NCBI RefSeq assembly: GCF_030345795.1
Contig: NZ_JAUALB010000001.1
Span: 1,917,001-1,981,000 of the forward strand
Direction: 5' to 3'
Length of the DNA stretch: 64,000 nucleotides
From: Micromonospora sp. WMMA1363
GTDB taxonomy: Bacteria > Actinomycetota > Actinomycetes > Mycobacteriales > Micromonosporaceae
Below the pieces are notes generated by a model. The model had not been told where the DNA came from and made no database searches. It worked only from the letters and a program-made list of their open reading frames with translations. Below are positions 1-64,000 of the stretch, one piece after another. The translations under genes were made by a program, and so were the position numbers. The first letter of the stretch is position 1. Each line of letters opens with the position of its first letter.

Positions 1-714
1 CGCACCGACGGCGGTGCGGATCCGCAAGGCTGATGGGTCTGCCGCGGCCCGTCCCTGGGCGGATCCGTACCGAGCCGCGTACCAGGCGGCAAGCGCGGCA
101 GGTGCCGCGCGGCGACGTCCAGCAGTGAGGGCGGCGACCATTGCCGTGCCGGCGAGGGTTGTCGCCGGCAGCGTCGGCCGGGCGCCGGTGATCTCACAGC
201 GAGACAGCACGGTGACGGTGTAGGTGTGCGCGGCGACCGTCAGCGCAGCCGGCAGCGCATCCCGTATGCGCCCGTTGACTGCCCCGAGCAACACGTCGAG
301 TCCTCGGCAGGTGGCCATCACTCCTGGTCCCGTGGGGCCGTTCTTGGCGCACAGGTTGTACGTCCAGACCGTCCCCATGAGCGGAAGCGCGACGCGCAGG
401 GCGCGTCTTCCGCCGGCCGCGGCGGCGGCCACAACGCCGGCCCCGGTGAGAGTGGCGGCGACGCCGGCGGCGTAGCGCGCGGAGACCCGCCCGGACGGGA
501 TCGGCCGCTCGGGTCTTTCGAGCGCGTCGGTTGCCCGGTCGGCCCAGTCGTTGCCCGCCATCCCAGCCCAGTAGAGGAGGACGGAAGCGCTCGCCAGACC
601 GGCGGTGCGCCAACTCAATACGCCGGCGGCCGCCGCGCCTGTCACCGCGTCACCCGGTACGGTCAGTGCGGCGGGCGCCCGTACCAGTTCGGCGAGGGCA
701 CGCAGGCTAGGCAT
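1..714 (-). CDS. UbiA-family prenyltransferase, partial (C-terminus beyond window)
   Basis: I translated this frame directly; it is open from an ATG at 714 to the window edge (238 codons). The N-terminal third has the UbiA signature NDWADRATD (first Asp-rich motif) followed by RPIPSGRV, the usual sequence after that motif. The protein is rich in Ala/Val hydrophobic stretches, as expected for a multi-pass membrane prenyltransferase. UbiA enzymes transfer an isoprenyl chain from a diphosphate donor to an acceptor at the membrane; the acceptor cannot be read here. Its ATG overlaps the end of the upstream inositol-phosphate-synthase-like gene by 8 bp (ATGCCTAG), so the two are almost certainly co-translated. 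Actinobacteria carry EboC-like UbiA proteins beside such synthases, which is the nearest context I know. The second Asp-rich motif would lie in the later part and was not identified. Confidence 0.85.
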   Translation of the reverse strand, partial: MPSLRALAELVRAPAALTVPGDAVTGAAAAGVLSWRTAGLASASVLLYWAGMAGNDWADRATDALERPERPIPSGRVSARYAAGVAATLTGAGVVAAAAAGGRRALRVALPLMGTVWTYNLCAKNGPTGPGVMATCRGLDVLLGAVNGRIRDALPAALTVAAHTYTVTVLSRCEITGARPTLPATTLAGTAMVAALTAGRRRAAPAALAAWYAARYGSAQGRAAADPSALRIRTAVGA

Positions 715-1846
715 CGCCGAGTCCCCGCACGAAACCGACGAGCGCTGCCCACTGGTCGGCGAGCGCGTGCGGCCCATCACCGAGTGGGTCCTTGAAGAAG
801 AATCCCAGCTCGGCCAGCGGCCCCGTACGCCCGATGGCGTGTGCGGCCGACGTCAACCGGGCCAGGTCGAGAACGAGTGGCGCGGCGAGCGCCGAGTCAC
901 AGCCGTGCCAGGTGAACTCCATCCGCATCGCCACGCCGAGGAAGCCGGTGAAGGTGACCAGGTCCCATGCGGTCTTGAAGTCACCCATGTCGTCGACGTA
1001 CTCGATCCGGGTACCGCCCTGCGGTTCGTACCCCAGTGTCTCGGCCAGCACCCGCTGTTTACTGCCGGCCTTCGCGGCGTTTGCCCCGGGCCTGGCCAGG
1101 TTCGCGCCGTCGCCGCCGCCGAGCAGGTTCGTCCCGGACCAGGTGCGTACCCACAGATGACGCATCGCGAACATCGGTGCCAACACCGACTTGACCAGGG
1201 TTTCGCCGGTCTTGCCGTCGTGCCCGGCATACGGCACCGAGTTTCGCTGGGCTAGTTCTTCCAGCGCCGGCAGCCGCGCTCCGGTTGAAGGAGTGAAATC
1301 GACATAGGAGCAGCCGGCGTGAAAGGCGGCGTACGCGTACAGCGAGCTGGGCGGCAGCACGGGGTGTGGGCTGTCCATGGCGTCCCGCAGGGCGTCGATG
1401 TTGGCATGGGCGGGATGCGGTTGCGGTGCCGCCTCGGTGGATGAGAGGTTCACCACGACTACGCGCTCAAGCCCGTGCCGTTCACCGAAACTGCGAATGT
1501 CCTGGGCTATGGCGTCGGCGGCCAGGCGTTGGGGCCCCACCGGCGGGGTGGGACGCAGTTCCCGCTCGACGGCGGCGATGTCCTCCGCGACGGCCGAGAC
1601 GACCGGCCCCGGCAGCACACCGGTGCTGGCCAGCGCCTCCGCCCTTTTTGCCAGCGGCGTCGTGGCTACGTCGTGACCGCCGAAGGTGAGGTCGTCGAGC
1701 GCGGGCACAGCCGTCGTCCGCAACTGCGGCAGCTCCAGCACGCATCCGGTGGGTTCGGCGAGACCGGAGCGCAACGCCACGGCTCCGACGATGCTCGTCA
1801 CCGCGACCGAACCCCGCGCGCCGACCAGCCAGACACCTGTCGCCAT
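707..1846 (-). CDS. myo-inositol-1-phosphate synthase family protein
   Basis: 379 aa. The start at 1846 is preceded by GGGGAG at good spacing and begins MATGVWLVGARGSVAVTS, a glycine-rich NAD-binding turn. Later family marks are GHDGKTGETLVKSVLAPMF (the catalytic-lysine region of inositol-phosphate synthases), DDMGDFKTAWD and a DSALAAPLVLDLA segment near the C-terminus. Classical members convert glucose 6-phosphate to inositol 1-phosphate by an internal NAD-dependent oxidation, aldol closure and reduction. This one is a divergent paralogue of the kind found in specialised gene clusters, so its substrate may differ. It is followed by an overlapping UbiA gene and faces a divergent methyltransferase/ThDP pair. 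The pairing with UbiA suggests a membrane-linked cyclitol or lipid product, which is inference. Confidence 0.85.
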   Translation of the reverse strand: MATGVWLVGARGSVAVTSIVGAVALRSGLAEPTGCVLELPQLRTTAVPALDDLTFGGHDVATTPLAKRAEALASTGVLPGPVVSAVAEDIAAVERELRPTPPVGPQRLAADAIAQDIRSFGERHGLERVVVVNLSSTEAAPQPHPAHANIDALRDAMDSPHPVLPPSSLYAYAAFHAGCSYVDFTPSTGARLPALEELAQRNSVPYAGHDGKTGETLVKSVLAPMFAMRHLWVRTWSGTNLLGGGDGANLARPGANAAKAGSKQRVLAETLGYEPQGGTRIEYVDDMGDFKTAWDLVTFTGFLGVAMRMEFTWHGCDSALAAPLVLDLARLTSAAHAIGRTGPLAELGFFFKDPLGDGPHALADQWAALVGFVRGLGDA

Positions 1847-2159
1847 AAGGCCACTCCCCACATCCTCAATCGATGTCACTCCTGGTGTACCGCGACTCCG
1901 ACGCCAGCCGACCGGGGACGGCCCGATGCGTCTCCCGAGGGGGTTTGTGGTGGCCGGTAGCGCCGAAGGCGGGTACTGGATCATTGTCGAGCAGAAGGGT
2001 GCGCCACCTTCTCGAAGAATGCGGATCTGATATCCCGCGCCGACCCGTGGGATGCGCTGGAGCTCGCGCATGCTGGTGAGCGCATTTGTGGAGATGCTCG
2101 GGCCGACTCTCCTGTTCAGGATGAGGTGCAGGGCTGATCACCGAAAGAGGAGGATGACC

Positions 2160-3200
2160 ATGGAACACTCGGCCAGGGCGCAGGAGGGAGACACCGCCTC
2201 GAACGGTGGCACGGTCGACGGCGCCGACCGGCGGGTGACTTCCATCTTCAATTCCGCCGTCGGCGCTTGGGCGATCGCCGCCGCGTGGGAGATCGGCATG
2301 CTCGATGAGCTCAAGACCACCAAGGAGGTGAACGCCGTCGAGTTCGCGGCCGCGCACGGGCTCGACGCGGCGTCGATGGTGGGTTTGTCCCGCGCGTTGG
2401 CGGCCGTCGAAGTGGTCGAGCGAGAGGGAACGGTAGTCAGGGTTTCCTCGAATTTCGACGAGACGTACCGGACGAAATCCTTTTTCCACTGGCTGGTCCG
2501 GGGCAGCGCGGAAATCTTCCGGCAAATGCCGCATTCCTTGATCAAGCGCAACCGGGTCGGCGCGTACTACCAGCGTGACTCCGCAGCCATCGCATACGCG
2601 TGCCGCGAGATCAACGAGCTGTGTTACGACAGCACGTTCTGGGCCGCCATCGCGCGGTTGGGGTACGACGTCGGGGTCGTGGCGGACCTCGGGTGTGGCA
2701 GCGGCGGCCGAGTGATCGACGTGCTCAACCGGTACCCGTCCGCCCGCGGTATCGGCGTCGACATCGCTCGGCCGGCGCTAGAAAACGCCCGTCTCGACGC
2801 CGCGACGGCTGGCCTAGCCAAGCGGACCACGTTCCTCGAGGCGGACGTCCTCGACTTGCAGCCGCGCCCCGAATTCGCCGATGTCGACCTGGTGACCTGC
2901 TTCATGATGGGCCACGACTTCTGGCCGAAAGATCGGTGTGTGGCGACCCTGCGCCGGCTACGAGAGTGCTTCCCGGCGGCACGCCGTTTACTCCTCGGCG
3001 ACGCTACCCGCGTGGAAGGAGTCGCGGACACCGATCTGCCGATCTTCGTTCTCGGGTTCGAACTGGGCCACGACCTGATGGATATCACCCTCCCCACCAT
3101 CGCCGAGTGGGAAGGGGTCTTCGAAGAAGGCGGTTGGCACCTGGTCCGCACCAACCGGATCGAGATGACCGTAGGTGAGGTCATCTTCGAGCTGGCCTGA
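2160..3200 (+). CDS. MppJ-like SAM-dependent 2-keto acid C-methyltransferase
   Basis: 346 aa. I chose ATG 2160 over 2154 because GGAGG at 2149-2153 is then 6 bp away. Residues 24-95 form the N-terminal dimerisation/winged-helix part; the SAM fold follows with motif I VADLGCGSG (about 174-182). From memory it matches MppJ of the mannopeptimycin cluster over long stretches: FFHWL, YYQRD, YACREI, TCFMMGHDFWP, LLLGDATR, FEEGGW. MppJ methylates the beta carbon of phenylpyruvate and uses a ferric ion to hold the substrate. The His/Asp of GHDFW (252-253) and His304 of ELGHDL are the matching candidate metal ligands and are conserved here. The product would be a beta-methyl 2-keto acid that an aminotransferase turns into a beta-methyl amino acid. 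The next gene begins 41 bp downstream. The exact keto acid cannot be read. Confidence 0.88.
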   Translation: MEHSARAQEGDTASNGGTVDGADRRVTSIFNSAVGAWAIAAAWEIGMLDELKTTKEVNAVEFAAAHGLDAASMVGLSRALAAVEVVEREGTVVRVSSNFDETYRTKSFFHWLVRGSAEIFRQMPHSLIKRNRVGAYYQRDSAAIAYACREINELCYDSTFWAAIARLGYDVGVVADLGCGSGGRVIDVLNRYPSARGIGVDIARPALENARLDAATAGLAKRTTFLEADVLDLQPRPEFADVDLVTCFMMGHDFWPKDRCVATLRRLRECFPAARRLLLGDATRVEGVADTDLPIFVLGFELGHDLMDITLPTIAEWEGVFEEGGWHLVRTNRIEMTVGEVIFELA

Positions 3201-3241
3201 CTACGGCAGCGGATAGGCGACGACGGAAGAGGAGGGCGGCG

Positions 3242-4879
3242 ATGGCGGTACTGGCGACGGCGGTTGGCCGGACGCTGGCGGACCTCGGTGTCCGCCATGC
3301 CTTCGGTGTGGTCGGTGGTGGGAACATCCTGCTCACCGCGGGGCTCACCGGCGCGGGCATCTCGTACGTGCCCGCCCGCCACGAGGGAGGGGCGATGGCG
3401 ATGGCCGACGCCTACCACCGGACCACCGGACAAGTCGCGATCTGCACCACGTCACACGGCCCCGGGTTGACCAACATCGCAACCGCTCTCACCGAGGCGA
3501 CCAAGCACGGCAGCGGCGCCCTGGTGATCTGCGGTGACGCGCCGTCGCTCGGCCTACGCTCACACGACATCGACCAACCGGCGTTCGTCGGATCGATTCC
3601 GGCACCAGTGCTTCGGACCGCGGATCGCGCGACCGCACTCCGGACGACCGTGGACGCACTCGACCTCGCACGAACGACGTCTCGGCCCGTCGTGTTGTGC
3701 GTACCCAACGACATGGTCTCGGCTGAGGTATCCGGGCAGGCGCCGGTCATCTATCCCGCGGCGTCCAGCGTGGTGCCCGTGGTCCCCGCTGACCTCGACG
3801 CCGTTCTCGACGCCCTCGCCAAGGCGCGTTGTCCGTTGCTGCTCGCCGGTTTGGGTGCCTGGCGCAGCGGTGCCGGCAAGGTCCTCGTCGAGTTGGGCGA
3901 ACGAATCGGGGCGCTCTACGCGACCACCACCATGGCCAGTGGCCTTTTTGCCGGCAGCCGCTGGTCGCTCGGCGTTTTCGGGGGATTCGCAGCACCGCGT
4001 GCGGCAGCGATCATCGGTAGCGCCGACCTGGTGATCGCATTCGGTGCCAGCCTCGACGCGTTCACCCTTCACCACGACAAGCTACTGCACCCGGACGCAG
4101 TGCTCGCCCAGATCGACCTGGCGGATGACCGCGCCATCGACCGGGTCAGCCTCTCCGTCACTGCCGACGCATCCGCCGCCGCAGAAGCACTGCTCAACGC
4201 GGTGAACGCACGTGGGCTGCCCCCATCGACGTGGCGCGACGAGCTGGCTGACGCCATCGCTCGCGCAGGTTGGGAGCACGAGAGCTACGACGACGCGGGA
4301 ACCGACAGTCGGATCGACCCACGGACGCTGACCGCAGCGCTCGCCGGCGTGTTGCCGCAGGAACGTACCGTCGTCCTGGACGGGGGTCACTTCATCGAAT
4401 GGCCGTCACGGTACCTGCCGGTCCCGGAGCCTTCCGCGATGGTATTCATGGGTGCCGCGTTCCAAACCATCGGGCTGGGATTCGCGGGGGCGGTCGGTGC
4501 GGCCGTGGGCCGCCCTGACCGGCTGACCGTCGCCGCGCTCGGCGACGGCGGCGCCCTGATGGGCCTGCCCGAACTGGAAACGCTCGTCCGAACTGGGGCA
4601 TCCGCGCTCGTCGTCGTGTATGACGACGCGGCCTATGGTTTCGAGGTCCACATGTACGGACCCAAGGGTGCCGACCTTCGTACCGCGGCCTTCGGCGACA
4701 CCGACTTCGCCGGTATCGCCCGGTCGCTGGGTGCCACCGCCGTCACCGTACGGAGGATCGCCGACCTTTGGATCGTTCGCACCTGGCTGGCCAGGGGATG
4801 CCCGGGAACACTGTTCCTCGACTGCAAGGTCGTCCCTCAGGTTGTGGCGCGTTTCCTGTCTGACCTCATCGCGGGCTAG
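3242..4879 (+). CDS. thiamine-diphosphate-dependent enzyme, acetolactate synthase/decarboxylase type
   Basis: 545 aa with a GAGGAGGG ribosome site. The N-terminal pyrimidine-binding domain carries RHEGGA, where Glu48 is the conserved glutamate that activates ThDP. A central domain follows, and the C-terminal diphosphate-binding domain has GDGGALMG and then YDDAAYGFE, a variant of the usual GDG...NN metal motif. Such enzymes decarboxylate 2-keto acids or join two carbonyl compounds (acyloin formation). The gene sits 41 bp behind the MppJ-like methyltransferase, in the same direction. A natural reading is that both act on the same 2-keto acid: methylation at C3, then decarboxylation or carboligation. 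That reading is inference, and the overall sequence does not let me name a specific enzyme. Confidence 0.85.
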   Translation: MAVLATAVGRTLADLGVRHAFGVVGGGNILLTAGLTGAGISYVPARHEGGAMAMADAYHRTTGQVAICTTSHGPGLTNIATALTEATKHGSGALVICGDAPSLGLRSHDIDQPAFVGSIPAPVLRTADRATALRTTVDALDLARTTSRPVVLCVPNDMVSAEVSGQAPVIYPAASSVVPVVPADLDAVLDALAKARCPLLLAGLGAWRSGAGKVLVELGERIGALYATTTMASGLFAGSRWSLGVFGGFAAPRAAAIIGSADLVIAFGASLDAFTLHHDKLLHPDAVLAQIDLADDRAIDRVSLSVTADASAAAEALLNAVNARGLPPSTWRDELADAIARAGWEHESYDDAGTDSRIDPRTLTAALAGVLPQERTVVLDGGHFIEWPSRYLPVPEPSAMVFMGAAFQTIGLGFAGAVGAAVGRPDRLTVAALGDGGALMGLPELETLVRTGASALVVVYDDAAYGFEVHMYGPKGADLRTAAFGDTDFAGIARSLGATAVTVRRIADLWIVRTWLARGCPGTLFLDCKVVPQVVARFLSDLIAG

Positions 4880-4987
4880 GTCAGGACCAATCGTGGGGCC
4901 GACAGGGACTGACAGGGACTGACAGGGCGAATCGCCGGCCGGAAGCAGCAACCATGCAGGCCCAGTGGGAAGCCGAACGGAAACACC

Positions 4988-5263
4988 AATCGCCACAAAC
5001 GTGTCCCGGTCGAAGACGCCATCGCCGAGCTGAAGCGATTCGTCGAGGGTAGCATCGTCACCCTGGCCTCCGACCGGGCTCTACTGCTCGTCGGTGACCC
5101 CGGCGCCGGCAAAGGCTGGCCGGCTGGCTGGTACCGGACCTGTTGGGATCACCTCGCTGGCTTTGGCCCAGCGCCCGCCACACCGCCGCACCGATCGGAC
5201 GAGGATACCTCGCGGCGCGCGCCCAAGGACACCGAATGGCACGTGTCCCATCGATCCGGTTAA
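4988..5263 (+). pseudogene. possible ATP-binding protein remnant
   Basis: Within the 476-bp gap after the ThDP gene one frame reads like coding sequence: NRHKRVPVEDAIAEL, then LLLVGDPGAGKG, which looks like a Walker A loop (GxxxxGK), and stops at 5261. There is no clear start, and after the loop the expected Ser/Thr and fold are lost. It may be a decayed fragment of a P-loop ATPase. The evidence is one motif only. Confidence 0.3.
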
Positions 5264-5356
5264 CCTTCGCGACCGACGGCGCACCGGATGACGCGCACGG
5301 CGAGAATTGCCTCATGTGTCGCCTTCCCGGGGTCAGGCTATGAGGTAGGGGGTCCG

Positions 5357-5947
5357 GTGCGAAAGGTTGTTTCATATCTGCTTTACTCACTCGACGGCGT
5401 GACCGAGGAACCCGACGAGTGGATGTTCAACCACGCACTCGACGACGAGTCGGACTCGTCTTCGACGTGCGGCACGTATTTCGACTCCGAGCTGACAGAT
5501 CACCTCCAGTACCTCGTGGACACCCAGGACGCGATCCTGTTGGGACGTATGACCTATGAGTACTGGGCACCATACTGGCCGAATTCAGATGTCGAACCGT
5601 TTGCGACGTTCATCAACACCTCGCCGAAGTACGTCGCGGCCAGCACGCTCGGTGAGCACCAGTGGCAGAACACCACCCGCATCGAGGGGAGCGTCGCCGA
5701 CCAGATCGCTCTCCTCAAGACGCAACCAGGAAAGAACATCGGCGTACACGGAAGTCCGACGCTCGTCCGGTCAATGCTCGCGCAGGGCCTGGTCGACGAA
5801 CTGCGGCTCGCCGTACCGCCGGTCGTCGCGGGCAAGGGGCGCCGACTCCTGGACGACTACCCGACGGTGCACCACATGCGACTGCTGGAATCAAAGCAGA
5901 CGAGCACCGGCTCGCTGCTGTTGACCTATCAGCCAGGCGCTGCGTAG
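5357..5947 (+). CDS. dihydrofolate reductase family protein (RibD C-terminal fold)
   Basis: 196 aa from a GTG at 5357 preceded by a purine-rich GAGGTAGGGGG. It opens with RKVVSYLLYSLDGVTEEPDEW, typical of the small stand-alone DHFR/RibD-C proteins, and has LLGRMTYEYW, IGVHGSPTLVRSMLAQGLVDE and GKGRRLLD in the usual order. These proteins bind NADPH and reduce unknown small substrates in the cytoplasm; they are common and often unlinked to clusters. Length is normal and the frame is intact. A strong hairpin follows 50 bp after the stop. Confidence 0.85.
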   Translation: MRKVVSYLLYSLDGVTEEPDEWMFNHALDDESDSSSTCGTYFDSELTDHLQYLVDTQDAILLGRMTYEYWAPYWPNSDVEPFATFINTSPKYVAASTLGEHQWQNTTRIEGSVADQIALLKTQPGKNIGVHGSPTLVRSMLAQGLVDELRLAVPPVVAGKGRRLLDDYPTVHHMRLLESKQTSTGSLLLTYQPGAA

Positions 5948-5997
5948 ACGCCGGCCAGCCGTGGCGGGAATCGCCGTACACCGGATCCGCTCACACC

Positions 5998-6030
5998 GGT
6001 GGCGCCGGCAATGGCCAGACCGGCGCCACC
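5998..6030 (+). terminator. hairpin downstream of the DHFR-like gene
   Basis: An 11-bp perfect GC-rich stem (5998-6008 with 6020-6030) around an 11-nt loop, 50 bp after the stop codon. There is no T-run, as is usual for actinobacterial terminators. Confidence 0.5.
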
Positions 6031-6416
6031 AGGGGCATCGCCTAGTTGGGTAACTGTAGGTCACGGTGGTGACGAGGTCGACGGTGGCCGTCGGCGCGTC
6101 GGGTGGCTCAGGCAATGTCGGCCTCGCCGTTGCCGCAGTGAACCGGCCGTCACCGCGCACACCGCGACGGCGGGCACGCTCGCCGGCGTACCGGATTCCT
6201 CGCGGTTCCACGGGTCAGGCGCTCGTGCCAGGGCCGCCGGCAGCCCGACGAATCACGGCCGGCAGCCGTGGTGTCGGCCGGGGTGGGGGCGTGCTGACCG
6301 AGAAGGCCACACCCGCCCCGCGTCACCCTCCAACCAGGCCGCGACACCGCGGACGCCCAGGCCAGACACTTTTCCGTCGACTACCCGAAGCCCCTGCCGG
6401 CGCCACGCTGCCAGAA
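6031..6416. other. intergenic, nothing recognised
   Basis: Both strands were read; no frame here has convincing protein character or a family motif. It lies between the hairpin and the convergent end of the beta-propeller gene. Confidence 0.5.
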
Positions 6417-8027
6417 TCAGCTGCACCCCTTTCCGCCGCGTTTACTCGGCAGTCGGTAAGCGACGATCTCCGCACGCTCCTCGGCGCTCTGCGGCCAGCC
6501 GCTGGCCGACAGGAGAATGTCGCCGCTGATCACGACGGGGGAATTCGTGGACCCCGGCAGCTTCACCCGCCAGGCGAGACGGCCGTTCTTGGCGTTGAAG
6601 GCGTGGATCGTTCCGTCGAAGGTAGTCGTGAAGACGAGGTCGTTGGAAATCGTCGTCCCGCCGTAGGGGGACTGGTCTAGCGAGAATGTCCACCTCGCCC
6701 TTCCCGTCGCCAGGTCCAGCGCCACGACGGCACCACTGCCAGCGCTGAACGACGGGAAGATCGGTGGCGGCAGCTGAGAGGTCCAGGTGGCGCTTAAATC
6801 ATTGACTGCGACGTATACGGTGTCGCGGTCGACGGCACCGGGTGCCGGGACGCCGCCGAGTACGCCGGGGTACAACTCCGCCGGGAAGCTCGGCAGTTCG
6901 TCGAACCGGCCCGCCATCGCCAGCAGGTTGTCGTCGTCGTGGCCGTTGTGCCGTCCCACCGGGGTCTTCCAGAGCCGCTTTCCGCTGTCACGGTCGTACA
7001 TGTACACGAAGCCGGTCTTGCCAGACGTGAGCACGACGCGCCGGCCGCCCACAGTGGTGAGGATCGGCGAATTCTGCAGATCCCAGTCGTAGATGTCGTG
7101 CGGCAGTTCCTGGCGATACCAGATCAACCGCCCCGTCCGGCCATCGAGCTTGACGATCGAATTGGTATAGAGGTTGGGGCCAGGCCGGCTCGACCCCCAC
7201 GGATACTCCTCCGTGCCGAGGAACGGCCCGGGATTCGACACGGCGAGGTAGAGGTCGCCGCGTTCATCGAAGCTCGGCGGATACCAGGCACCGCCTCCAG
7301 AGTTGATCTCCGGGTGCCCCCACAGGTCACGCGGCACGGTGTCCCAGGTCCAGCGCGTGGCGCCGGTACGGGCGTCGATCGCCCAAACCACGCCGACCGC
7401 GCCGGCGCCGAAACCACCATGGAGGAGGCTCGGCACGGTGGCGATGTACACAGTGTTGTTGTTGACGCCGGGCGCCATGTCGATGCCCTCGTTGGCGTTA
7501 CGAGTGATCTTACGTCGCCACAACTCCCGGCCGGTGCGCGCGTCGAGCGCGAACACGTCGGTCAGTGTCGCGCCGAACACCCGACCTCCGCTCACCGCCA
7601 CGCCGTTGGGCCCATTGGTGTAGGAGCCCATCATCACTGTCCAAACCTCGCGCCCCGTACGTACGTCGATGGCGTAGACATTGGAGTCGAGGTCCTGGCT
7701 ATACATGACTCCGTCAACCACGATCGGGTTCGTGGCGTAGCTGCCGGGCCAGCGGTCCGTCGGAGCCTTGATCGGGACGGTCCAGGCGACCTCGAGATCG
7801 GCCACGTTGGTCGAGTCGATCGGCCCGCGCACCCGTCGGGTGTTGTGCCGGTCGGCATTGGGATGCTCCCAGCTGCCACGCGAGCCGCACCGGTGGTCAG
7901 CGGATGAGGTGAGCGCTGGCTCAGGTTGGGCGGCGGACGGCCCGGTGCCGGCGAGCACGATCGCCGCCACCGCGCCGCAGGCCGTCAGGCGGACGGCAGT
8001 CCTGCTGGACGACGGTTTCAGCCGCAT
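6417..8027 (-). CDS. secreted PQQ-type beta-propeller protein
   Basis: 536 aa, start at 8027 with GAGGGGA upstream. The first 35 residues form a signal peptide: positive n-region (MRLKPSSSRTAVR), hydrophobic core and an AxA-like cleavage site near PSAAQ. The rest is built of repeated blades with the pattern AIDVRTGREVW, ALDARTGRELW, AIDARTGATRW, KLDGRTGRLIWY, DRDSGKRLW and ALDLATGRARW, the hallmark of quinoprotein dehydrogenase-like propellers. Relatives include PQQ-dependent alcohol and polyvinyl-alcohol dehydrogenases. Catalytic residues and PQQ binding were not verified, so it may be only a structural propeller. Expected location is outside the cell. No operon partner is visible. Confidence 0.85.
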   Translation of the reverse strand: MRLKPSSSRTAVRLTACGAVAAIVLAGTGPSAAQPEPALTSSADHRCGSRGSWEHPNADRHNTRRVRGPIDSTNVADLEVAWTVPIKAPTDRWPGSYATNPIVVDGVMYSQDLDSNVYAIDVRTGREVWTVMMGSYTNGPNGVAVSGGRVFGATLTDVFALDARTGRELWRRKITRNANEGIDMAPGVNNNTVYIATVPSLLHGGFGAGAVGVVWAIDARTGATRWTWDTVPRDLWGHPEINSGGGAWYPPSFDERGDLYLAVSNPGPFLGTEEYPWGSSRPGPNLYTNSIVKLDGRTGRLIWYRQELPHDIYDWDLQNSPILTTVGGRRVVLTSGKTGFVYMYDRDSGKRLWKTPVGRHNGHDDDNLLAMAGRFDELPSFPAELYPGVLGGVPAPGAVDRDTVYVAVNDLSATWTSQLPPPIFPSFSAGSGAVVALDLATGRARWTFSLDQSPYGGTTISNDLVFTTTFDGTIHAFNAKNGRLAWRVKLPGSTNSPVVISGDILLSASGWPQSAEERAEIVAYRLPSKRGGKGCS

Positions 8028-8806
8028 GGACGTCCCCTCTTCATTGTCGTGCGCCAATTGGTCGGACATTGCGCACCGGACGCTACCGCCGCCACAGACA
8101 CCGGATTCTTCTGCAGTGCGAATGCGGGCAGGTTTGGGCCGTTGGCCGCCTCACCGATCAGCGAGTCTGCCACGACGCCCACACGGCACGCAGTCCGTCG
8201 AGCCGGCACCCGAGCATGATCACCGAGCGCCTCCAAGCTGATCTTGCAACTCAGGGCGACCGCGGCAGTCCCGCTGATCGATGGATGCGAGACTCCGGGT
8301 AGGACAGCGGTCGGCCAAGACTCGAAGCCCCGACCGGGAGCCTAGCCATGCTGCCCTGCCCCGCTACGATCCCGATGTCCAGTCGAACCCTGAGCCAGCT
8401 CGCCGACCGCATGGCAGCGGCTGCCGCTGCTGGGCTGCCGCCGCCCTCCCACCAGGGCATGGTCAGGACCACATCGGCAGCCACGCCGACATCCGGACGT
8501 GCCGCAGTCCGACCGGAGCCATCACCTTCCGTAGCCGCGTCTTGCAGACACGGACGTTCTGCTTTGTCGATGAGCGGAAACCGTCAAGCCCGATGACGAA
8601 GATCGTAGGGGCGGATCACTCGGACCGTGGGATCGGCACTCCCGGGCGTTCGTAGTCGATCGGTCAAAAGGAAATCGGGCAAGGCAAACCCGGCCGCGTG
8701 CTCGCGCTCAACGTCGATGCGCCCGGCTTCGGCAGCCGGAAAGGACGGCGACCAGTGGCGAACACGTGATGGCGGTTCTCAGGGCGGCCTGAATGCACGT
8801 GGCGGA
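8028..8806. other. 779-bp gap, no gene recognised
   Basis: Several overlapping open frames of 70-125 codons exist on both strands, but none has a ribosome site, a family motif or natural amino-acid composition. It holds the promoter of the beta-propeller gene at its left edge. A decayed gene cannot be excluded. Confidence 0.5.
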
Positions 8807-9592
8807 TCAGCCCATGCTGTCGGCGGTGGGATCCGCCGGGGACGGTGGTGGCTGCGGCGTACCGCCGCCCGAGGTCAGGATCGGCTTCCCACGACGACGG
8901 CGCAGGAGCCCGAGGCCGACCAGGGCGACGACCCCCAGCAGGAGCACGACGCCCATGGCCAACGCCCACCAACCCCAGCCCAAGAAGTCGGTGCCGGTGC
9001 CGGTGTCGGTGTCGGTGGCCTCCGGGCATGCGTCCGCCGCGGCGGAGGCGCAGGCGACTGCGGTCAGCTCGCCCGGTTTCGCATCGCTGGCGGCGTACTG
9101 CCACGTCACCGAATTGCCGTTCACGGTGCCGTTAGTCTCGAGGACGCGACCGGGAAACGTCAGCGATATCTCGATCGAGAGCGCGTCCAGCGATTCGCCG
9201 TGATCCGCGGACGAGGAGACAGGGAAGGTAAACTCGTACTCGTTGCCGTCCCGGGTCAGCATCAGGGCATCGGACGAGAACCCCAGCACCGGTGTGTCCG
9301 TGTAGTCGATCTCGACACCGTAGGACCCAAGCTTGGAGTACGTCTTCTCCGTGCCGGACGGAAGCGCTGGATACTGTCCGACAACATTGTTGAATCCTAC
9401 TTGTAGAGCTGCCTCCGAATTCTTGTGCTCGTCAAGATAGTCCTCATCGAAGTACAGCAGAACCTGACCGTCGACGGTGTCGTCGTCGCCGATGCTCAAT
9501 CCGGCACGCAGATGTCCGCCACCGCCGGACAGTGCGACGACCAGCATCAGGCACACCGCGATGCGAGCCATCGCCACTCGCGTGGTTCCCAT
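8807..9592 (-). CDS. LppM-like membrane-anchored protein
   Basis: 261 aa; AAAGGAA precedes ATG 9592. It has an N-terminal signal sequence, an extracytoplasmic beta-rich domain starting GLSIGDDDTVDGQVLLYFDE that resembles the LppM (DUF3153) family, a short TDTGTGTD linker, a membrane helix (about 208-231) and an RRRR stop-transfer signal with a Pro-rich tail. LppM proteins are usually lipoproteins whose signal ends in LxGC. Here the corresponding position is LSGGGG, so the lipidation cysteine is absent and the protein is held only by its C-terminal helix. The role in actinomycetes is poorly known. It appears monocistronic. Confidence 0.65.
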   Translation of the reverse strand: MGTTRVAMARIAVCLMLVVALSGGGGHLRAGLSIGDDDTVDGQVLLYFDEDYLDEHKNSEAALQVGFNNVVGQYPALPSGTEKTYSKLGSYGVEIDYTDTPVLGFSSDALMLTRDGNEYEFTFPVSSSADHGESLDALSIEISLTFPGRVLETNGTVNGNSVTWQYAASDAKPGELTAVACASAAADACPEATDTDTGTGTDFLGWGWWALAMGVVLLLGVVALVGLGLLRRRRGKPILTSGGGTPQPPPSPADPTADSMG

Positions 9593-10113
9593 GACAGTTC
9601 CTTTGCACTCGATGTCCGCCTAGTCCCGTGTCCACCGGGGCTCCTAGTAGTCGTTTCGCAGGCCTGGACGCCGATCCCAGTGACCGATCAGGACAGCGTT
9701 GCCGAGACGGCTAGGAAGGTGCTCACCCGGATGACTGTTGATGTTCGTTTCCTGGACGTACGGGGTGGGGGCCCGCCGGCTGGAACCTCGGAATTCGTAC
9801 CGAAAGCCGCTGCGCGGCGAGCTCCGACCGGGTCACTCGAGCCGCTCTGGGCGATAGAGCCGGTTCCCGACCGGGATCCACCTCCGCCGATGGTAGCCGC
9901 CCCAACTCGCCGTCGAGGCGCAACGCCCTGAGCGTCAGTCGTTCTGCCCTAGCACCCCAATGGTCAGACACTTCACATCGACATTCTCCTCGTCGTACTA
10001 CTCGACAACGGACGACACTCTTAGGTTGGACCCTTCCCTTCGGGAAGGGTCAAGAACATCGTTCGTGGACGATCTTCTGTGATCAACAGGCGAGTGACGT
10101 CCTGGCCGTCATG
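9593..10113. other. intergenic between LppM-like gene and ISAs1 element
   Basis: No gene recognised. The stretch contains a strong hairpin and ends with the left target-site copy of the IS (10106-10113). Confidence 0.5.
10029..10051. terminator. 10-bp perfect stem, 3-nt loop hairpin
   Basis: GACCCTTCCC pairs perfectly with GGGAAGGGTC around TTC. No T-run is present on either side. It may be a terminator for transcription entering from either direction. Confidence 0.45.
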
Positions 10114-10404
10114 CCAGGGCCCCGGAGTAGTCCGGGAATGTCCGCTTGATCATGGGATGCTGTGGAGGTTGAGGGCGGCTGTGGGCGTGGTGTGAGCGCG
10201 GCGGGCGCTGGCGGTGTTGATCCAGCCGGTGAGGCGGAAGGTGCCGCGGATGATGTCGCGGAGGGTGGCCATGACGGCGGGGGTGTTGTGGGCGCGGACC
10301 TGGCTGGCGTCCTCGGCGAAGGTGACGTCTCTGATCCAGTGCGTAGGGTCGGCCGCATGGCGAGGTGCCTGTTGGGCAGGTCCTTTTCCATGCGGCCTCC
10401 CTCC

Positions 10405-10439
10405 GAACCGGACATGATAGTTTCCTGATCATCCGGCTC
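10405..10439 (-). ncRNA. group II intron domain V
   Basis: The catalytic hairpin reads GAGCCGGATGATCAGGAAAC and then closes with a CATGTCCGGTTC arm, matching the conserved bacterial domain V shape. It is followed directly by domain VI. Confidence 0.88.
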
Positions 10440-10462
10440 TCCAGTGACTGCTGCGTGAGCGT

Positions 10463-12229
10463 TCAGGCCGACTGCCAGCCCTGGATGCGGTCGTAGCATG
10501 AGCCGCAGACCACGAGGGACTTGCGGCGTCGTCGTGCCATGAGCTGCATCCAGTCGGGCTGTGCGTCTCCGGTTCTGGCGAGGTCAGCGAGTTTTCGGAC
10601 GTGGTGAACCTGAATGTTGTCCGTCTGCTTGCAGATCTCGCACGTGTTCGCCAGGAGCCTGCTGATCAGCTCCTTGTGCGGGTAACTCACCTGGAGCGGC
10701 CGACGGTCGGAGATGACCGCCGTTTTCTGTCGCTTGAGTGGAATGCCCCCGAACCGTGCTACCAGTGGTTGCCTGCCGTCGCGTTCGATGCGTGCCTCGA
10801 AGCAGGTGCGCAACCCGTGCGGTGTTTCGATCTTGGCTTTGTGTCGGGCCGCCATCTTCGACACCGTCGAGTGGTGCTTGCCTGCGAGGGTCTTGAGCAT
10901 GGAGGTCTTCATGACCCATTCGAGGCGGTGCAGCCGGTGAACGTCACCGGCCAGCAGGTAGTACTGGACGATGCCCCGATACTCGGCCCCGAACGTGGCG
11001 ATGATTGGGTGATCATCGTTGTGGATCAGGGCACCCCGGTGGGCGGGTTTGCCGCTTGCGAGGTAACGGGAGCACTTGGCCTTGATCACGTCCTTGGGCA
11101 CGCGCAGCCCGATCGCCGCGTTCGCCGAACGGCGGCCACGGACGATCCTGCGGCTGTCGTGCTGGATGGTGATGTCGTAGCCGAGGAACCGCGCCGCGCT
11201 GGAGCGGGCGTGGGTGATCAGCGTCTTCTCGTGCGACAGTTCCAGCTTGAGTTCGTCTCGCAGGAACGCCGCGAGTCGCTGCTTGATCTCCTCAGCTTCG
11301 GCCTTCGGTCCGGTGAACCCGAGTAGGTGATCATCTGCGTAGCGGCAGTAGCGCAGCCTCCGGTACTCCGGATCGTCAGGATCGGAACTGGGCAGGGTGC
11401 GCATCCGTTTGAGCAGCGTCCGGGCCTCGGCTCGGTCGCCGCGTCGACGGGCCGTCGCCAGCAGGTTGGCCACCTCAAGGTAGGCCGGGTTACGTGCCCG
11501 GCGTCCCCCTCGGGTGTACTCGGGAATCAGAACCTTCTCGACGAAGACGTCCAGCTTGTGCAGGTAGAGGTTGGACAGGATCGGGCTGGCGACCCCACCC
11601 TGCGGCGCGCCGGACAGCGTGGCGCCCCATCTCCAGTCCTCCAGGTATCCGGCGGTGAGCATGTTGCGCACCAGCCGCAGGAACCGGTTGTCGTGGATCT
11701 TCTCCGCCAGGATCGAGATCAAGATCTCGTGATCGAGACTCCCGAAACAGTCGGCGATGTCTCCCTCGATGAACCAGGCCGTTCCGGTCCAGGTGTTGGC
11801 CACCTCCCGCAACGCGGTATGGCAGCCCCGGCCGGGACGAAATCCGTGGGACCGGTCGGAGAACTGGGGCTCGTAGTAGGCCTCCAACAGCAGGCGCACC
11901 ACTTCGCCGACCAGCTTGTCTGACCAGGTAGGCAGGCCGAGGGGCCTGAGCTTGCCGCCCTTCTTCGAGATCATGACCCTGCGCACCGGACGGAACCGGT
12001 AACGCTCGTGGCGCATCGCCTCGATGATGCGGCCGATCTTGCCCAGCGACATGCCGTCCACGGTCTCCTGGGTGACCCCGGGCGTCATCGCACCCTTGTT
12101 GGCGTAGATGCGTCCGTAGGCCAGCAGATACAACTGCGGGTTGAACATCTGTCGATACAGTTCTTCCAGCGGCAGGCCACGCCTGCCGCGCTCACGCAGG
12201 ACACCCAGCACCGTTTCGGCGCTCTGCAT
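10463..12229 (-). CDS. ltrA: group II intron reverse transcriptase/maturase with HNH endonuclease
   Basis: 588 aa from ATG 12229, which has GGGAGG upstream. The RT core contains HGFRPGRGCHTAL, GDIADCFGSLDHE, SGAPQGGVASPILSN and the polymerase motif YADD (297-300), with two extra insertions between motifs. The maturase (X) region follows. The C-terminus has a zinc-ribbon HNH nuclease: CEIC, IQVHHVRKL and VCGSC. It would bind its own intron RNA, help it splice and copy it into DNA at the target. The whole frame is open, so this is the best candidate for an active retroelement in the window. Confidence 0.92.
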   Translation of the reverse strand: MQSAETVLGVLRERGRRGLPLEELYRQMFNPQLYLLAYGRIYANKGAMTPGVTQETVDGMSLGKIGRIIEAMRHERYRFRPVRRVMISKKGGKLRPLGLPTWSDKLVGEVVRLLLEAYYEPQFSDRSHGFRPGRGCHTALREVANTWTGTAWFIEGDIADCFGSLDHEILISILAEKIHDNRFLRLVRNMLTAGYLEDWRWGATLSGAPQGGVASPILSNLYLHKLDVFVEKVLIPEYTRGGRRARNPAYLEVANLLATARRRGDRAEARTLLKRMRTLPSSDPDDPEYRRLRYCRYADDHLLGFTGPKAEAEEIKQRLAAFLRDELKLELSHEKTLITHARSSAARFLGYDITIQHDSRRIVRGRRSANAAIGLRVPKDVIKAKCSRYLASGKPAHRGALIHNDDHPIIATFGAEYRGIVQYYLLAGDVHRLHRLEWVMKTSMLKTLAGKHHSTVSKMAARHKAKIETPHGLRTCFEARIERDGRQPLVARFGGIPLKRQKTAVISDRRPLQVSYPHKELISRLLANTCEICKQTDNIQVHHVRKLADLARTGDAQPDWMQLMARRRRKSLVVCGSCYDRIQGWQSA

Positions 12230-14027
12230 TACGCATACCTCCCAGTTCTGTGGTGTCCGATCACCTGGCCCCCTTCGCCCGTGCGGACGGCTTTCCCGTC
12301 CTCCCTGGCCGGTCGTGACTCCGGCGACTACTACGGGGCCTCCGTCGCCATAGGGCTCGCGCCCGTTAGGCGATCCCACGTTCGTCCTCGTCGTACGTGA
12401 CAGCGTGACGTAGGCGTCCCACTCATCTCCTTAAATGCCCTCGTTGGGCATCGCCCAGCGCCCGGAGGTTGCACCAGCCCCGTAGATACATGCCGGTGCA
12501 GAGCGCGGCGTCGGCTTCGAGCGTGGTGCCGACGGAGTCGAAATCTGCCTCGCTGGAGATTGGGCTTCAGGCAATTCAGCTTTCGCCATATCACGCGGGT
12601 CTCCCACCGCACCGCTCCTCACGCTTGGACACGGCCGATGGTTTGCTGGCATGCTCTGATCCCCTTCGCCTTTCGGCATCCGGGTAAGCCATCAGACCCA
12701 GAGATGTCCCTCCAATCTCTCCCGGCTGAGCCGGGAATACAGACGAGGCGTTGCGTGGCGCACACGCTGTTCTCGATGGTCCAGTGTTCGCGGGCCCAGG
12801 CGGCGATCTCCTCGGGTCGGGCTTGGTGGGTGGGGAGGTCGGTGATCGCGTAGACCACTTCGCTGGTCGACCTCTTCGTGCCCAGCGGGCGGCGTCTGCG
12901 GCGGATCCGCACGACTTGACGGGCGTGGGGGAATACCAGGTCATCGACGGTGACGACCTGAACCTCGCGGATCTCGGCGCGGCCGTGGCCGCGACTGCTC
13001 TGGCGATGCAGGACCGGCACCTGCTTCCAGGGCAGGCGCCGCAGCTGCGCGGCGAGTGTGGGCTGATTGTCTTTGACGGTGAACAGGTAGTGGGCGTGGC
13101 GCTGCTGCACGAGGTAGACGGCGTGGGGCGCGTTGGGCGTGCATGGCATCCGCGGTGATCACCGTGTCGGTCAGGTCGGCCGCGGCGATCTGGTCCAGCA
13201 GGGGCGCGAACTCACCGATTTCGTTGGTCTTCGCGGTGATCTCGCGGGCGGCGAGGGTGACCGCGTCGGTATGACGCACGGCGGACAGGATGAACACGCG
13301 ACTGCCGTCGGGCCGTTTGGCCCCGCGTAGACATTTACCGTCCACCGCGACGGCGGCGCGGCGCGGCCGGTCAGCGGGGGCGGCACGGTGAGCGCGACGC
13401 TGTTCCCGCTCGGGCACACCATCCGGAGTCACCGCGGCGGTCGCGGACCGGGCCAGCGCGGCCAGGTGCCCGTACCCGACGCCGGTCAGCACGCCCGGAT
13501 CAACCCTGGCGTAGGCGTCACGCAGGGTCCGCTCGTCAGGAACCCGGTACCGGCCGGTCAACGGGTTGAACGGGCAACCCAGCCGGGCCAGTTCCCGCTG
13601 TTCACAGCGTCGGACCCACTCCGCGATCGCGGTCAGCGAGTTGTGGCCGGCCGCGCTCATCGCGCACACCCCGATCGCCAGCAACGTCGCCAACCGGTAC
13701 CGCACACCACGAGGATCACGAGGGTCGGCGACCTGCGCCAACCGGTCCAGCAAGCCCGCAGACGGTGAATCGGCACCGATGGCGGCAGCCGCGGCGTGCC
13801 CCGCCCCGGCGATGAGCGATGATGACACAGCGAGCACGACACCCTTGGTGAGTCTTGAAGCGTAGACAACTTCATGATCCACAGGTGTCGTGCTCGCTCC
13901 TCATCCGGTCACGTCCCTCAGGACAACGTCAGGCCAAAAGGGACATTCGCGGACTACTCCGGGGCCCTGGCCGTCATGCCGGCCCCGGGTTCCAGGATGC
14001 CGTCCGGTGACCTTGCGCGCAGGTCAC

Positions 14028-16073
<2,046 letters not shown>

Positions 16074-16077
<4 letters not shown>

Positions 16078-16475
16078 GGTGTCGGCTCGCTCCCGCTGTG
16101 CTGGCTGTCGGTCGCGAGTTGCCCCAACAGCGCGGAGAGTTTTCCCTGCACCTCGATCACCTTGCGGGCCTTGTCCAACTCGGCGCGCAGCCGCTCGTTG
16201 TCTGCCCGCAACCGGGCTGCCTCCAGCACCGCCGGATCGGTCTTCGGCCGCCCGGCCGGCTTGGCCAGGGCCTCGCGGGCGCCGGCGTCACGCTGATGCT
16301 TCCACGCCGCGAGCAGCGACGTGTACAGGCCTTCCCGACGAAGCAGGGCGCCCTTGCCGGCCTTATCGAGGGTCTCGTACTCGGCCAGGATCCGCGCCTT
16401 GTACGCGGCGGTGTATGTCCTTGTTCGGGGCTTTGCTGGTACCTCGGGGTCGGGCACCGGGTGATGCGATGTCAC
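16074..16475 (-). CDS. IS3 transposase OrfA (copy 1)
   Basis: 133 aa helix-turn-helix subunit ([20 protein letters not shown], then [19 protein letters not shown]) followed by a leucine-zipper-like helix ([20 protein letters not shown]). It is translated just before OrfB and overlaps it by 4 bp. Confidence 0.88.
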
Positions 16476-16591
16476 GGGGGTGGATCTCCTTGCACGCCCT
16501 CACGGGTCAGAGTTTCAGCAGGTCAACCTGCCTTCCCCAAGGATGACACAGAGGGAACACGGAGCGGTAAAAAGACTCAGTCGGCAGGTAA

Positions 16592-17230
16592 GTGGAGGGC
16601 ACCGGCCGGACACTTCTTAGTGTGACAGCGATACCACACCGAGATCCGCCCGAGCCCGAGGGCAAGACATTCAACGACCTGTGGCAGCGACACTCCGCCC
16701 GGGTCATGGCGTACGCCCTGCGCCACGTCGATCCCGACACCGCCCAGGAGGTGGTGTCGGAGACCTTCCTGATCGCGTGGCGGCGGTTGCGCGACGTTCC
16801 CGGCGAGCCGCTGCCCTGGCTGCTGGTCGTCGCGCGTAACACGATCGCCAACCAGCGCCGCTCCGGTCACCGCCGCAACATGTTGCAGGCTGAGCTGCAG
16901 CGGCTAGAACTTGTCGCCGAGGCGGCCCCATCGGCGGAAGTCTCGGCCCTACAGCGGGCGGAGACGCTGACCGCGCTGGCCGCGCTGAGCGCCGTAGAAC
17001 GCGAAGCGCTGCTCCTGGTCGCCTGGGACGGGTTGAGCGCGGCACAGGCCGCCCGAGTGGCCGGCTGCTCCCGCGCGACGTTCCACCTACGGTTGCACCG
17101 CGCCCGGCGGCGGCTACGCACCACGATGGCCGATCCACCGCTGAGCAGCGCGGCGCAAACGCCTGATCGTTCCGCCGGGTCGTCGCTGCACATGACCCGG
17201 CCCACCTCGTCGCTGGAGGAGCCGACATGA
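16592..17230 (+). CDS. ECF-type RNA polymerase sigma factor
   Basis: Up to 212 aa; GTG at 16592 or GTG at 16622 can both serve, and neither has a strong ribosome site. Region 2 reads FNDLWQRHSARVMAYALRHV and VVSETFLIAWRRL. Region 4 has LSAVEREALLLVAWDGLSAA and an HTH ending SRATFHLRLHRARRRLR. This is the sigma-70 group 4 layout without sigma 1.1 or 3. The stop overlaps the start of the next gene (ATGA), which encodes a membrane protein likely to act as partner or anti-sigma. The gene lies 36 bp from the end of IS3 copy 1, so the native promoter may have been lost or replaced. Confidence 0.88.
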   Translation: MEGTGRTLLSVTAIPHRDPPEPEGKTFNDLWQRHSARVMAYALRHVDPDTAQEVVSETFLIAWRRLRDVPGEPLPWLLVVARNTIANQRRSGHRRNMLQAELQRLELVAEAAPSAEVSALQRAETLTALAALSAVEREALLLVAWDGLSAAQAARVAGCSRATFHLRLHRARRRLRTTMADPPLSSAAQTPDRSAGSSLHMTRPTSSLEEPT

Positions 17231-17973
17231 CCAAGCCCACCGATCCGCTGACCACCTTGACCGCGCTGCGTCCGCGTACCAGCATCGAGCACCTTTGGCC
17301 GTCGGCCAGCCGCGACGCCAGCCTCGCCGCCATCACCGCCACCGATCCCGCCGCCGCGGCGACCGCTCCCCGCCGGCGGCCCCGCCGCACCCGTCGACTG
17401 GTCCTGGCCGCGGTACTGAGCGTGCTCGCCATACCCGCCGGGCTGGGAGTGGCCAGTGCCACCGGCATCGTGCCCGAGGCCTTCCGCGACCTATGGATGT
17501 TGGAGCAGGACACCGGCGTGGACCTGGCGAACATCAGCCGGGTAGCCACCGCCCCCGGGCCCGAGGGTTCGGTCTTCGCGGTGTGGATGGCGACGAACCC
17601 CGACAACGACTACATCTGCCTCGTCCCGATCTTCGAAAAGCCCGACGGTGTCACCAAGCCGGAGCCGTCGGTGCTCCAGGACGGCGCCGCCGGATGCCAT
17701 CAGCACGATCCGAAGATGAAGCTGGGCGAGAACATGTGGGTCGGCAGCTCCCAAGACGAAACCGGTCGCCTCGACCTCGCTGTCTACGCCGTCAGCGCCG
17801 GCCGCACCACCCGTGCCGAGCTACGCATGCCCGACGGTTCCACACTGCCGGCACTACGCGTGAAGGACCGCTACGTGGGCTGGTTCCCCTACTCCCCGAA
17901 CGCACCCAAGCCTATCCTGACCGCCTACAACGCCTCCGGCGACGTCGCGGCACAGGTCAACGTACCCGACTGA
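17227..17973 (+). CDS. single-pass membrane protein, putative sigma-factor partner
   Basis: 248 aa, overlapping the sigma gene by 4 bp. An N-terminal cytoplasmic segment of about 55 residues is followed by an arginine-rich stretch, one hydrophobic helix (RLVLAAVLSVLAIPAGLGVA, about 58-77) and a roughly 165-residue outer domain with two cysteines. That topology suits an anti-sigma or signal-sensing protein, but there is no recognisable zinc anti-sigma motif (HxxxCxxC). Function is inferred from gene order only. Confidence 0.6.
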   Translation: MTKPTDPLTTLTALRPRTSIEHLWPSASRDASLAAITATDPAAAATAPRRRPRRTRRLVLAAVLSVLAIPAGLGVASATGIVPEAFRDLWMLEQDTGVDLANISRVATAPGPEGSVFAVWMATNPDNDYICLVPIFEKPDGVTKPEPSVLQDGAAGCHQHDPKMKLGENMWVGSSQDETGRLDLAVYAVSAGRTTRAELRMPDGSTLPALRVKDRYVGWFPYSPNAPKPILTAYNASGDVAAQVNVPD

Positions 17974-18610
17974 ATCATCGCGACGACCCGCAGCCGCGCT
18001 GCCAGACGGGTGCGCCGACAGCGGTCAACGGCTCTGGGCCACCTCTCCCGGGGGCGCAGACACGACCTTGTCGCCACCAAGGACACGATCCTGTCGCTCA
18101 ACACCTGGCCATCCGGCCAGCGACCCACCACAGGGCGAGCAGGCAGCAGGCCCGCACAGGGACGCTCAGGGCGTCCAGAGGCTCGGCCACGACGCGACGC
18201 CGGCGGCAGCGAACTTCGAGGGCAAGCCGGCGGCAGCCGGTGCGGCAGCTGGGCGCCGCAACCCACAACGGCGCCCAGCCACCCGCGGCGCCCGTTCCGG
18301 CCCAGCCACGATGGAACGCCCGCCCGGAGCCGCGGGCGGAACGCGGGCGTTCCGGAACGACGCGCGCGTTCCGGAACACCCCGGACCGTTCCGGCCGGGG
18401 CCGGCGGTCACCGTTCCGGAACGGTGACCGCGTCGCCGGCGGCCACGCCGGCGCGCAACCGCCGGGGGGGGGTAACGGGCACCCGTCGACGCCACAGGGG
18501 ACGGATCACCACCCGCCGGCGGATCGGCTGGGCGAGCAACACCCGGTCCGGCGGCGGTAAAGATGCAGAGGAGCGCGGTCAGGTGTGCAGAGGACTACAG
18601 AATCTGACAT
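17974..18610. other. 637-bp non-coding stretch with repeated palindromes
   Basis: No convincing gene. It contains three copies of GTTCCGGAAC between about 18348 and 18422, listed separately. Confidence 0.5.
18348..18430. repeat. repeated GTTCCGGAAC palindromes and a 26-bp perfect palindrome
   Basis: The 10-bp palindrome GTTCCGGAAC occurs at about 18348, 18368 and 18413, with a related CGTTCCGG between. The last copy is the centre of a perfect 26-bp palindrome at 18405-18430 (arms CGGTCACCGTTCC). The spacing of the first two is about two helix turns. It may be a protein-binding array or a terminator. Confidence 0.6.
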
Positions 18611-18954
18611 CTGCGCGAGGCCCTCGCCGCGTGCCGGGCCGGCGATCAGTTGGTCGTGACGAAACTGGACCGGCTCGCCCGCTCGGTCATCGACGCGCAC
18701 GACATCGCGAAGGAGTTGACCGCCCGGCGGTCAAGCTCAACCTCGGCGGTTCCATCCACGATCCGACCGATGCGATGGGCAAGCTGCTGTTCACGACTTT
18801 GGCGATGATCGCCGAGTTCGAGGCGGACCTGACCCGGCTGCGGACCCGGGAAGGCATGAAGATCGCCAAGGCGAAGGGTCGGCTGCGTGGCAAGGCACCC
18901 AAGCTGAGCGCGAAGCAGGAAGCTCATCTGGTGGCCTTAGACCCTGGTAAATAA
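18611..18954 (+). pseudogene. serine recombinase (resolvase/invertase) fragment
   Basis: The catalytic-domain segment LREALAACRAGDQLVVTKLD then RLARSVIDAHDI is present. A base lost near 18730 shifts the frame, which continues as KLNLGGSIHDPTDAMGKLLF and EADLTRLRTREGMKIAKAKG. The N-terminus with the active-site Ser is absent, and the C-terminal DNA-binding domain stops after KLSAKQEAHLVAL, where an IS5-type remnant probably begins. It is a remnant of a Tn3-like or phage-like recombinase. Confidence 0.8.
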
Positions 18955-19549
18955 GGGTGTCGGGTGGATGGCGGTCAGGGCGGGCATCGATGTCAGTGCC
19001 CGCGGTCAGCGTGGCGTCGTGACATGAGGAAGGGCCTCCGGTACGAGCGAAGGCGACTAAACCAGCACGACCGAAGGCCCAACCCTGTCTGTATACCTCG
19101 CCGCCGGGGCCGCCACGTCAGCGACCCCGGCCAGCCTCGCCGATCACTTGACCACCGCCCGGCCCAGGTACTACCCGTCGGACACCAGCGACGCCGAATG
19201 GCAGGTCCTGGCGCCGCACATCCCGGCCGGGACCGGCCGCGGGCGTCCGATCGTCTACCCACGCCGCGACATCGTGGACGCGATCCGCTACCTCGACCGC
19301 ACCGGCTGCCAGTGGGACGCACTACCCGCCGACTTCCCACACCCGAAACTGGTCTACCACTACTTCAAGACCTGGACCGCCGACGGCACCCTCACCCGGA
19401 TGCACAACCACCTGCGCGAACAGGTCCGCCAGCAGTGCGAGGACCGTGACGTGCAGCCCACCGCTGCGTTGCTGGACTCCCAGTCGGTGCGCGGCGCGGA
19501 GACCGTCGCCCGGTCCGGCCGTGGCTACGACGCGGGGAAGAAGGTGAAC
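18940..19549 (+). mobile_element. IS5-family element, 5' part only
   Basis: This remnant starts near the break in the resolvase and ends exactly at 19549, where an IS1182 element begins. The left end is approximate; the right half is missing and does not resume after the IS1182 element, so a deletion followed insertion. Confidence 0.65.
19148..19549 (+). pseudogene. IS5-family transposase, C-terminally truncated
   Basis: It begins MTTARPRYYPSDTSDAEWQV and continues DAIRYLDRTGCQWDALPADF, PTAALLDSQSVRGAE (first catalytic Asp region) and GRGYDAGKKVN, then runs into the IS1182 left end at 19550. The rest of the DDE domain is lost. Confidence 0.85.
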
Positions 19550-21421
19550 GACTCTGCTGCCGAATTCGTGACACGCCGTCGGGATCGTTCGTACTGGCCG
19601 GTCACGGGGTCATGATCCCTGTTCGCGGTCGTGTTCCTTCCGTCGGTGGCTGCGGGATGGGGTGTACGGGTGTCGATGCAGCCGCGGTCGCGGGTCCAGA
19701 TTCCTGATCAGACGGTGCTGGTGGCCCGCGCGGCGTTCCCGAACGGCAGCGTGGCGATATCAGCGCGTGACCACCTGGGTGAGGTGTTCACCGACGAACA
19801 GTTCGCTGCCGCGTTCGGTGTCCGGGGCGCTCCGGCCGAATCGCCGGGCGCCTTAGCGCTGGTGACCGCGTTGCAGTTCGCGGAGAACCTGACCGATCGG
19901 CAGGCCGCGCGGATGGTCGCCCGGGCGATCGACTGGAAGTACGCGCTCGGCCTGGAGCTGACCGATCCCGGCTTCGACGCCAGCGTGCTGTCCAAGTTCC
20001 GTACCCGGCTGGTCGAGCACGGCCTGGAAGAACAGGTCTTCACCGCGATGCTGACCGTGTCGACCGGCAAGGGCCTGATCGCGGCTGGTGGTAAGCAGCG
20101 CACCGATTCCACTCACGTGATCAGCGCGGTGCGAGACCTCAACCGTCTGGAGGTGGCCGGCGAGTCGGTACGGGCCTGCCTGGAAACGTTGCCGGTGGCC
20201 GCACCGGACTGGCTGGCCACCGCTATCGACGTCGGCGAGTGGGCGCACCGGTAGCGGGCCACGCATCGATTCCTGGCGGCTACCCGCCTCGCAGGCCAAG
20301 CGGGACCGCCTCGCCCAGGTCTACGGCACCGACGCCGTCGCCCTGCTGCGCGCGGTGTTCGCCCCTGCCGCCCCGGTCTGGCTGGCCGAACTGCCCGCGG
20401 TGCGGACGCTGCGCACCGTGCTGGTGCAGAACTATCTGATCACCACCGACAGCAGGGGGCGGGAGGTGATCCGGCGGCGGGAGGCGGACACGGACGGTCT
20501 CCCGCCCGCCAGATCCCGGATCACCTCCCCGTACGACACCGACACCCGGTGGGCCGCAAAAGGCGACGACCTGTTCTGGAACGGCTACAAGGTCCACCTG
20601 ACCGAGACCTGCGACCCCGACACCGAGCACGGCACCACCAGCGACCACGACGGCCAGACCGGTCCCCGGCCGACACCGAACCTGATCGTCAACGTGGCCA
20701 CCACGGCGGCCACCGTCCCCGACGTGAAAGCCACCACCGGCATCCACCAGCACCTGCACGACCGCCGGCTGCTGCCCGCCGAGCACTACCTCGACTCCGG
20801 CTACCCCTCAGCCGACACCATCGCCACCGCGCAGACTTTCGGCGTCACCATGGTCACCCCGGCCCTGCTCGACCAGTCCGCCCAGGCCCGTGCCCGCACC
20901 GGCTACGACAAGACCTGCTTCACCATCGACTTCGACACCCGGCAGGTCACCTGCCCCCAAGGACACACCAACACCTCCTGGAGCCCCACGGTCCAACGCG
21001 GCACCGAGGTCATCGTGGTCAAGTTCCCCACCACCACCTGCGGCCCGTGCCCCGCCCGCGCCCAGTGCACCACCGCGAAACGCGGCGGCCGGCAACTCAC
21101 CTTCTACCCCCGCGACCTCCACCACGCCCTCACCGCTGCCCGCACCCGACAGACCAGCGACAGCTGGCACGACAAGTACAAGCTGCGCGCCGGCGTCGAA
21201 GGCACCATCAACCAGGCCCTCGACATCACCGGCATCCGCCACACCCGCTACCGCGGCCTCGCGAAAACCCGCCTCCAACACGTGTTCTCCGCGATCGCCC
21301 TCAACCTCGTCCGACTCCACACCTGGTGGACCGACCACCCCCTACCAACAGCCCGGACCAGCAACCTCCAACGCCTCGATCACGCCCTCGCCGCCTGAAC
21401 CCCGAATTGGGCAGCAGAGTC
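19550..21421 (+). mobile_element. IS1182-family element
   Basis: Inverted ends GACTCTGCTGCC(G/C)AATTCG lie at 19550-19568 and 21403-21421. Length 1,872 bp fits the family. No flanking duplication is evident and the interrupted IS5 gene does not continue on the right. Confidence 0.85.
19676..21398 (+). pseudogene. IS1182-family transposase with frameshift
   Basis: The first part starts MQPRSRVQIPDQTVLVARAA and includes GGKQRTDSTHVISAVRDLNR. The frame breaks at about 20250 (GEWAHR then stop; the continuation RIDSWRLPASQAKRDRLAQV is in another frame). The second part carries TDTRWAAKGDDLFWNGYKVH, a Cys-rich CGPCPARAQC stretch, and KYKLRAGVEGTINQALDITG with the final glutamate. One base lost near 20250 explains the break. 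Confidence 0.88.
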
Positions 21422-21489
21422 GCTCGTCGGTGTCGGTGTCGGGCGCGTCGCGTGTTCGGTCATCCCGCGTTCACCGAGGTCTCCAGCCG

Positions 21490-22070
21490 TCATCTGCATC
21501 TGCTACGAACCGACCGGACGAGAGCAAAGCCGGCCGACTCATGCAGCGCCACCGCCGCCGTCAGGCTGGCCGGTGTCACGACGGCGACCGCGCTGGCCGC
21601 GCTCGACCAGGGCCGCGCACGCGCCGAGCACGGCGTCGCGCCGTAGCCGTGGCCGCGGGGGTCCACATGGCTGCTGACCGGCTCAAGCAGTCCGCACCGA
21701 CCCACACCGGCGAACCATCCGGTCGCGGCGGCAGCCGCTCCTCGTCGGGAGTGCGCACGATCGTCTCCACGGCCAGCTCGCCGGCCGGTGACTGGTTCAT
21801 CCTGCGCCAGCCCTCGACGGTGAATGCCGAGTTCGCGAAGGCCGATCGTTGCACCAGGACCCGACGGCGTCGTCGGCCTCGCCGACCGTCTGGGGCCCGG
21901 CCGGACACCGGCCGCGGTGCCCACGACAGAACCACCCACGGGTCCGGATCGCGTTCCCGCCCCCAGGCAGGCGTCGCACGCGTTGGCGCCGGGTCTGAGC
22001 AGCGTCTCGGCATCGGCGGGGAGCGCGTCGGGATCGACACCGAACGGGGCATCGGCGGGCGTCCACTCAC
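21490..22070 (-). pseudogene. GNAT acetyltransferase, frameshifted
   Basis: Fragments in different frames join into an N-acetyltransferase: RSAFANSAFTVEGWRRMNQS and GELAVETIVRTPDEE in one, then GWFAGVGRCGLLEPVSSHVD and SAVAVVTPASLTAAVALHES with AGFALVRS (the acetyl-CoA domain end) in another. At least two frame changes are needed. No intact product. Confidence 0.7.
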
Positions 22071-22102
22071 TCAGCACGCGCCGGGCGGTCGTCGAACACC
22101 TC

Positions 22103-22505
22103 TGTGGCCCGATCAGCTTGAGGGGCGCATCCTCGAGCTGTACCGGAGGCTCTCCGCCGCGGTCGGCGCCGCGTCGGCCGAAGCCGCCCATGGCGCTCGG
22201 CCGGAGGATGGCCGCCTGCCGGGGCCCTTCGATGCCGTGCTTCTCACCTCTGCGCTGACAGGTGACTTGGCGCAGCGGATCGGGCAGATCTCCGCATCCA
22301 AGATCGAGCCGCAGGTACGCGAGGCGATCATTCTCACGGTCGGGGGACGGTGGGGGCCGATTTCGAGATCCATGCCCACACGGCGGGCCGCGAATGGCAG
22401 GGCTCAGCGAAGCGGCCATCGCCCACCTACTCGCAGGCGTCTGAGCCGTGGCCCCACGGCGTCGAGGGTGCGATCGAACTCGTCGTCCACCCCATCGGTT
22501 TGCCG
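22103..22505 (+). pseudogene. carboxymuconolactone decarboxylase-like gene, frameshifted
   Basis: LEGRILELYRRLSAAVGAAS and KIEPQVREAIILTVGGRWGA, then FEIHAHTAGREWQG in one frame and GLSEAAIAHLLAGV in another, match the CMD/AhpD-like fold (VREAxILxVGxRWxxxFE). The expected CxxC pair is not seen. At least two frame changes. Confidence 0.65.
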
Positions 22506-22619
22506 TTCGGCAACGTAGCTTGCTCATTCAGCCCGTGGTGCGGAGTATTCCGATGTAGCCGACGACCTGGGGAGAACGCCGGTCGGTGCGGCGATGCTGA
22601 ACGCGCTTTGGGGGAACCG

Positions 22620-23246
22620 ATGACGCACGACTTCGACGATCAGTACTGGCAACGCCACTGGCACCAGGTGCGTGGCGGGCAGCCGCGGTGGCTCCTCAGC
22701 CCCAACCCGTATGTGGTCGACGCGGCCGGCGGCCGAACGCCGGGGCGGGCCATGGACGCCGGGTGCGGCGAGGGCACCGAGGCGATCTGGCTCGCCCAGC
22801 AGGGGTGGGAGGTCACAGCCGTGGACATCGCGTCGACGGTCTTGCGGCGCGCCGCCGCCCGGGCGACCGAGCACGGCGTACCCGACGTGCGTTGGGTCGG
22901 GGCCGACCTGACCGTCTGGAAACCGGACGACCTGTTCGAGCTGGTCACTTCGCACTACGCCCACCCGTCCGGGTCGCAGCTGGCCTTCTACGAGCGTCTT
23001 GCGCGGTGGGTCGCACCGGGCGGAACCCTGCTGATCGTCGGGCACCCGCACCACCATGGGGCCGGACAGCCGCGCGGTCATCAACCTCCGGCTGAGGCGT
23101 CAGTCACCGCTGCGGACATCACCGCCCACCTCGACGGCACGGTTTGGGCAGTCGACACGGCCGCCGAAATCGCCCGTGCCATGACCGGCCGGACCGGCCA
23201 GCAGGTGCTGCTGAACGACGTCGTGGTGCGGGCCACGCGCCGCTGA
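22620..23246 (+). CDS. class I SAM-dependent methyltransferase
   Basis: 208 aa; GGGGGAA stands before ATG 22620. Motif I is AMDAGCGEGTEAIWLAQQGW with the acidic end of beta-2 in VTAVDIAS; VRWVGADLT is motif II, and APGGTLLIVGHPHHH is motif III/post-III. It resembles small-molecule or thiopurine-type methyltransferases with a short His-rich C-terminal region. The frame is intact although both neighbours are pseudogenes. Substrate unknown. Confidence 0.82.
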   Translation: MTHDFDDQYWQRHWHQVRGGQPRWLLSPNPYVVDAAGGRTPGRAMDAGCGEGTEAIWLAQQGWEVTAVDIASTVLRRAAARATEHGVPDVRWVGADLTVWKPDDLFELVTSHYAHPSGSQLAFYERLARWVAPGGTLLIVGHPHHHGAGQPRGHQPPAEASVTAADITAHLDGTVWAVDTAAEIARAMTGRTGQQVLLNDVVVRATRR

Positions 23247-23314
23247 CCCCTTTCCCACGCCGTGGCGGGACTGTCGCCCGCGCCAGAACCTACGCGTCGA
23301 TTCGAGGGGCAACC

Positions 23315-24231
23315 GTGAGTGTCAAGTCCTCCCCGCTGCCGGCCGGCGCCGGTGCGGTCACGATCGACGATCCGCGACGGCGCCGGGCGGTCATGCTCGG
23401 TGTGTGCCTGGCGCTGATGGCGGTCACAGCCTCGGTGTCGGGGCTGAACGTGGCCCAGCCGGACATCGCCGTCGACTTCGACATCTTGCAGAGCATCGTG
23501 CTGTGGATCATCAAAATATCTTCCGTACTCTCAGGCGGTGCTGGGCTGGTCCGGACTGCTGTCCACCCTGGCGATCCTGCCGATGGCGCTGCTCATGATG
23601 CTCACCTCCGGGCTGGCACCCAAGATCGCCGCCGCTGTCGGTGGCCGCACGACGATGGCGCTGGGCATCGCGCTGGGCGGGGTGGGCCTGGCGCTGATGG
23701 CCAGCCTCGTGTCCGTCGAGGGCGGATACCTGTCGGTGCTGCCGGGCATCGTCGCGATGGGGCCGGGCATGTGCCTGGCGATGACACCCTCCACCGAGGC
23801 CATCACCTCCTCGCTGCCCAGTTCGCGGCAGGGCGTGGCGTCCGCGCTCAACGACGTCACGCGAGAATTCGGCACCGCGCTCGGCGTGGCGCTGCTGGGC
23901 TCGGTTCTGCCACGCGGGCTACCGCACGACGATCACCCCTCGGCTCGAAGGAGTTCCTGCCGACACCGCCCGAGACCGCGCGCGAGGGTGTGTCCAACGC
24001 CCTCGCCGTAGCAGACACGGCCGGCGCCAACGCCACAACGGTGGTGACCGCCGCCAAGGAATCCTTCGTCGACGGCTGGCAGCAGGGCATGTGGGCCGGC
24101 GTCGGCGTCATGGCCGTCCTGCTGGTCGTCATCCTGATCAGCGGACTGCGCAAGCCCACGACCGGCGACTCCCCGGTGGAGCAGGCGCCGACTCGCCCGC
24201 TGAGGCGAGCGTCCCAACCGAATCGCGGTGA
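23315..24231 (+). pseudogene. MFS drug-resistance transporter, internally deleted and frameshifted
   Basis: It starts at GTG 23315 (GAGGGGC upstream) with MLGVCLALMAVTASVSGLNV, the first helix of DHA2/EmrB-type transporters. After IDVDFDILQSIVLWII-like text it jumps to a late segment (GLLSTLAILPMALLMMLTSG, LPSSRQGVASALNDVTREFG) in another frame. The final helix (MWAGVGVMAVLLVVILISGL) is in a third. Roughly the middle third, about 180 residues, is gone. It cannot transport. Confidence 0.8.
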
Positions 24232-24351
24232 CGGTCGCGACCACGCACTGTTGCACGGAGGGCCAATTCTCACGGCAGCAGATCACGACGAATTCGGGGA
24301 ATGTGTCGACCTCCGCACCGCACGGTCGGATTCACGTGAGGAGCCGAATGA

Positions 24352-25251
24352 CTACCGCCGCTGCCGTAGTTGCCGGGTCAGGTTCTGGATCAGCGCGGCA
24401 GCGGCTGGAAACGGGTCCGCTGAACGTGTGACAGCGCAGATGCGCCGATGGAGCCCTGGCGGGTGGGCGATGTTGTGGTAGTTGACGCCCGGGGTGGGTA
24501 TGGCGGCGATCGCGGGTACGAGGGCGACGCCGAGTCCGGCACCCACGAGGGCCAACAGAAGGTGGTAGCTGTCGGCGCGGAATGCGATCGTCGGTAGAAA
24601 TCCTGCGGTTTGCCCGGCAAGTTCGGTAACTGCCTGGAAACCCGTTGAGGGGCGGGTGGAGACCCAGGCCACGTCAGCAAACTGGCGCAAGTCAATCTTC
24701 TGGTTCACGGCGGGAGCACGCTTTGGTGGCGCGGCAAGCAGCAGCGGCTCATCGTGCAGGCCGGTTTGGTGCAGTCCCCGCATATCTGACGGCGGGACGT
24801 GAGCGTAGTGGTGTGTGACAGCGAGGTCGATGTGGCCGTCTCGCACCGCGGGCAGGGCTTCTTCCGGTTCCATCTCGGTGAAGGATAGGTCGACGCCGGT
24901 ATGACGGCGGCGAAAAGCGGCCAGAGCCGGGACGACGATGGTGCATGCGGTCGCGAAGGCCGCCACGCGCAGGCGTCCGCCGGAGCCGTCGGCAACAGCG
25001 GCAACGGCCCGCTCCGCGGTGTCGAGTTGTATCAGTATCCGCTCGGCGTGCTCAGCGAGTACGCGACCTGCTTCCGTCAGCCTCACGCTGCGAGCTGAGC
25101 GTTCCAACAGCGGCTGGTTGACTTCGCGCTCCAGACGCGTGAGCTGTTGCGAAGCCGCCGCCGCAGTGCAGCCTAGCTACTCGGCGGTGCGGGCGATGGT
25201 TCCGGTCCTGGCAAGTACAGCCAGAACCTGCAACTTGTCAGCATCAAGCAT
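24352..25251 (-). pseudogene. LysR-family regulator with in-frame TAG
   Basis: The natural ATG is at 25251 and reads MLDADKLQVLAVLARTGTIA, then RTAE followed by TAG at 25177-25179, then LGCTAAAASQQLTRLEREVN, the second half of the LysR helix-turn-helix. The rest is complete: SARSVRLTEAGRVLAEHAERI and a full LysR substrate-binding domain (LRVAAFATACTIVVPALAAF, DLAVTHHYAH, GLGVALVPAIAA). A single nonsense codon in the recognition helix region is the only lesion. Internal starts would give a protein without DNA binding. The gene faces a dehydratase gene that it would normally control. Confidence 0.85.
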
Positions 25252-25267
25252 AAGCACAGTTTATGCT
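25247..25267. promoter_or_regulatory. candidate LysR operator
   Basis: The inverted repeat AGCATAA-N7-TTATGCT overlaps the regulator's start codon. It contains the LysR T-N11-A core (T at 25251, A at 25263). A third half-site TTATGCT lies about 25 bp to the right. Its position between divergent genes suits autoregulation and control of the dehydratase. Confidence 0.6.
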
Positions 25268-25328
25268 CAGGCATGCATTGCTGAGCTTGTGGTTATGCTT
25301 GCCTGCTGGTCAGACTGGCGGTAACCCT

Positions 25329-26312
25329 ATGGAAGAGGCAGCTTTGGCGAGCATCGAGCGTGTCGTCCCCGAGCCGAGCGTCGCGGATCTACTCCAGGCC
25401 GCTGCGGCCGTGCGTTCCTATCTCGATCCCACCCCGCTGGTGGCCACGACCGCTGACAACGGTGCGCTGCTGAAGCTGGAGTGCTGGCAACCGACTGGCT
25501 CGTTCAAGGTGCGCGGTGCGATCGCGGCGCTGGCGGCGTTGCCCGAGCATGCCCGGAGGGCAGGCGTCGTAGCCGCCTCGGCCGGCAATCACGGGCTGGG
25601 CATTGCGTATGCCGCAATGCGGTCCGGCATTGCGGCGACGGTCGTCGTTCCGGCGACGGCATCCCCGGCGAAGGTCGACGCGCTGCGTAGGTTCGGCGCC
25701 AACCTGGTGCGGCACGGCGACGACTACGACGCCGCGGAGGTGTACGCCCTCGATCTCGCAGCCCGTGGGGCGACGTACGTGTCCGCCTACAACGACACGC
25801 ATGTCATCGCCGGGCAGGCCAGCATCGGCTACGAACTGAACGAGCAGATCGACGAACCGCTGACCGTTGTCACCCCGGTCGGCGGGGGCGGGCTCGCCGC
25901 CGGGCTCACCCTCTGGGCAGCCGGCCACTCGAACGTGCGCGTGGTAGGAGTGGAGGCCGAGGCATCACGTGCCGTGTCGGCAGCAGCTGCCGTCGGCCAG
26001 ACGGTCACCGTACCGGTCGGCGCGACGCTCGCCGATGGGCTCGCCGGTAACATCGAGCCCGGCAGTATCACCCCTGTGGTCCTTGCCTCACACGACACAG
26101 CCATGATCGCGGTATCCGAAGCAGAGATTCGGCACGCCATGCGGTTTCTTGCCGGCCAGCACGGCCTTGTCGTCGAGGGGTCGGGCGCCGTCGCCGTCGC
26201 AGCCCTGCTCTTGCGCAAGATCGAGGTCGTTGGCCGGGCTGTCGCTCTGGTCACCGGGCGCAACATCGCGCTGCCCACCTTCGCCGACGCCGTCGGCGGG
26301 GACCTGGCGTGA
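25329..26312 (+). CDS. PLP-dependent threonine dehydratase-type enzyme (EutB-like)
   Basis: 327 aa, starting MEEAALASIERVV. The PLP lysine is in TGSFKVRGA (about residue 60). AASAGNHGLGIAYAA is the phosphate/substrate loop and PVGGGGLAAG the PLP-phosphate-binding glycine loop. This is the catalytic fold II shared by threonine dehydratase, serine racemase and the ectoine-utilisation dehydratase EutB. The stop overlaps the next gene's GTG (GTGA), and that gene is of the ornithine-cyclodeaminase type. The order LysR, dehydratase, cyclodeaminase matches eutB-eutC-like pairs. The ribosome site is weak. Confidence 0.82.
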   Translation: MEEAALASIERVVPEPSVADLLQAAAAVRSYLDPTPLVATTADNGALLKLECWQPTGSFKVRGAIAALAALPEHARRAGVVAASAGNHGLGIAYAAMRSGIAATVVVPATASPAKVDALRRFGANLVRHGDDYDAAEVYALDLAARGATYVSAYNDTHVIAGQASIGYELNEQIDEPLTVVTPVGGGGLAAGLTLWAAGHSNVRVVGVEAEASRAVSAAAAVGQTVTVPVGATLADGLAGNIEPGSITPVVLASHDTAMIAVSEAEIRHAMRFLAGQHGLVVEGSGAVAVAALLLRKIEVVGRAVALVTGRNIALPTFADAVGGDLA

Positions 26313-27069
26313 CCGGCATGCGCGTCCTCAACCTCGACGAGATCCATCAGTTGATGGAATGCCCACGAGCAGCGGAATCGTCACAGTGTTCGATGCGACC
26401 ACCGGGCAGCCCGCGCTAGTTCTTCTCGATGACGGCTACCTGACCGACCTGCGTACCGCCGCCACCGGAGCGCTCGCCAACGGTGCCCTAGCCCGCAAGG
26501 ACATCACGGCCGTCACCATGATCGGCACCGGCGGCCAGGCACGTCACCAACTCACCGCCCTGCTCGAAGTCCGCCAGCCTCGCCGCCTGGTGATCTACGG
26601 ACACACCGCTGCCCACGCCGCTGCCCTTGCAGCCTGGGCGCACCGACTGTATCCGTGGGAGATCATCATCGCCGACACCATCCCTGACTCGCTGTCCGGC
26701 GCAGACCTGGTCATCACTGTTACACCGTCGGACACCCCACTCATCCACACGGACTGGCTGCCCGAGGGCGTACACGTTACCGCCGTCGGTGCCGACGGCC
26801 CGCACAAACGCGAGCTGCATCGCACCGTGCTGACCCGCGCGAACCGCATCGCCGTCGACGACCTAGCGCAAGCCCGAAGCTTCGGCGAACTCAAAGACCT
26901 CAGTGATGACGCCGCGGCCGCCCTGCCCGTCGTCACCCTCGGCGCGCTCCTGAGCGGCGACGCTCCGGGACGCGGTAGCGACACCGACATCACCATCGCC
27001 GACCTCACCGGCCTTGGCGCCCAGGACGCGGCTCTCGCCGGCTACATCGCTCGCCATGCGCTCAGCTGA
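26309..27069 (+). pseudogene. ornithine cyclodeaminase/EutC-like gene with internal deletion
   Basis: The first 16 codons (MRVLNLDEIHQLME) match the family N-terminus. The frame then jumps straight to GIVTVFDATTGQPALVLLDD, skipping about 60-80 residues and changing frame. The remainder is complete: TAATGALANGALARKDI, the NAD-binding MIGTGGQARHQL, ADLVITVTPSDTPLI and AVGADGPHKREL. An internal ATG at 26359 could give a 236-aa protein, but it would lack the substrate-binding half-barrel start. Probably inactive. Confidence 0.75.
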
Positions 27070-27118
27070 TCGGCACAGCCGCTTGACCTGCTGGATGAGG
27101 TTCTCGGCGAGCACACGG

Positions 27119-28171
27119 TCACGCGGCGTCGTAGCGACGCACTCCATCGGCGTCGGCGACCTTCAACCGCCCCTGCGCCACGAGCAGGTCGAGGTGCGCG
27201 GCCGTCTCGGCCACAGCGAGCATCTGGTTGAACAGGTCGAGGTCGGCGAAGGACCGCTCGCGCCTGGTCCAGGTCAGCCGACCAGCGATCTCGTACGCGG
27301 TCGCCCCGTCGTGCACGAGCCCGCAGGCGTGGTCCAGCCGCCTTGCGTGATGGTGCAGGAGCTCGTCGACGCGCGCGTGGACGCTCGGGCCCACCGGGCC
27401 GTGCGCCGGCAGCAGTCGTTGGTCGGGCAGCGACCGGACCAGCCGCAACGAGTCGAGGTAGTCGCCCAGCGGCAACGCGGCGGCCACCGCCTCGAAGCCG
27501 ACGGCCGGCGTGATGTGTGGAAGAACGTGGTCGCCAGCGAACATCAGCTGCTCGTCGCGGTCGATGAAGACAACATGACCACGGGTGTGCCCAGGGGTCG
27601 CCACCACCCGGAGCGTCCTGGTCGGCAACCCGACGTCCGTCCCGCCCGCCAGCCAGTCGTCCGGCCCCGCCCAGTCCGCCGGATCATGGGGCACCAACTC
27701 GGCCCGCGCGCGGAGCGCGTCGACGATCTCGCCTGCGCCACATCGCACCAGCGCCTGCCAGTGCACGGACATCGGCCGGTGCCCGGGCGTGGACAGGGCG
27801 AGGATGGCCGGCCGCTCCCCCTCGCCGAGGCTCACCGCTGTGCCGAACTCGCGCCGTACCGCCACGGCCATCGCGTAGTGGTCCCGGTGCACGTGCGTCA
27901 CGAGAAACCGGCGTACGTCCCCCAGGCCCGCGTCCAGGGCGGCCAGAGCGGCATCCAGCGTCTGTCGGGCCTCGGCGATGGCCCAGCCGGAGTCGATCAG
28001 GACGAGGCCGTCGTCGCCGGTCAGGGCGTAAACGTTCACCGATCGCAGACCGTCGTGCGGTAACGGCAGCGGAATGCGGTACACCCCGGCGGCCACCTCG
28101 AACACGCCCGGGCGCGTCCAGTCCGAGGTCACGTCATCGGGTTCGACCCGCATTGCTGCTGCACCTGCCAT
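27119..28171 (-). CDS. metallo-beta-lactamase-fold hydrolase
   Basis: 350 aa; GGAGG lies 7 bp before ATG 28171. The zinc motif is THVHRDHY (HxHxDH), with later ligands in TPGHTRGHVVF and FAGDHVLP and the last His in LLPAHGPVG. A C-terminal winged-helix-like part (GATAYEIAGRLTW, TAAHLDLLVAQGRLKV) is the LACTB2-type extension found in glyoxalase-II-like hydrolases. It probably hydrolyses a thioester or similar ester in the cytosol. Intact, with no clear partner. Confidence 0.85.
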   Translation of the reverse strand: MAGAAAMRVEPDDVTSDWTRPGVFEVAAGVYRIPLPLPHDGLRSVNVYALTGDDGLVLIDSGWAIAEARQTLDAALAALDAGLGDVRRFLVTHVHRDHYAMAVAVRREFGTAVSLGEGERPAILALSTPGHRPMSVHWQALVRCGAGEIVDALRARAELVPHDPADWAGPDDWLAGGTDVGLPTRTLRVVATPGHTRGHVVFIDRDEQLMFAGDHVLPHITPAVGFEAVAAALPLGDYLDSLRLVRSLPDQRLLPAHGPVGPSVHARVDELLHHHARRLDHACGLVHDGATAYEIAGRLTWTRRERSFADLDLFNQMLAVAETAAHLDLLVAQGRLKVADADGVRRYDAA

Positions 28172-28210
28172 CTGCCGTCCTCCACCCCGAGCCTGATCGA
28201 CACGACTCTG

Positions 28211-28408
28211 TCACGTGCGCTTGCGGATCTCGTCGACGGCCGGGGGCCGCCGGTGGTCGTGGGCCTCGACGAGAGCGTTGGAGCGCTTCGCGTTTCCGTG
28301 ACGATCGAGTTGCTCACCGTTCCACTGGCCGCTGCCGCCGGTGCGCCACTTCACCCGCCACCTGATGACCTTGCGGTCCTTGGACGGCTGCCGCTCTGAC
28401 GTCGCCAC
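28211..28408 (-). pseudogene. tyrosine integrase, N-terminal fragment
   Basis: A 65-aa frame with a good start (GGAGG then GTG at 28408) reads VIRWRVKWRTGGSGQWNGEQ and then SNALVEAHDHRRPP, the beta-hairpin opening of actinomycete site-specific integrases (arm-type DNA-binding domain). It stops there; the core-binding and catalytic domains are missing. It could mark a former integrated element, but I found no attachment site or tRNA beside it. Confidence 0.55.
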
Positions 28409-29133
28409 TGTTCCTCCACGTGAGCAGGCGGGCCATGAGCGTCGTTCCGGGGCCCGCCGCCCAGCCGCGCCTATACGCGCGACGATGCAACGGTAACCGT
28501 CTCGTTCGGCCAGGCACAATGACCGGCCGATCTTGGCGCTAACGATCTTCGTGCGGGGCGATGCTCCCGAGACGTTCCCGGCACGCATCGCACCCTGGAT
28601 ACGACGGAGGCCGCCTTGCTGGGTCGGTCCAGCTCACGGCCACGTTCGGTGGTTCTCGAGATCCTGCGGAGGGATGATCGATACCGGAACCCGCACGAAA
28701 CGGTGCCACTATCGAAATCGCCACGGTTTCATGATCGACGGCGCCGGAACCACGGTAGGGGCCGATCGCTCAGCCAACCATCTGGCACGGGCTCAACCCT
28801 CCTCGGCCTCGCTCCCATGGACACCCGGGATCGGCCACGCCAGCACCTCACCGACAGCGGGTGCCGCTGACCCGCGTTCTGACCGCAGTGGACCGGGCCC
28901 GGGGGCAGGGCGTTGTCGCCGGGGTACCGGAAGGAGCAGCGGGACTCGTTCGAGTTCGGCCCGCGAGCCGTCCTCGACGGGTCGAAGCCATATCTGCGCG
29001 CGAGCAAAAGACAGCGGCGCGCCCCTCTTCAATCAGCTCGACGACACCGCCTACGGCATCCTCAGCGGCGGACTACGGTCCCGGTCCGGCCCCTGCCAAC
29101 AGGCGAGCGGAACAACCCATGTCGCACTGCCGG
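28409..29133. other. 725-bp stretch, no gene recognised
   Basis: Open frames of 75-240 codons overlap on both strands with no family motif. It is the 3' flank of the second group II intron. Confidence 0.5.
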
Positions 29134-29168
29134 GTAGACGGCGGGAGTCTCACCCGCCGTCCCCCACA

Positions 29169-29202
29169 GATCCGGACGTAAGCCTCTCGGCTTATCCGGC
29201 TC
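29169..29202 (-). ncRNA. group II intron 2 domain V
   Basis: A 34-nt catalytic hairpin beginning GAGCCGGATA with a GAGA terminal loop, immediately downstream of the RT gene. Confidence 0.8.
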
Positions 29203-29216
29203 GTGCCGTTCGGTTA

Positions 29217-30461
29217 TCAGGTCGTGTACCGCAGTGTCCAGTGAGCGAATAGGTTCGGTGTCCGTTGTCGGACTCCCATCAACCATGCCCGCGCCCGGTC
29301 GTCACTGCGTTTGAGTCGCTTGTACTTCCACTTCCCCCAGCGCATCAGATGGCGGTCGACACGCTTGCCGATCGGGTTCACCGCGCTCGGGTAGAACACG
29401 GTGAAGTAGTTCAACCAGCCCCGTAGGGCCGGGTTGATCTCTTCCGCGAGGTCGGCCAGGTTTTCGGTCGTGCGCCGATGTAGCCGCCAGGACGCGACCT
29501 TGCGGCTCATGTCGGCCAGCTTCCCCGGAGCCACCGCTGGCAGGAACCCCGTTCGGGACTTCCCCCGGACGAAGGTCTTGCGGGGACGAAACGCGTATCC
29601 GCAGAACGTGAACGTCACCTGGCCGTAGTCCAGGCGACGCCGGTCGTCCTTGCAGTACACGATGCGCGTCTTGTCGGGATGCACCTGCAACCCGATGTCC
29701 GCGAACCGGCGATCGATCGCCTGCCGCATCTGGTGCGCCTGACGTTCGGTCACGCAGTGGACCACCACATCGTCTGCGAACCGCTCGAACCCGACCCCGG
29801 GAAACTCCCGGGACATCCAGGTGTCGAAGCCGTAGTGCAGGAAGATGTTGGCGATCAACGGGGAGATCGGGCCACCCTGCGGTGTCCCCTTCGTCCGGCA
29901 GGCCAAGGTTCCGTCGGGCATCAGCATCGGCGCCTTCAACCAGCGCTGCACATACAGCATGACCCACGGCTGGGCCGCGTGTCGTGCCACCGCCTTGAGC
30001 ATCAGCTCCCACGGCACCGAATCGAAGAAGGCTTTGACGTCCAGGTCGACGACCCAGTCCTTCTTGAAACACCGCTGCCGGCACACCCGCACCGCATCCA
30101 CCGGGGACCGTCCGGGACGATAGCCGTAGGAGTCGTCGTGGAACACCTTCTCCACCTCCGGCTCCAGCACCAGCACCGCCGCCGTCTGCACCACCCGGTC
30201 GACCACGTTGGGTATGCCCAGAATCCTGGTTCCACCCTTCTTGGGGATCTCCACCGCCCGGACCGGGCCGGGAAAGTAGCTGCCCGACGACATGCGGTTC
30301 CACAGCCGGTAGAGGTTGTCAGTCAACCGCTCCTCGAACTGTTCGATCGTCACGCCGTCGGCCCCGGCCGCTCCGCCGTTACCCTTCACCTTCAACCACG
30401 CGGCCCAGACCAGCCGCTTGGGGATGTCGTGCGACTTACCTGTCAACCCTGACTGACTCAC
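29217..30461 (-). CDS. ltrA: group II intron reverse transcriptase/maturase
   Basis: 414 aa, starting MSQSGLTGKSHDIPKRLVW with GGAGG close upstream. RT motifs include YGYRPGRSPVDAVRVCRQRC, DLDVKAFFDSVPWELM, GTPQGGPISPLIANIFLHYG and the polymerase site FADDVVVHC. The maturase domain GWLNYFTVFYPSAVNPIGKR is present. There is no HNH nuclease, unlike the first intron, so it belongs to an endonuclease-less lineage. The frame is intact, but the intron RNA upstream is split by an IS3 element. Confidence 0.9.
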   Translation of the reverse strand: MSQSGLTGKSHDIPKRLVWAAWLKVKGNGGAAGADGVTIEQFEERLTDNLYRLWNRMSSGSYFPGPVRAVEIPKKGGTRILGIPNVVDRVVQTAAVLVLEPEVEKVFHDDSYGYRPGRSPVDAVRVCRQRCFKKDWVVDLDVKAFFDSVPWELMLKAVARHAAQPWVMLYVQRWLKAPMLMPDGTLACRTKGTPQGGPISPLIANIFLHYGFDTWMSREFPGVGFERFADDVVVHCVTERQAHQMRQAIDRRFADIGLQVHPDKTRIVYCKDDRRRLDYGQVTFTFCGYAFRPRKTFVRGKSRTGFLPAVAPGKLADMSRKVASWRLHRRTTENLADLAEEINPALRGWLNYFTVFYPSAVNPIGKRVDRHLMRWGKWKYKRLKRSDDRARAWLMGVRQRTPNLFAHWTLRYTT

Positions 30462-30635
30462 GCGGTTCCTCCCTCACGGTTGACCGCCCGCGCCAGCCTG
30501 AACGACCCCGCCCCTTCGCTCCCCGACCCACTGCGATACGCAGGCGGTTCACAGCTACTACGGGCGAGTCCGCCAGCGTCCCCGCATCGGTACTGGGGTT
30601 GACCCGGTTTGACGGACAGGGTCGGTAAGTTGATC

Positions 30636-31532
30636 TCACGCTACCTTGCTCGTTGGCCTGCGGGAATAGGCCGTCGCCTCATACTCGGCCGGGCTCATGT
30701 AGTCCAGGGTGGAATGGCGGCGGCGGGTGTTGTACCACCCCTCGATCCACTCGAAGATCGCCGCACGGGCGGCGGCCCGGGTCGGCCACGCCCTCCGGTC
30801 GAGCAGTTCGGTCTTGATCGTGGCGAAGAACGACTCCGCGACGGCGTTGTCCCAGCACTGACCCCGCCCACCGACCGACAACCGCACCCCGTTGCGGTCG
30901 GCCAGCCGGGCGTACTGCGCACTCGTGTACTGGCAACCCCGGTCGCTGTGGAAGATCACCGGCCCGGTCGGGCGTCGGACGGCGATCGCGTTGGACAACG
31001 CCTGAGCGGGCAGATCGGTCCGTAGGTGGTCGGCGGTCGCCCAGCCCACAACCCGGCGTGAGGCGATGTCGATGACGGTGGCGAGGTACAGCCAGCCCTC
31101 CCACGTGTGGATGTAGGTGATGTCGCCGCACCAGCGGGTGTCGACCCGGCCGGCGGCGACGTCGAAGTCCCGGCGGATCAGGTCCGCCGACAACGCCGCC
31201 CCCGGGTCGGGCACGGTCGTGGTGCGCCACCGCTTCGGCGTGCGGCCGCACAACCCGGCGCCCCGCATCAGCCGGGCGACCCGCTTGCCGGAGTGCCGCC
31301 GCCCCTGGGCGGCGAGTTCGGCGCGGACCCGGGGTGCGCCGTAGGTGCCGGCCGAGTCGGCGTGGATCTGCGCGATGCGGGCGGCGAGGTCTGCGTCGTC
31401 GCGTTCCCGCCGCGACGGCCCGGCACGGTGCTGGTAGTAGGCGGACCGGGAGACCTCCAGCAGCTCACAGGAACACTTCACGTTCCCGTCGGGCCGCGCC
31501 TTCTCCGCCTCGATGAACGGGTACACGTTCAC
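30636..31532 (-). CDS. IS3 transposase OrfB
   Basis: About 298 aa from GTG 31532 (GAGGGAG upstream): VNVYPFIEAEKARPDGNVKC. The DDE core is seen in CGDITYIHTWEGWLYLATVI, FHSDRGCQYTS and the glutamate of NAVAESFFATIKTEL. It overlaps OrfA by GTGA. Intact. It belongs to a different IS3 subgroup from the 1,530-bp pair. Confidence 0.9.
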   Translation of the reverse strand: MNVYPFIEAEKARPDGNVKCSCELLEVSRSAYYQHRAGPSRRERDDADLAARIAQIHADSAGTYGAPRVRAELAAQGRRHSGKRVARLMRGAGLCGRTPKRWRTTTVPDPGAALSADLIRRDFDVAAGRVDTRWCGDITYIHTWEGWLYLATVIDIASRRVVGWATADHLRTDLPAQALSNAIAVRRPTGPVIFHSDRGCQYTSAQYARLADRNGVRLSVGGRGQCWDNAVAESFFATIKTELLDRRAWPTRAAARAAIFEWIEGWYNTRRRHSTLDYMSPAEYEATAYSRRPTSKVA

Positions 31533-31840
31533 CGGGTCTCCCTCACGAAGAAAGCCGTGGCCCGTTTCAGGATGTCGACGTCCTCGCGGAGCCGGCGGTT
31601 CTCCCGCCGCAGCCGCGCCAGCTCGTCGCGCTCGTCGCTGGTCAACCCGTCGCTGCGGGTGCCGGCGTCGATGTCGGCCTGCCTGACCCACTCACGGACC
31701 GCGGTCTCGGTCAGGTCGAAGTCCCTCACGACCTGCGCCACCGATCGGTCACCCCGCCGGCACACCTCGACGATCTCCGCCTTGAACTCCGGCGTGAACG
31801 CTCTGCGCGGCCGGCGTGGCTTCTTGCCCATGCCTTCCAT
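31529..31840 (-). CDS. IS3 transposase OrfA
   Basis: 103 aa from ATG 31840, 9 bp after GGGAGG. The helix-turn-helix RAFTPEFKAEIVEVCRRGDR and VVRDFDLTETAVREWV is followed by a coiled coil (ELARLRRENRRLREDVDILK). Confidence 0.88.
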   Translation of the reverse strand: MEGMGKKPRRPRRAFTPEFKAEIVEVCRRGDRSVAQVVRDFDLTETAVREWVRQADIDAGTRSDGLTSDERDELARLRRENRRLREDVDILKRATAFFVRETR

Positions 31841-32190
31841 GATGAACATCCTCCCGAGGAGCACACAGCCCCTCTGAGCTGGGATGTCCGTCAAACAGGG
31901 TCAGGCCCATACTCCGCTCCTCGCGGTTTCCGCCGCTTGGAGTTCTCCCTCTCGCCGCCGGTCACCCAACGGGCGGTATCGGGGTCCGCCTTCACACGTT
32001 CCATACGAGAGCCTGGACCGGGCTCATGCTGCCTATATGCCGGACACCACCTGGGCAGTAAGCGGCTATCCCCCAGGCTCTTCCCGAGACTCACCTCCGG
32101 CCTCGGTTTTGATGTCATCTGACTGAGTTTCGACACGTCAACGGCAGAGAACTCGACGTTCATCGCTCATCTTCCCGGTCCACACCTGAC

Positions 32191-32522
32191 GCGATCATGC
32201 CGCGCCTTTTCCAACGACGCTCAGGACGACGGTCTTCAGCCAACGCCCCTCGTGGTGGTTTGAAGCCTGCTTCCGCACGCCGGCTCCGGAGGGCCAAACA
32301 ACCTCCATCTCTCGTACAGCACCGCAGTCCACGAGGCCGCCATCCGTCTCTGCCTCGCTTTCCACGTTCGTGTTCGCAAGAGGCGATCTCAGCGAGAGGC
32401 GCGGGCTGGATCTGACCGACACGCGGGCGTACCGGGTCGAGTCGGACGGTGCTCGATACAGGTGTGAAGCCATCGATAGACAAGTTCTTGCGACAGAAAC
32501 CGCGTCTTCGAGAGGGCTCCAC
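32191..32522. other. stretch upstream of an IS5-like transposase
   Basis: No protein gene recognised. Part may be the 5' region of group II intron 2, whose exact start I could not fix, and part the left end of the IS5-like element. Confidence 0.4.
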
Positions 32523-33371
32523 GTGATTGCCTATCGTGGCATGGTCGACGTGCCCAGGGAACTGGTGCGCCACCTCGCCCGCCTGCTCGCCGCCGAGCGC
32601 CGTGCCCGGGGCACTCGACGCGGGACACGGGCGTTTACCTGCTTCTACCAGGCGTTGCTGGTGCTGATCTGGTTCCGCAAGGCCGAGGACAAGACGCTGC
32701 TGGGTACCGGGTTCGGCGTCTCGCGGGCCACCGCGTACCGATCCGTGGCCGAGGGCGTAGCGGTCCTCGCCGCGCAGGCACCCGATCTGCACGAGGCGTT
32801 GCAGCAGGTCGCCGACGACGGCTGGTCGTACGTGATCCTGGACGGCAAGCAGTTCGACCGCGACTGCGACCGCGTCGCGGAGACTGCGCTCAGCGTCAAG
32901 GGCGACACCATCGACGTGTGGTATTCCGGAAAGCACCGCGACGTCGGCGCGACCCATCCAAGCGATCATGCGACGGACGGACTGCCGACATGGACCTCCG
33001 ACGCGATGCCGGGGCATCTGCACGACCTGACCTGCGCCCAGCAGCAGGGCATCACCGCCGCGCTGAATCGGTCCGCCGCCGAACTCAACCTGCCCGCCCT
33101 CTCCGACGCCGGCTACGACGGCGCAGGCCACGGCATCAAGACCCCGGTCAAGCAACCCAACGACGGCCGGCGGCTCGCCCCCGACAACCGCACCACCAAC
33201 CGGCTGCTCCGCGGCCTGCGCTGGCACGGCGAACGCGGCTTCGCCATCCTCCACGGACGCTGGAAATCGCTACACCACACCACCAGCGGTCCCCGCGGAA
33301 TCGGCGACATCGTCGCCGCGGCTCTACACCTGACCCACGTCGAATACCGACACCTACCCGAAGGTCGCTGA
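32523..33371 (+). CDS. IS5-type (DDE_4/HARBI-like) transposase
   Basis: About 282 aa from GTG 32523 (VIAYRGMVDVPRELVRHLAR). It has a helix-turn-helix (GTGFGVSRATAYRSVAEGVA), then the DDE part: SYVILDGKQFDRD (first Asp), ALSDAGYDGAGHGI (second Asp) and RGLRWHGERGFAILHGRWK (final Glu). A short stretch around KHRDVGATHPSDHATDGLPT looks out of register with relatives, which suggests two compensating frameshifts near 32,945-32,985. The terminal repeats of this element were not identified. Confidence 0.75.
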   Translation: MIAYRGMVDVPRELVRHLARLLAAERRARGTRRGTRAFTCFYQALLVLIWFRKAEDKTLLGTGFGVSRATAYRSVAEGVAVLAAQAPDLHEALQQVADDGWSYVILDGKQFDRDCDRVAETALSVKGDTIDVWYSGKHRDVGATHPSDHATDGLPTWTSDAMPGHLHDLTCAQQQGITAALNRSAAELNLPALSDAGYDGAGHGIKTPVKQPNDGRRLAPDNRTTNRLLRGLRWHGERGFAILHGRWKSLHHTTSGPRGIGDIVAAALHLTHVEYRHLPEGR

Positions 33372-33432
33372 GATCACCTCGCTGAGCACCATCCACGAGA
33401 CCATGGACAATTGAAGGGAAAGCGGCTACACG

Positions 33433-34389
33433 GAGGGTCATTCAAAACCCGGGTGCGGCGGTTCTGAAGATCTCCAGGGCGGTGGCGGTGCGTAACACGT
33501 CGGGGAAGTCGGTCATGATCCGGTGGTAGCCGGTCTTGAGGATCTTCCAGTTCTTCAGATGACTGATGGCGCGTTCGACGGCGGCGCGGAGCCGGTTGAC
33601 GCTGTAGTTGTACGCCTTTTGCTGGGCGGTCAGTTCCCCACCGGGTGGTTTCTTGTGCGGGGTGATCGGGCCGGTGCCCTGGTAGCCGCCGTCGCCGATC
33701 ATGCCTGGTCCGTCGGTGAGGTGGCTGGCCCAGCGTTCGGCGATGCCGGAGATGAAGAACGCCGCCGCGTCGTGGCGGGCGCCGTTGACGGGTTCGCCGA
33801 CGTCGGCGACGCGGCCATCGAGGTTGGCGATGACCTGCACGTTCTGCCCTGACAGGTGTTTCTTGCCGGAGAACAGTCCGTGGTAGGACTCGCGTTCGCC
33901 GACCGGGGCGACGAACCCGTCAACCAGCACACCGTCACGGCGGGTCTGCTCCAGGCGCTGGTCGACCTCAGGACGGGTGACCCAGCGCAGGATCGGCTGC
34001 AGGATCTGGTGATAGCGGGTGATCGTGGCCTGCGAACAGCCGAACACCTCGCCGAGGACCTCGTCGGGCATGTTGTGCCGGAGTCCGAACAGCACCGCGA
34101 TCACCGCCGTGGCCAGCGGCAACACGTGCGGACGCCCGACCGGCGGCTTCTCCCACTCATCGCCCACGATCTCGCGAACCCGGCCGATCAGGTCAGCGAG
34201 CCGGTCGGTCGGGAGTCCTGTCATACTTTCACAGCGCAGCGGCTGACCCTCGATCAACTTCCACACAAAGCTGATCTATCGGATCCCAGCCGCTGCGTCT
34301 ACTCCGGACAGTCAACCCGGGTCACGGGCACCCTCGAACCTCACTCAACGTGACATCCATGGGTGTCGACCGAGTTTTGAATGGCCCTC
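33433..34389 (-). mobile_element. IS5-family element with 3-bp target duplication
   Basis: Inverted ends GAGGG(T/C)CATTCAAAAC at both sides, with ACG repeated directly outside (33430-33432 and 34390-34392). 957 bp. The IS3 fragment after 34,430 is older material. Confidence 0.85.
33442..34224 (-). CDS. IS5-family (DDE_4) transposase
   Basis: 260 aa from ATG 34224 (MTGLPTDRLADLIGRVREIV); a GTG at 34266 is an alternative. It has a helix-turn-helix (DEVLGEVFGCSQATITRYHQ). Catalytic residues lie in GVLVDGFVAPVGER (Asp), MIGDGGYQGTG (Asp) and RAAVERAISHLKNWKIL (Glu). The frame is intact and runs to within 9 bp of the left end. Confidence 0.85.
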   Translation of the reverse strand: MTGLPTDRLADLIGRVREIVGDEWEKPPVGRPHVLPLATAVIAVLFGLRHNMPDEVLGEVFGCSQATITRYHQILQPILRWVTRPEVDQRLEQTRRDGVLVDGFVAPVGERESYHGLFSGKKHLSGQNVQVIANLDGRVADVGEPVNGARHDAAAFFISGIAERWASHLTDGPGMIGDGGYQGTGPITPHKKPPGGELTAQQKAYNYSVNRLRAAVERAISHLKNWKILKTGYHRIMTDFPDVLRTATALEIFRTAAPGF

Positions 34390-34432
34390 ACGGGCGACTC
34401 CACGTTCTCGAATTATTACGTCCGTTCTAACG

Positions 34433-34621
34433 CACGAGCTGGCGGACCCGCGACGAGGCCGAGAACGCGATCTTCGCCATTACGGCTGGTACAACACCCG
34501 CCGTATCCAACGCGAGCTGGGCCACCTCAGCCCGAACGAGTACGAGACCACCTGGCACACCCACCAGACGCAACCAGCCGAACCACCTATCGCCACCCCT
34601 GCGCCAGCCGGCAGCAGGTAA
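34433..34621 (+). pseudogene. IS3 OrfB C-terminal remnant
   Basis: TSWRTRDEAENAIF, then after a frame change GWYNTRRIQRELGHLSPNEY, ends at 34621. This is the last part of an IS3-type integrase domain; everything upstream is lost at the IS5 insertion. Confidence 0.75.
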
Positions 34622-34687
34622 CCACCGCTCCAGCAAAGCGGGGGAACTCAGACGTGGCCGCCCGAGCGCGGTTCCCCCGCCGGGGAC

Positions 34688-34984
34688 TCAGCCGCCGGCC
34701 ATCGCGCCCAGCACGATGAACGGCTCCTTGCCGGCGACCACCTCCTCGGGCAGCGGCGAGTCCGGCGACTCGTGGGACAGGTCCAACTCGCAGGCGTAGA
34801 AGCGGACGAACGGGCGGCGCTCGCCGCTGTGCCGGTCACGGATCGTGCCCAGCAGCATCGGGTAGGCGGTCTCCAGCGCCTCGAGCACCGTGCGCTGGGT
34901 GGGCGGCCCGGCCACCTCGACGCGGATCTCGCCGGTGACGTGCGCCAGGTTCTTCAGGTGGGCCGGCAGCACGACCCGGATCAC
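34688..34984 (-). CDS. MoaD/ThiS-family ubiquitin-like protein
   Basis: 98 aa from GTG 34984, overlapping the stop of the upstream BNR gene (GTGA). It opens [20 protein letters not shown] and ends [12 protein letters not shown], the Gly-Gly tail that in this family is adenylated and charged with sulfur or conjugated. There is no MoeB/ThiF-type activating enzyme nearby. Translational coupling with a beta-propeller protein is a pairing seen in other actinobacteria; the joint function is not established. Confidence 0.8.
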
Positions 34985-36096
34985 GGCAGCACCTGGACCT
35001 CGACGGAGAGCACCGCGGGCAGGTCGCGCACGATCGGCGCCCAGTTGTCGCCGCCGTCGGCCGAGTGGTAGACCTGCCCGCCGGTGGTGCCGAAGTAGAT
35101 CCCGCACTCCTCGTGCGTGTCGACGGCCATCGCGTCGCGCAGCACGTTGACGTAGCAGTGCGACTGCGGCAGCCCGTTGGTCAGCGGCTCCCACTGCTCG
35201 CCGCCGGTGCGGCTGCGGTAGACGCGCAGCTTGCCCTCGGGGGGGTAGTGCAGCGAGTCGCTGGTGATCGGAACCACGTAGATCGTCTCCGGCTCGTGCG
35301 CATGCACCGCGATCGGGAAGCCGAAGTCGGTCGGCAGGTTGCCGCTGACCTCCCGCCAGTTCGCCCCGGCGTCGTCGGTGCGCATCACGTCCCAGTGCTT
35401 CTGCATGAACAGCGTGTCCGGCCGGGACGGGTGCTGGGCCAGGCGGTGCACGCAGTGCCCGACCTCGGAATCCTGGTCGGGGATCTCCCCCGAGCGCAGC
35501 CCCTTGTTGATCGGCAGCCAGCTCGCGCCGCTGTCGTCGCTGCGGAACGCCCCGGCCGCCGAGATCGCCACGTAGATCCGGTCCCGGTCAGCCGGGTCGA
35601 GGATGATGGTGTGCAGGCACATCCCGCCGGCGCCGGGCTGCCAGCTCGGACCGGTCGGATGCTGGCGCAACCCGGTCAGCTCGGACCAATTCTGGCCACC
35701 GTCGGCGGAATGGTAGAGGGCGGCGTCCTCACCGCCCGCGTAGACCTCGTCCACGCCGTGCCGGGACGGTTCGAGGTGCCAGATCCGCTTGAACTCCCAC
35801 GGCCGGGGGGTGCCGTCGTACCAGAGGTGCTCACCGACGTCGCCGGTGTAGGCGAAGTCGTTGCCCACCGTCGTCCAGCTCCGGCCGCCGTCGTCCGAGC
35901 GCTGGATGAGCTGCCCGAACCAGCCGCCGGACTGGGACGCGTAGAGCCGGTCCGGCTCGACCGGGGAGCCGGTCAGGTGATAGACCTCCCAGCCGCCGAA
36001 GTGCGGCCCGTCGACCGTCCAGTCGGCGCGCCGGCCGTCCGAGGTCAGGATGAACGCGCCCTTGCGCGTGCCGACAAGTACTCGTGTTGATGTCAC
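34981..36096 (-). CDS. BNR/sialidase-type beta-propeller protein
   Basis: 371 aa; GGAGG is 7 bp before GTG 36096 ([20 protein letters not shown]). It has repeated Asp-box-like motifs ([54 protein letters not shown]) marking the turns of a six- or seven-bladed propeller. No signal peptide is seen, so it is probably cytoplasmic. It resembles the sortilin/VPS10-like glycosidase-fold proteins that are not proven enzymes. It forms an operon with the ThiS-like protein. Confidence 0.85.
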
Positions 36097-36257
36097 GTCT
36101 CGTCCTCCGTTCGACCGTTCACCAGGTCCGACCTGCACCGCGCCGAAACTCATCGCTGTCGTACTCGCCGGGTACGACAATCGGCGTCCGACCCGGTGGC
36201 GGCAAGGCCGCCGCGCCGGTCGCGGCGGCGGCACAGAACGGCCGGGACCGGCGGGAC

Positions 36258-36604
36258 ATGGTCGCGCAGGCGGAGCTGAACGCCGCGAGACGGCGGCCGT
36301 GGTTCCCGCTGGCGTTCCTGCCCGACGAGCTGCCGGCGACGCCCTGGGCGGACATGGACTTCGACCCGGCGCCAGTGTTCGCCCGGCTGACCGGCCCGGT
36401 GCTGCTCGGCTACGGCGAGACCGACGGGTGGACCCCGACCGAGGAGAGCCTGGCGGCGTGCGGCCCGCGACGCCGAGCGGACCGTGGCCCGGCTGGCCGG
36501 CTTGCGACCACGCGCCCACGCGCGACGGGCGCGAGGAGCTGGCGGGCGTCAGCCCGCACTACGAACCCGTCCTGCTCGACTGGCGGCTGCCGCCGGCCCG
36601 GTAA
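36258..36604 (+). pseudogene. alpha/beta hydrolase C-terminal part, frameshifted
   Basis: [20 protein letters not shown] carries the acidic-residue strand of an alpha/beta hydrolase. After a frame change near 36,465 the text continues [20 protein letters not shown], with the His segment in another frame, and ends at 36604. The nucleophile elbow is absent, so this is a truncated remnant. Confidence 0.6.
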
Positions 36605-36645
36605 ACGCGTCGCCGGCGGCCGGCGCCGCCGCTACGCTGCCGGCC

Positions 36646-37065
36646 ATGACCGCAGCCGAGCTACCCGCGTTCGAGTTCGCCTTCCCCGGTCCGCTGCGCG
36701 ACCAACTGGTCGCCGCCGTGCTCGACGGCACCAAGACCAGCACCACCGGGCTGCTCCAGGACTACGAGATCGACGGCGAGCCGCTGCCGGAGGTCGGCAC
36801 CCGGTTCGCGGTGATCGACTCCGCCGACCGGACGGTGGCCGTGATCGAGCTGGTCGAGGTACGCGTCGCCCGGATCGGCGACATCGACCTGGACCACGCC
36901 TGGGACGAGGGCGAGGAGTACGCGTCGGTCGCCGCCTGGCGCGCCGGTCACGAGGATTACTGGCACGGCGACGACTACCGGGGATGGCTCGGCGATCCGA
37001 CGTTCACGATCGACGACGACACGCCGGCCGTGCTGGAGCGTTTCCGGCTCGTCGAGACGCGGTGA
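36646..37065 (+). CDS. ASCH-domain protein
   Basis: 139 aa, ATG 36646 close behind a GC-rich leader with no clear ribosome site. It is the typical small ASCH fold: FAFPGPLRDQLVAAVLDGTK and TSTTGL near the start (GxKxxT motif), RFAVIDSADRTVAVIELVEV in the middle, WRAGHEDYW towards the end. ASCH proteins are RNA-binding or nucleoside-amide-hydrolase related. Intact. Confidence 0.85.
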   Translation: MTAAELPAFEFAFPGPLRDQLVAAVLDGTKTSTTGLLQDYEIDGEPLPEVGTRFAVIDSADRTVAVIELVEVRVARIGDIDLDHAWDEGEEYASVAAWRAGHEDYWHGDDYRGWLGDPTFTIDDDTPAVLERFRLVETR

Positions 37066-37279
37066 GGGCACTCTCGAGCCGCTTCGGGTGCGGTTGTGGT
37101 CGCCCTGGCAGCAACGAACGCATCCGAAGCCGGCGGCCCACTGCGCGGCCGTGCTTGAGGGGCAATTCAGGGGTTGTTCGCCAAACCCCTAAGCAATAGC
37201 GCATTCCTTGCCGGGCCCACAATTCCGCGGCTACTTTTCTCGACGTTGCGCTCACGCACCGCCGCGAAGGAGAGCACCC

Positions 37280-38116
37280 GTGGACCTCACCCTGACCTTT
37301 GACAACGCGTACGCGGCGCACGCCGCGGTCGTCATGTCGACAGTCGCCGAGTCGAACCCGGGCGAGGAGCTCCGGTACTGGCTGGTCGCCGCCGACGACG
37401 TGCCGGCGAGCGCCCGTACCACGCTCACCCGCGTCGCCGGGCCGAACGCCACAGTGGAGTTCCTTCGGGTGGACGCCGCCCAGGTGAACCTGTCCAAGGA
37501 CAGCGACCCGCTGATGGCGTACCTGTCGCCGGCGATGTACCTGCGGCTGCTGGTCCCGGCGGCGCTGCCGGCGGACGTGCACCGGTTGCTCTACCTGGAC
37601 TGCGACACCATGTGCCTGAACAGCCTGCGGCCGCTGTTCGAGGTGGACATGGGCGGGGTGCCGCTCGGCGGGGTGCGGGACCCGTTCAACCGCCGGCTGC
37701 TGCACATGGGCGGCATCCCGGGTCTGGCCGACTACGACCACCTCGACCCGTACGCGCACTACTTCAACTCCGGCGTGCTGCTGATCGACGTGCCGCGCTG
37801 GAAGGAGTGCGAGGTGACCGAGGTGTCGCTGAACTACCTGCGCCGGCACGCACACGAGTCCCGCTACCCGGACCAGGACGCGCTCAACTGCGCGGTGCAC
37901 GGCAACTGGCTGCGGCTGCCGTACTGGTGGAACGACCTGATGGCCTGGCGGCGGGAGCCGGTGTTCGGCGGCAAGCTCACCGACTCGTCGATCATCCACA
38001 CCGCCGGCCCGGTCAAGCCGTGGCAGCCCGGCTTCCCGCAGGGCGCCCGGCGCGACCTCTACTGGCAGCACCGACGACGCAGCGGCGGCGGCCTCGGGTC
38101 GACGCTGCGCCGCTGA
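37280..38116 (+). CDS. family 8 glycosyltransferase
   Basis: 278 aa from GTG 37280 with AAGGAGAG upstream. The GT8 fold runs from VDLTLTFDNAYAAHAAVVMS. The metal motif is LLYLDCDTM (DxD). FNSGVLLIDVPRWKE, YPDQDALNCAVHG and a C-terminal IIHTAGPVKPW (the His-x-x-Gly...KPW sugar-nucleotide motif) are all in place. It transfers a sugar, usually glucose or galactose, from a UDP donor with retention; the acceptor is unknown. A strong terminator follows 12 bp after the stop. It could decorate a cluster product, but nothing in the sequence proves that. Confidence 0.88.
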   Translation: MDLTLTFDNAYAAHAAVVMSTVAESNPGEELRYWLVAADDVPASARTTLTRVAGPNATVEFLRVDAAQVNLSKDSDPLMAYLSPAMYLRLLVPAALPADVHRLLYLDCDTMCLNSLRPLFEVDMGGVPLGGVRDPFNRRLLHMGGIPGLADYDHLDPYAHYFNSGVLLIDVPRWKECEVTEVSLNYLRRHAHESRYPDQDALNCAVHGNWLRLPYWWNDLMAWRREPVFGGKLTDSSIIHTAGPVKPWQPGFPQGARRDLYWQHRRRSGGGLGSTLRR

Positions 38117-38127
38117 TCCTCGCGGGC

Positions 38128-38163
38128 ACGACGAACGGCCCCGCCACCGGGGCCGTTCGTCGT
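38128..38163 (+). terminator. strong hairpin after the glycosyltransferase
   Basis: A 15-bp perfect stem (38128-38142 with 38149-38163) and 6-nt loop start 12 bp after the stop codon. It lies between convergent genes, so it may serve both. Confidence 0.75.
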
Positions 38164-38175
38164 CGGGCACCTGGC

Positions 38176-38520
38176 TAGGGACCGGGTACCGCCCAGCGCA
38201 GGCCGGCCGGGTCCCGGAACACCACCCCGACCGGCGGGCCGCCGTTCGGGGTTCGGGCGTCGCGCCGGCCGCCAGCGCCCGCTGCACGAGCAGGTGCGGA
38301 TCGGCCGAGGCGAGCGGCAGAGGGCCGCCCGGACCGTCGGACCACTCGCTCACCGTCAGCCGGGGCCGTCGACCACCAGTTCGGCGTGCAGGAGGCGGCC
38401 GTCCAGCAGGCACTCCCGCTGCACCCGCACCGCCTCGAAGACCGCCGCGTAGAACGCGGTCACCGTGGCCACGTCGGTCACCGTCAGGTGCGCGTCGTTG
38501 CGCTGATCCCCGATGCCCAT
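38176..38520 (-). pseudogene. VOC/glyoxalase-type protein, frameshifted
   Basis: ATG 38520 begins MGIGDQRNDAHLTVTDVATV and continues AVFEAVRVQRECLLDGRLLH, the first half of a VOC fold. The frame then shifts (LTVSEWSDGPGGPLPLASAD) and again near the end. Two single-base changes break an otherwise normal-length gene. Confidence 0.65.
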
Positions 38521-38538
38521 CGCGTTACCGCCTCTCGT

Positions 38539-38854
38539 TCACTCCGCGATACGGGTACGGCCGGTCCAGCGAAACACCGCCGGCGCGCCGTCGACGACGC
38601 CGGCCGGATCCCGCTCGAAGTGCTCGTAGCCTCCGTAGTGCCGTACCTTGATCTTGGATTCCACCGGGGACACCCGATGGTTGCGCAGCTCGACCGGCAA
38701 CGTCGCCGGCCCGCCCCTCCAGCACCGCCTCGACGGTGCCGGTGGCGTCCGTGCCTATCTGGTGGGCCGTCAGCGGCCAGGGGGTCCGGTCGTCATCGTC
38801 GACGAAGGACGTCGCCGTCCGGACGGCCGGGGCGGGATCGGAAGAAGCTGTCAC
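38539..38854 (-). pseudogene. DUF5988-like small protein, frameshifted
   Basis: GTG 38854 with GGAGG upstream. HQIGTDATGTVEAVLEG, then after one extra G near 38717 the frame continues TLPVELRNHRVSPVESKIKV and GGYEHFERDPAGVVDGAPAV, ending RTRIAE. The ending FRWTxRT(R/Y)(I/V)AE and the YEHFE box recall the DUF5988 family, small proteins often seen near actinomycete secondary-metabolite genes. A one-base insertion is the only lesion. Confidence 0.55.
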
Positions 38855-39033
38855 GGCACGACCTCCGTCGTTCGCCGTTCCGCCTCGCCGTGCGCGCGCC
38901 GCGGGCGCCACGCGCGAGCGCGGGCGGATCACCGCCGGTTCCACCGGGACGGAACCCGAGGCAGTCTCCCGTGCGACTCGAACGCAATCCGGATCACACC
39001 GCCGAAGTACCCTTAGCCGCCCCCTACCGAGGC

Positions 39034-39773
39034 CTACTCCCAACGGAAGAGGCGGGTGGCGAGCAGGCAGCCCAGGACGGCGGTGCCGGCCAGCACGAGC
39101 AGCTGCGACACGGCCGGGTTCTGCCCCGCCCACGCCGCGGAGATGGTGTCCACGGTGGCGCCGAGCGGCGAGTATTCCCCGACGCGGGCCAGCCCGGTGG
39201 GCATCTGGTCGCGCGGCAGCCACGCCCCGGCCAGGAACAGCAGCGGGAAGAACAGCGTCGGACCGATGGACTGCGCCGACCGCGCCGACGGGGCGAGCGC
39301 GGCGATGAGCAGGCCGATCGCGAACAGGCAGGCCACCCCGAGCAGGAACGCCAGCACGAAACCGGGCACGTTGGCCGGCGCCGGCTGGTCCAGCAGCAGG
39401 CGTACGCCGAGCGCGGTGACCACCGCGCCGGCCACACCCATCGCCAGGTTGACCACCACCTGGGCGATGAGCAGCAACGCCGGGCTGACCGGGGTGGTGG
39501 CCACCGGCGCAGCACCTTCCGTTCCCGGTAGATGCCCAGCGCCATGGGCAGTGTGAAGAGCGCCAGCATCCCGATCGTGAGGGAGAGCGCGATGGACGGC
39601 AGGAAGGTCAGCTCGCCGTGCTGCCCGGGGGTCGCCTCCTGACGGGCGCCGCGCTGGGGCAGCCCGAACACCAGCATCAGGCCGAGCGGCAGCGCGAAGA
39701 CGAAGAACAGCGAGACCGGCTCCCGCAGGAACAGCTTGGCCTCGACGGCGACGAGCTTGGACAGGGCGTTCAC
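39034..39773 (-). pseudogene. ABC-2-type transporter permease, frameshifted
   Basis: From GTG 39773: VNALSKLVAVEAKLFLREPV and ALPLGLMLVFGLP, then RERKVLRRW, where one extra base near 39505 shifts the frame. It continues ATTPVSPALLLIAQVVVNLA with four further membrane helices and ends RLFRWE at 39034. The RKVLRRLxTTPVSP segment is diagnostic of drug/antibiotic ABC-2 permeases. The upstream ATP-binding frame runs into it without a stop. Confidence 0.8.
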
Positions 39774-40673
39774 GATGACCTTCCGTCGAGCGCCGGCGGG
39801 GTGACCGGTGAGGGAGACGAACGCGTCGTCCAGGGTGAGCTGGTCGACCCGGAGGCCGGCGTAGCGGATCTTGCGTTCGGTCAGCGCCGACAGCACCGCC
39901 TGCAGCACCTCCTCGCGGCCGGTGACGGTGACCTCGTCGCCGTCGCGGCGGACGGAGCTGACCTCGGGCAGCGCGGTCAGCAAGGCGTCGTCGAGGTGGC
40001 CGAGGGGGCGGAAGTGCACCCGGTGCTCGGCGTCCACCCGGGACATCAGCCCAGCCGGTGTGTCGATGGCGACCACCCGGCCGGCGTCGATGAGCGCGAG
40101 CCGGTCGCAGAGCCGCTCGGCCTCGGCCATGAAGTGGGTGACCAGCACGACCGTCACGCCCCGGTCGCGGATCCGCTCGACCAGGTCCCAGGTGTCGCGG
40201 CGGCCTTTCGGGTCCAGCCCGGTGGTCAGCTCGTCGAGGATCGCGATCTCGGGACGACCGACAAGCGCCAGCGCCACCGAGAGGCGCTGCTTCTGACCGC
40301 CGGAGAGCTTGTGGAAGGCGGTGTCGCGCTGCTCGGCCAGCCCGAGATCGGCCAGCAGCTCGTCGATGTCGGCGCGGTTGCGGTAGAAGGACCGGTAGAG
40401 GTCCAGCGCCTCCCGCACCCGCAGCTTGTCGGGGAGCTGGCTCTCCTGGAGCTGAGCGCCGACGCGCTGGCGCACCTCGGTGCGGTCGCGGATCGGGTCG
40501 AGTCCGAGCACCCGGACCGTGCCGCCGTCGGCGCGGCGCAGGCCCTGCACGCACTCCACGGTGGTGGTCTTGCCGGCGCCGTTGCGACCGAGCACGCCGA
40601 AAATCTCGCCCTGCTCCACGGTGAACGAGACGTCGTCGACCGCCACCTTGTCGCCGTACCTCTTGTGCAGGTG
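39774..40673 (-). pseudogene. ABC transporter ATP-binding protein, N-terminus lost
   Basis: The nucleotide-binding domain is clear: HKRYGDKVAVDDVSFTVEQG, Walker A VLGRNGAGKTTT, signature KLSGGQKQRLSVALALVG, Walker B AILDELTTGLDP and switch His in VVLVTHF, plus a C-terminal DrrA-like extension. The first roughly seven residues and the start codon are gone: the sequence before HKRYGDK belongs to a broken acyl-CoA ligase on the other strand. The 3' end has no stop and is fused in frame to the permease. Export of an antibiotic-like compound is the usual job. Confidence 0.8.
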
Positions 40674-40699
40674 TGGTGCCGGTGCCCCGGACGCCGGGC

Positions 40700-41874
40700 C
40701 GGTGGAACGCAACCACGTGCTGCGCGACTCCGCCGCCCAGGTGCTGCTGGCGACGCCCGGGACCGCCGCCGTCGACGGTCCCGCCGCGCCGCCGGCCGTG
40801 CCGGTCGACCTGACCCGCCGCTCGGACACCGCCATCCCGAGCCGGACCCGGCGAGCACCGCGCTGATCCTCTACACCAGCGGCACCACCGGCGCGCCGAA
40901 GGGCGCGGTGCTGTCCCGCCGCGCGGTCGCCGCCTGCCTGGACGGGCTCGCCGACGCCTGGGCCTGGACACCGGACGACGTGCTGGCGCACGGGCTGCCG
41001 CTGTTCCACGTGCACGGGCTGGTGCTCGGCGTGCTCGGCCCGCTGCGGGTCAGCGGCCGGCTGCACCACGTCGGCCGGCCGCGCCCCGACCGGTACGCGG
41101 CCGCCGCCGGCTCGCTCTACTTCGGCGTACCCACGATCTGGTCGCGGATCGCGGCGGAGCCGGTGGCGGCGCGGGCGCTGCGCGGCGCTCGGCTGCTGGT
41201 GTCCGGCAGCGCCGCGCTCCCCGAGCCGGTCTTCACCGCGCTCGCCGACCTGACCGGCCACCGCCCGGTCGAGCGGTACGGGATGACCGAAACCCTGATC
41301 ACGGTGAGCGCTCGGGCGGACGGGCACCGGCGGGCACCGGCGGGTGGGCGCGGTCGGCGTGCCGCTGCCCGGCGTGCGCACCCGGGTGGTCGACGAGCGG
41401 GGCACGCCGCTGCCCGCCGACGCGGAGACCATGGGCGAGCTCCAGGTCCGCGGCGACACGCTCGTCGACGGCTACCTGAACCGGCCGAACGCCGACGCGG
41501 CCGCCCGGAGCGCGGACGGCTGGTTCCGCACCGGTGACGTGGCGATGGTCGGCCCGGACGGCGTCCACCGGATCGTCGGCCGGGCCGCCACCGACCTGAT
41601 CAAGAGCGGCGGGTACCGGATCGGCGCGGGGGAGGTGGAGGACGCGCTGCTGGCACACCCCGGGGTCCGGGAGGCGGCCGTGGTCGGCACCCCGCACCCG
41701 GACCTGGGCCAGCAGGTCACCGCGTACGTGGTCGGGGACGGGCCGGCCGAGGCCGAGCTGATCGACTTCGTGGCCCGGCGGCTCTCCGTGCACAAGCGAC
41801 CGCGGCAGGTGCGGCTGGTCGACGCGCTGCCCCGCAACGCCATAGGCAAGGTGCAGAAGAGCCGGTTGTTCTAG
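40700..41874 (+). pseudogene. malonyl-CoA ligase-like (MatB) acyl-CoA synthetase, truncated and frameshifted
   Basis: ALILYTSGTTGAPKGAVLSR (AMP-binding P-loop), YFGVPTIWSRIA, PVERYGMTETLITVSARADG, then a frame change near 41,335, then GAVGVPLPGVRTRVVDERGT, GWFRTGDVAMVGPDGVHRIV, GRAATDLIKSGGYRIGAGEV and the catalytic-Lys end ALPRNAIGKVQKSRLF. The order matches malonyl-CoA synthetase. A second frame change sits near 40,850 and the N-terminal third is missing. The stop overlaps that of the convergent phosphopantetheinyl transferase (CTAG). Confidence 0.8.
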
Positions 41875-42536
41875 CGTGCCGACGCCGCCGGGACGGTGAC
41901 GGCGGTGAGCACCAGACCCCGCTTCACCAGGAACCGGCCGTCGAACGCGGTCAGCTCCACGCCGTCGAGCCGCGGCCCGGGCACCAGCAGCCGGGCGGTG
42001 AACGTGCCGGCCGGGTCGACGACGATGTCCGCCTCGGCGAAGTCGAGCCAGCGACCGGTCAGCGGGAACCACGCCTTGTAGACCGCCTCCTTCGCGCTGA
42101 ACAGCAGTCGGTCCCAGCAGACCCCGGGGTGGGTGGCACGCAACGCGGCGGTCCGGGTGCGCTCGGCGGGCAGCGCGACGGCGCCCAGCACCCCGTCGGG
42201 CAGCGGCGCGTGCGGCTCCGCGTCCACGCCGACGCTGCCGACCGTGCCGGCGCGGGCGAGGGCGGCGCCGCGGTAGCCGTCGCAGTGCGTCATGCTGCCG
42301 ACGATGCCGGCCGGCCAGCCGGGCGCGCCTCGGACGCCGGGCAGGATCGGCGCGGGCGGCAGGCCCAGCCGGGTCAGCGCCTGGCGGGCGCAGTGCCGGA
42401 CGGTGGTGAACTCCCGCCAGCGCTTCGGCACCGAGTTCGCGACGACGTGCTCCTCGTCCGGGTGCGGGCGCAGCCCGGCCGGGTCGGTGAAGCACTCCTC
42501 CACCACCACCGCCGGCGGCAGGATCCGTTCGATCAC
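41871..42536 (-). CDS. 4'-phosphopantetheinyl transferase (EntD/Sfp superfamily)
   Basis: 221 aa from GTG 42536. It is the short EntD-like form: GSMTHCDGYRGAALA, VGVDAEPHAPLPDGVLG (Mg-binding Asp-x-Glu) and the hallmark WDRLLFSAKEAVYKAWFPLT, with WLDFAEADIVVD after it. It moves the phosphopantetheine arm from CoA to carrier domains. The NRPS proteins at the right end need such an enzyme, so this gene probably belongs with them functionally even though it is about 10 kb away. Intact. Confidence 0.9.
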   Translation of the reverse strand: MIERILPPAVVVEECFTDPAGLRPHPDEEHVVANSVPKRWREFTTVRHCARQALTRLGLPPAPILPGVRGAPGWPAGIVGSMTHCDGYRGAALARAGTVGSVGVDAEPHAPLPDGVLGAVALPAERTRTAALRATHPGVCWDRLLFSAKEAVYKAWFPLTGRWLDFAEADIVVDPAGTFTARLLVPGPRLDGVELTAFDGRFLVKRGLVLTAVTVPAASAR

Positions 42537-42565
42537 GCCCCGGATACTAGTGGGGGCTGGCGAGG

Positions 42566-43311
42566 TTGCCGGTGACCGCGGACTCCGGCTACGGCGACTG
42601 CGCGCTGTTCCGCCTGGGGCTGACCGAACGCGGCCTGCCCTACGTGGTCCAGGTCGACCCGAACGCCACCGCCCACCCCGGCGACGCCGTGCCGGTGACA
42701 CCGACCTACTCCGGTCGGGGTCGTCCGCCACGGCCTGCCTACCCTGATCCACCGGTCACCTTCAAGCGCCTCGCCCTGGCCGCTGGCCGGGACGCGACCC
42801 GGCCGGTGACCTGGCGTCACGGCAGCCGGCGCACCCGCGGCAACCCGACCGCCGCGATGCGCTCCCGCTTCCTACGCCTACGGATCCGCCCCGCCAACCG
42901 CGACATCCCCCGAGCCGACGACGGCACCCTGCCCGAGGCCTGGCTGATCGCCGAGTGGCCACCAGACGCCACCGAACCAGTCAAGTACTGGCTATCCAAC
43001 ACGGACACACGCACCTCCCTGAAGACCCTGGTCCGGCTGGCGAAACTCCGCTGGCGGGTCGAACACGACTACCGAGAACTCAAATCCGGTCTCGGCATCG
43101 ACCACTTCGAAGGCCGCACCTTCACCGGCTGGCACCGCCACGTCACCCCCACCGTGCTCGCCCAAGCCTTCTGCGTCCACCTCCGCCTCGACCCAAAAGC
43201 GGATGCGCCGGCCTGACCCTCTACGCCGTCATTCGGCACCTCCAACAACTTCTCGTGGCCATGGCCGGCGCATGCCACACCTGTAACCGCCCATACAACG
43301 ACACAACCTAA
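42566..43311 (+). pseudogene. IS701-type transposase, N-terminally truncated
   Basis: It starts inside the gene at VTADSGYGDCALFRLGLTER (catalytic Asp region) and runs through LAKLRWRVEHDYRELKSGLG with the glutamate in YRELK. It breaks at about 43200, and the tail GLTLYAVIRHLQQLLVAMAG plus CNRP is in another frame. The N-terminal half is absent and the terminal repeats were not identified. Confidence 0.75.
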
Positions 43312-43527
43312 CAAGGCACTACTAGTCACCGGGCCAACTCGTGTATGCCCAGCTCAAGCCCCAGATTCGCGGACTATATCGACGCAAAGCTGCGAAACGC
43401 AGGCTCATCTTCCTGCGTGCCGAAGTGCGAGCATGCGCGTCGATCGTCCCAGCGGCCATTGCCGCAGATCCGTTCGGCCTTGTCCACTGATGAATCCACC
43501 CCGCCAGAGGTATAGCCCTGGCGCGCC

Positions 43528-44705
43528 TCAGCGGCCGAGCTGCCGGTTGAGCTCTTCAAGCACGTCGATGCTCTCCAGTCGGCTGGCGCCGGCCGGCATG
43601 ACGCGCGTGGTGCCGTAGGCGAGCTCGACCAAAGCCGATCGCACGGCGGCGAGCTCGTCGGCGGTGACGTCCAGTTGATGCCAGGATGCATTGGCCGCGG
43701 GGACGACCTCCTCGCGCAGCCGCACGGCAACCGCCCGTGCCGTATCGGCGTCCGCGCCCGTCCGAGTCTCCCATTCGTTGTCGCCGAGGTCGTCCAGAGC
43801 GATGTCGAGGACGCTCGCCAACAGCTGAAGCATCTGCGGATCGCCGGCGAGTCGGACGCCGGTCGGGACGGCCCGGACGACGGTGCGAACAATCGGCACG
43901 TCGTCCAGGCCGGCGTGGCGCTCGCCCAGCATGAACTGTACGTTCTGGCGCTGCCAGCCGCGGGCCAGTTGCAGGGCCGTCATGCCGTCGGCGCTGACCG
44001 CGCCGATGGCGGCACCGGCCAGCAGCAGGGCCGTGATGACCCGTTGTTCGTCGCGTTCGACCGCGTGCATCAACGCCGTCCGTCCTCGCCCGTCGCGGGC
44101 GTCCACGTCGGCGCCGGCCTGCAGGAGCACGTCCACCGCGGCGTGATCGCCGCGTCGGGCGGCCACGACGATCGCCGGCGTGCCGTCGGAACGCCGTTGG
44201 TTGGCGTTCGCACCGTACGTGAGGAGAAGGCGCAGCACCGCCGGCGCGACGGGCGCATCACCGCGGTGATGAGAGCTGGCTCCTCGCTCGGGCCCGGGGC
44301 CGCCCCTGCTTCCAGCAGGACTCGTAGCGTCGCCAGAGCTGCCGGAGTCGGGCGGAACGCGGTGTAGGACACGGGCTCGGTCAGCACGCTCGACCTGCTT
44401 GCATGCTCCGCCGCCAGCGCCCCATGGGCTACGAGGGACTGCACCACCTCCGCGTGCGACTCAAGCACGGCGGCGCGCAGCGGCGACGCGGTGTAGGGAT
44501 CGGCGGGGCCAATGCGGGCGCCGGCGTCCACCAGCAAACCCACGATCCCCAGCCAGCCGCCGCGCGCAGCCGTAGCCAGCACCGACCCCCGGAATCGGCC
44601 AACCGTGACGTTCGGGTCCGCGCCATCGGCCAGCGCCTGCCCGACGGCCACCTCGTCACCGGCCTGCACCGCCTCGACCAGACGCTGATCGGCTACATGA
44701 TTCAT
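43528..44705 (-). pseudogene. ankyrin-repeat protein with one frameshift
   Basis: ATG 44705 overlaps the stop of the gene before it by 4 bp. Ankyrin repeats: ALADGADPNVTVGRFRGSVL, SPLRAAVLESHAEVVQSLVA, TPAALATLRVLLEAGAAPGP; then one missing G near 44240 and in the next frame LLTYGANANQRRSDGTPAIV, VLLQAGADVDARDGRGRTAL and ALLLAGAAIGAVSADGMTAL. A non-repeat C-terminal region (WHQLDVTADELAAVRSALVE) follows. Apart from the single base the gene is complete. Such proteins mediate protein-protein contact; the partner may be the upstream product. Confidence 0.8.
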
Positions 44706-45814
44706 CGATCATCACCCGTCAGGTCGGTAAACGCCCGCAACTGCAGCCGCTCTGCCACATTGCCAGCGAACCAGGAGAAGAAGTCGCTGTCCGGGTCGAG
44801 GCCAGCGCGAACCATGTCACACCAGTCCTGCCGATCCAGCACCGCGAGGTACTGCCGCACCAGGTGGTCTCGCTGCTCGGCGGTGCATCCGGACCGATCA
44901 GGGGCCTTGTCTGCCAGGTGACCGACCGCCGCGTCGACGTACCTGCTCACGGTCGGCGCCTGCCGACCGAGGTGAGCCACATGCGCGGCAAGCACGGCCG
45001 ATGCGGGCGGGTAGTGCTGAAGGGTCATGCCCATGCCACCGCAGTCAGCCATGATTTTCAGTAGTCGCCCGGTGTGACCGATCAGGTCATCGTCGACCTC
45101 GGTGCCGACGATCGCTTCGTGTAGGTGGGCTGCGGTGGCGACTTGGCCGGCGAAGTAGCCGTTGAGATAGTCGCCGTCGCAGGCATGGCGCAGCAGCCAC
45201 CGGCGGGAGGCGTACACACCGCGTCCGCAGAGCGCCTCGATGACGTAAACGCGTCCCCAACCGGCAGCCCGCTGAGCCAGCCACAACAACGCTTCTTCGC
45301 CGCCGCGGCGGCGTCGCAGCGCCTCGGCGGCCAACGGCCCGAACCGGTCCGACAGCAGGCCGATGGTCTGAATCAGCGGAATGTCTTCCTCCGCCCAATC
45401 CGTGGCGAGCAGCGCCAGCCCGACTGTCGTGGAGCATCGATCAGTGCTGTGCCGCACCAACCAGCAGCCGGTCTGCCGCACCCGCTGCCGGTCTGCGCGC
45501 AGCGCCGCGGCAGCGATGTGCTCGTTGTGGTGGATCGGGACGTCGACGTCATGGAACGCGTCGGCGAGTTCGCTCGGTGGCGCATCGGCCTTGCCGAAGT
45601 GCATGTCGAGGATGCCAGCAGCGTCAGCGCCGTCGAGCCGCCGGTCTTTCCGGGTCCGCGGTCGCTGCCGCCGGCGGTGGTGGAGGTCGCCGTCCGGATA
45701 CGGCTCGCCGTCACGCGGGAGAGGAGAGTCCCCGTGTTGCTGATGCAGGCGCAGCGCGTGTTCGAACAGGGAGATCTGGGGTCCGAGCGATCCAGGCTCG
45801 GTCGTCACGCTCAC
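44702..45814 (-). CDS. hypothetical protein upstream of the ankyrin gene
   Basis: About 370 aa from GTG 45814 (another GTG lies two codons later). I do not recognise a family. It is helical, with repeated-looking segments such as CWLVRHSTDRCSTTVGLALL, GLLSDRFGPLAAEALRRRRG, ALLWLAQRAAGWGRVYVIEA and WLLRHACDGDYLNGYFAGQV that could be HEAT/ARM-like repeats; the N-terminal 60 residues are Arg/His-rich. Stop and start overlap with the ankyrin gene (ATGA), so the two were translated as a unit. No membrane segment or signal. Confidence 0.6.
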   Translation of the reverse strand: MSVTTEPGSLGPQISLFEHALRLHQQHGDSPLPRDGEPYPDGDLHHRRRQRPRTRKDRRLDGADAAGILDMHFGKADAPPSELADAFHDVDVPIHHNEHIAAAALRADRQRVRQTGCWLVRHSTDRCSTTVGLALLATDWAEEDIPLIQTIGLLSDRFGPLAAEALRRRRGGEEALLWLAQRAAGWGRVYVIEALCGRGVYASRRWLLRHACDGDYLNGYFAGQVATAAHLHEAIVGTEVDDDLIGHTGRLLKIMADCGGMGMTLQHYPPASAVLAAHVAHLGRQAPTVSRYVDAAVGHLADKAPDRSGCTAEQRDHLVRQYLAVLDRQDWCDMVRAGLDPDSDFFSWFAGNVAERLQLRAFTDLTGDDR

Positions 45815-46191
45815 CGGCGGACGGAGGACTCGATTCTCTCGATCATGGCCGGGATGATGCCAGCCCGAACCCGCCAAGGCAAGTAGCGTACGCGGCGTCA
45901 AGCACCCGACCCTCGGGTTGACGGCCCAGAGAAGTGCGGACATGCCGGCACCGCTGAAGACGGCCACCTGACAGCACCTTGGCGAGGACGTGAAGAGACG
46001 TGGTGGGACGTCGGGTTGAATGACATGGTGATCACAATGCAGGCGGTCATCGAGGTTCCAGCGTTCGCCGCCGGACCGCCGCGACCATGGCCGGTGGCCC
46101 CGATGGCGCCCGGCTCGTGGTTGGCGCTCAACGCCGGATGCACCGATGAGCAGGTCGGGCTGTTCGTGGCCGCTTCGGCCTGCTCCCGTGA
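45815..46191. other. stretch before IS3 copy 2
   Basis: One plus-strand frame (from about 46016) reads MQAVIEVPAFAAGPPRPWPV and LALNAGCTDEQVGLFVAAS before the IS truncates it; it could be the start of a real gene but matches nothing I know. The upstream half holds the promoter of the hypothetical/ankyrin operon. Confidence 0.35.
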
Positions 46192-46223
46192 CGGAAGGTG
46201 TCAACCTTTTTGGGGCGGTCGGT

Positions 46224-47243
46224 TCAGGGGTTCGTTGACTGAGTCGTGGTGTCCTCGGGCTTGTTGATCCACGCGGTGGTGGGCAGGGCGGGTGGTTGCG
46301 GGATGCCGCGGACGAATCGTTCGGGGTTGCGGGTGTAGGCGGCGGTCAGGACGTCGGCGCGGACATCGCGGACCTGCCGGGCGTGGCCGTGGTGGACGTC
46401 GTGTGGGGTGTGCCAGCCGATGCCGGAGTGCCGGTGGATGGTGTTGTACCAGGTGAAGAAGGCGCGGCAGTGAGCTCGGGCGTCCTGGACGCTGCCGAAG
46501 CGGTCGGGGAAGTCGGGCCGGTACTTCAGGGTCTTGAACTGGGCCTCGGAGAACGGGTTGTCGTTGCTGCACCTGGGCCGGGAGTGGGACTTGGTCACGC
46601 CGAGGTCGGCCATCATCTGCGCGACCGTCTTGGACGCCATTGAGGTGCCGCGGTCGGCGTGGATGGTCAACTGCTCACGCGCGACGCCCTGCTTGGTGAT
46701 CGCGTCGGACAGCAGCCGTTCGGCCAGGGCGGCGTCCTCGCGCTCGGCGAGCAGCCACGCGACGGTGTAACGGCTGTAGATGTCGATCACGCTGTAGAGG
46801 TGGTAGAAGTCCCGCTTGGCCGGGCCGCGCAGCTTGGTGATGTCCCACGACCACACGCGATTGGGGGCGTCGGCGATCAGTTCGGGCTTGACCTTCGGCG
46901 GGTGCACCGCGTGACGGCGGCGCTCCCTGACTTCGCCGTGGGCACGCAGGATCCGGTACATGCTCGACACCGACGCCACGTACACGCCCTCGTCGAGGAG
47001 GGTGTGGTAGACGGCCGCGGGGGCCATGTCGGCGAAGTCCGGGCTGTTGAGCAACGCCCGGACGCTGTCACGCTCGGCCGCGCTCAGGGCACGTGGCTGC
47101 GGCCTGGGTTCACGCCCCGGCCGCGGTGGCGCAGGCGTCTGGCGGTGCCGGCGGTAATGGTTGGCCTGCGGCCGGCCGGTGGCTCGGCACGCCGCCCGGA
47201 TGCCGATCAGCGGCGTCAGTTCGGTGATCGCAGCGTCGATCAT
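46224..47243 (-). CDS. IS3 transposase OrfB (copy 2)
   Basis: 339 aa, identical to the OrfB of copy 1, with the intact DDE residues described there. Confidence 0.9.
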
Positions 47244-47641
47244 GGTGTCGGCTCGCTCCCGCTGTGCTGGCTGTCGGTCGCGAGTTGCCCCAACAGCGCG
47301 GAGAGTTTTCCCTGCACCTCGATCACCTTGCGGGCCTTGTCCAACTCGGCGCGCAGCCGCTCGTTGTCTGCCCGCAACCGGGCTGCCTCCAGCACCGCCG
47401 GATCGGTCTTCGGCCGCCCGGCCGGCTTGGCCAGGGCCTCGCGGGCGCCGGCGTCACGCTGATGCTTCCACGCCGCGAGCAGCGACGTGTACAGGCCTTC
47501 CCGACGAAGCAGGGCGCCCTTGCCGGCCTTATCGAGGGTCTCGTACTCGGCCAGGATCCGCGCCTTGTACGCGGCGGTGTATGTCCTTGTTCGGGGCTTT
47601 GCTGGTACCTCGGGGTCGGGCACCGGGTGATGCGATGTCAC
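47240..47641 (-). CDS. IS3 transposase OrfA (copy 2)
   Basis: 133 aa, identical to the OrfA of copy 1; it overlaps OrfB by 4 bp. Confidence 0.88.
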
Positions 47642-47721
47642 GGGGGTGGATCTCCTTGCACGCCCTCACGGGTCAGAGTTTCAGCAGGTCAACCTGCCTT
47701 CCCCAAGGATGACACAGAGGG

Positions 47722-48533
47722 TGACTGGCACATCACCACCAGGTCATCGCAATAGCGGACCAGCACCCCGTGTTCCACGGTGTTCCACACCCGGTCCAGC
47801 CGGTGCAGATACACGTTGCAGAGCAACGGCGATGCCGGACCGCCCTGCGGGGTTCCGGACACCTCACGGCGCACCGTCCCCTCCTGCATCACTCCCGCGC
47901 GCAGCATCACGCGCAGAAGCTTCAGGACCGCCTGGTCGCTGACACGTTCCTCAACCGCTTGCATCAACTTCTCATGCGGACTCGCCGTAAAACAGTTGGC
48001 GATGTCCGTCAACCACCCACCGCGAGCCCCGCCAGGACTCATCTATCAGCACCTGCAAGGCATCGTGCGCCGAGCGCCTCGGGCGGAACCCGAAACTGCA
48101 CGGAAGAAAATCCGCTTCAAAGATCGGGCTCGAGCACGATCTTCACCGCGGCCTCCACGACACGATCACGGACCGAAGGAATCGACAACGGACGCTGCTC
48201 GCTCGTACCGGGCTTGGGTATCAACACCCGCCGCGCCGGCAACGGCTGCCACCGTCCGACCTTCAACTCCTCGGCCACCTCATCCAGGAGCCGTTCAACG
48301 CCGTACTCCTCGACATCGGCCAGGGTGGTTCCGTCGATACCCGCAGCGCCACCGTTACGGCGCACCGCGACCCACGCCCGCCACAAGACGTCCCTGCGAT
48401 AGACCTTGTCTCGCAGCGCATGAAACCGTCGTCCCGGATCAGCCTTGGCCGACCGGTACAGCGCATGCTGCAAGGCACGAACCGAGTCCCTCGTGGACCC
48501 CGACGCGGTGGAACTAGCCTGATCGGCACTCAC
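47722..48533 (-). pseudogene. group II intron reverse transcriptase, truncated and frameshifted
   Basis: The start MSADQASSTASGSTRDSVRA leads to NGGAAGIDGTTLADVEEYGV, LLIPKP-type text and RPLSIPSVRDRVVEAAVKIV. Then frame changes near 48,120 and 48,025, then LTDIANCFTASPHEKLMQAV, VSGTPQGGPASPLLCNVYLH and the polymerase site RYCDDLVVMCQS, where the IS3 copy cuts it. Asp-Asp is kept but the maturase domain is lost. Confidence 0.85.
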
Positions 48534-49104
48534 CGGGCCCTCCTTCCAGACACCACGCGTGAACGAAGCAGCGGCCCTTCCCTCACCGGCGGTTATGTTG
48601 TCCGCTCGGCTCGATCGGTACTACGACCGCCTCCGACTCCCTCCCGGCACCCGATCCACTTCCCGGCTCCACACCGGTTATAGGACAGGCCGTCCGCGCC
48701 AATCACAGAGCGCTTCGGCCGGGGAGGGTCTCTCCAGTTCCCGCCGCTACTGTCTCAACGTTCCGCGCCCTCTTACGCCGGGGAGTCCTTCACGGCTGCG
48801 CCTCCAGGCTCTTCACCGCTTCCATGGGCCTTCACCGCGAACCGCCCGGCTCCACTCTCCCTCAATGTCTAACGACGCGGCAGGCTTCGCTCTCCGCTAC
48901 GGACCGCTGATTCGCTCCCCCAACTGGGCTTTCGACGCTGGGCTTCAACCCGACCCGTTTCCAGACCAAGCCGCCAGCCTGCTACCGGGCCTCCTGGCAG
49001 CTACCCGGACCGGACTCACACCGGCAAGCAACGACGAGCTTCAGACCAAGACACAACCGCTGGACGATCACCTCTCAATCACTGGACGCACCGGCGGCAC
49101 GCAC
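47722..49104 (-). ncRNA. group II intron 3, 5' part, truncated by IS3
   Basis: The 5' end GTGCGTGCCGCCGG is at 49104. About 570 nt of intron RNA domains precede the maturase frame. Domains V and VI and the end of the maturase are missing: the IS3 copy 2 edge at 47721 replaces them. It cannot splice. Confidence 0.75.
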
Positions 49105-49185
49105 TAAATGGCCCAAGTCGGGTCTGAAGCGGCCACCGCGTCCTCTCTTCCTTCTCTGACTTGGTCGTCTTGAAGGATCGACACG

Positions 49186-49278
49186 ATGGCCATCTCTCAT
49201 CTACGCAACGCGCCCAACACGGGCAAGTCGTACACCACTCCCGTGGACGCAACCCGCTTCCGCCACGCCGCCCTTTGA
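49186..49278 (+). CDS. possible 30-aa peptide gene
   Basis: AAGGA lies 8 bp before an ATG that opens a 30-codon frame beginning MAISHLRNAPNTGKSYTTPV and ending TGA at 49276-49278. No family recognised; it may be chance. It lies between intron 3 and the P450 gene. Confidence 0.25.
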   Translation: MAISHLRNAPNTGKSYTTPVDATRFRHAAL

Positions 49279-50247
49279 GGAACGGAGCAGCAGTTACCTG
49301 TCGAGTACTACTGGAAGCTCGCGGAATCCTCGCAGTCCGTGGCGGTCAGCCCGAATCGGCGTGCCGCTCAGCGCGATACGCGGATAGCGAGCCAGCAGTC
49401 GGCTCAACGCGGTGACACCCTCCAGGCGGGCCAACCCAGCAGCGATGCAGTAATGCGCCCCTCCTCCAAAGCTCAACGGCTGATTGTCCGGGCGCGCGGG
49501 GTTGAAGGTATCCGGATCGGGGAAACGCAGCGGATCACGGTTCGCTGATCCCATCAGCATCACCAGCTCGGCCCCGACCGGGATCGGCACCCCGGCGAGC
49601 TTCATCCCCGGCTCCCCGGCCGAGCGGATCATGTGCTGCACCGGTGGGTCGAAGCGCAGCACCTCTTCGATGAACTGTGCGTACGTGTACGTCCCGGCGA
49701 GCAGGCCTTCGCGAACCTCTGGATGATCGAAGAGTAGCGCCAATGCGTTGCCCAACAGATTCGTGGTGGTCTCGAAGCCGGCGACCAGTAGGAGCTCCAG
49801 GTTCGCCAGCAGTTCACGCGAATCCAGTTGGGCATCCTCGCCGTCGGCCTCAGCCAACAGAACGCTGATCAGGTCGTCCCGCGGATCGGCGCGGCGGAGC
49901 TCGACCAATGCACTCATGTACTCATCGAGTTCCGCTGCCGCGGCGTCGGCAGCGGCCAGCTGCGCGTCGTCGATGAGCATCTCAAGCGTGGCGTTCAGAT
50001 CTTCGGCGAGCGGCCGGAACCGGCTCCAGTCCTCCCGAGGAACCCCCATGAGATCACACATCACCGCCAACGGCACGCGGACCGCGAAGTTCTCCATGAA
50101 GTCCACCGCCCCGCCCGCAGCGGCGCACTCGACCAACCTGTCCAGCAATAGGTCCGTAACCTGCTGAATCTTGCCCTCCATCGCGGCGATCCGCCTTGGA
50201 GTGAACGCGGCCGACAGTACCTTGCGCATCCGGCTGTGGTCCGGGGC

Positions 50248-51716
50248 CACGGGCACGGCAAAGTCGGAGAGTGCTCGTGTGAGGACTTTGTGTTGTGGTC
50301 CAGAGTGGATTTGACGGGGCGGGCACGGCTCCGGTGATCTTGAGGTTGTCTACGCCTTCGGATCACCCTGTGGAGTACCGTGCCCGCGCCTGCATCATTG
50401 CTGATCAACGCTGTCCAAGACCAGCCGGACGAGCAGACACGACCGGTCCTGTTGGGCCGTAACAGGCAGGAAAGCCTGGTCGCGGCGCTGTCGGAGGTTT
50501 CTGATCCGCGGGACGCGCGAGGGATCCGGCATCGGTTGCCGACGGTGGTCGGGTTGGCCCTGGCGGCGGTGCTGGCCGGCAATACGTCGGTGTACGCGAT
50601 CGGGCAGTGGATCGCCGGGTGTTCACAGAAGACCCTGAAGGTGTTCGGCGCCCGGGTGGCTCCGGCGACCGGCCGGTATGTCGGTCCGGATGAGAAGACG
50701 GTGCGCGGGTTGTGCGCCCGGCTCGACGGTGACGTGCTGGACGCGGTGATGGGTCGGTGGCTGCAGCGGCGTGCCCTGGCGGCGCAGCGGGCGAAGGCGC
50801 GGACCGGGGTACGGCCCCCGCGAGGTCGTAAGGCCCGTCGCCGGGCCAAGGCCGCTGGCCAGCGCCGCTGGCGGGCCAGTACACGCGGTCGGCACCGGCC
50901 GCGGCTGATCCAGGTCGCGGTGGACGGCAAGACCAGCCGCGGTGCGAAGAGCGCCGGCAACCCGGCGCCGCACCTGCTCGCCGCGTTGTCATGCGTGGGG
51001 GTGGTACTCGCCCAGCGCCAGGTCGACGGCAAAAGCAATGAGATCACCGCGTTCGTACCGCTGTTGACGCCCCTCGAGCTGGCCGGCCAGGTGGTGACGG
51101 CCGACGCGATGCAGACGCAGCGTAAGCATGCCCGATGGCTGCGCCAGGTCAAGGACGCGCACTTCATCTTCCCGGTGCTGGACAACCAGCCCACCCTGTT
51201 CGACCGGCTCGACGCTCTGGACTGGGCCGGGGTGCCGGTCACCGCGTGGAGCGTGGACGACGACCGGGGCCGGCACGAGCGACGCACCATCCAGGTCATA
51301 CCCGCTCCGCCCGAGGTGAACTTCCCGCACGTCGCGCAGGTGTTCCTGATCGAACGGACCGTCACCGTCAAAGGCAAGACCAGCTACCAGGCGATGCTGT
51401 ATGTCACCAGCCTCACCGCCGAGCAGGCCGACCCCGCTGACCTGCTCGCGTACGTGCGCCAACACTGGGGAATCGAGGTTCTGCACTGGGTGAGGGATGT
51501 GACCCTCGGCGAGGACGCCTCCCGGGTCCGGACCGGTAACACGCCACGCGTCATGGCAACCCTACGAAACGTAGTGGTCAGCCTGCTCAGAATCCACGAC
51601 ACCACCAACATCGCCGCCGCGCTGCGATACAACGCCCGCACGAACCGCCGGATCCTCAAACTCCTGGACCTTCTACCAGCCTAAACACCCCACCCGCCGA
51701 CTTTGCCGTGCCCGTG
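50248..51716 (+). mobile_element. ISAs1-family element in the P450 gene
   Basis: 1,469 bp with 20-bp perfect inverted ends starting CACGGGCACGGCAAAGTCGG, flanked by the direct repeat GGTCCGGGGC at 50238-50247 and 51717-51726. The clean ends and intact transposase point to a recent insertion. Confidence 0.93.
50380..51684 (+). CDS. ISAs1-family transposase
   Basis: 434 aa from GTG 50380. It contains [38 protein letters not shown] (first Asp), [17 protein letters not shown] (second Asp) and [20 protein letters not shown] (Glu region). Frame intact. It is related to the intron-interrupted transposase at 10-14 kb, but not the same element. Confidence 0.92.
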
Positions 51717-52051
51717 GGTCCGGGGCGTCCTTGAGTAGAACCGACTCGTCGAAGAGCTGGATAGACCGGTGAGCACGGCGCACGGCCCGCTGGCTCTCGT
51801 CCACTCTCGAGTAACGGTCCTTAAGATACGCCGAGGAACGCATGGCCTCGCGCACCTCGACGTACGTGCTAACGAGGAACCAGTCCGGCGCTATCTGCGT
51901 GACGGGGCCCAGCTCTCGCGCCTTCTGGTAGATCGGATAGGGATCCGATTTTCCCTCGGCGCTCATCAGCGCCCCGATTATCCTTCCTGCGGTCTTCATG
52001 TGCTCCACCTTGACAGTCTATTTCCACCACAGTCGCACGATGGCCCGCCGA

Positions 52052-53140
52052 TCACAGCACGCGCCGCAGCCAGCCGCGTCGATCCTCCACCCGCCCGTAC
52101 TGGATGTCTAAGAGTTCCGCGCGCAGGGCCGTGGTCTGCTCACCTGGCTTCCCCGTGCCCACGGTGAATTCGTAGCCGTCGCCCTTGAATCCGACGACGG
52201 GAGTGATCGCCGCAGCTGTCCCAGTGGCGAAGGCCTCCGTGATCCGGCCGTCCGCCGCGCCACGGCGCAATTCTTCAAGGGGAATGGGTCGCTCCACGAC
52301 GGTCAGCCCGAAATCGGCGGCCAGCGTGAGGATGGTGTCGCGGGTAACACCCTCCAGGATGGTTCCGAGCGCCGGAGTGATGAGATCTCCGTCCGAGGTG
52401 ACCAGGCACAGATTCATAGTGCCCGACTCCTCCAGATATCCCTCACCGCCCGTCCGGTCCAGGTACATGACCTGGTCACAGCCGTGCTGCTTGGCCTCGA
52501 TCTGAGCAGCCATGCCGGCGGCGTAGTTGCCGCCGCACTTTGCTCCGCCGGTGCCACCTAGCGCCGAGCGGGTGTAGCGGCTGCTCACCCAGAGTGTCAC
52601 CCCGCTCTGACCTGCGGCGAACAGCGACCCGGTCGGCCACGCGATGACCGAATAGGCCACGACCTCAGCCGGCTTTGCCGCCAGATACTCGTCGATAGCG
52701 AACATGAAGGGCCGCACATAGAGGCTCTTTTCGACCTCAGGGATCGGGACCCACCGCGCGTCCACCCGAACGAGCTCTTCCACGCTCGCGATGAACTCCT
52801 CCTCCGGCAGCCGGGGCAGCGCCAGGCGCTCTGCCGAGCGAGCGAAGCGCTTCGCATTGAGCTCCGGCCTGAAGAGGTGAATTCCGCCGTCGGCATGGCG
52901 ATAGGCCTTGAGGCCTTCGAAAATCTCCTGCGCATAGTGCAGAACGGCCGTACCGGGGTGCAGGCTGAACGGCTTTATTGGTCCGACCCCGCGGTCATGC
53001 CAACCGTCATCGGGCGTCCAGGTAGCCGACGCCATGTGGTCGGCGAAATGTCGACCGAACTCCGGCGAAGCCAAGATCTTGGAGAGCTCCGCGTCGGACG
53101 TCGGGGCCTGGGTTCGGGTCACAGGATATCGGGGACTCAT
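52052..53140 (-). CDS. ilvE: branched-chain amino acid aminotransferase
   Basis: 362 aa; AGGAG is 7-8 bp before ATG 53140. Class IV PLP aminotransferase: HYAQEIFEGLKAYRHADGGI, RPELNAKRFARSAERLALP, the PLP lysine K201 in GGAKCGGNYAAG, EESGTMNLCLV and ITEAFATGTAAAITPV near the end. It swaps an amino group between glutamate and branched 2-keto acids in the cytosol. It sits between the NRPS A-T gene (28 bp upstream) and the P450, in the same direction. In peptide clusters an extra IlvE commonly aminates a non-standard keto acid; the product of the MppJ-like methyltransferase at 2-3 kb would be a fitting substrate, which is inference. Confidence 0.92.
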   Translation of the reverse strand: MSPRYPVTRTQAPTSDAELSKILASPEFGRHFADHMASATWTPDDGWHDRGVGPIKPFSLHPGTAVLHYAQEIFEGLKAYRHADGGIHLFRPELNAKRFARSAERLALPRLPEEEFIASVEELVRVDARWVPIPEVEKSLYVRPFMFAIDEYLAAKPAEVVAYSVIAWPTGSLFAAGQSGVTLWVSSRYTRSALGGTGGAKCGGNYAAGMAAQIEAKQHGCDQVMYLDRTGGEGYLEESGTMNLCLVTSDGDLITPALGTILEGVTRDTILTLAADFGLTVVERPIPLEELRRGAADGRITEAFATGTAAAITPVVGFKGDGYEFTVGTGKPGEQTTALRAELLDIQYGRVEDRRGWLRRVL

Positions 53141-53168
53141 GACGAGCTCCTAGCGTCTGTGGCACCAC

Positions 53169-55100
53169 TCAGTCGGCGGTACTGCGGACCTTGACCTGGG
53201 CAGTCTGGAATTCCGGGGTTTCCGTGAGCTCCGCGATCGTGGGATACATGAAGAGCGACGGGACCGCGATGTCGACTCCGAGTTCGTTATTGAGCGCGGA
53301 GATCAGCTGGATCACCAGAATGCTGTTGAGCCCCAGTCCGAACAGGTCGTCCTCGACGCCGATGGTGGCGGGCTCCAGGCCGATGATGCCCGCGACGATC
53401 TCCTGGACCCTGCCCTCGAGCGCGGTACGCGGCGCGACGCCGTCGGAGTCGACGCCGGACCGCAGTGCATGCAGCGCCTTGACGTCCAGTTTGCCGTTGA
53501 CGGTCATCGGGACCACATCCACGTGGACGAGCTCGGTCGGCACCATGTAGGACGGCAGCGCCGCTCCCATATGGCGCAGCAGCTCGTCGACGTTCACCTG
53601 TTCAGCGGCGACATAGAAGCCGACCAGGGAGGTCACCTCAGCTGTGGGCTCCCCGTGCCTCCCGGCCTGCGCGGGGAGCACGGCGCTCTGCGTCACCCCC
53701 GGATACGCGTTCAAGGTGGCCTCGATCTCGGCGGGTTCCACCCGGAAGCCGCGGACCTTGATCTGCGAGTCGTTCCGGCCGACGTACTCCAGCGCCCCGT
53801 CGGACCTCCGGCGCGCGAGATCCCCGGTGCGGTAGAGCCGCGCGTTGCGCCCGTCCGGACCCCAGGCGGCGTCGGCCTTCTCCGCTCCGCTCTGGAAGGG
53901 GTTCGGGACGAACCTCTCCGCGGTGAGCTCGGGCATGTTGAGATAGCCGCGGGCCAGCCCGGGGCCGCCCAGGAAGACCTCTCCGACGGCACCGACCGGG
54001 ACGATGCGCCGCGCTTCGTCGAGGATCAGCACCAACGAGTTGCTCTGCGGCCGGCCAATCGCCAGGTCGTACTCCCGGGCCGCGTGCGAGGTCGTCGAGA
54101 TCGTGGCCTCGGTCGGCCCGTACTCGTTGAACACCGGGACCTTGTTGACGCGCGTCATCTCCCGGAAGCACGCGGCGTCGAGCGCCTCGCCGCCGATCAC
54201 CATGCGCTTGAGGCTCGGCACCTCGCCGAGCCTGATGTGCTTGTAGAAGGTCGGCGTGCCGTTCATGTGGGTGACGCCATTGCCGCGCAGGTACTCGGTG
54301 AACTTCTCCGCTTCGAGCCACAGCTGGTCGGGGACGTGCAGCAGCGAGTTCCCGGTCAGCAGGGCGAGCACCATTGGCACGACGCCGCCGTCGAACGCGT
54401 AGTTGAGAACCTGCAGCATCACCTCCTGGCCCGGCTCTCCGGCGAAGTCGTAGAGGTCGCTGATGACGCACACGTGATTGACCACCGAGCGGTTCTCGAT
54501 CATCACGCCCTTGGGCTTGCCGGTCGTGCCCGAGGTGTAGATGACGTAGGCCAGACTTCCGGCGTCCGCGCCCGTCTCCGTCGGTGCCGCGGCCCCGCCC
54601 GCACGCACGGCCCGACCCCACAGGCCGTCCACCGCGCGGACGGCCGTGCCGGCTGCCGCGATCCGCTCCATCCGTTCCTGGTGCGCGCTGCCGCAGAGCA
54701 CGACCGGTGCAGCTGTGTCATCGAGCATGTAGCGCACCCGCTCGTCCGGCGTCTCGGGGTCGATCGGCACGTAGGCGGCACCGGCCTTCCAGACCGCGAT
54801 GATGGCGACGGTCATCTCGATGCCGCGGTTGAGGCCGAGCGCCACCAGCTGACCGGGCCCCGTTCCGTGGGCCGCGATCAGCTCGCCGGCCAGCCGATCC
54901 GACCATTCGTCGAGCTCCCGGTACGTCAGTGAGGAACCGTCGAAGACCACCGCGCGGACGTCCGGCGACGCCGCCGCCCGCTCGCGGAACACCTGGGCGA
55001 TGGTGGCCTCCGCCGGGAAGGACAGCTCCGGCCCCTTGCTCTCGTGGAGAAGCCGCTGCTGCTCGTCGTCCGGCAAGAGGTTCAGATCGGCCAGCTTCAT
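53169..55100 (-). CDS. NRPS adenylation-thiolation protein
   Basis: 643 aa. ATG 55100 overlaps the stop of the large NRPS (ATGA), giving translational coupling. Adenylation domain: LTYRELDEWSDRLAGELIA, core A3 LAYVIYTSGTTGKPKGVMIE, A5 VFNEYGPTEATIS, A7 LYRTGDLARRR, A8 NDSQIKVRGFRVEPAEIE, A10 NGKLDVKAL. The carrier domain follows with DDLFGLGLNSILVIQL (Ser is the phosphopantetheine site; LGLNS replaces the usual LGGxS). By aligning to PheA I read the pocket as D-G-V-N-V-G-E-I-S-K, which matches no code I remember. It has no condensation domain of its own; the large protein ends with a free one, so this is the second half of a split module. No thioesterase follows. Confidence 0.92.
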   Translation of the reverse strand: MKLADLNLLPDDEQQRLLHESKGPELSFPAEATIAQVFRERAAASPDVRAVVFDGSSLTYRELDEWSDRLAGELIAAHGTGPGQLVALGLNRGIEMTVAIIAVWKAGAAYVPIDPETPDERVRYMLDDTAAPVVLCGSAHQERMERIAAAGTAVRAVDGLWGRAVRAGGAAAPTETGADAGSLAYVIYTSGTTGKPKGVMIENRSVVNHVCVISDLYDFAGEPGQEVMLQVLNYAFDGGVVPMVLALLTGNSLLHVPDQLWLEAEKFTEYLRGNGVTHMNGTPTFYKHIRLGEVPSLKRMVIGGEALDAACFREMTRVNKVPVFNEYGPTEATISTTSHAAREYDLAIGRPQSNSLVLILDEARRIVPVGAVGEVFLGGPGLARGYLNMPELTAERFVPNPFQSGAEKADAAWGPDGRNARLYRTGDLARRRSDGALEYVGRNDSQIKVRGFRVEPAEIEATLNAYPGVTQSAVLPAQAGRHGEPTAEVTSLVGFYVAAEQVNVDELLRHMGAALPSYMVPTELVHVDVVPMTVNGKLDVKALHALRSGVDSDGVAPRTALEGRVQEIVAGIIGLEPATIGVEDDLFGLGLNSILVIQLISALNNELGVDIAVPSLFMYPTIAELTETPEFQTAQVKVRSTAD

Positions 55101-58100
55101 TTCGTCCTCGCAAACTGCATCAGGATGGATCGGTAGGTGGACGCGAAACGCTCCACGGTGCCGTGATCGAACAGGGCTGTGGCATAGGTGATGGTTCCGG
55201 TCATCGACTCGCCCGCGTCGTTCAGGACCAGGCCGAAGTCGAGGTTGGCGTTGATGGTCGACCCGCCGTCGGGAGTGTGTCCCTCGAGTGCGTGGGTTCG
55301 CAACAGCGCGGCGGGAGACGGCTCGTGTCCGGCGAGCCGGTCCGCGTCGGTCTCGGCGAACGAATTGACGTCGAACCAGATCTGGAATAGAGGGTGCCGG
55401 GCGGAGTCGACGGAAAGATCCAGCTCCGCGACGAGGCGCTCGAAGGGCAACTCCTGGTGCTCCTGAGCTTCGACCACGCGCGCGCCGACCTTTTTGATCA
55501 GCATGTCCACGTCGTCGTCGCCGTCGATGTCGAAGTCGAGCGCCAGGGAATTGGTGAAGCAACCGATGAGCTCGTGAGTCTGGACGTGTGTCCGGTTGGC
55601 CACCGGGATGCCGACGAGCAGGTCGGAACGGCCGGTGTATGCCCGGAGCGTCAGGAGGAAGGCGGCGAGTAGCACGCTGAAGACTCCGACCCCGCTCTCG
55701 TGTGCCAGCCGTCGAGCCGCCGCCGACGTTTCAGGGTCCAGCTCGAACGACACGCCGTCGCCGCTGTAGTCGATCTTGGCTGGCCGGATCCGGTCGGTGG
55801 GCAGTTCCACCGGTCGTCGACCGTGCAGGCGGCCCTTCCAGTACCCGAGCAGCTCCGCCAGCCGGGTGCCGCCGATGTGCTCCCGTTCCCAGGCCGCGTA
55901 GTCCTTGTACTGAATGGACGGTTCTGGCAGCTCCTCCGCCTGGTAGAGCCGGCTCAGCTCGTCCAGCAGGATGTCGGCTGACCAACCGTCGAACGCGATG
56001 TGATGGACGACGATGCCGACGAAGGTACGGCTCGGCGAGCCCTCGGCAGCCTCCTGCCGGTAGATGGCGACCCGCAGCGGCGCCTCATTCGCGAGGTCGA
56101 ACTGGTGCATACCCTCGGCGCCGAAGCGCGCGGCCAGGTCGGCCTCACCCGTCACGGTGATGTGCCGGACGTCGAGTGGCGTCGTCTCGTGGTCCAGCAC
56201 TACCTGGTGAAGCCGGCCGTTGGGCGCCCGGCGGATGACCGTCCGCAGCACCTCGTGACGTCGGCCCACTTCGCTGAGGCACCGCTCGAGCACATCCACG
56301 TCGACGCCGGGCAGGACCTCGTAGCAGAGTTGGATGTTGTACCCGAGGTTTCCGCTCTCGTACTGGTCGATGAACCAGAACCGCTCCTGCGCAAACGACG
56401 CCACCTGCTCGGTCTCCGCACGTGCCTCGAGCCGCGGGATGGCGACGGCTTCCCGCTGCGAAGTCCCCAGACCGCCGACCAGGCCCGCCACAGACCGGCG
56501 CCGGAAGATCGACGCGATGCTGACGTACGTGCCGAGTTCGGCGCTCAACCGGCTCGCCAGCTTGATCGACAGGATGCTGTTGCCGCCGAGCTGGAAGAAA
56601 TCGTCGTGCACGCCGATCGCCTCGGGGTCGACGCCGAGCACCTCCGCCAGGATCCTGCGGGCCAGGGCCTCACGCGCGTCATGCGGACCGACCAACTCGC
56701 GGGCCAGGCTCAGCTGCGGCGAGGGAAGAGCCTTGACGTCGAGCTTCCCACTGATCTTGCGTGGCAGTTCGTCCACTTGAACCAGCGCCGCGGGGATCAT
56801 GTAGGTCGGCAGCTTCGCCTCCAACTGCTCGAACAACGGCTCGGAACCCATGTCGGCCTCGGCGACGTAGTAGCCGACCAGATGGGTGTGTCCGCCGCCG
56901 TCGCCGGTCCTGCGCACCACGACAGCGCTCTGGAGCACGCCCGGCACGTCGGCCAGAACCGCCTCGATCTCCCCCAGCTCGATCCGGTGACCGCGGATCT
57001 TGACCTGCAGGTCGTTGCGACCGACGAAGCGCAGCGTCTGGTTCGGCGCCCAACGCACCAGGTCGCCGCTCTTGTACAGACGGTTGTTCCACTCCGGGTC
57101 GGATCCGGTGGCGAAGGGGTTGGCGACGAACTTGCGGGCCGTCAAGTCCGGCTGATTGAGCAGTTCGGCGGCCAACCCCGCACCGCCGATGTACAGCTCA
57201 CCGACCGCGCCCATCGGCAGCAGCCGCAGCTGCGCGTCGAGCACGTACCCGGCGACGTCCGGGATCAGCGAGCCGATGTCGGTCGAACCCTCATCCGTCT
57301 CGGTGTAGAGCTTGTAGCAGGTGAAAACCGTGGTCTCCGTCGTGCCATAGCCCATGGCGAGCTGTGGACGGTCGTGGCTGTATCGCTCGAACCACTTGGT
57401 CAGTAGCGACACGTTGAGCGCCTCGCCGCCGAGGAAGACGTACCGCAGGTCGTCCAGACGGTCTCCGTCGTCCTTGCCGAGCGCGACATTGACGAACTGG
57501 TAGAACGCGGTGGCGGTCTGGCAGAGCATGGTGACGCGCTCGGCGCGGCACAGCGCGTAGTACAGCTCCGGGTCGCGCGTCTGCTCGAACGTCGGCACCA
57601 CCAGACGGCCGCCGTACAGGAAGGCGCCCCACATCTCCCAGACCGTGAAGTCGAAGACGTAGTTGTGGAACAGTGCCCACACATCGTTCTCGCGGATGTC
57701 GTAGACACCCTCGAGCGCCGCGAACAGGCGGGCCACATTGGCGTGGGTCTGCGGCACGCCCTTCGGCCTGCCGGTGGTGCCCGAGGTGTACAGAACGTAG
57801 GCGAGATCCCCCGGAGCGACTCTCACGACCGGGTCCGTGTCCGGCATGGCGCCCAGCACCTCCCGCGCACGCGGGTCGTCGACGGCGATCACGTCGACGT
57901 CCTCCGGCCGCGAAATCAGCCCCTCCATCGTGGCCCGGGCCAGGATGCCGGTGATTCGCTCCACATATCGACTGTGGGTCACGATCGTGTGCGCACCCGC
58001 GTCGGCGAGCATGAAGCCGATGCGGTCGTCGGGATAGGTGGGGTCGACCGGAAGGTAGGCGCCGCCCGCCTTGAGTGTGGCCAGGATTGAAACGACGATG

Positions 58101-61100
58101 TCCTCACTGCGGTCCAGGCAGAGCAGGACGACGGTGCCGGGTTCGACCTTGCCGCCGCCGAGCAGACGATGCGCGAGCCGGTTGGCCTCCGTGTTGAGCT
58201 CTCCGTAGGTGAGCCGGCGCTCCTCCCGGACCAGCGCGACCCGATCGGGCGAGCGACGCGCGTGCTCCTCGACCGATTGGTGCAGCAGCCTCGCGGAGGG
58301 GAACCGTCGCTGTGGCGCGCTCCATTGGTCCACCAACTCGCGGTACCGAGCACCGTCCACGTACTCCACGTCGGAGATGGCGGTCTGTCCCTGCCTGGTC
58401 TCGCTCCCGGCCAGGTCCGCGAACTGGCGGAGGATCGTGAGGTAGGTCTGGGCGAAACTGTCGACGGTGGCGCTTTCGAACAGGCTCGTGGCGTAGTTGA
58501 TGTGTATCTCGAGAGATTCGAGCGAGTCGTCGATGAACGTACTCAGGTCGAACCTCGCTGCCGTGTACAGCTCCCGGGTCTCGGGAGACGTGCGCAGGAC
58601 AGCCTCCGACGAGCCGTCGGTGCGGCGCGAGGGCGCGCCGAAACTCTGGACCCCGAAGGTGACCTGGAAGATGGGGTGCCGGCTGACATCCCGCTCGATG
58701 TCCAGGATCTCGAGCAACTGTTCGAACGGAAGTTCCTGGTGGCGGAGCATGTCGAGGACCTCACCGGCGGTCTCGCGCACATAGTCCGAGATCCGCGCCT
58801 GCCCGTCGATGCGCGAGCGCAGGGGCAAGGTGTTGACGAAGAAGCCGACGAGACGGGAGAGCTGGGGATGGTCACGGTTCGCGACCGGCGTGCCCACCAC
58901 GATATCGTTCTGGTCGCTGAAGCAGCGCAGGGTGAGGAAGTGGGCGCTGAGCAGCAGGCTGAACAGGCTGACCCGCAGCTCCTCCGCCAGTTGCCGCAGA
59001 TGCCGGGAGACGTCGGCCCCGACCGCGAGGCGGATGTCCGCACCACGGTAGTCCACGCTGTCCGGCCGCGGCCGGTCCGGAACGAGATCGAGGTTCTGGT
59101 AGTCCTCGAGCTTGTCCTCCCAGAACCGCCGCAGCCGCGCGAGCCGCTCGCCGGTCAGATAGTCGCGCTGCCACACGGCGAAATCCCGGTAGCGCAACTG
59201 CGGCGCTGGCAGTCCGGCCAGCGGATCGGCCCCCCGCGGCGGGTGCGCGACGAGGTCGTAGGCCGTACGGAGATCCTCCAGCAACACGTCGGTCGACCAT
59301 CCGTCGAACGCGACGTGATGGATGATGAACAGCAGGCGACGGCCGACGTCCGGCACCTCGTAGAGGCGCACGCGCACGGGAACCTCGGCCGCGAGGTCGA
59401 AGATCCGCTGCAGGTCCCGGCGGATTTCCGCGTGCATCGCCTCCCGATCCGGCATCCGCACCACCTCGATCCCGACCGGGGTCTCCGCCTCGAGGACCTC
59501 CTGGTATCCGGTGCCGTCCGGTGTCTCCTTCAACAGAGTGCGCAGCACATCCTGCCGAGCGATCACGCCGCGTACAGCCATCAGCAGGGCGTCCGTGTCC
59601 ACGTGGTCGGCGACCTCGAGGACGAGGGGCAGGTTGTAGGCGCTGGTGCCGCCTTCGAACCGCTCGATGAACCAGAGGCGTTCCTGCGCGAAGGACAGCT
59701 TCTGGTCTTCGAACTTGGCGAACGTCGCCGGGGAAATGGTCGCCCTCTCGCTGCGGGACTCATCGAGGTTCTCGACGTATTCCCGGATCGTCCGGTGCGC
59801 GAGAAGGTATCCGACGGTCGTCGAGATGCCGAGTTCGCGCTCCACGGCCGAGACTAGCTTGATGCTGAGCAGACTCGTGCCGCCGAGCTGGAAGAAGTCG
59901 TCGTCGATGCCGACATCGACGGGGTCCAGACCGAGCAGCCGCGCCATCAATGCGCACAGGTCCGCCTCGGTGCCGGAGCGCGGCGGCACGTGGACCCGGG
60001 TGCCGACAGCGCTCGGCCGCGGTAGCGCCGCGCGATCCACCTTGCCGTTGATGGTCAGCGGCATGCTCCCGAGGTGGATGCACCGGGCCGGCACCATGTA
60101 CCCCGGCAACGACCGCCGCAGGTGCTCGTTGAGTTCCTCCGCGGGGATCTCCCGGTCCGCGACGTAGTAGCCCACCAGGACCGGAGTGCCGAGCTCCACG
60201 ACAAGAACGACAGACTGCCGCACCGCGGGGTGGCTGGCGAGCGCCCCGTCGACCTCGCCAAGCTCGATGCGGTGTCCGTCGATCTTGACTTGGGCGTCGT
60301 TGCGCCCGATGAACTCCAAGGCGCCGGACGGCAGCAGACGTACCAGGTCACCGGTGCGGTAGAGCCGGACCGGCCGCGCGCCGCCGGCCGGACCGGGCGG
60401 GACGCTGACGAACCGCTCGCGGGTCAGGTCGTTCTTGTTGAGGTATCCGCGCGCCAGCCCGTCACCGCCGATGCACAGCTCACCGACTGCGCCGATCGGC
60501 AGCGGCCGGAGCGCGCCGTCGAGGACGTGGACCGACTCACCGGCGAACGGCGTGCCGATGCTCACCGGAAGCCTGTCCAGCCCGTCGGCGTGCCGGTACA
60601 GCCGTGCGGTCGACCAGATCGTCGTCTCCGTCGGCCCGTAGACGTTGACGAGGTCGATCGACCTGGCCAGCACGCGTTCGAGCAGTTCCTTCGGCAGCCT
60701 TTCGCCGCCGACCAGCAGCAGCAGCTCGTCCGGCACGTTCACCAACCGGTCGAGCATCACGTCGCAGACGCTCGGGGTCATCTGGACGAAGTCGAGGCCG
60801 CCGCAGTCCAGGCTCATGGGGAGGTCGGACGCGAGTTCCACGCTTCCGCCGGTCCACAGGGGCAGGCCGTACTCCAGGCCGAAAATGTCGAACACGTGAT
60901 TGGTGAGGCTGTACGTGCTCACGGTTACGCGGTCGGCAAAGTACCGGGCCCGCACGGCGGCCATGGTCCGGTCGTACGCCCGGTGCTCGATCATCACGCC
61001 CTTGGGAGCACCGGTGGTCCCCGAGGTGTACAGGACGTACATCAGCGCGTCCACCGACGCGTACGTCCCGGGAGCGGTCGGGCTCGCCGTCGCGACGGCG

Positions 61101-64000
61101 TCGCGGGCCTCCGGTGCGTCGAGCGCGAGGACCGTCGGGGCGCGGGCCGGGTCGCCGAGTGCCGAGAGCCGGTCGAGGTGCCGGCCGGTCGTGATGACCA
61201 GCCGAGCGGCCGTGTCCCGCAAGATGTAGGAGATACGGTTGTCGGGATAGGCCGGGTCCGTCAGGACGTAGGCGGCTCTCGCCTTGAGCACCGCCAGGAT
61301 GCTCACGATGAGTTCAAGCCCCTTGTCGAGGCAGAGGACGACGAGTTCCTCAGGCTGTACGCCGTGGGCGTCGGTGAGCAGGTTGGCGAGCCGGTTGGCC
61401 TGTTGGTCCAGTGCGCCGTAGGTGAGGGTGGCGCCCTCGAAGGAGACGGCGTTGCGCTCCGGATGCCGACGCGCCTGCTCCTCGAACGCCTCCACGAGCG
61501 TGCGGGCCGACGGGAGCCCCTCGGCGGTGGGATTCAGCATGGCGGCCAGCTCGCGATGCTGAGCCTCGGAGAGCAGGTCGACCTCTCGCCAGGGGCGTCC
61601 CTCGTCGGCGAGCACCTCGTCCAGCAGGTGCCGCTGCATGTCGAGCATGTCCGTCATGTAGCGGGCGTCGAACAGCTCTGCCGCGTACACGAGGCGGAAC
61701 TGGATGCTGCCCGGAACCTCGGACACGATCACGGACAGCGGGTAGTCCAGCTTCTCGTACTCCCCGCCCACCTGCACCGCGAGTCGCGACTGCCAGCCGT
61801 CCGGACTGATCTTGGGCCAGTTCTCGTAGATGAAGAGCGTGTCGAACAGGCGATCGGCGCCCTCGTGCAGCTCGGCCAGGTTGACCGTGCTGCGGGCGTT
61901 CAGCTCGTTGATCCGCCGCTGTACCGCCTGGATTCCGTCGCGGACGGATTCGTCACCGGTCCCGTCTGGCACGATGAGAGGCAGGGTATTGATGAACAGG
62001 CCAATGCTGGTGTCGATGTCGTTGACCGGAATGCCCCGGCCGGACAACACGACGCCGGTGATCGTCTGGTTCGCCCCGGTGTGACAAGCGAGAGTCTTGT
62101 GCCACACGTACAGCATCAGCGCGTTGAGCGTGACCGCCATGTCCTGGGTGAGCCGGCGCAGCGTTGCGAAGTGGTCGCCCGAGACGGTGAAACTCAGTTC
62201 CCGCATGTTCTGGATGCGTCGGGTCGTGTCGATACGCAGGCCGTCCGCACGCGCCTCCGGTCGGAGCAGCCCCTGTAGGTCCATGCGCTCGTCGTAGTGC
62301 GCGAGATGGTCCCGCCAGAACTCCAGGTGGTCGTTGCGATGTTCCTGCAGATACTTCTGCCCGGCCGAGTAGCTGCGATCAGGCATGGTGTCGGTCGGCA
62401 GCCCTGCGACAAGAGCTTCGTACAACTCGTGCACACGGCTCAGCAGCACCGTGTTGCTCCAGCCGTCGAGGATCGAGTGGTGGTGGCTGAAGAGGCAGCA
62501 GAAATGGACCGGGCTCTGTTTGACCAGGTATACCCTGAACAGCGGCCCGGAGCCCAGGTTGTACGGCTCGGTCCGGTCCGCCTCGCGCAGACGTCGTATC
62601 GACGCCGCCGCCTCATCGGCTGACCGGTCGGAGAGATCGACGTAACGCCAGTCCACGGTGGCATCCGCGTCGATGATCTGAACCAGTTCCTGCTGCCAGC
62701 CGAAGCGCAGCCGCAGCGCGGGGAACGCGCGCTGCGCCCGGTTCCACGCCTCGTGCATGGCGTCATCGTCGATCTCGGTGGCGTACTCCCACATCATCTG
62801 CACGGTGTAGGCATCGTCATCCCGGCCGTGCGTGACGGCCTGGTAGATGAACCCCTGCTGCAGACTGTTCGCCAGGTAGACGCCTTCGATCTCCCGCTCG
62901 GACTGAAGCTCGTCGAGGTACTCCCTCGAGACGACGTGGTCCACGTCCGCGGGCGTCAGGTAGGCGCGCGACGCGGCGGACAGTTCGCCGATCAACTCGA
63001 CCAGGCACCGCTCGTACGCCTGGACCAGGCGGTCTCCGGTCTCCTGGCCGAGCTTGTTCGCGATGGTGAACGTGAGTCTGCCGTCGACGATCCAGCCGTT
63101 GATCGTCATGATGTTGTTGTCGCGGTTGTCCGGGTGCACGGCCTCGCCGAAGGACTCCCGGGTCAGCCGCCAACGCGCGCCGTCCGCCGTGGCCTTCTCG
63201 GCGTCGAGTCGGCCGAGGTAGTTGAAGTTGATCCGGGGCAGTCGGTCGTCGTGGTAGCCGTACCGGGCGCCATAACCGATACCCTTCGCCGGAATCCCGC
63301 GCAGGGTCTCCTTGGTTTCGCGCAGCGTCGCGAGCTGATCGGCGCCCGTATGTAGCCGGACCGGAAACATCGTGGTGAACCAGCCGACCGTCCGCCCCAC
63401 GTCCAGTCTCGGATCGACTTCCTCGCGGCCGTGACCTTCGAGAGTGACGTAGTTGACCGACTCACCGGTGAGATCCGTCAATGCGTGGGAGAACGCGGCC
63501 AACAGGACGTCGTTGATCTGCGTGCGGTAGGTCCGGTGGCAGCGCAGCAGGCGCTCGGTGCTGTCCCGGTCGAGAACCAGCTGGGACACCGTCCTGGTGG
63601 CCTCGCTCGCCACGAGGCGCTGCAGGGCGGCGGCTCCGGTGTGCTCGTACGCCGACTGGACCTCCTGCCAGTAGTCGCGCTCCTCCGGATGCCGGGACGC
63701 GTATTGCTGCACCGCCGTCGTCCACTGCCGGTAGCTGCTCCCCACCGGTGGAAGGCTCCGCCCGTGATAGAGCGCCTCGAGGTCTTCGGCGAGCACCCGC
63801 CAGCTCACCGCGTCGACAATCAGGTGGTGGCAGGCTATGAACACGCGGGCGGTTCCGTCGGCCAGTCCGTCCAGGTAGCCGATCCAGTAGACCGGACCGT
63901 GCTCGAGGTCGAAGTCCGCCTGCCACTCGGTGAGCTGGGCCTGTAGGTCCGAGATGTCGGCGACCGAGCCCACCACCAGGTCCGTCGGCTGGTGGTCGTC
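55097..64000 (-). CDS. large non-ribosomal peptide synthetase, N-terminus beyond window
   Basis: 2,967 codons are open from the window edge to TGA at 55097. Order on the minus strand: epimerisation domain (64000 to about 62,960) with HHLIVDAVSWR, EGHGREEVDP, VGWFTTMFPV and INFNYLGRL; condensation domain (about 62,900-61,550) with HHHSILDGWS; adenylation domain 1 (61,520-60,000) with LYTSGTTGAPKGVMIEH and NVYGPTETTIW; carrier (about 59,880) DDFFQLGGTSLLSIKL; condensation (59,740-58,390) with HHVAFDGWS; adenylation domain 2 (58,290-56,720) with LYTSGTTGRPKGV and MGYGTTETTVF; carrier (about 56,580) LGGNSILSIKL; terminal condensation (56,400-55,100) with HHIAFDGWS. Pocket 1 reads D-I-L-Q-L-G-V-I-W-K, close to the glycine code; pocket 2 reads D-F-W-C-F-G-G-V-F-K, unfamiliar. 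The E domain implies a D-residue made just before the glycine. Frame intact throughout. Confidence 0.93.
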   Translation of the reverse strand, partial: DDHQPTDLVVGSVADISDLQAQLTEWQADFDLEHGPVYWIGYLDGLADGTARVFIACHHLIVDAVSWRVLAEDLEALYHGRSLPPVGSSYRQWTTAVQQYASRHPEERDYWQEVQSAYEHTGAAALQRLVASEATRTVSQLVLDRDSTERLLRCHRTYRTQINDVLLAAFSHALTDLTGESVNYVTLEGHGREEVDPRLDVGRTVGWFTTMFPVRLHTGADQLATLRETKETLRGIPAKGIGYGARYGYHDDRLPRINFNYLGRLDAEKATADGARWRLTRESFGEAVHPDNRDNNIMTINGWIVDGRLTFTIANKLGQETGDRLVQAYERCLVELIGELSAASRAYLTPADVDHVVSREYLDELQSEREIEGVYLANSLQQGFIYQAVTHGRDDDAYTVQMMWEYATEIDDDAMHEAWNRAQRAFPALRLRFGWQQELVQIIDADATVDWRYVDLSDRSADEAAASIRRLREADRTEPYNLGSGPLFRVYLVKQSPVHFCCLFSHHHSILDGWSNTVLLSRVHELYEALVAGLPTDTMPDRSYSAGQKYLQEHRNDHLEFWRDHLAHYDERMDLQGLLRPEARADGLRIDTTRRIQNMRELSFTVSGDHFATLRRLTQDMAVTLNALMLYVWHKTLACHTGANQTITGVVLSGRGIPVNDIDTSIGLFINTLPLIVPDGTGDESVRDGIQAVQRRINELNARSTVNLAELHEGADRLFDTLFIYENWPKISPDGWQSRLAVQVGGEYEKLDYPLSVIVSEVPGSIQFRLVYAAELFDARYMTDMLDMQRHLLDEVLADEGRPWREVDLLSEAQHRELAAMLNPTAEGLPSARTLVEAFEEQARRHPERNAVSFEGATLTYGALDQQANRLANLLTDAHGVQPEELVVLCLDKGLELIVSILAVLKARAAYVLTDPAYPDNRISYILRDTAARLVITTGRHLDRLSALGDPARAPTVLALDAPEARDAVATASPTAPGTYASVDALMYVLYTSGTTGAPKGVMIEHRAYDRTMAAVRARYFADRVTVSTYSLTNHVFDIFGLEYGLPLWTGGSVELASDLPMSLDCGGLDFVQMTPSVCDVMLDRLVNVPDELLLLVGGERLPKELLERVLARSIDLVNVYGPTETTIWSTARLYRHADGLDRLPVSIGTPFAGESVHVLDGALRPLPIGAVGELCIGGDGLARGYLNKNDLTRERFVSVPPGPAGGARPVRLYRTGDLVRLLPSGALEFIGRNDAQVKIDGHRIELGEVDGALASHPAVRQSVVLVVELGTPVLVGYYVADREIPAEELNEHLRRSLPGYMVPARCIHLGSMPLTINGKVDRAALPRPSAVGTRVHVPPRSGTEADLCALMARLLGLDPVDVGIDDDFFQLGGTSLLSIKLVSAVERELGISTTVGYLLAHRTIREYVENLDESRSERATISPATFAKFEDQKLSFAQERLWFIERFEGGTSAYNLPLVLEVADHVDTDALLMAVRGVIARQDVLRTLLKETPDGTGYQEVLEAETPVGIEVVRMPDREAMHAEIRRDLQRIFDLAAEVPVRVRLYEVPDVGRRLLFIIHHVAFDGWSTDVLLEDLRTAYDLVAHPPRGADPLAGLPAPQLRYRDFAVWQRDYLTGERLARLRRFWEDKLEDYQNLDLVPDRPRPDSVDYRGADIRLAVGADVSRHLRQLAEELRVSLFSLLLSAHFLTLRCFSDQNDIVVGTPVANRDHPQLSRLVGFFVNTLPLRSRIDGQARISDYVRETAGEVLDMLRHQELPFEQLLEILDIERDVSRHPIFQVTFGVQSFGAPSRRTDGSSEAVLRTSPETRELYTAARFDLSTFIDDSLESLEIHINYATSLFESATVDSFAQTYLTILRQFADLAGSETRQGQTAISDVEYVDGARYRELVDQWSAPQRRFPSARLLHQSVEEHARRSPDRVALVREERRLTYGELNTEANRLAHRLLGGGKVEPGTVVLLCLDRSEDIVVSILATLKAGGAYLPVDPTYPDDRIGFMLADAGAHTIVTHSRYVERITGILARATMEGLISRPEDVDVIAVDDPRAREVLGAMPDTDPVVRVAPGDLAYVLYTSGTTGRPKGVPQTHANVARLFAALEGVYDIRENDVWALFHNYVFDFTVWEMWGAFLYGGRLVVPTFEQTRDPELYYALCRAERVTMLCQTATAFYQFVNVALGKDDGDRLDDLRYVFLGGEALNVSLLTKWFERYSHDRPQLAMGYGTTETTVFTCYKLYTETDEGSTDIGSLIPDVAGYVLDAQLRLLPMGAVGELYIGGAGLAAELLNQPDLTARKFVANPFATGSDPEWNNRLYKSGDLVRWAPNQTLRFVGRNDLQVKIRGHRIELGEIEAVLADVPGVLQSAVVVRRTGDGGGHTHLVGYYVAEADMGSEPLFEQLEAKLPTYMIPAALVQVDELPRKISGKLDVKALPSPQLSLARELVGPHDAREALARRILAEVLGVDPEAIGVHDDFFQLGGNSILSIKLASRLSAELGTYVSIASIFRRRSVAGLVGGLGTSQREAVAIPRLEARAETEQVASFAQERFWFIDQYESGNLGYNIQLCYEVLPGVDVDVLERCLSEVGRRHEVLRTVIRRAPNGRLHQVVLDHETTPLDVRHITVTGEADLAARFGAEGMHQFDLANEAPLRVAIYRQEAAEGSPSRTFVGIVVHHIAFDGWSADILLDELSRLYQAEELPEPSIQYKDYAAWEREHIGGTRLAELLGYWKGRLHGRRPVELPTDRIRPAKIDYSGDGVSFELDPETSAAARRLAHESGVGVFSVLLAAFLLTLRAYTGRSDLLVGIPVANRTHVQTHELIGCFTNSLALDFDIDGDDDVDMLIKKVGARVVEAQEHQELPFERLVAELDLSVDSARHPLFQIWFDVNSFAETDADRLAGHEPSPAALLRTHALEGHTPDGGSTINANLDFGLVLNDAGESMTGTITYATALFDHGTVERFASTYRSILMQFARTK

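Follow-up and report, generated by a model that had tools for sequence, protein, structure and literature searches.

A methyltransferase–ThDP enzyme gene pair conserved in an actinomycete enediyne gene cluster family

The window analysed here, a 64 000-nucleotide stretch of the Micromonospora sp. WMMA1363 genome (G000), carries two adjacent genes on the forward strand. The first (2160..3200, +; ATG at 2160 with AGAGGAGG just 5', stop at 3200) encodes P0001, a 346-residue protein resembling the alpha-keto acid C3-methyltransferase MppJ. A 41-bp intergenic gap (3201..3241, +) with an RBS-like GGAGGG leads to the second gene (3242..4879, +; ATG at 3242 with GGAGGGCGG just 5', stop at 4879), encoding P0002, a 545-residue thiamine diphosphate (ThDP)-dependent enzyme of the acetolactate/HKA-synthase type. 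Both reading frames, with the ThDP gene 41 bp behind the methyltransferase, lie where the initial annotation had placed them. The corresponding gap at 20 other loci is estimated at -4 to 127 bp, and we infer that P0001 and P0002 are probably made from a single transcript. Three flanking genes lie on the opposite strand. An SCO3242-family UbiA-like gene related to EboC (1..780, -; NF045897 292.6 bits, cut-off 260) and a myo-inositol-phosphate-synthase-like gene (707..2071, -) adjoin the pair only here and at locus L021 of Salinispora mooreana (G316), and both are probably neighbours rather than parts of the system. A PQQ-propeller-like protein (6417..8069, -) is 88% identical in G316 and 65–67% identical in the enediyne cluster of Saccharomonospora piscinae (G379); the stretches fetched for G361 and G358 showed no such gene, and it is a possible cluster member.

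The proposed likeness of P0001 to MppJ, histidines included, is borne out by both sequence and structure. MppJ is its best solved relative (residues 21–345, E 8.9e-110), with 167 of 325 aligned residues identical (51%), and the GHDFW and (L/F)GHD(L/M) motifs align between the two proteins. His252, Asp253 and His304 of P0001 lie opposite H263, D264 and H315 of the 4kib chain, which we take to be the MppJ iron ligands (H243/D244/H295 in native numbering), and the three residues are kept in all 62 family rows, MppJ included, and in 21/21 members of the branch that holds the pair. An AlphaFold model of P0001 (pLDDT 91.1, input alignment of 33 rows) returned MppJ chains as fold matches at ranks 1–15, then SgvM and MrsA, both keto-acid C-methyltransferases, at ranks 16–24, with O-methyltransferases from rank 25 down. 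A grouping with O-methyltransferases, raised as a possibility at the outset, is thus not what we find: P0001 is nearer to MppJ by sequence and by fold, the trees described below having been built without O-methyltransferases. We also considered 2-ketoarginine as substrate and rejected it, as the 2-ketoarginine methyltransferase (MrsA) model TIGR04543 scores P0001 at 72.5 bits, below its cut-off of 425, whereas MppJ is 51% identical. P0001 is therefore probably an MppJ-type keto-acid C-methyltransferase with its metal residues in place, the activity being predicted from sequence and model.

P0002 contains all three TPP-enzyme domains (N, M and C), and its Glu48 and GDGG (434–437), corresponding to the catalytic Glu and the GDG metal motif, are invariant in all 18 aligned partners (18 of 21; dropped were L030 and L031, truncated where their contigs end, and L036, with frame shifts). 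Among the best 60 of 134 sequences and the 50 folds listed, its nearest relatives are acetohydroxyacid synthases, 'HKA synthases', JanthE and 2-hydroxyacyl-CoA lyases, accompanied by pyruvate oxidases, lyases and oxalyl-CoA decarboxylases. The last of these are the sole decarboxylases in these lists and stand low down; pyruvate, phenylpyruvate, indolepyruvate and benzoylformate decarboxylases are absent from them. P0002 scores below the curated ALS/AHAS-type equivalog cut-offs (best 190 bits versus 509, among the best 25 of 54 families listed) and so belongs to a subfamily of its own. Its nearest sequences and folds favour joining over plain decarboxylation, and P0002 is probably a carboligase that would form a C–C bond between two carbonyl compounds, with a sequence that fixes neither donor nor acceptor. 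Of the two activities suggested initially, decarboxylation or joining, the second is thus upheld and the first disfavoured.

We next consider conservation of the pair. Of 63 methyltransferase loci, 20, spread over five actinomycete families, have a ThDP gene directly 3' of the methyltransferase on the same strand. Conversely, among 392 sampled genomes from the genus to which G361 belongs, all six ThDP orthologues (E up to 1e-130) have the methyltransferase beside them, four of these being already among the 20. The pair is thus conserved elsewhere, counter to the possibility raised at the outset that it might not be, and the ThDP enzyme is a conserved partner of an MppJ-type methyltransferase. 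In trees of 61 rows (L080 and L082, which are partial, and L083, which gave no full match, were omitted from the 63 loci; alignment A2 was made from a hand-picked 33 of these rows), all 21 paired methyltransferases, the window's included, fall on one side of one branch, apart from MppJ (support 97/85). The pair label had been assigned from adjacency ahead of tree building, and none of 500 shuffles gave a value as low. In G379 the methyltransferase (L066) and the ThDP gene lie 34 kb apart within one cluster that also holds enediyne genes. L066 falls outside the pair branch; adding it to the pair group raises the tree changes from one to two, and a single clade is rejected (p 0.014).

MppJ-like genes occur in 15 of 300 genomes of a family sample (E up to 1e-30), and within the short stretch read G000 and G158 (L001 and L005) alone showed a ThDP partner. 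In the window's genus, P0002 has matches in 49 of 160 genomes (E up to 1e-60), with orthologues only in G000 (100%) and G316 (85%). ThDP relatives were rejected as a sign of the pair elsewhere, since, of the other 47 genus matches, the 10 whose locus was read (45–47% identity) all lack such a methyltransferase in that stretch. An ORF that we take to encode a putative cyclase lies beside the ThDP relative at five of six loci with genes called.

The genomes that carry the pair share an enediyne context. An SgcC-type HpaB hydroxylase gene is present in all 18 pair genomes searched and in the window's own genome, versus one of the 12 genomes that lack an adjacent pair (the search covered pair genomes other than those of L034 and L035). 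DUF1702, which with UnbV proteins we take to be part of the enediyne cassette, is present in 17/17 pair genomes versus 3/12 without an adjacent pair (L024, L030, L034 and L035 left out). G379, at first counted among the latter, has both genes in non-adjacent positions, and G373 and G380, both without an adjacent pair, carry DUF1702 as well. In nine of the 16 pair genomes where both genes could be placed, the ThDP gene and DUF1702 share a contig, 19–48 kb apart; in six they are on different contigs. The ThDP placement search gave no match in G373 or in the pair genomes G363 and G367, where the ThDP gene is cut or broken.

Four of the five stretches read contain enediyne PKS genes. We called the cassette from PKS, DUF1702, UnbV and thioesterase genes, E5 being without a family-model identification; the available text of a 2016 survey defines the enediyne PKS cassette as E3/E4/E5/E/E10 (PMC5181780). 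All four genes occur in the pair-holding clusters of G361, G316 and G358 (the G358 thioesterase cut by the stretch end), and all four are present in G000, apart from the pair. G379 has DUF1702, UnbV and thioesterase genes but no PKS gene in the stretch fetched. The G361 core comprises a PKS with KS-AT-KR-DH, a UnbV protein and a thioesterase; among solved structures, the thioesterase is closest to 4i4j (1.5e-77), CalE7 and DynE7. The methyltransferase–ThDP pair is a conserved part of an enediyne gene cluster family. The earlier view of the two genes as a self-contained route does not survive this context, as the pair sits in enediyne clusters that also encode a condensation protein, an A-PCP protein and a hydroxylase of the SgcC type.

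In G000 itself, partner genes lie 17–43 kb upstream of the window (peripheral genes at C1:1873–1900 kb, with the A-PCP gene at C1:1898542–1900347), and the enediyne cassette (C1:1389–1412 kb) is not adjacent to the pair (1919–1922 kb) but approximately 0.5 Mb away. Between G000 and G316 the PKS is 68% identical and eight peripheral genes are 81–94% identical. Because of this distance and the lower PKS identity, the enediyne link in G000 is drawn by homology; in G316 about 65 kb spans both the pair and an enediyne cluster.

The HpaB protein of the window's genome has 4oo2, presumably SgcC of C-1027, as its best match (890 bits). In the A domains, position 235 (located by eye at the FxxxxxE motif; numbering, as we take it, after PheA) is Gly in 7/8 and Ser in 1/8, with Asp in none. 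An ordinary NRPS A domain of one such locus (L023_0) has Asp at this position (FDVSIFE). A prephenate dehydrogenase-family gene lies 5' of the methyltransferase at 4 of 20 loci, and on this basis 4-hydroxyphenylpyruvate is our best guess for the P0001 substrate. For G000, G316, G358 and G379 it is a guess in the fuller sense, since that gene is absent from their fetched stretches.

We assign a probability of about 0.5 to the reading that the pair carries out the opening two steps towards an aromatic enediyne side-unit, with the A-PCP protein, hydroxylase and condensation protein acting thereafter. The methyltransferase, with iron and SAM, would methylate C3 of 4-hydroxyphenylpyruvate, and the ThDP enzyme would join the methylated keto acid to a second small molecule. 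The A-PCP protein would then activate the resulting acid through a pocket without the Asp that grips alpha-amino groups, the SgcC-type flavin enzyme would hydroxylate the carrier-bound phenol, further oxidation may come from a P450 and other flavin enzymes, and finally the free-standing condensation protein would couple the unit to the enediyne core. That the unit is of a beta-methylated acyloin type, which would be the first in the enediyne class, we postulate tentatively, at slightly less than even odds.

The accompanying enzymes need not act on the product of the pair. The C-1027 beta-tyrosine branch typically includes a condensation protein and an SgcC-type hydroxylase, and the pair could make one side-unit while these proteins and the A-PCP protein serve another, C-1027-like beta-tyrosine. 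Of the 18 genomes searched, 11 gave more than one MIO-lyase match and seven gave just one, and in the Streptomyces strain CB02009 (L028, G361), which has a contiguous cluster, a MIO-lyase gene shares the contig of the pair. According to the available text of the 2016 survey (PMC5181780), CB02009 has genes for a beta-amino acid and for benzoxazolinate, so there the hydroxylase and A domain could serve a beta-amino acid unit. Two observations make this division of labour unlikely overall, if still worth serious weight: Asp235 is missing in 8/8 A domains, and G000, G358, G368, G369, G370 and G379 have HpaB but one MIO-lyase match each, in the best-scoring group (595–616 bits). These single matches we take to be histidine ammonia-lyase.

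Less probable again is a P0002 that acts as a plain decarboxylase, turning beta-methyl-4-hydroxyphenylpyruvate into 2-(4-hydroxyphenyl)propanal for later oxidation or amination into a side-unit. Both reactions start with decarboxylation, and the families listed include a weak NCBIfam relative, 5-guanidino-2-oxopentanoate decarboxylase (175 bits, cut-off 500), but the P0002 relatives listed are mostly ALS/AHAS, HKA synthase, JanthE, HACL and pyruvate oxidase, and an aldehyde would offer the A domain no carboxylate to activate. It is very unlikely that in G000 the pair instead serves the neighbouring UbiA-like and inositol-phosphate-synthase-like genes, which we take to form a putative Ebo-like operon, or is the orphan of a broken cluster. 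Those genes do stand between the pair and the A-PCP gene in G000 and G316, and the PKS cassette of G000 is distant; however, neither gene occurs at the other 19 pair loci within the stretch read, G316 keeps pair and cluster together, and one enediyne PKS cassette is still present in G000.

Enediynes are DNA-cutting antibiotics, among the most potent natural DNA-cleaving agents, and we know of no building block such as that proposed here, from the pair and its accompanying proteins, in any solved enediyne. Eleven enediynes had solved structures as of 2016, and some enediyne clusters carry genes for unknown side-units, according to the survey text available (PMC5181780). The pair is a compact marker of one such family and makes the first side-unit step testable. 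If our preferred reading is true, keto-acid methylation with ThDP ligation would be new to enediyne side-unit chemistry, and a matched enzyme pair would give access to branched tertiary alcohols with two neighbouring stereocentres. No paper on a methyltransferase–ThDP pair was among the matches listed from open-licence PMC (supplementary tables not included).

Among known systems, MppJ, the mannopeptimycin phenylpyruvate C3-methyltransferase, shares with P0001 its fold, its His-Asp-His residues and likely its reaction type. It lies on a different tree branch, where it groups with L065, L053, L054, L059 and L079, and is therefore not the orthologue of P0001. MppJ supplies an aminotransferase that makes beta-methylphenylalanine, whereas the partner of P0001 is a ThDP enzyme. 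SgvM and MrsA, the next folds after MppJ, have keto-acid C3-methylation in common with P0001 at 17–23% identity; their substrates, from structure entry titles, are ketoleucine and ketoarginine. SgvM, MrsA, GlmT and MarI are named together as keto-acid C-methyltransferases in the available text of PMC10502145. For P0002, the 'ThDP-dependent HKA synthases' CsmA and BbmA (PDB 8x3z, 8x3x) are among the nearest folds and sequences, with 22–23% identity in the fold comparison. To our knowledge they have no methyltransferase link, and no paper on them was among the matches listed from open-licence PMC. By description, P0002 can also be set beside CqsB3/NzsH of carbazole biosynthesis, which act on indolepyruvate and are followed by a KASIII-like enzyme and a cyclase. 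A carbazole-type route with a dedicated methyltransferase was rejected, since the main text of a carbazole review, as available, contains 'methyltransfer' zero times (PMC7466098) and the KASIII-like CqsB1 carries out that step; for that reason the carbazole system is retained only for its likeness to the ThDP step. At the level of whole clusters, C-1027-type enediyne loci are the closest in content, the pair clusters likewise having an enediyne PKS, UnbV, thioesterase, SgcC-type hydroxylase, and adenylation and condensation proteins. Where C-1027-type clusters have an aminomutase, however, the pair clusters have the methyltransferase–ThDP pair instead or besides, together with an A domain without Asp235.

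The methyltransferase (P0001, 346 aa; window 2160-3200, + strand) and the ThDP enzyme (P0002, 545 aa; window 3242-4879, + strand) are encoded by two open reading frames, each with an RBS-like sequence, separated by 41 bp. MppJ is the best solved relative of the methyltransferase (METHYLTRANSFERASE; 8.9e-110), with 167 of 325 residues identical, and residues H252, D253 and H304, which we take to be the counterparts of the MppJ iron ligands, are conserved in 62/62 alignment rows. Among fold matches of its AlphaFold model (pLDDT 91.1), ranks 1-15 are MppJ chains and ranks 16-24 SgvM and MrsA, while O-methyltransferases begin at rank 25. In a tree including MppJ and built without O-methyltransferases, the branch of 21 paired methyltransferases stands apart from MppJ. 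The protein is very likely a keto-acid methylation enzyme, as the initial annotation had proposed.

One scan of genome contigs with the methyltransferase returned 63 loci, 20 of which (L021-L036, L038, L048, L056 and L077) carry the ThDP gene directly downstream on the same strand, with the intergenic distance estimated at -4 to 127 bp. By their tree labels, the pairs derive from Micromonosporaceae, Streptosporangiaceae, Pseudonocardiaceae, Streptomycetaceae and Thermomonosporaceae. In a separate sample from the genus of strain CB02009 (genome G361), a ThDP orthologue (E up to 1e-130) was present in 6 of 392 genomes and adjoined by the methyltransferase in all six, four of which (G361, G362, G368 and G369) overlap with the 20 loci; the window's own genus, to which the Salinispora mooreana genome G316 was also assigned, has the orthologue in 2/160 genomes. 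That genus also harbours a related ThDP subfamily (loci L086-L095, 45-47% identical to P0002) whose gene is adjoined by a presumed cyclase ORF in five of six loci with called genes, and which is a different two-gene module.

All 21 paired methyltransferases fall on one side of one branch of a maximum-likelihood tree (support 97/85). Adjacency changes once on this tree, compared to a shuffled mean of 17.6 (0/500 shuffles as low), a test that shows clustering only and is helped by near-copies. Saccharomonospora piscinae (G379) carries both genes in a cluster of this type with 34 kb between them; the methyltransferase there (L066) groups in the sister branch of the pairs, and a single clade uniting it with them is rejected (AU p 0.014). 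Adjacency is therefore dispensable in such clusters, which may have acquired their methyltransferase on two occasions, or exchanged it. In the Streptomyces diastatochromogenes assembly (L036, 11084-12721) the ThDP gene is broken by frame shifts, which may be a sequencing artefact since aromatic-lyase matches in the same genome are likewise partly in pieces.

The N, M and C domains were all found in the ThDP enzyme, which reached the curated cut-off of none of the families shown (best 190 bits vs 509). The top matches to a profile of 18 such partners were 2-hydroxyacyl-CoA lyase, BbmA, acetolactate synthases and pyruvate oxidase, oxalyl-CoA decarboxylases ranking low among the sequence matches shown. 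Its model (pLDDT 83.9) matches plant AHAS, the 'ThDP-dependent HKA synthases' CsmA and BbmA, JanthE and HACL, and the 60 sequence rows and 50 fold rows shown contain no plain 2-keto acid decarboxylase. Glu48 and the GDGG motif (434-437) are invariant in 18/18 aligned partners. Together, these neighbours and invariant residues favour carboligation, a prediction short of proof; of the two fates that the initial annotation had offered for the methylated keto acid, ligation is probable in preference to decarboxylation.

We surveyed gene context in 21 stretches (the window's first 25 kb, plus 20 loci together with flanks of up to 10 kb), naming companions from representatives of sequence clusters. 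The commonest were an HpaB-type hydroxylase (16/21) and an FAD monooxygenase (14/21), followed by HsaA-like flavin enzymes (8) and an SgcJ/EcaC-like protein (6); some of the loci hold an A-PCP protein and condensation proteins. A search for the HpaB gene (best place at least 72% identical to that of pair locus L023) found it in 18/18 pair genomes and in 1/12 lacking an adjacent pair, and the copy in the window's genome has as its best solved relative 4oo2 (890 bits), presumably SgcC of C-1027. DUF1702, which we take to be an enediyne-cassette gene, occurs in 17/17 searched pair genomes vs 3/12 others, and is found without an adjacent pair in G373 and G380. Among 16 pair genomes with both genes placed, the ThDP gene and DUF1702 share a contig in nine, 19-48 kb apart, and lie on different contigs in six; in the window's genome they are ~0.5 Mb apart.

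On the pair's contig in strain CB02009 we found DUF1702, an UnbV protein, a polyketide synthase with KS-AT-KR-DH architecture (ORF of 2220 aa, DynE8 among its matches) and a thioesterase that is closest, among solved structures, to 4i4j, CalE7 and DynE7. Homologues of all four occur in Salinispora mooreana (G316), in G358 (thioesterase cut by the stretch end) and in the window's genome; G379 has those of DUF1702, UnbV and the thioesterase, the PKS not being inside the fetched stretch. Across these five clusters (three stretches for the window's genome), the methyltransferase, ThDP enzyme, HpaB, both HsaA-like enzymes, SgcJ-like protein, FAD monooxygenase, C and A-PCP are common to all, as are DUF1702, UnbV, thioesterase, DUF5987, GMC oxidoreductase and CMD proteins; the G358 stretch lacks the P450 U43. 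A PQQ-propeller-like protein (window 6417-8069, - strand) has counterparts in the G316 (88%) and G379 (65-67%) enediyne clusters. The 2016 enediyne survey (PMC5181780) predicts that two pair strains, CB02009 and CB02400, which have apoprotein genes, produce 9-membered enediynes, and states that several enediyne clusters carry genes for unknown side-units. We are highly confident that the pair belongs to an enediyne context.

In the window's genome, where the window spans C1:1917001-1981000, the peripheral genes (C1:1873647-1900347) encode HpaB, HsaA-like 1, SgcJ-like protein, FAD monooxygenase, P450, HsaA-like 2, C (with an MbtH stretch) and A-PCP, and are 81-94% identical to those of G316. 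They stop ~17 kb upstream of the window and are thus invisible from its sequence; the pair sits a further 2 kb into it, after genes taken for an Ebo-like operon, of which the UbiA-like and inositol-phosphate-synthase-like members were scanned. The enediyne PKS cassette lies at C1:1389-1412 kb, ~0.5 Mb from the peripheral genes (which with the pair span 1873-1922 kb), and is far more diverged (68% PKS identity to G316), so that the cluster is either split or has had its core replaced.

Elsewhere in the window, a group II intron with a reverse transcriptase/maturase occupies 10343-12379 (- strand; RF00029 at 10343-10441), and large NRPS genes, apparently of another cluster, run off the window end (53169-64000, - strand). 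Two ARAGORN 'tRNA-Ala' calls (15988-16081 and 47154-47247), equal in length and anticodon position, each sit at the 5' end of an ORF of 339 aa (15058-16077 and 46224-47243, respectively, both - strand), and are probably false calls in a putative repeated element.

A prephenate dehydrogenase-family gene (identity scanned for that of L028) lies upstream of the methyltransferase, not always adjoining it, in loci L028, L031, L033 and L036, and points to 4-hydroxyphenylpyruvate as the candidate methyltransferase substrate; it is missing from the stretches fetched for G000 (the window's genome), G316, G358 and G379. The main rival to a side-unit made by the pair is a C-1027-like beta-tyrosine. MIO-lyase matches number more than one in 11/18 genomes and are single in 7/18. 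Adenylation domains for alpha-amino acids have Asp235, as does the ordinary NRPS A domain of L023; read by eye, the A domains of the eight A-PCP proteins examined have Gly (seven) or Ser (one) at this position, and the activated acid is therefore probably one without an alpha-amino group. We place the whole proposed route at a probability of roughly 0.4-0.5. No paper on a methyltransferase-ThDP pair was among the matches listed in open-licence PMC full text. A parallel for the proposed ligation step is the carbazole ThDP enzyme, which joins indolepyruvate and pyruvate to an acid of the kind proposed here (PMC7466098).
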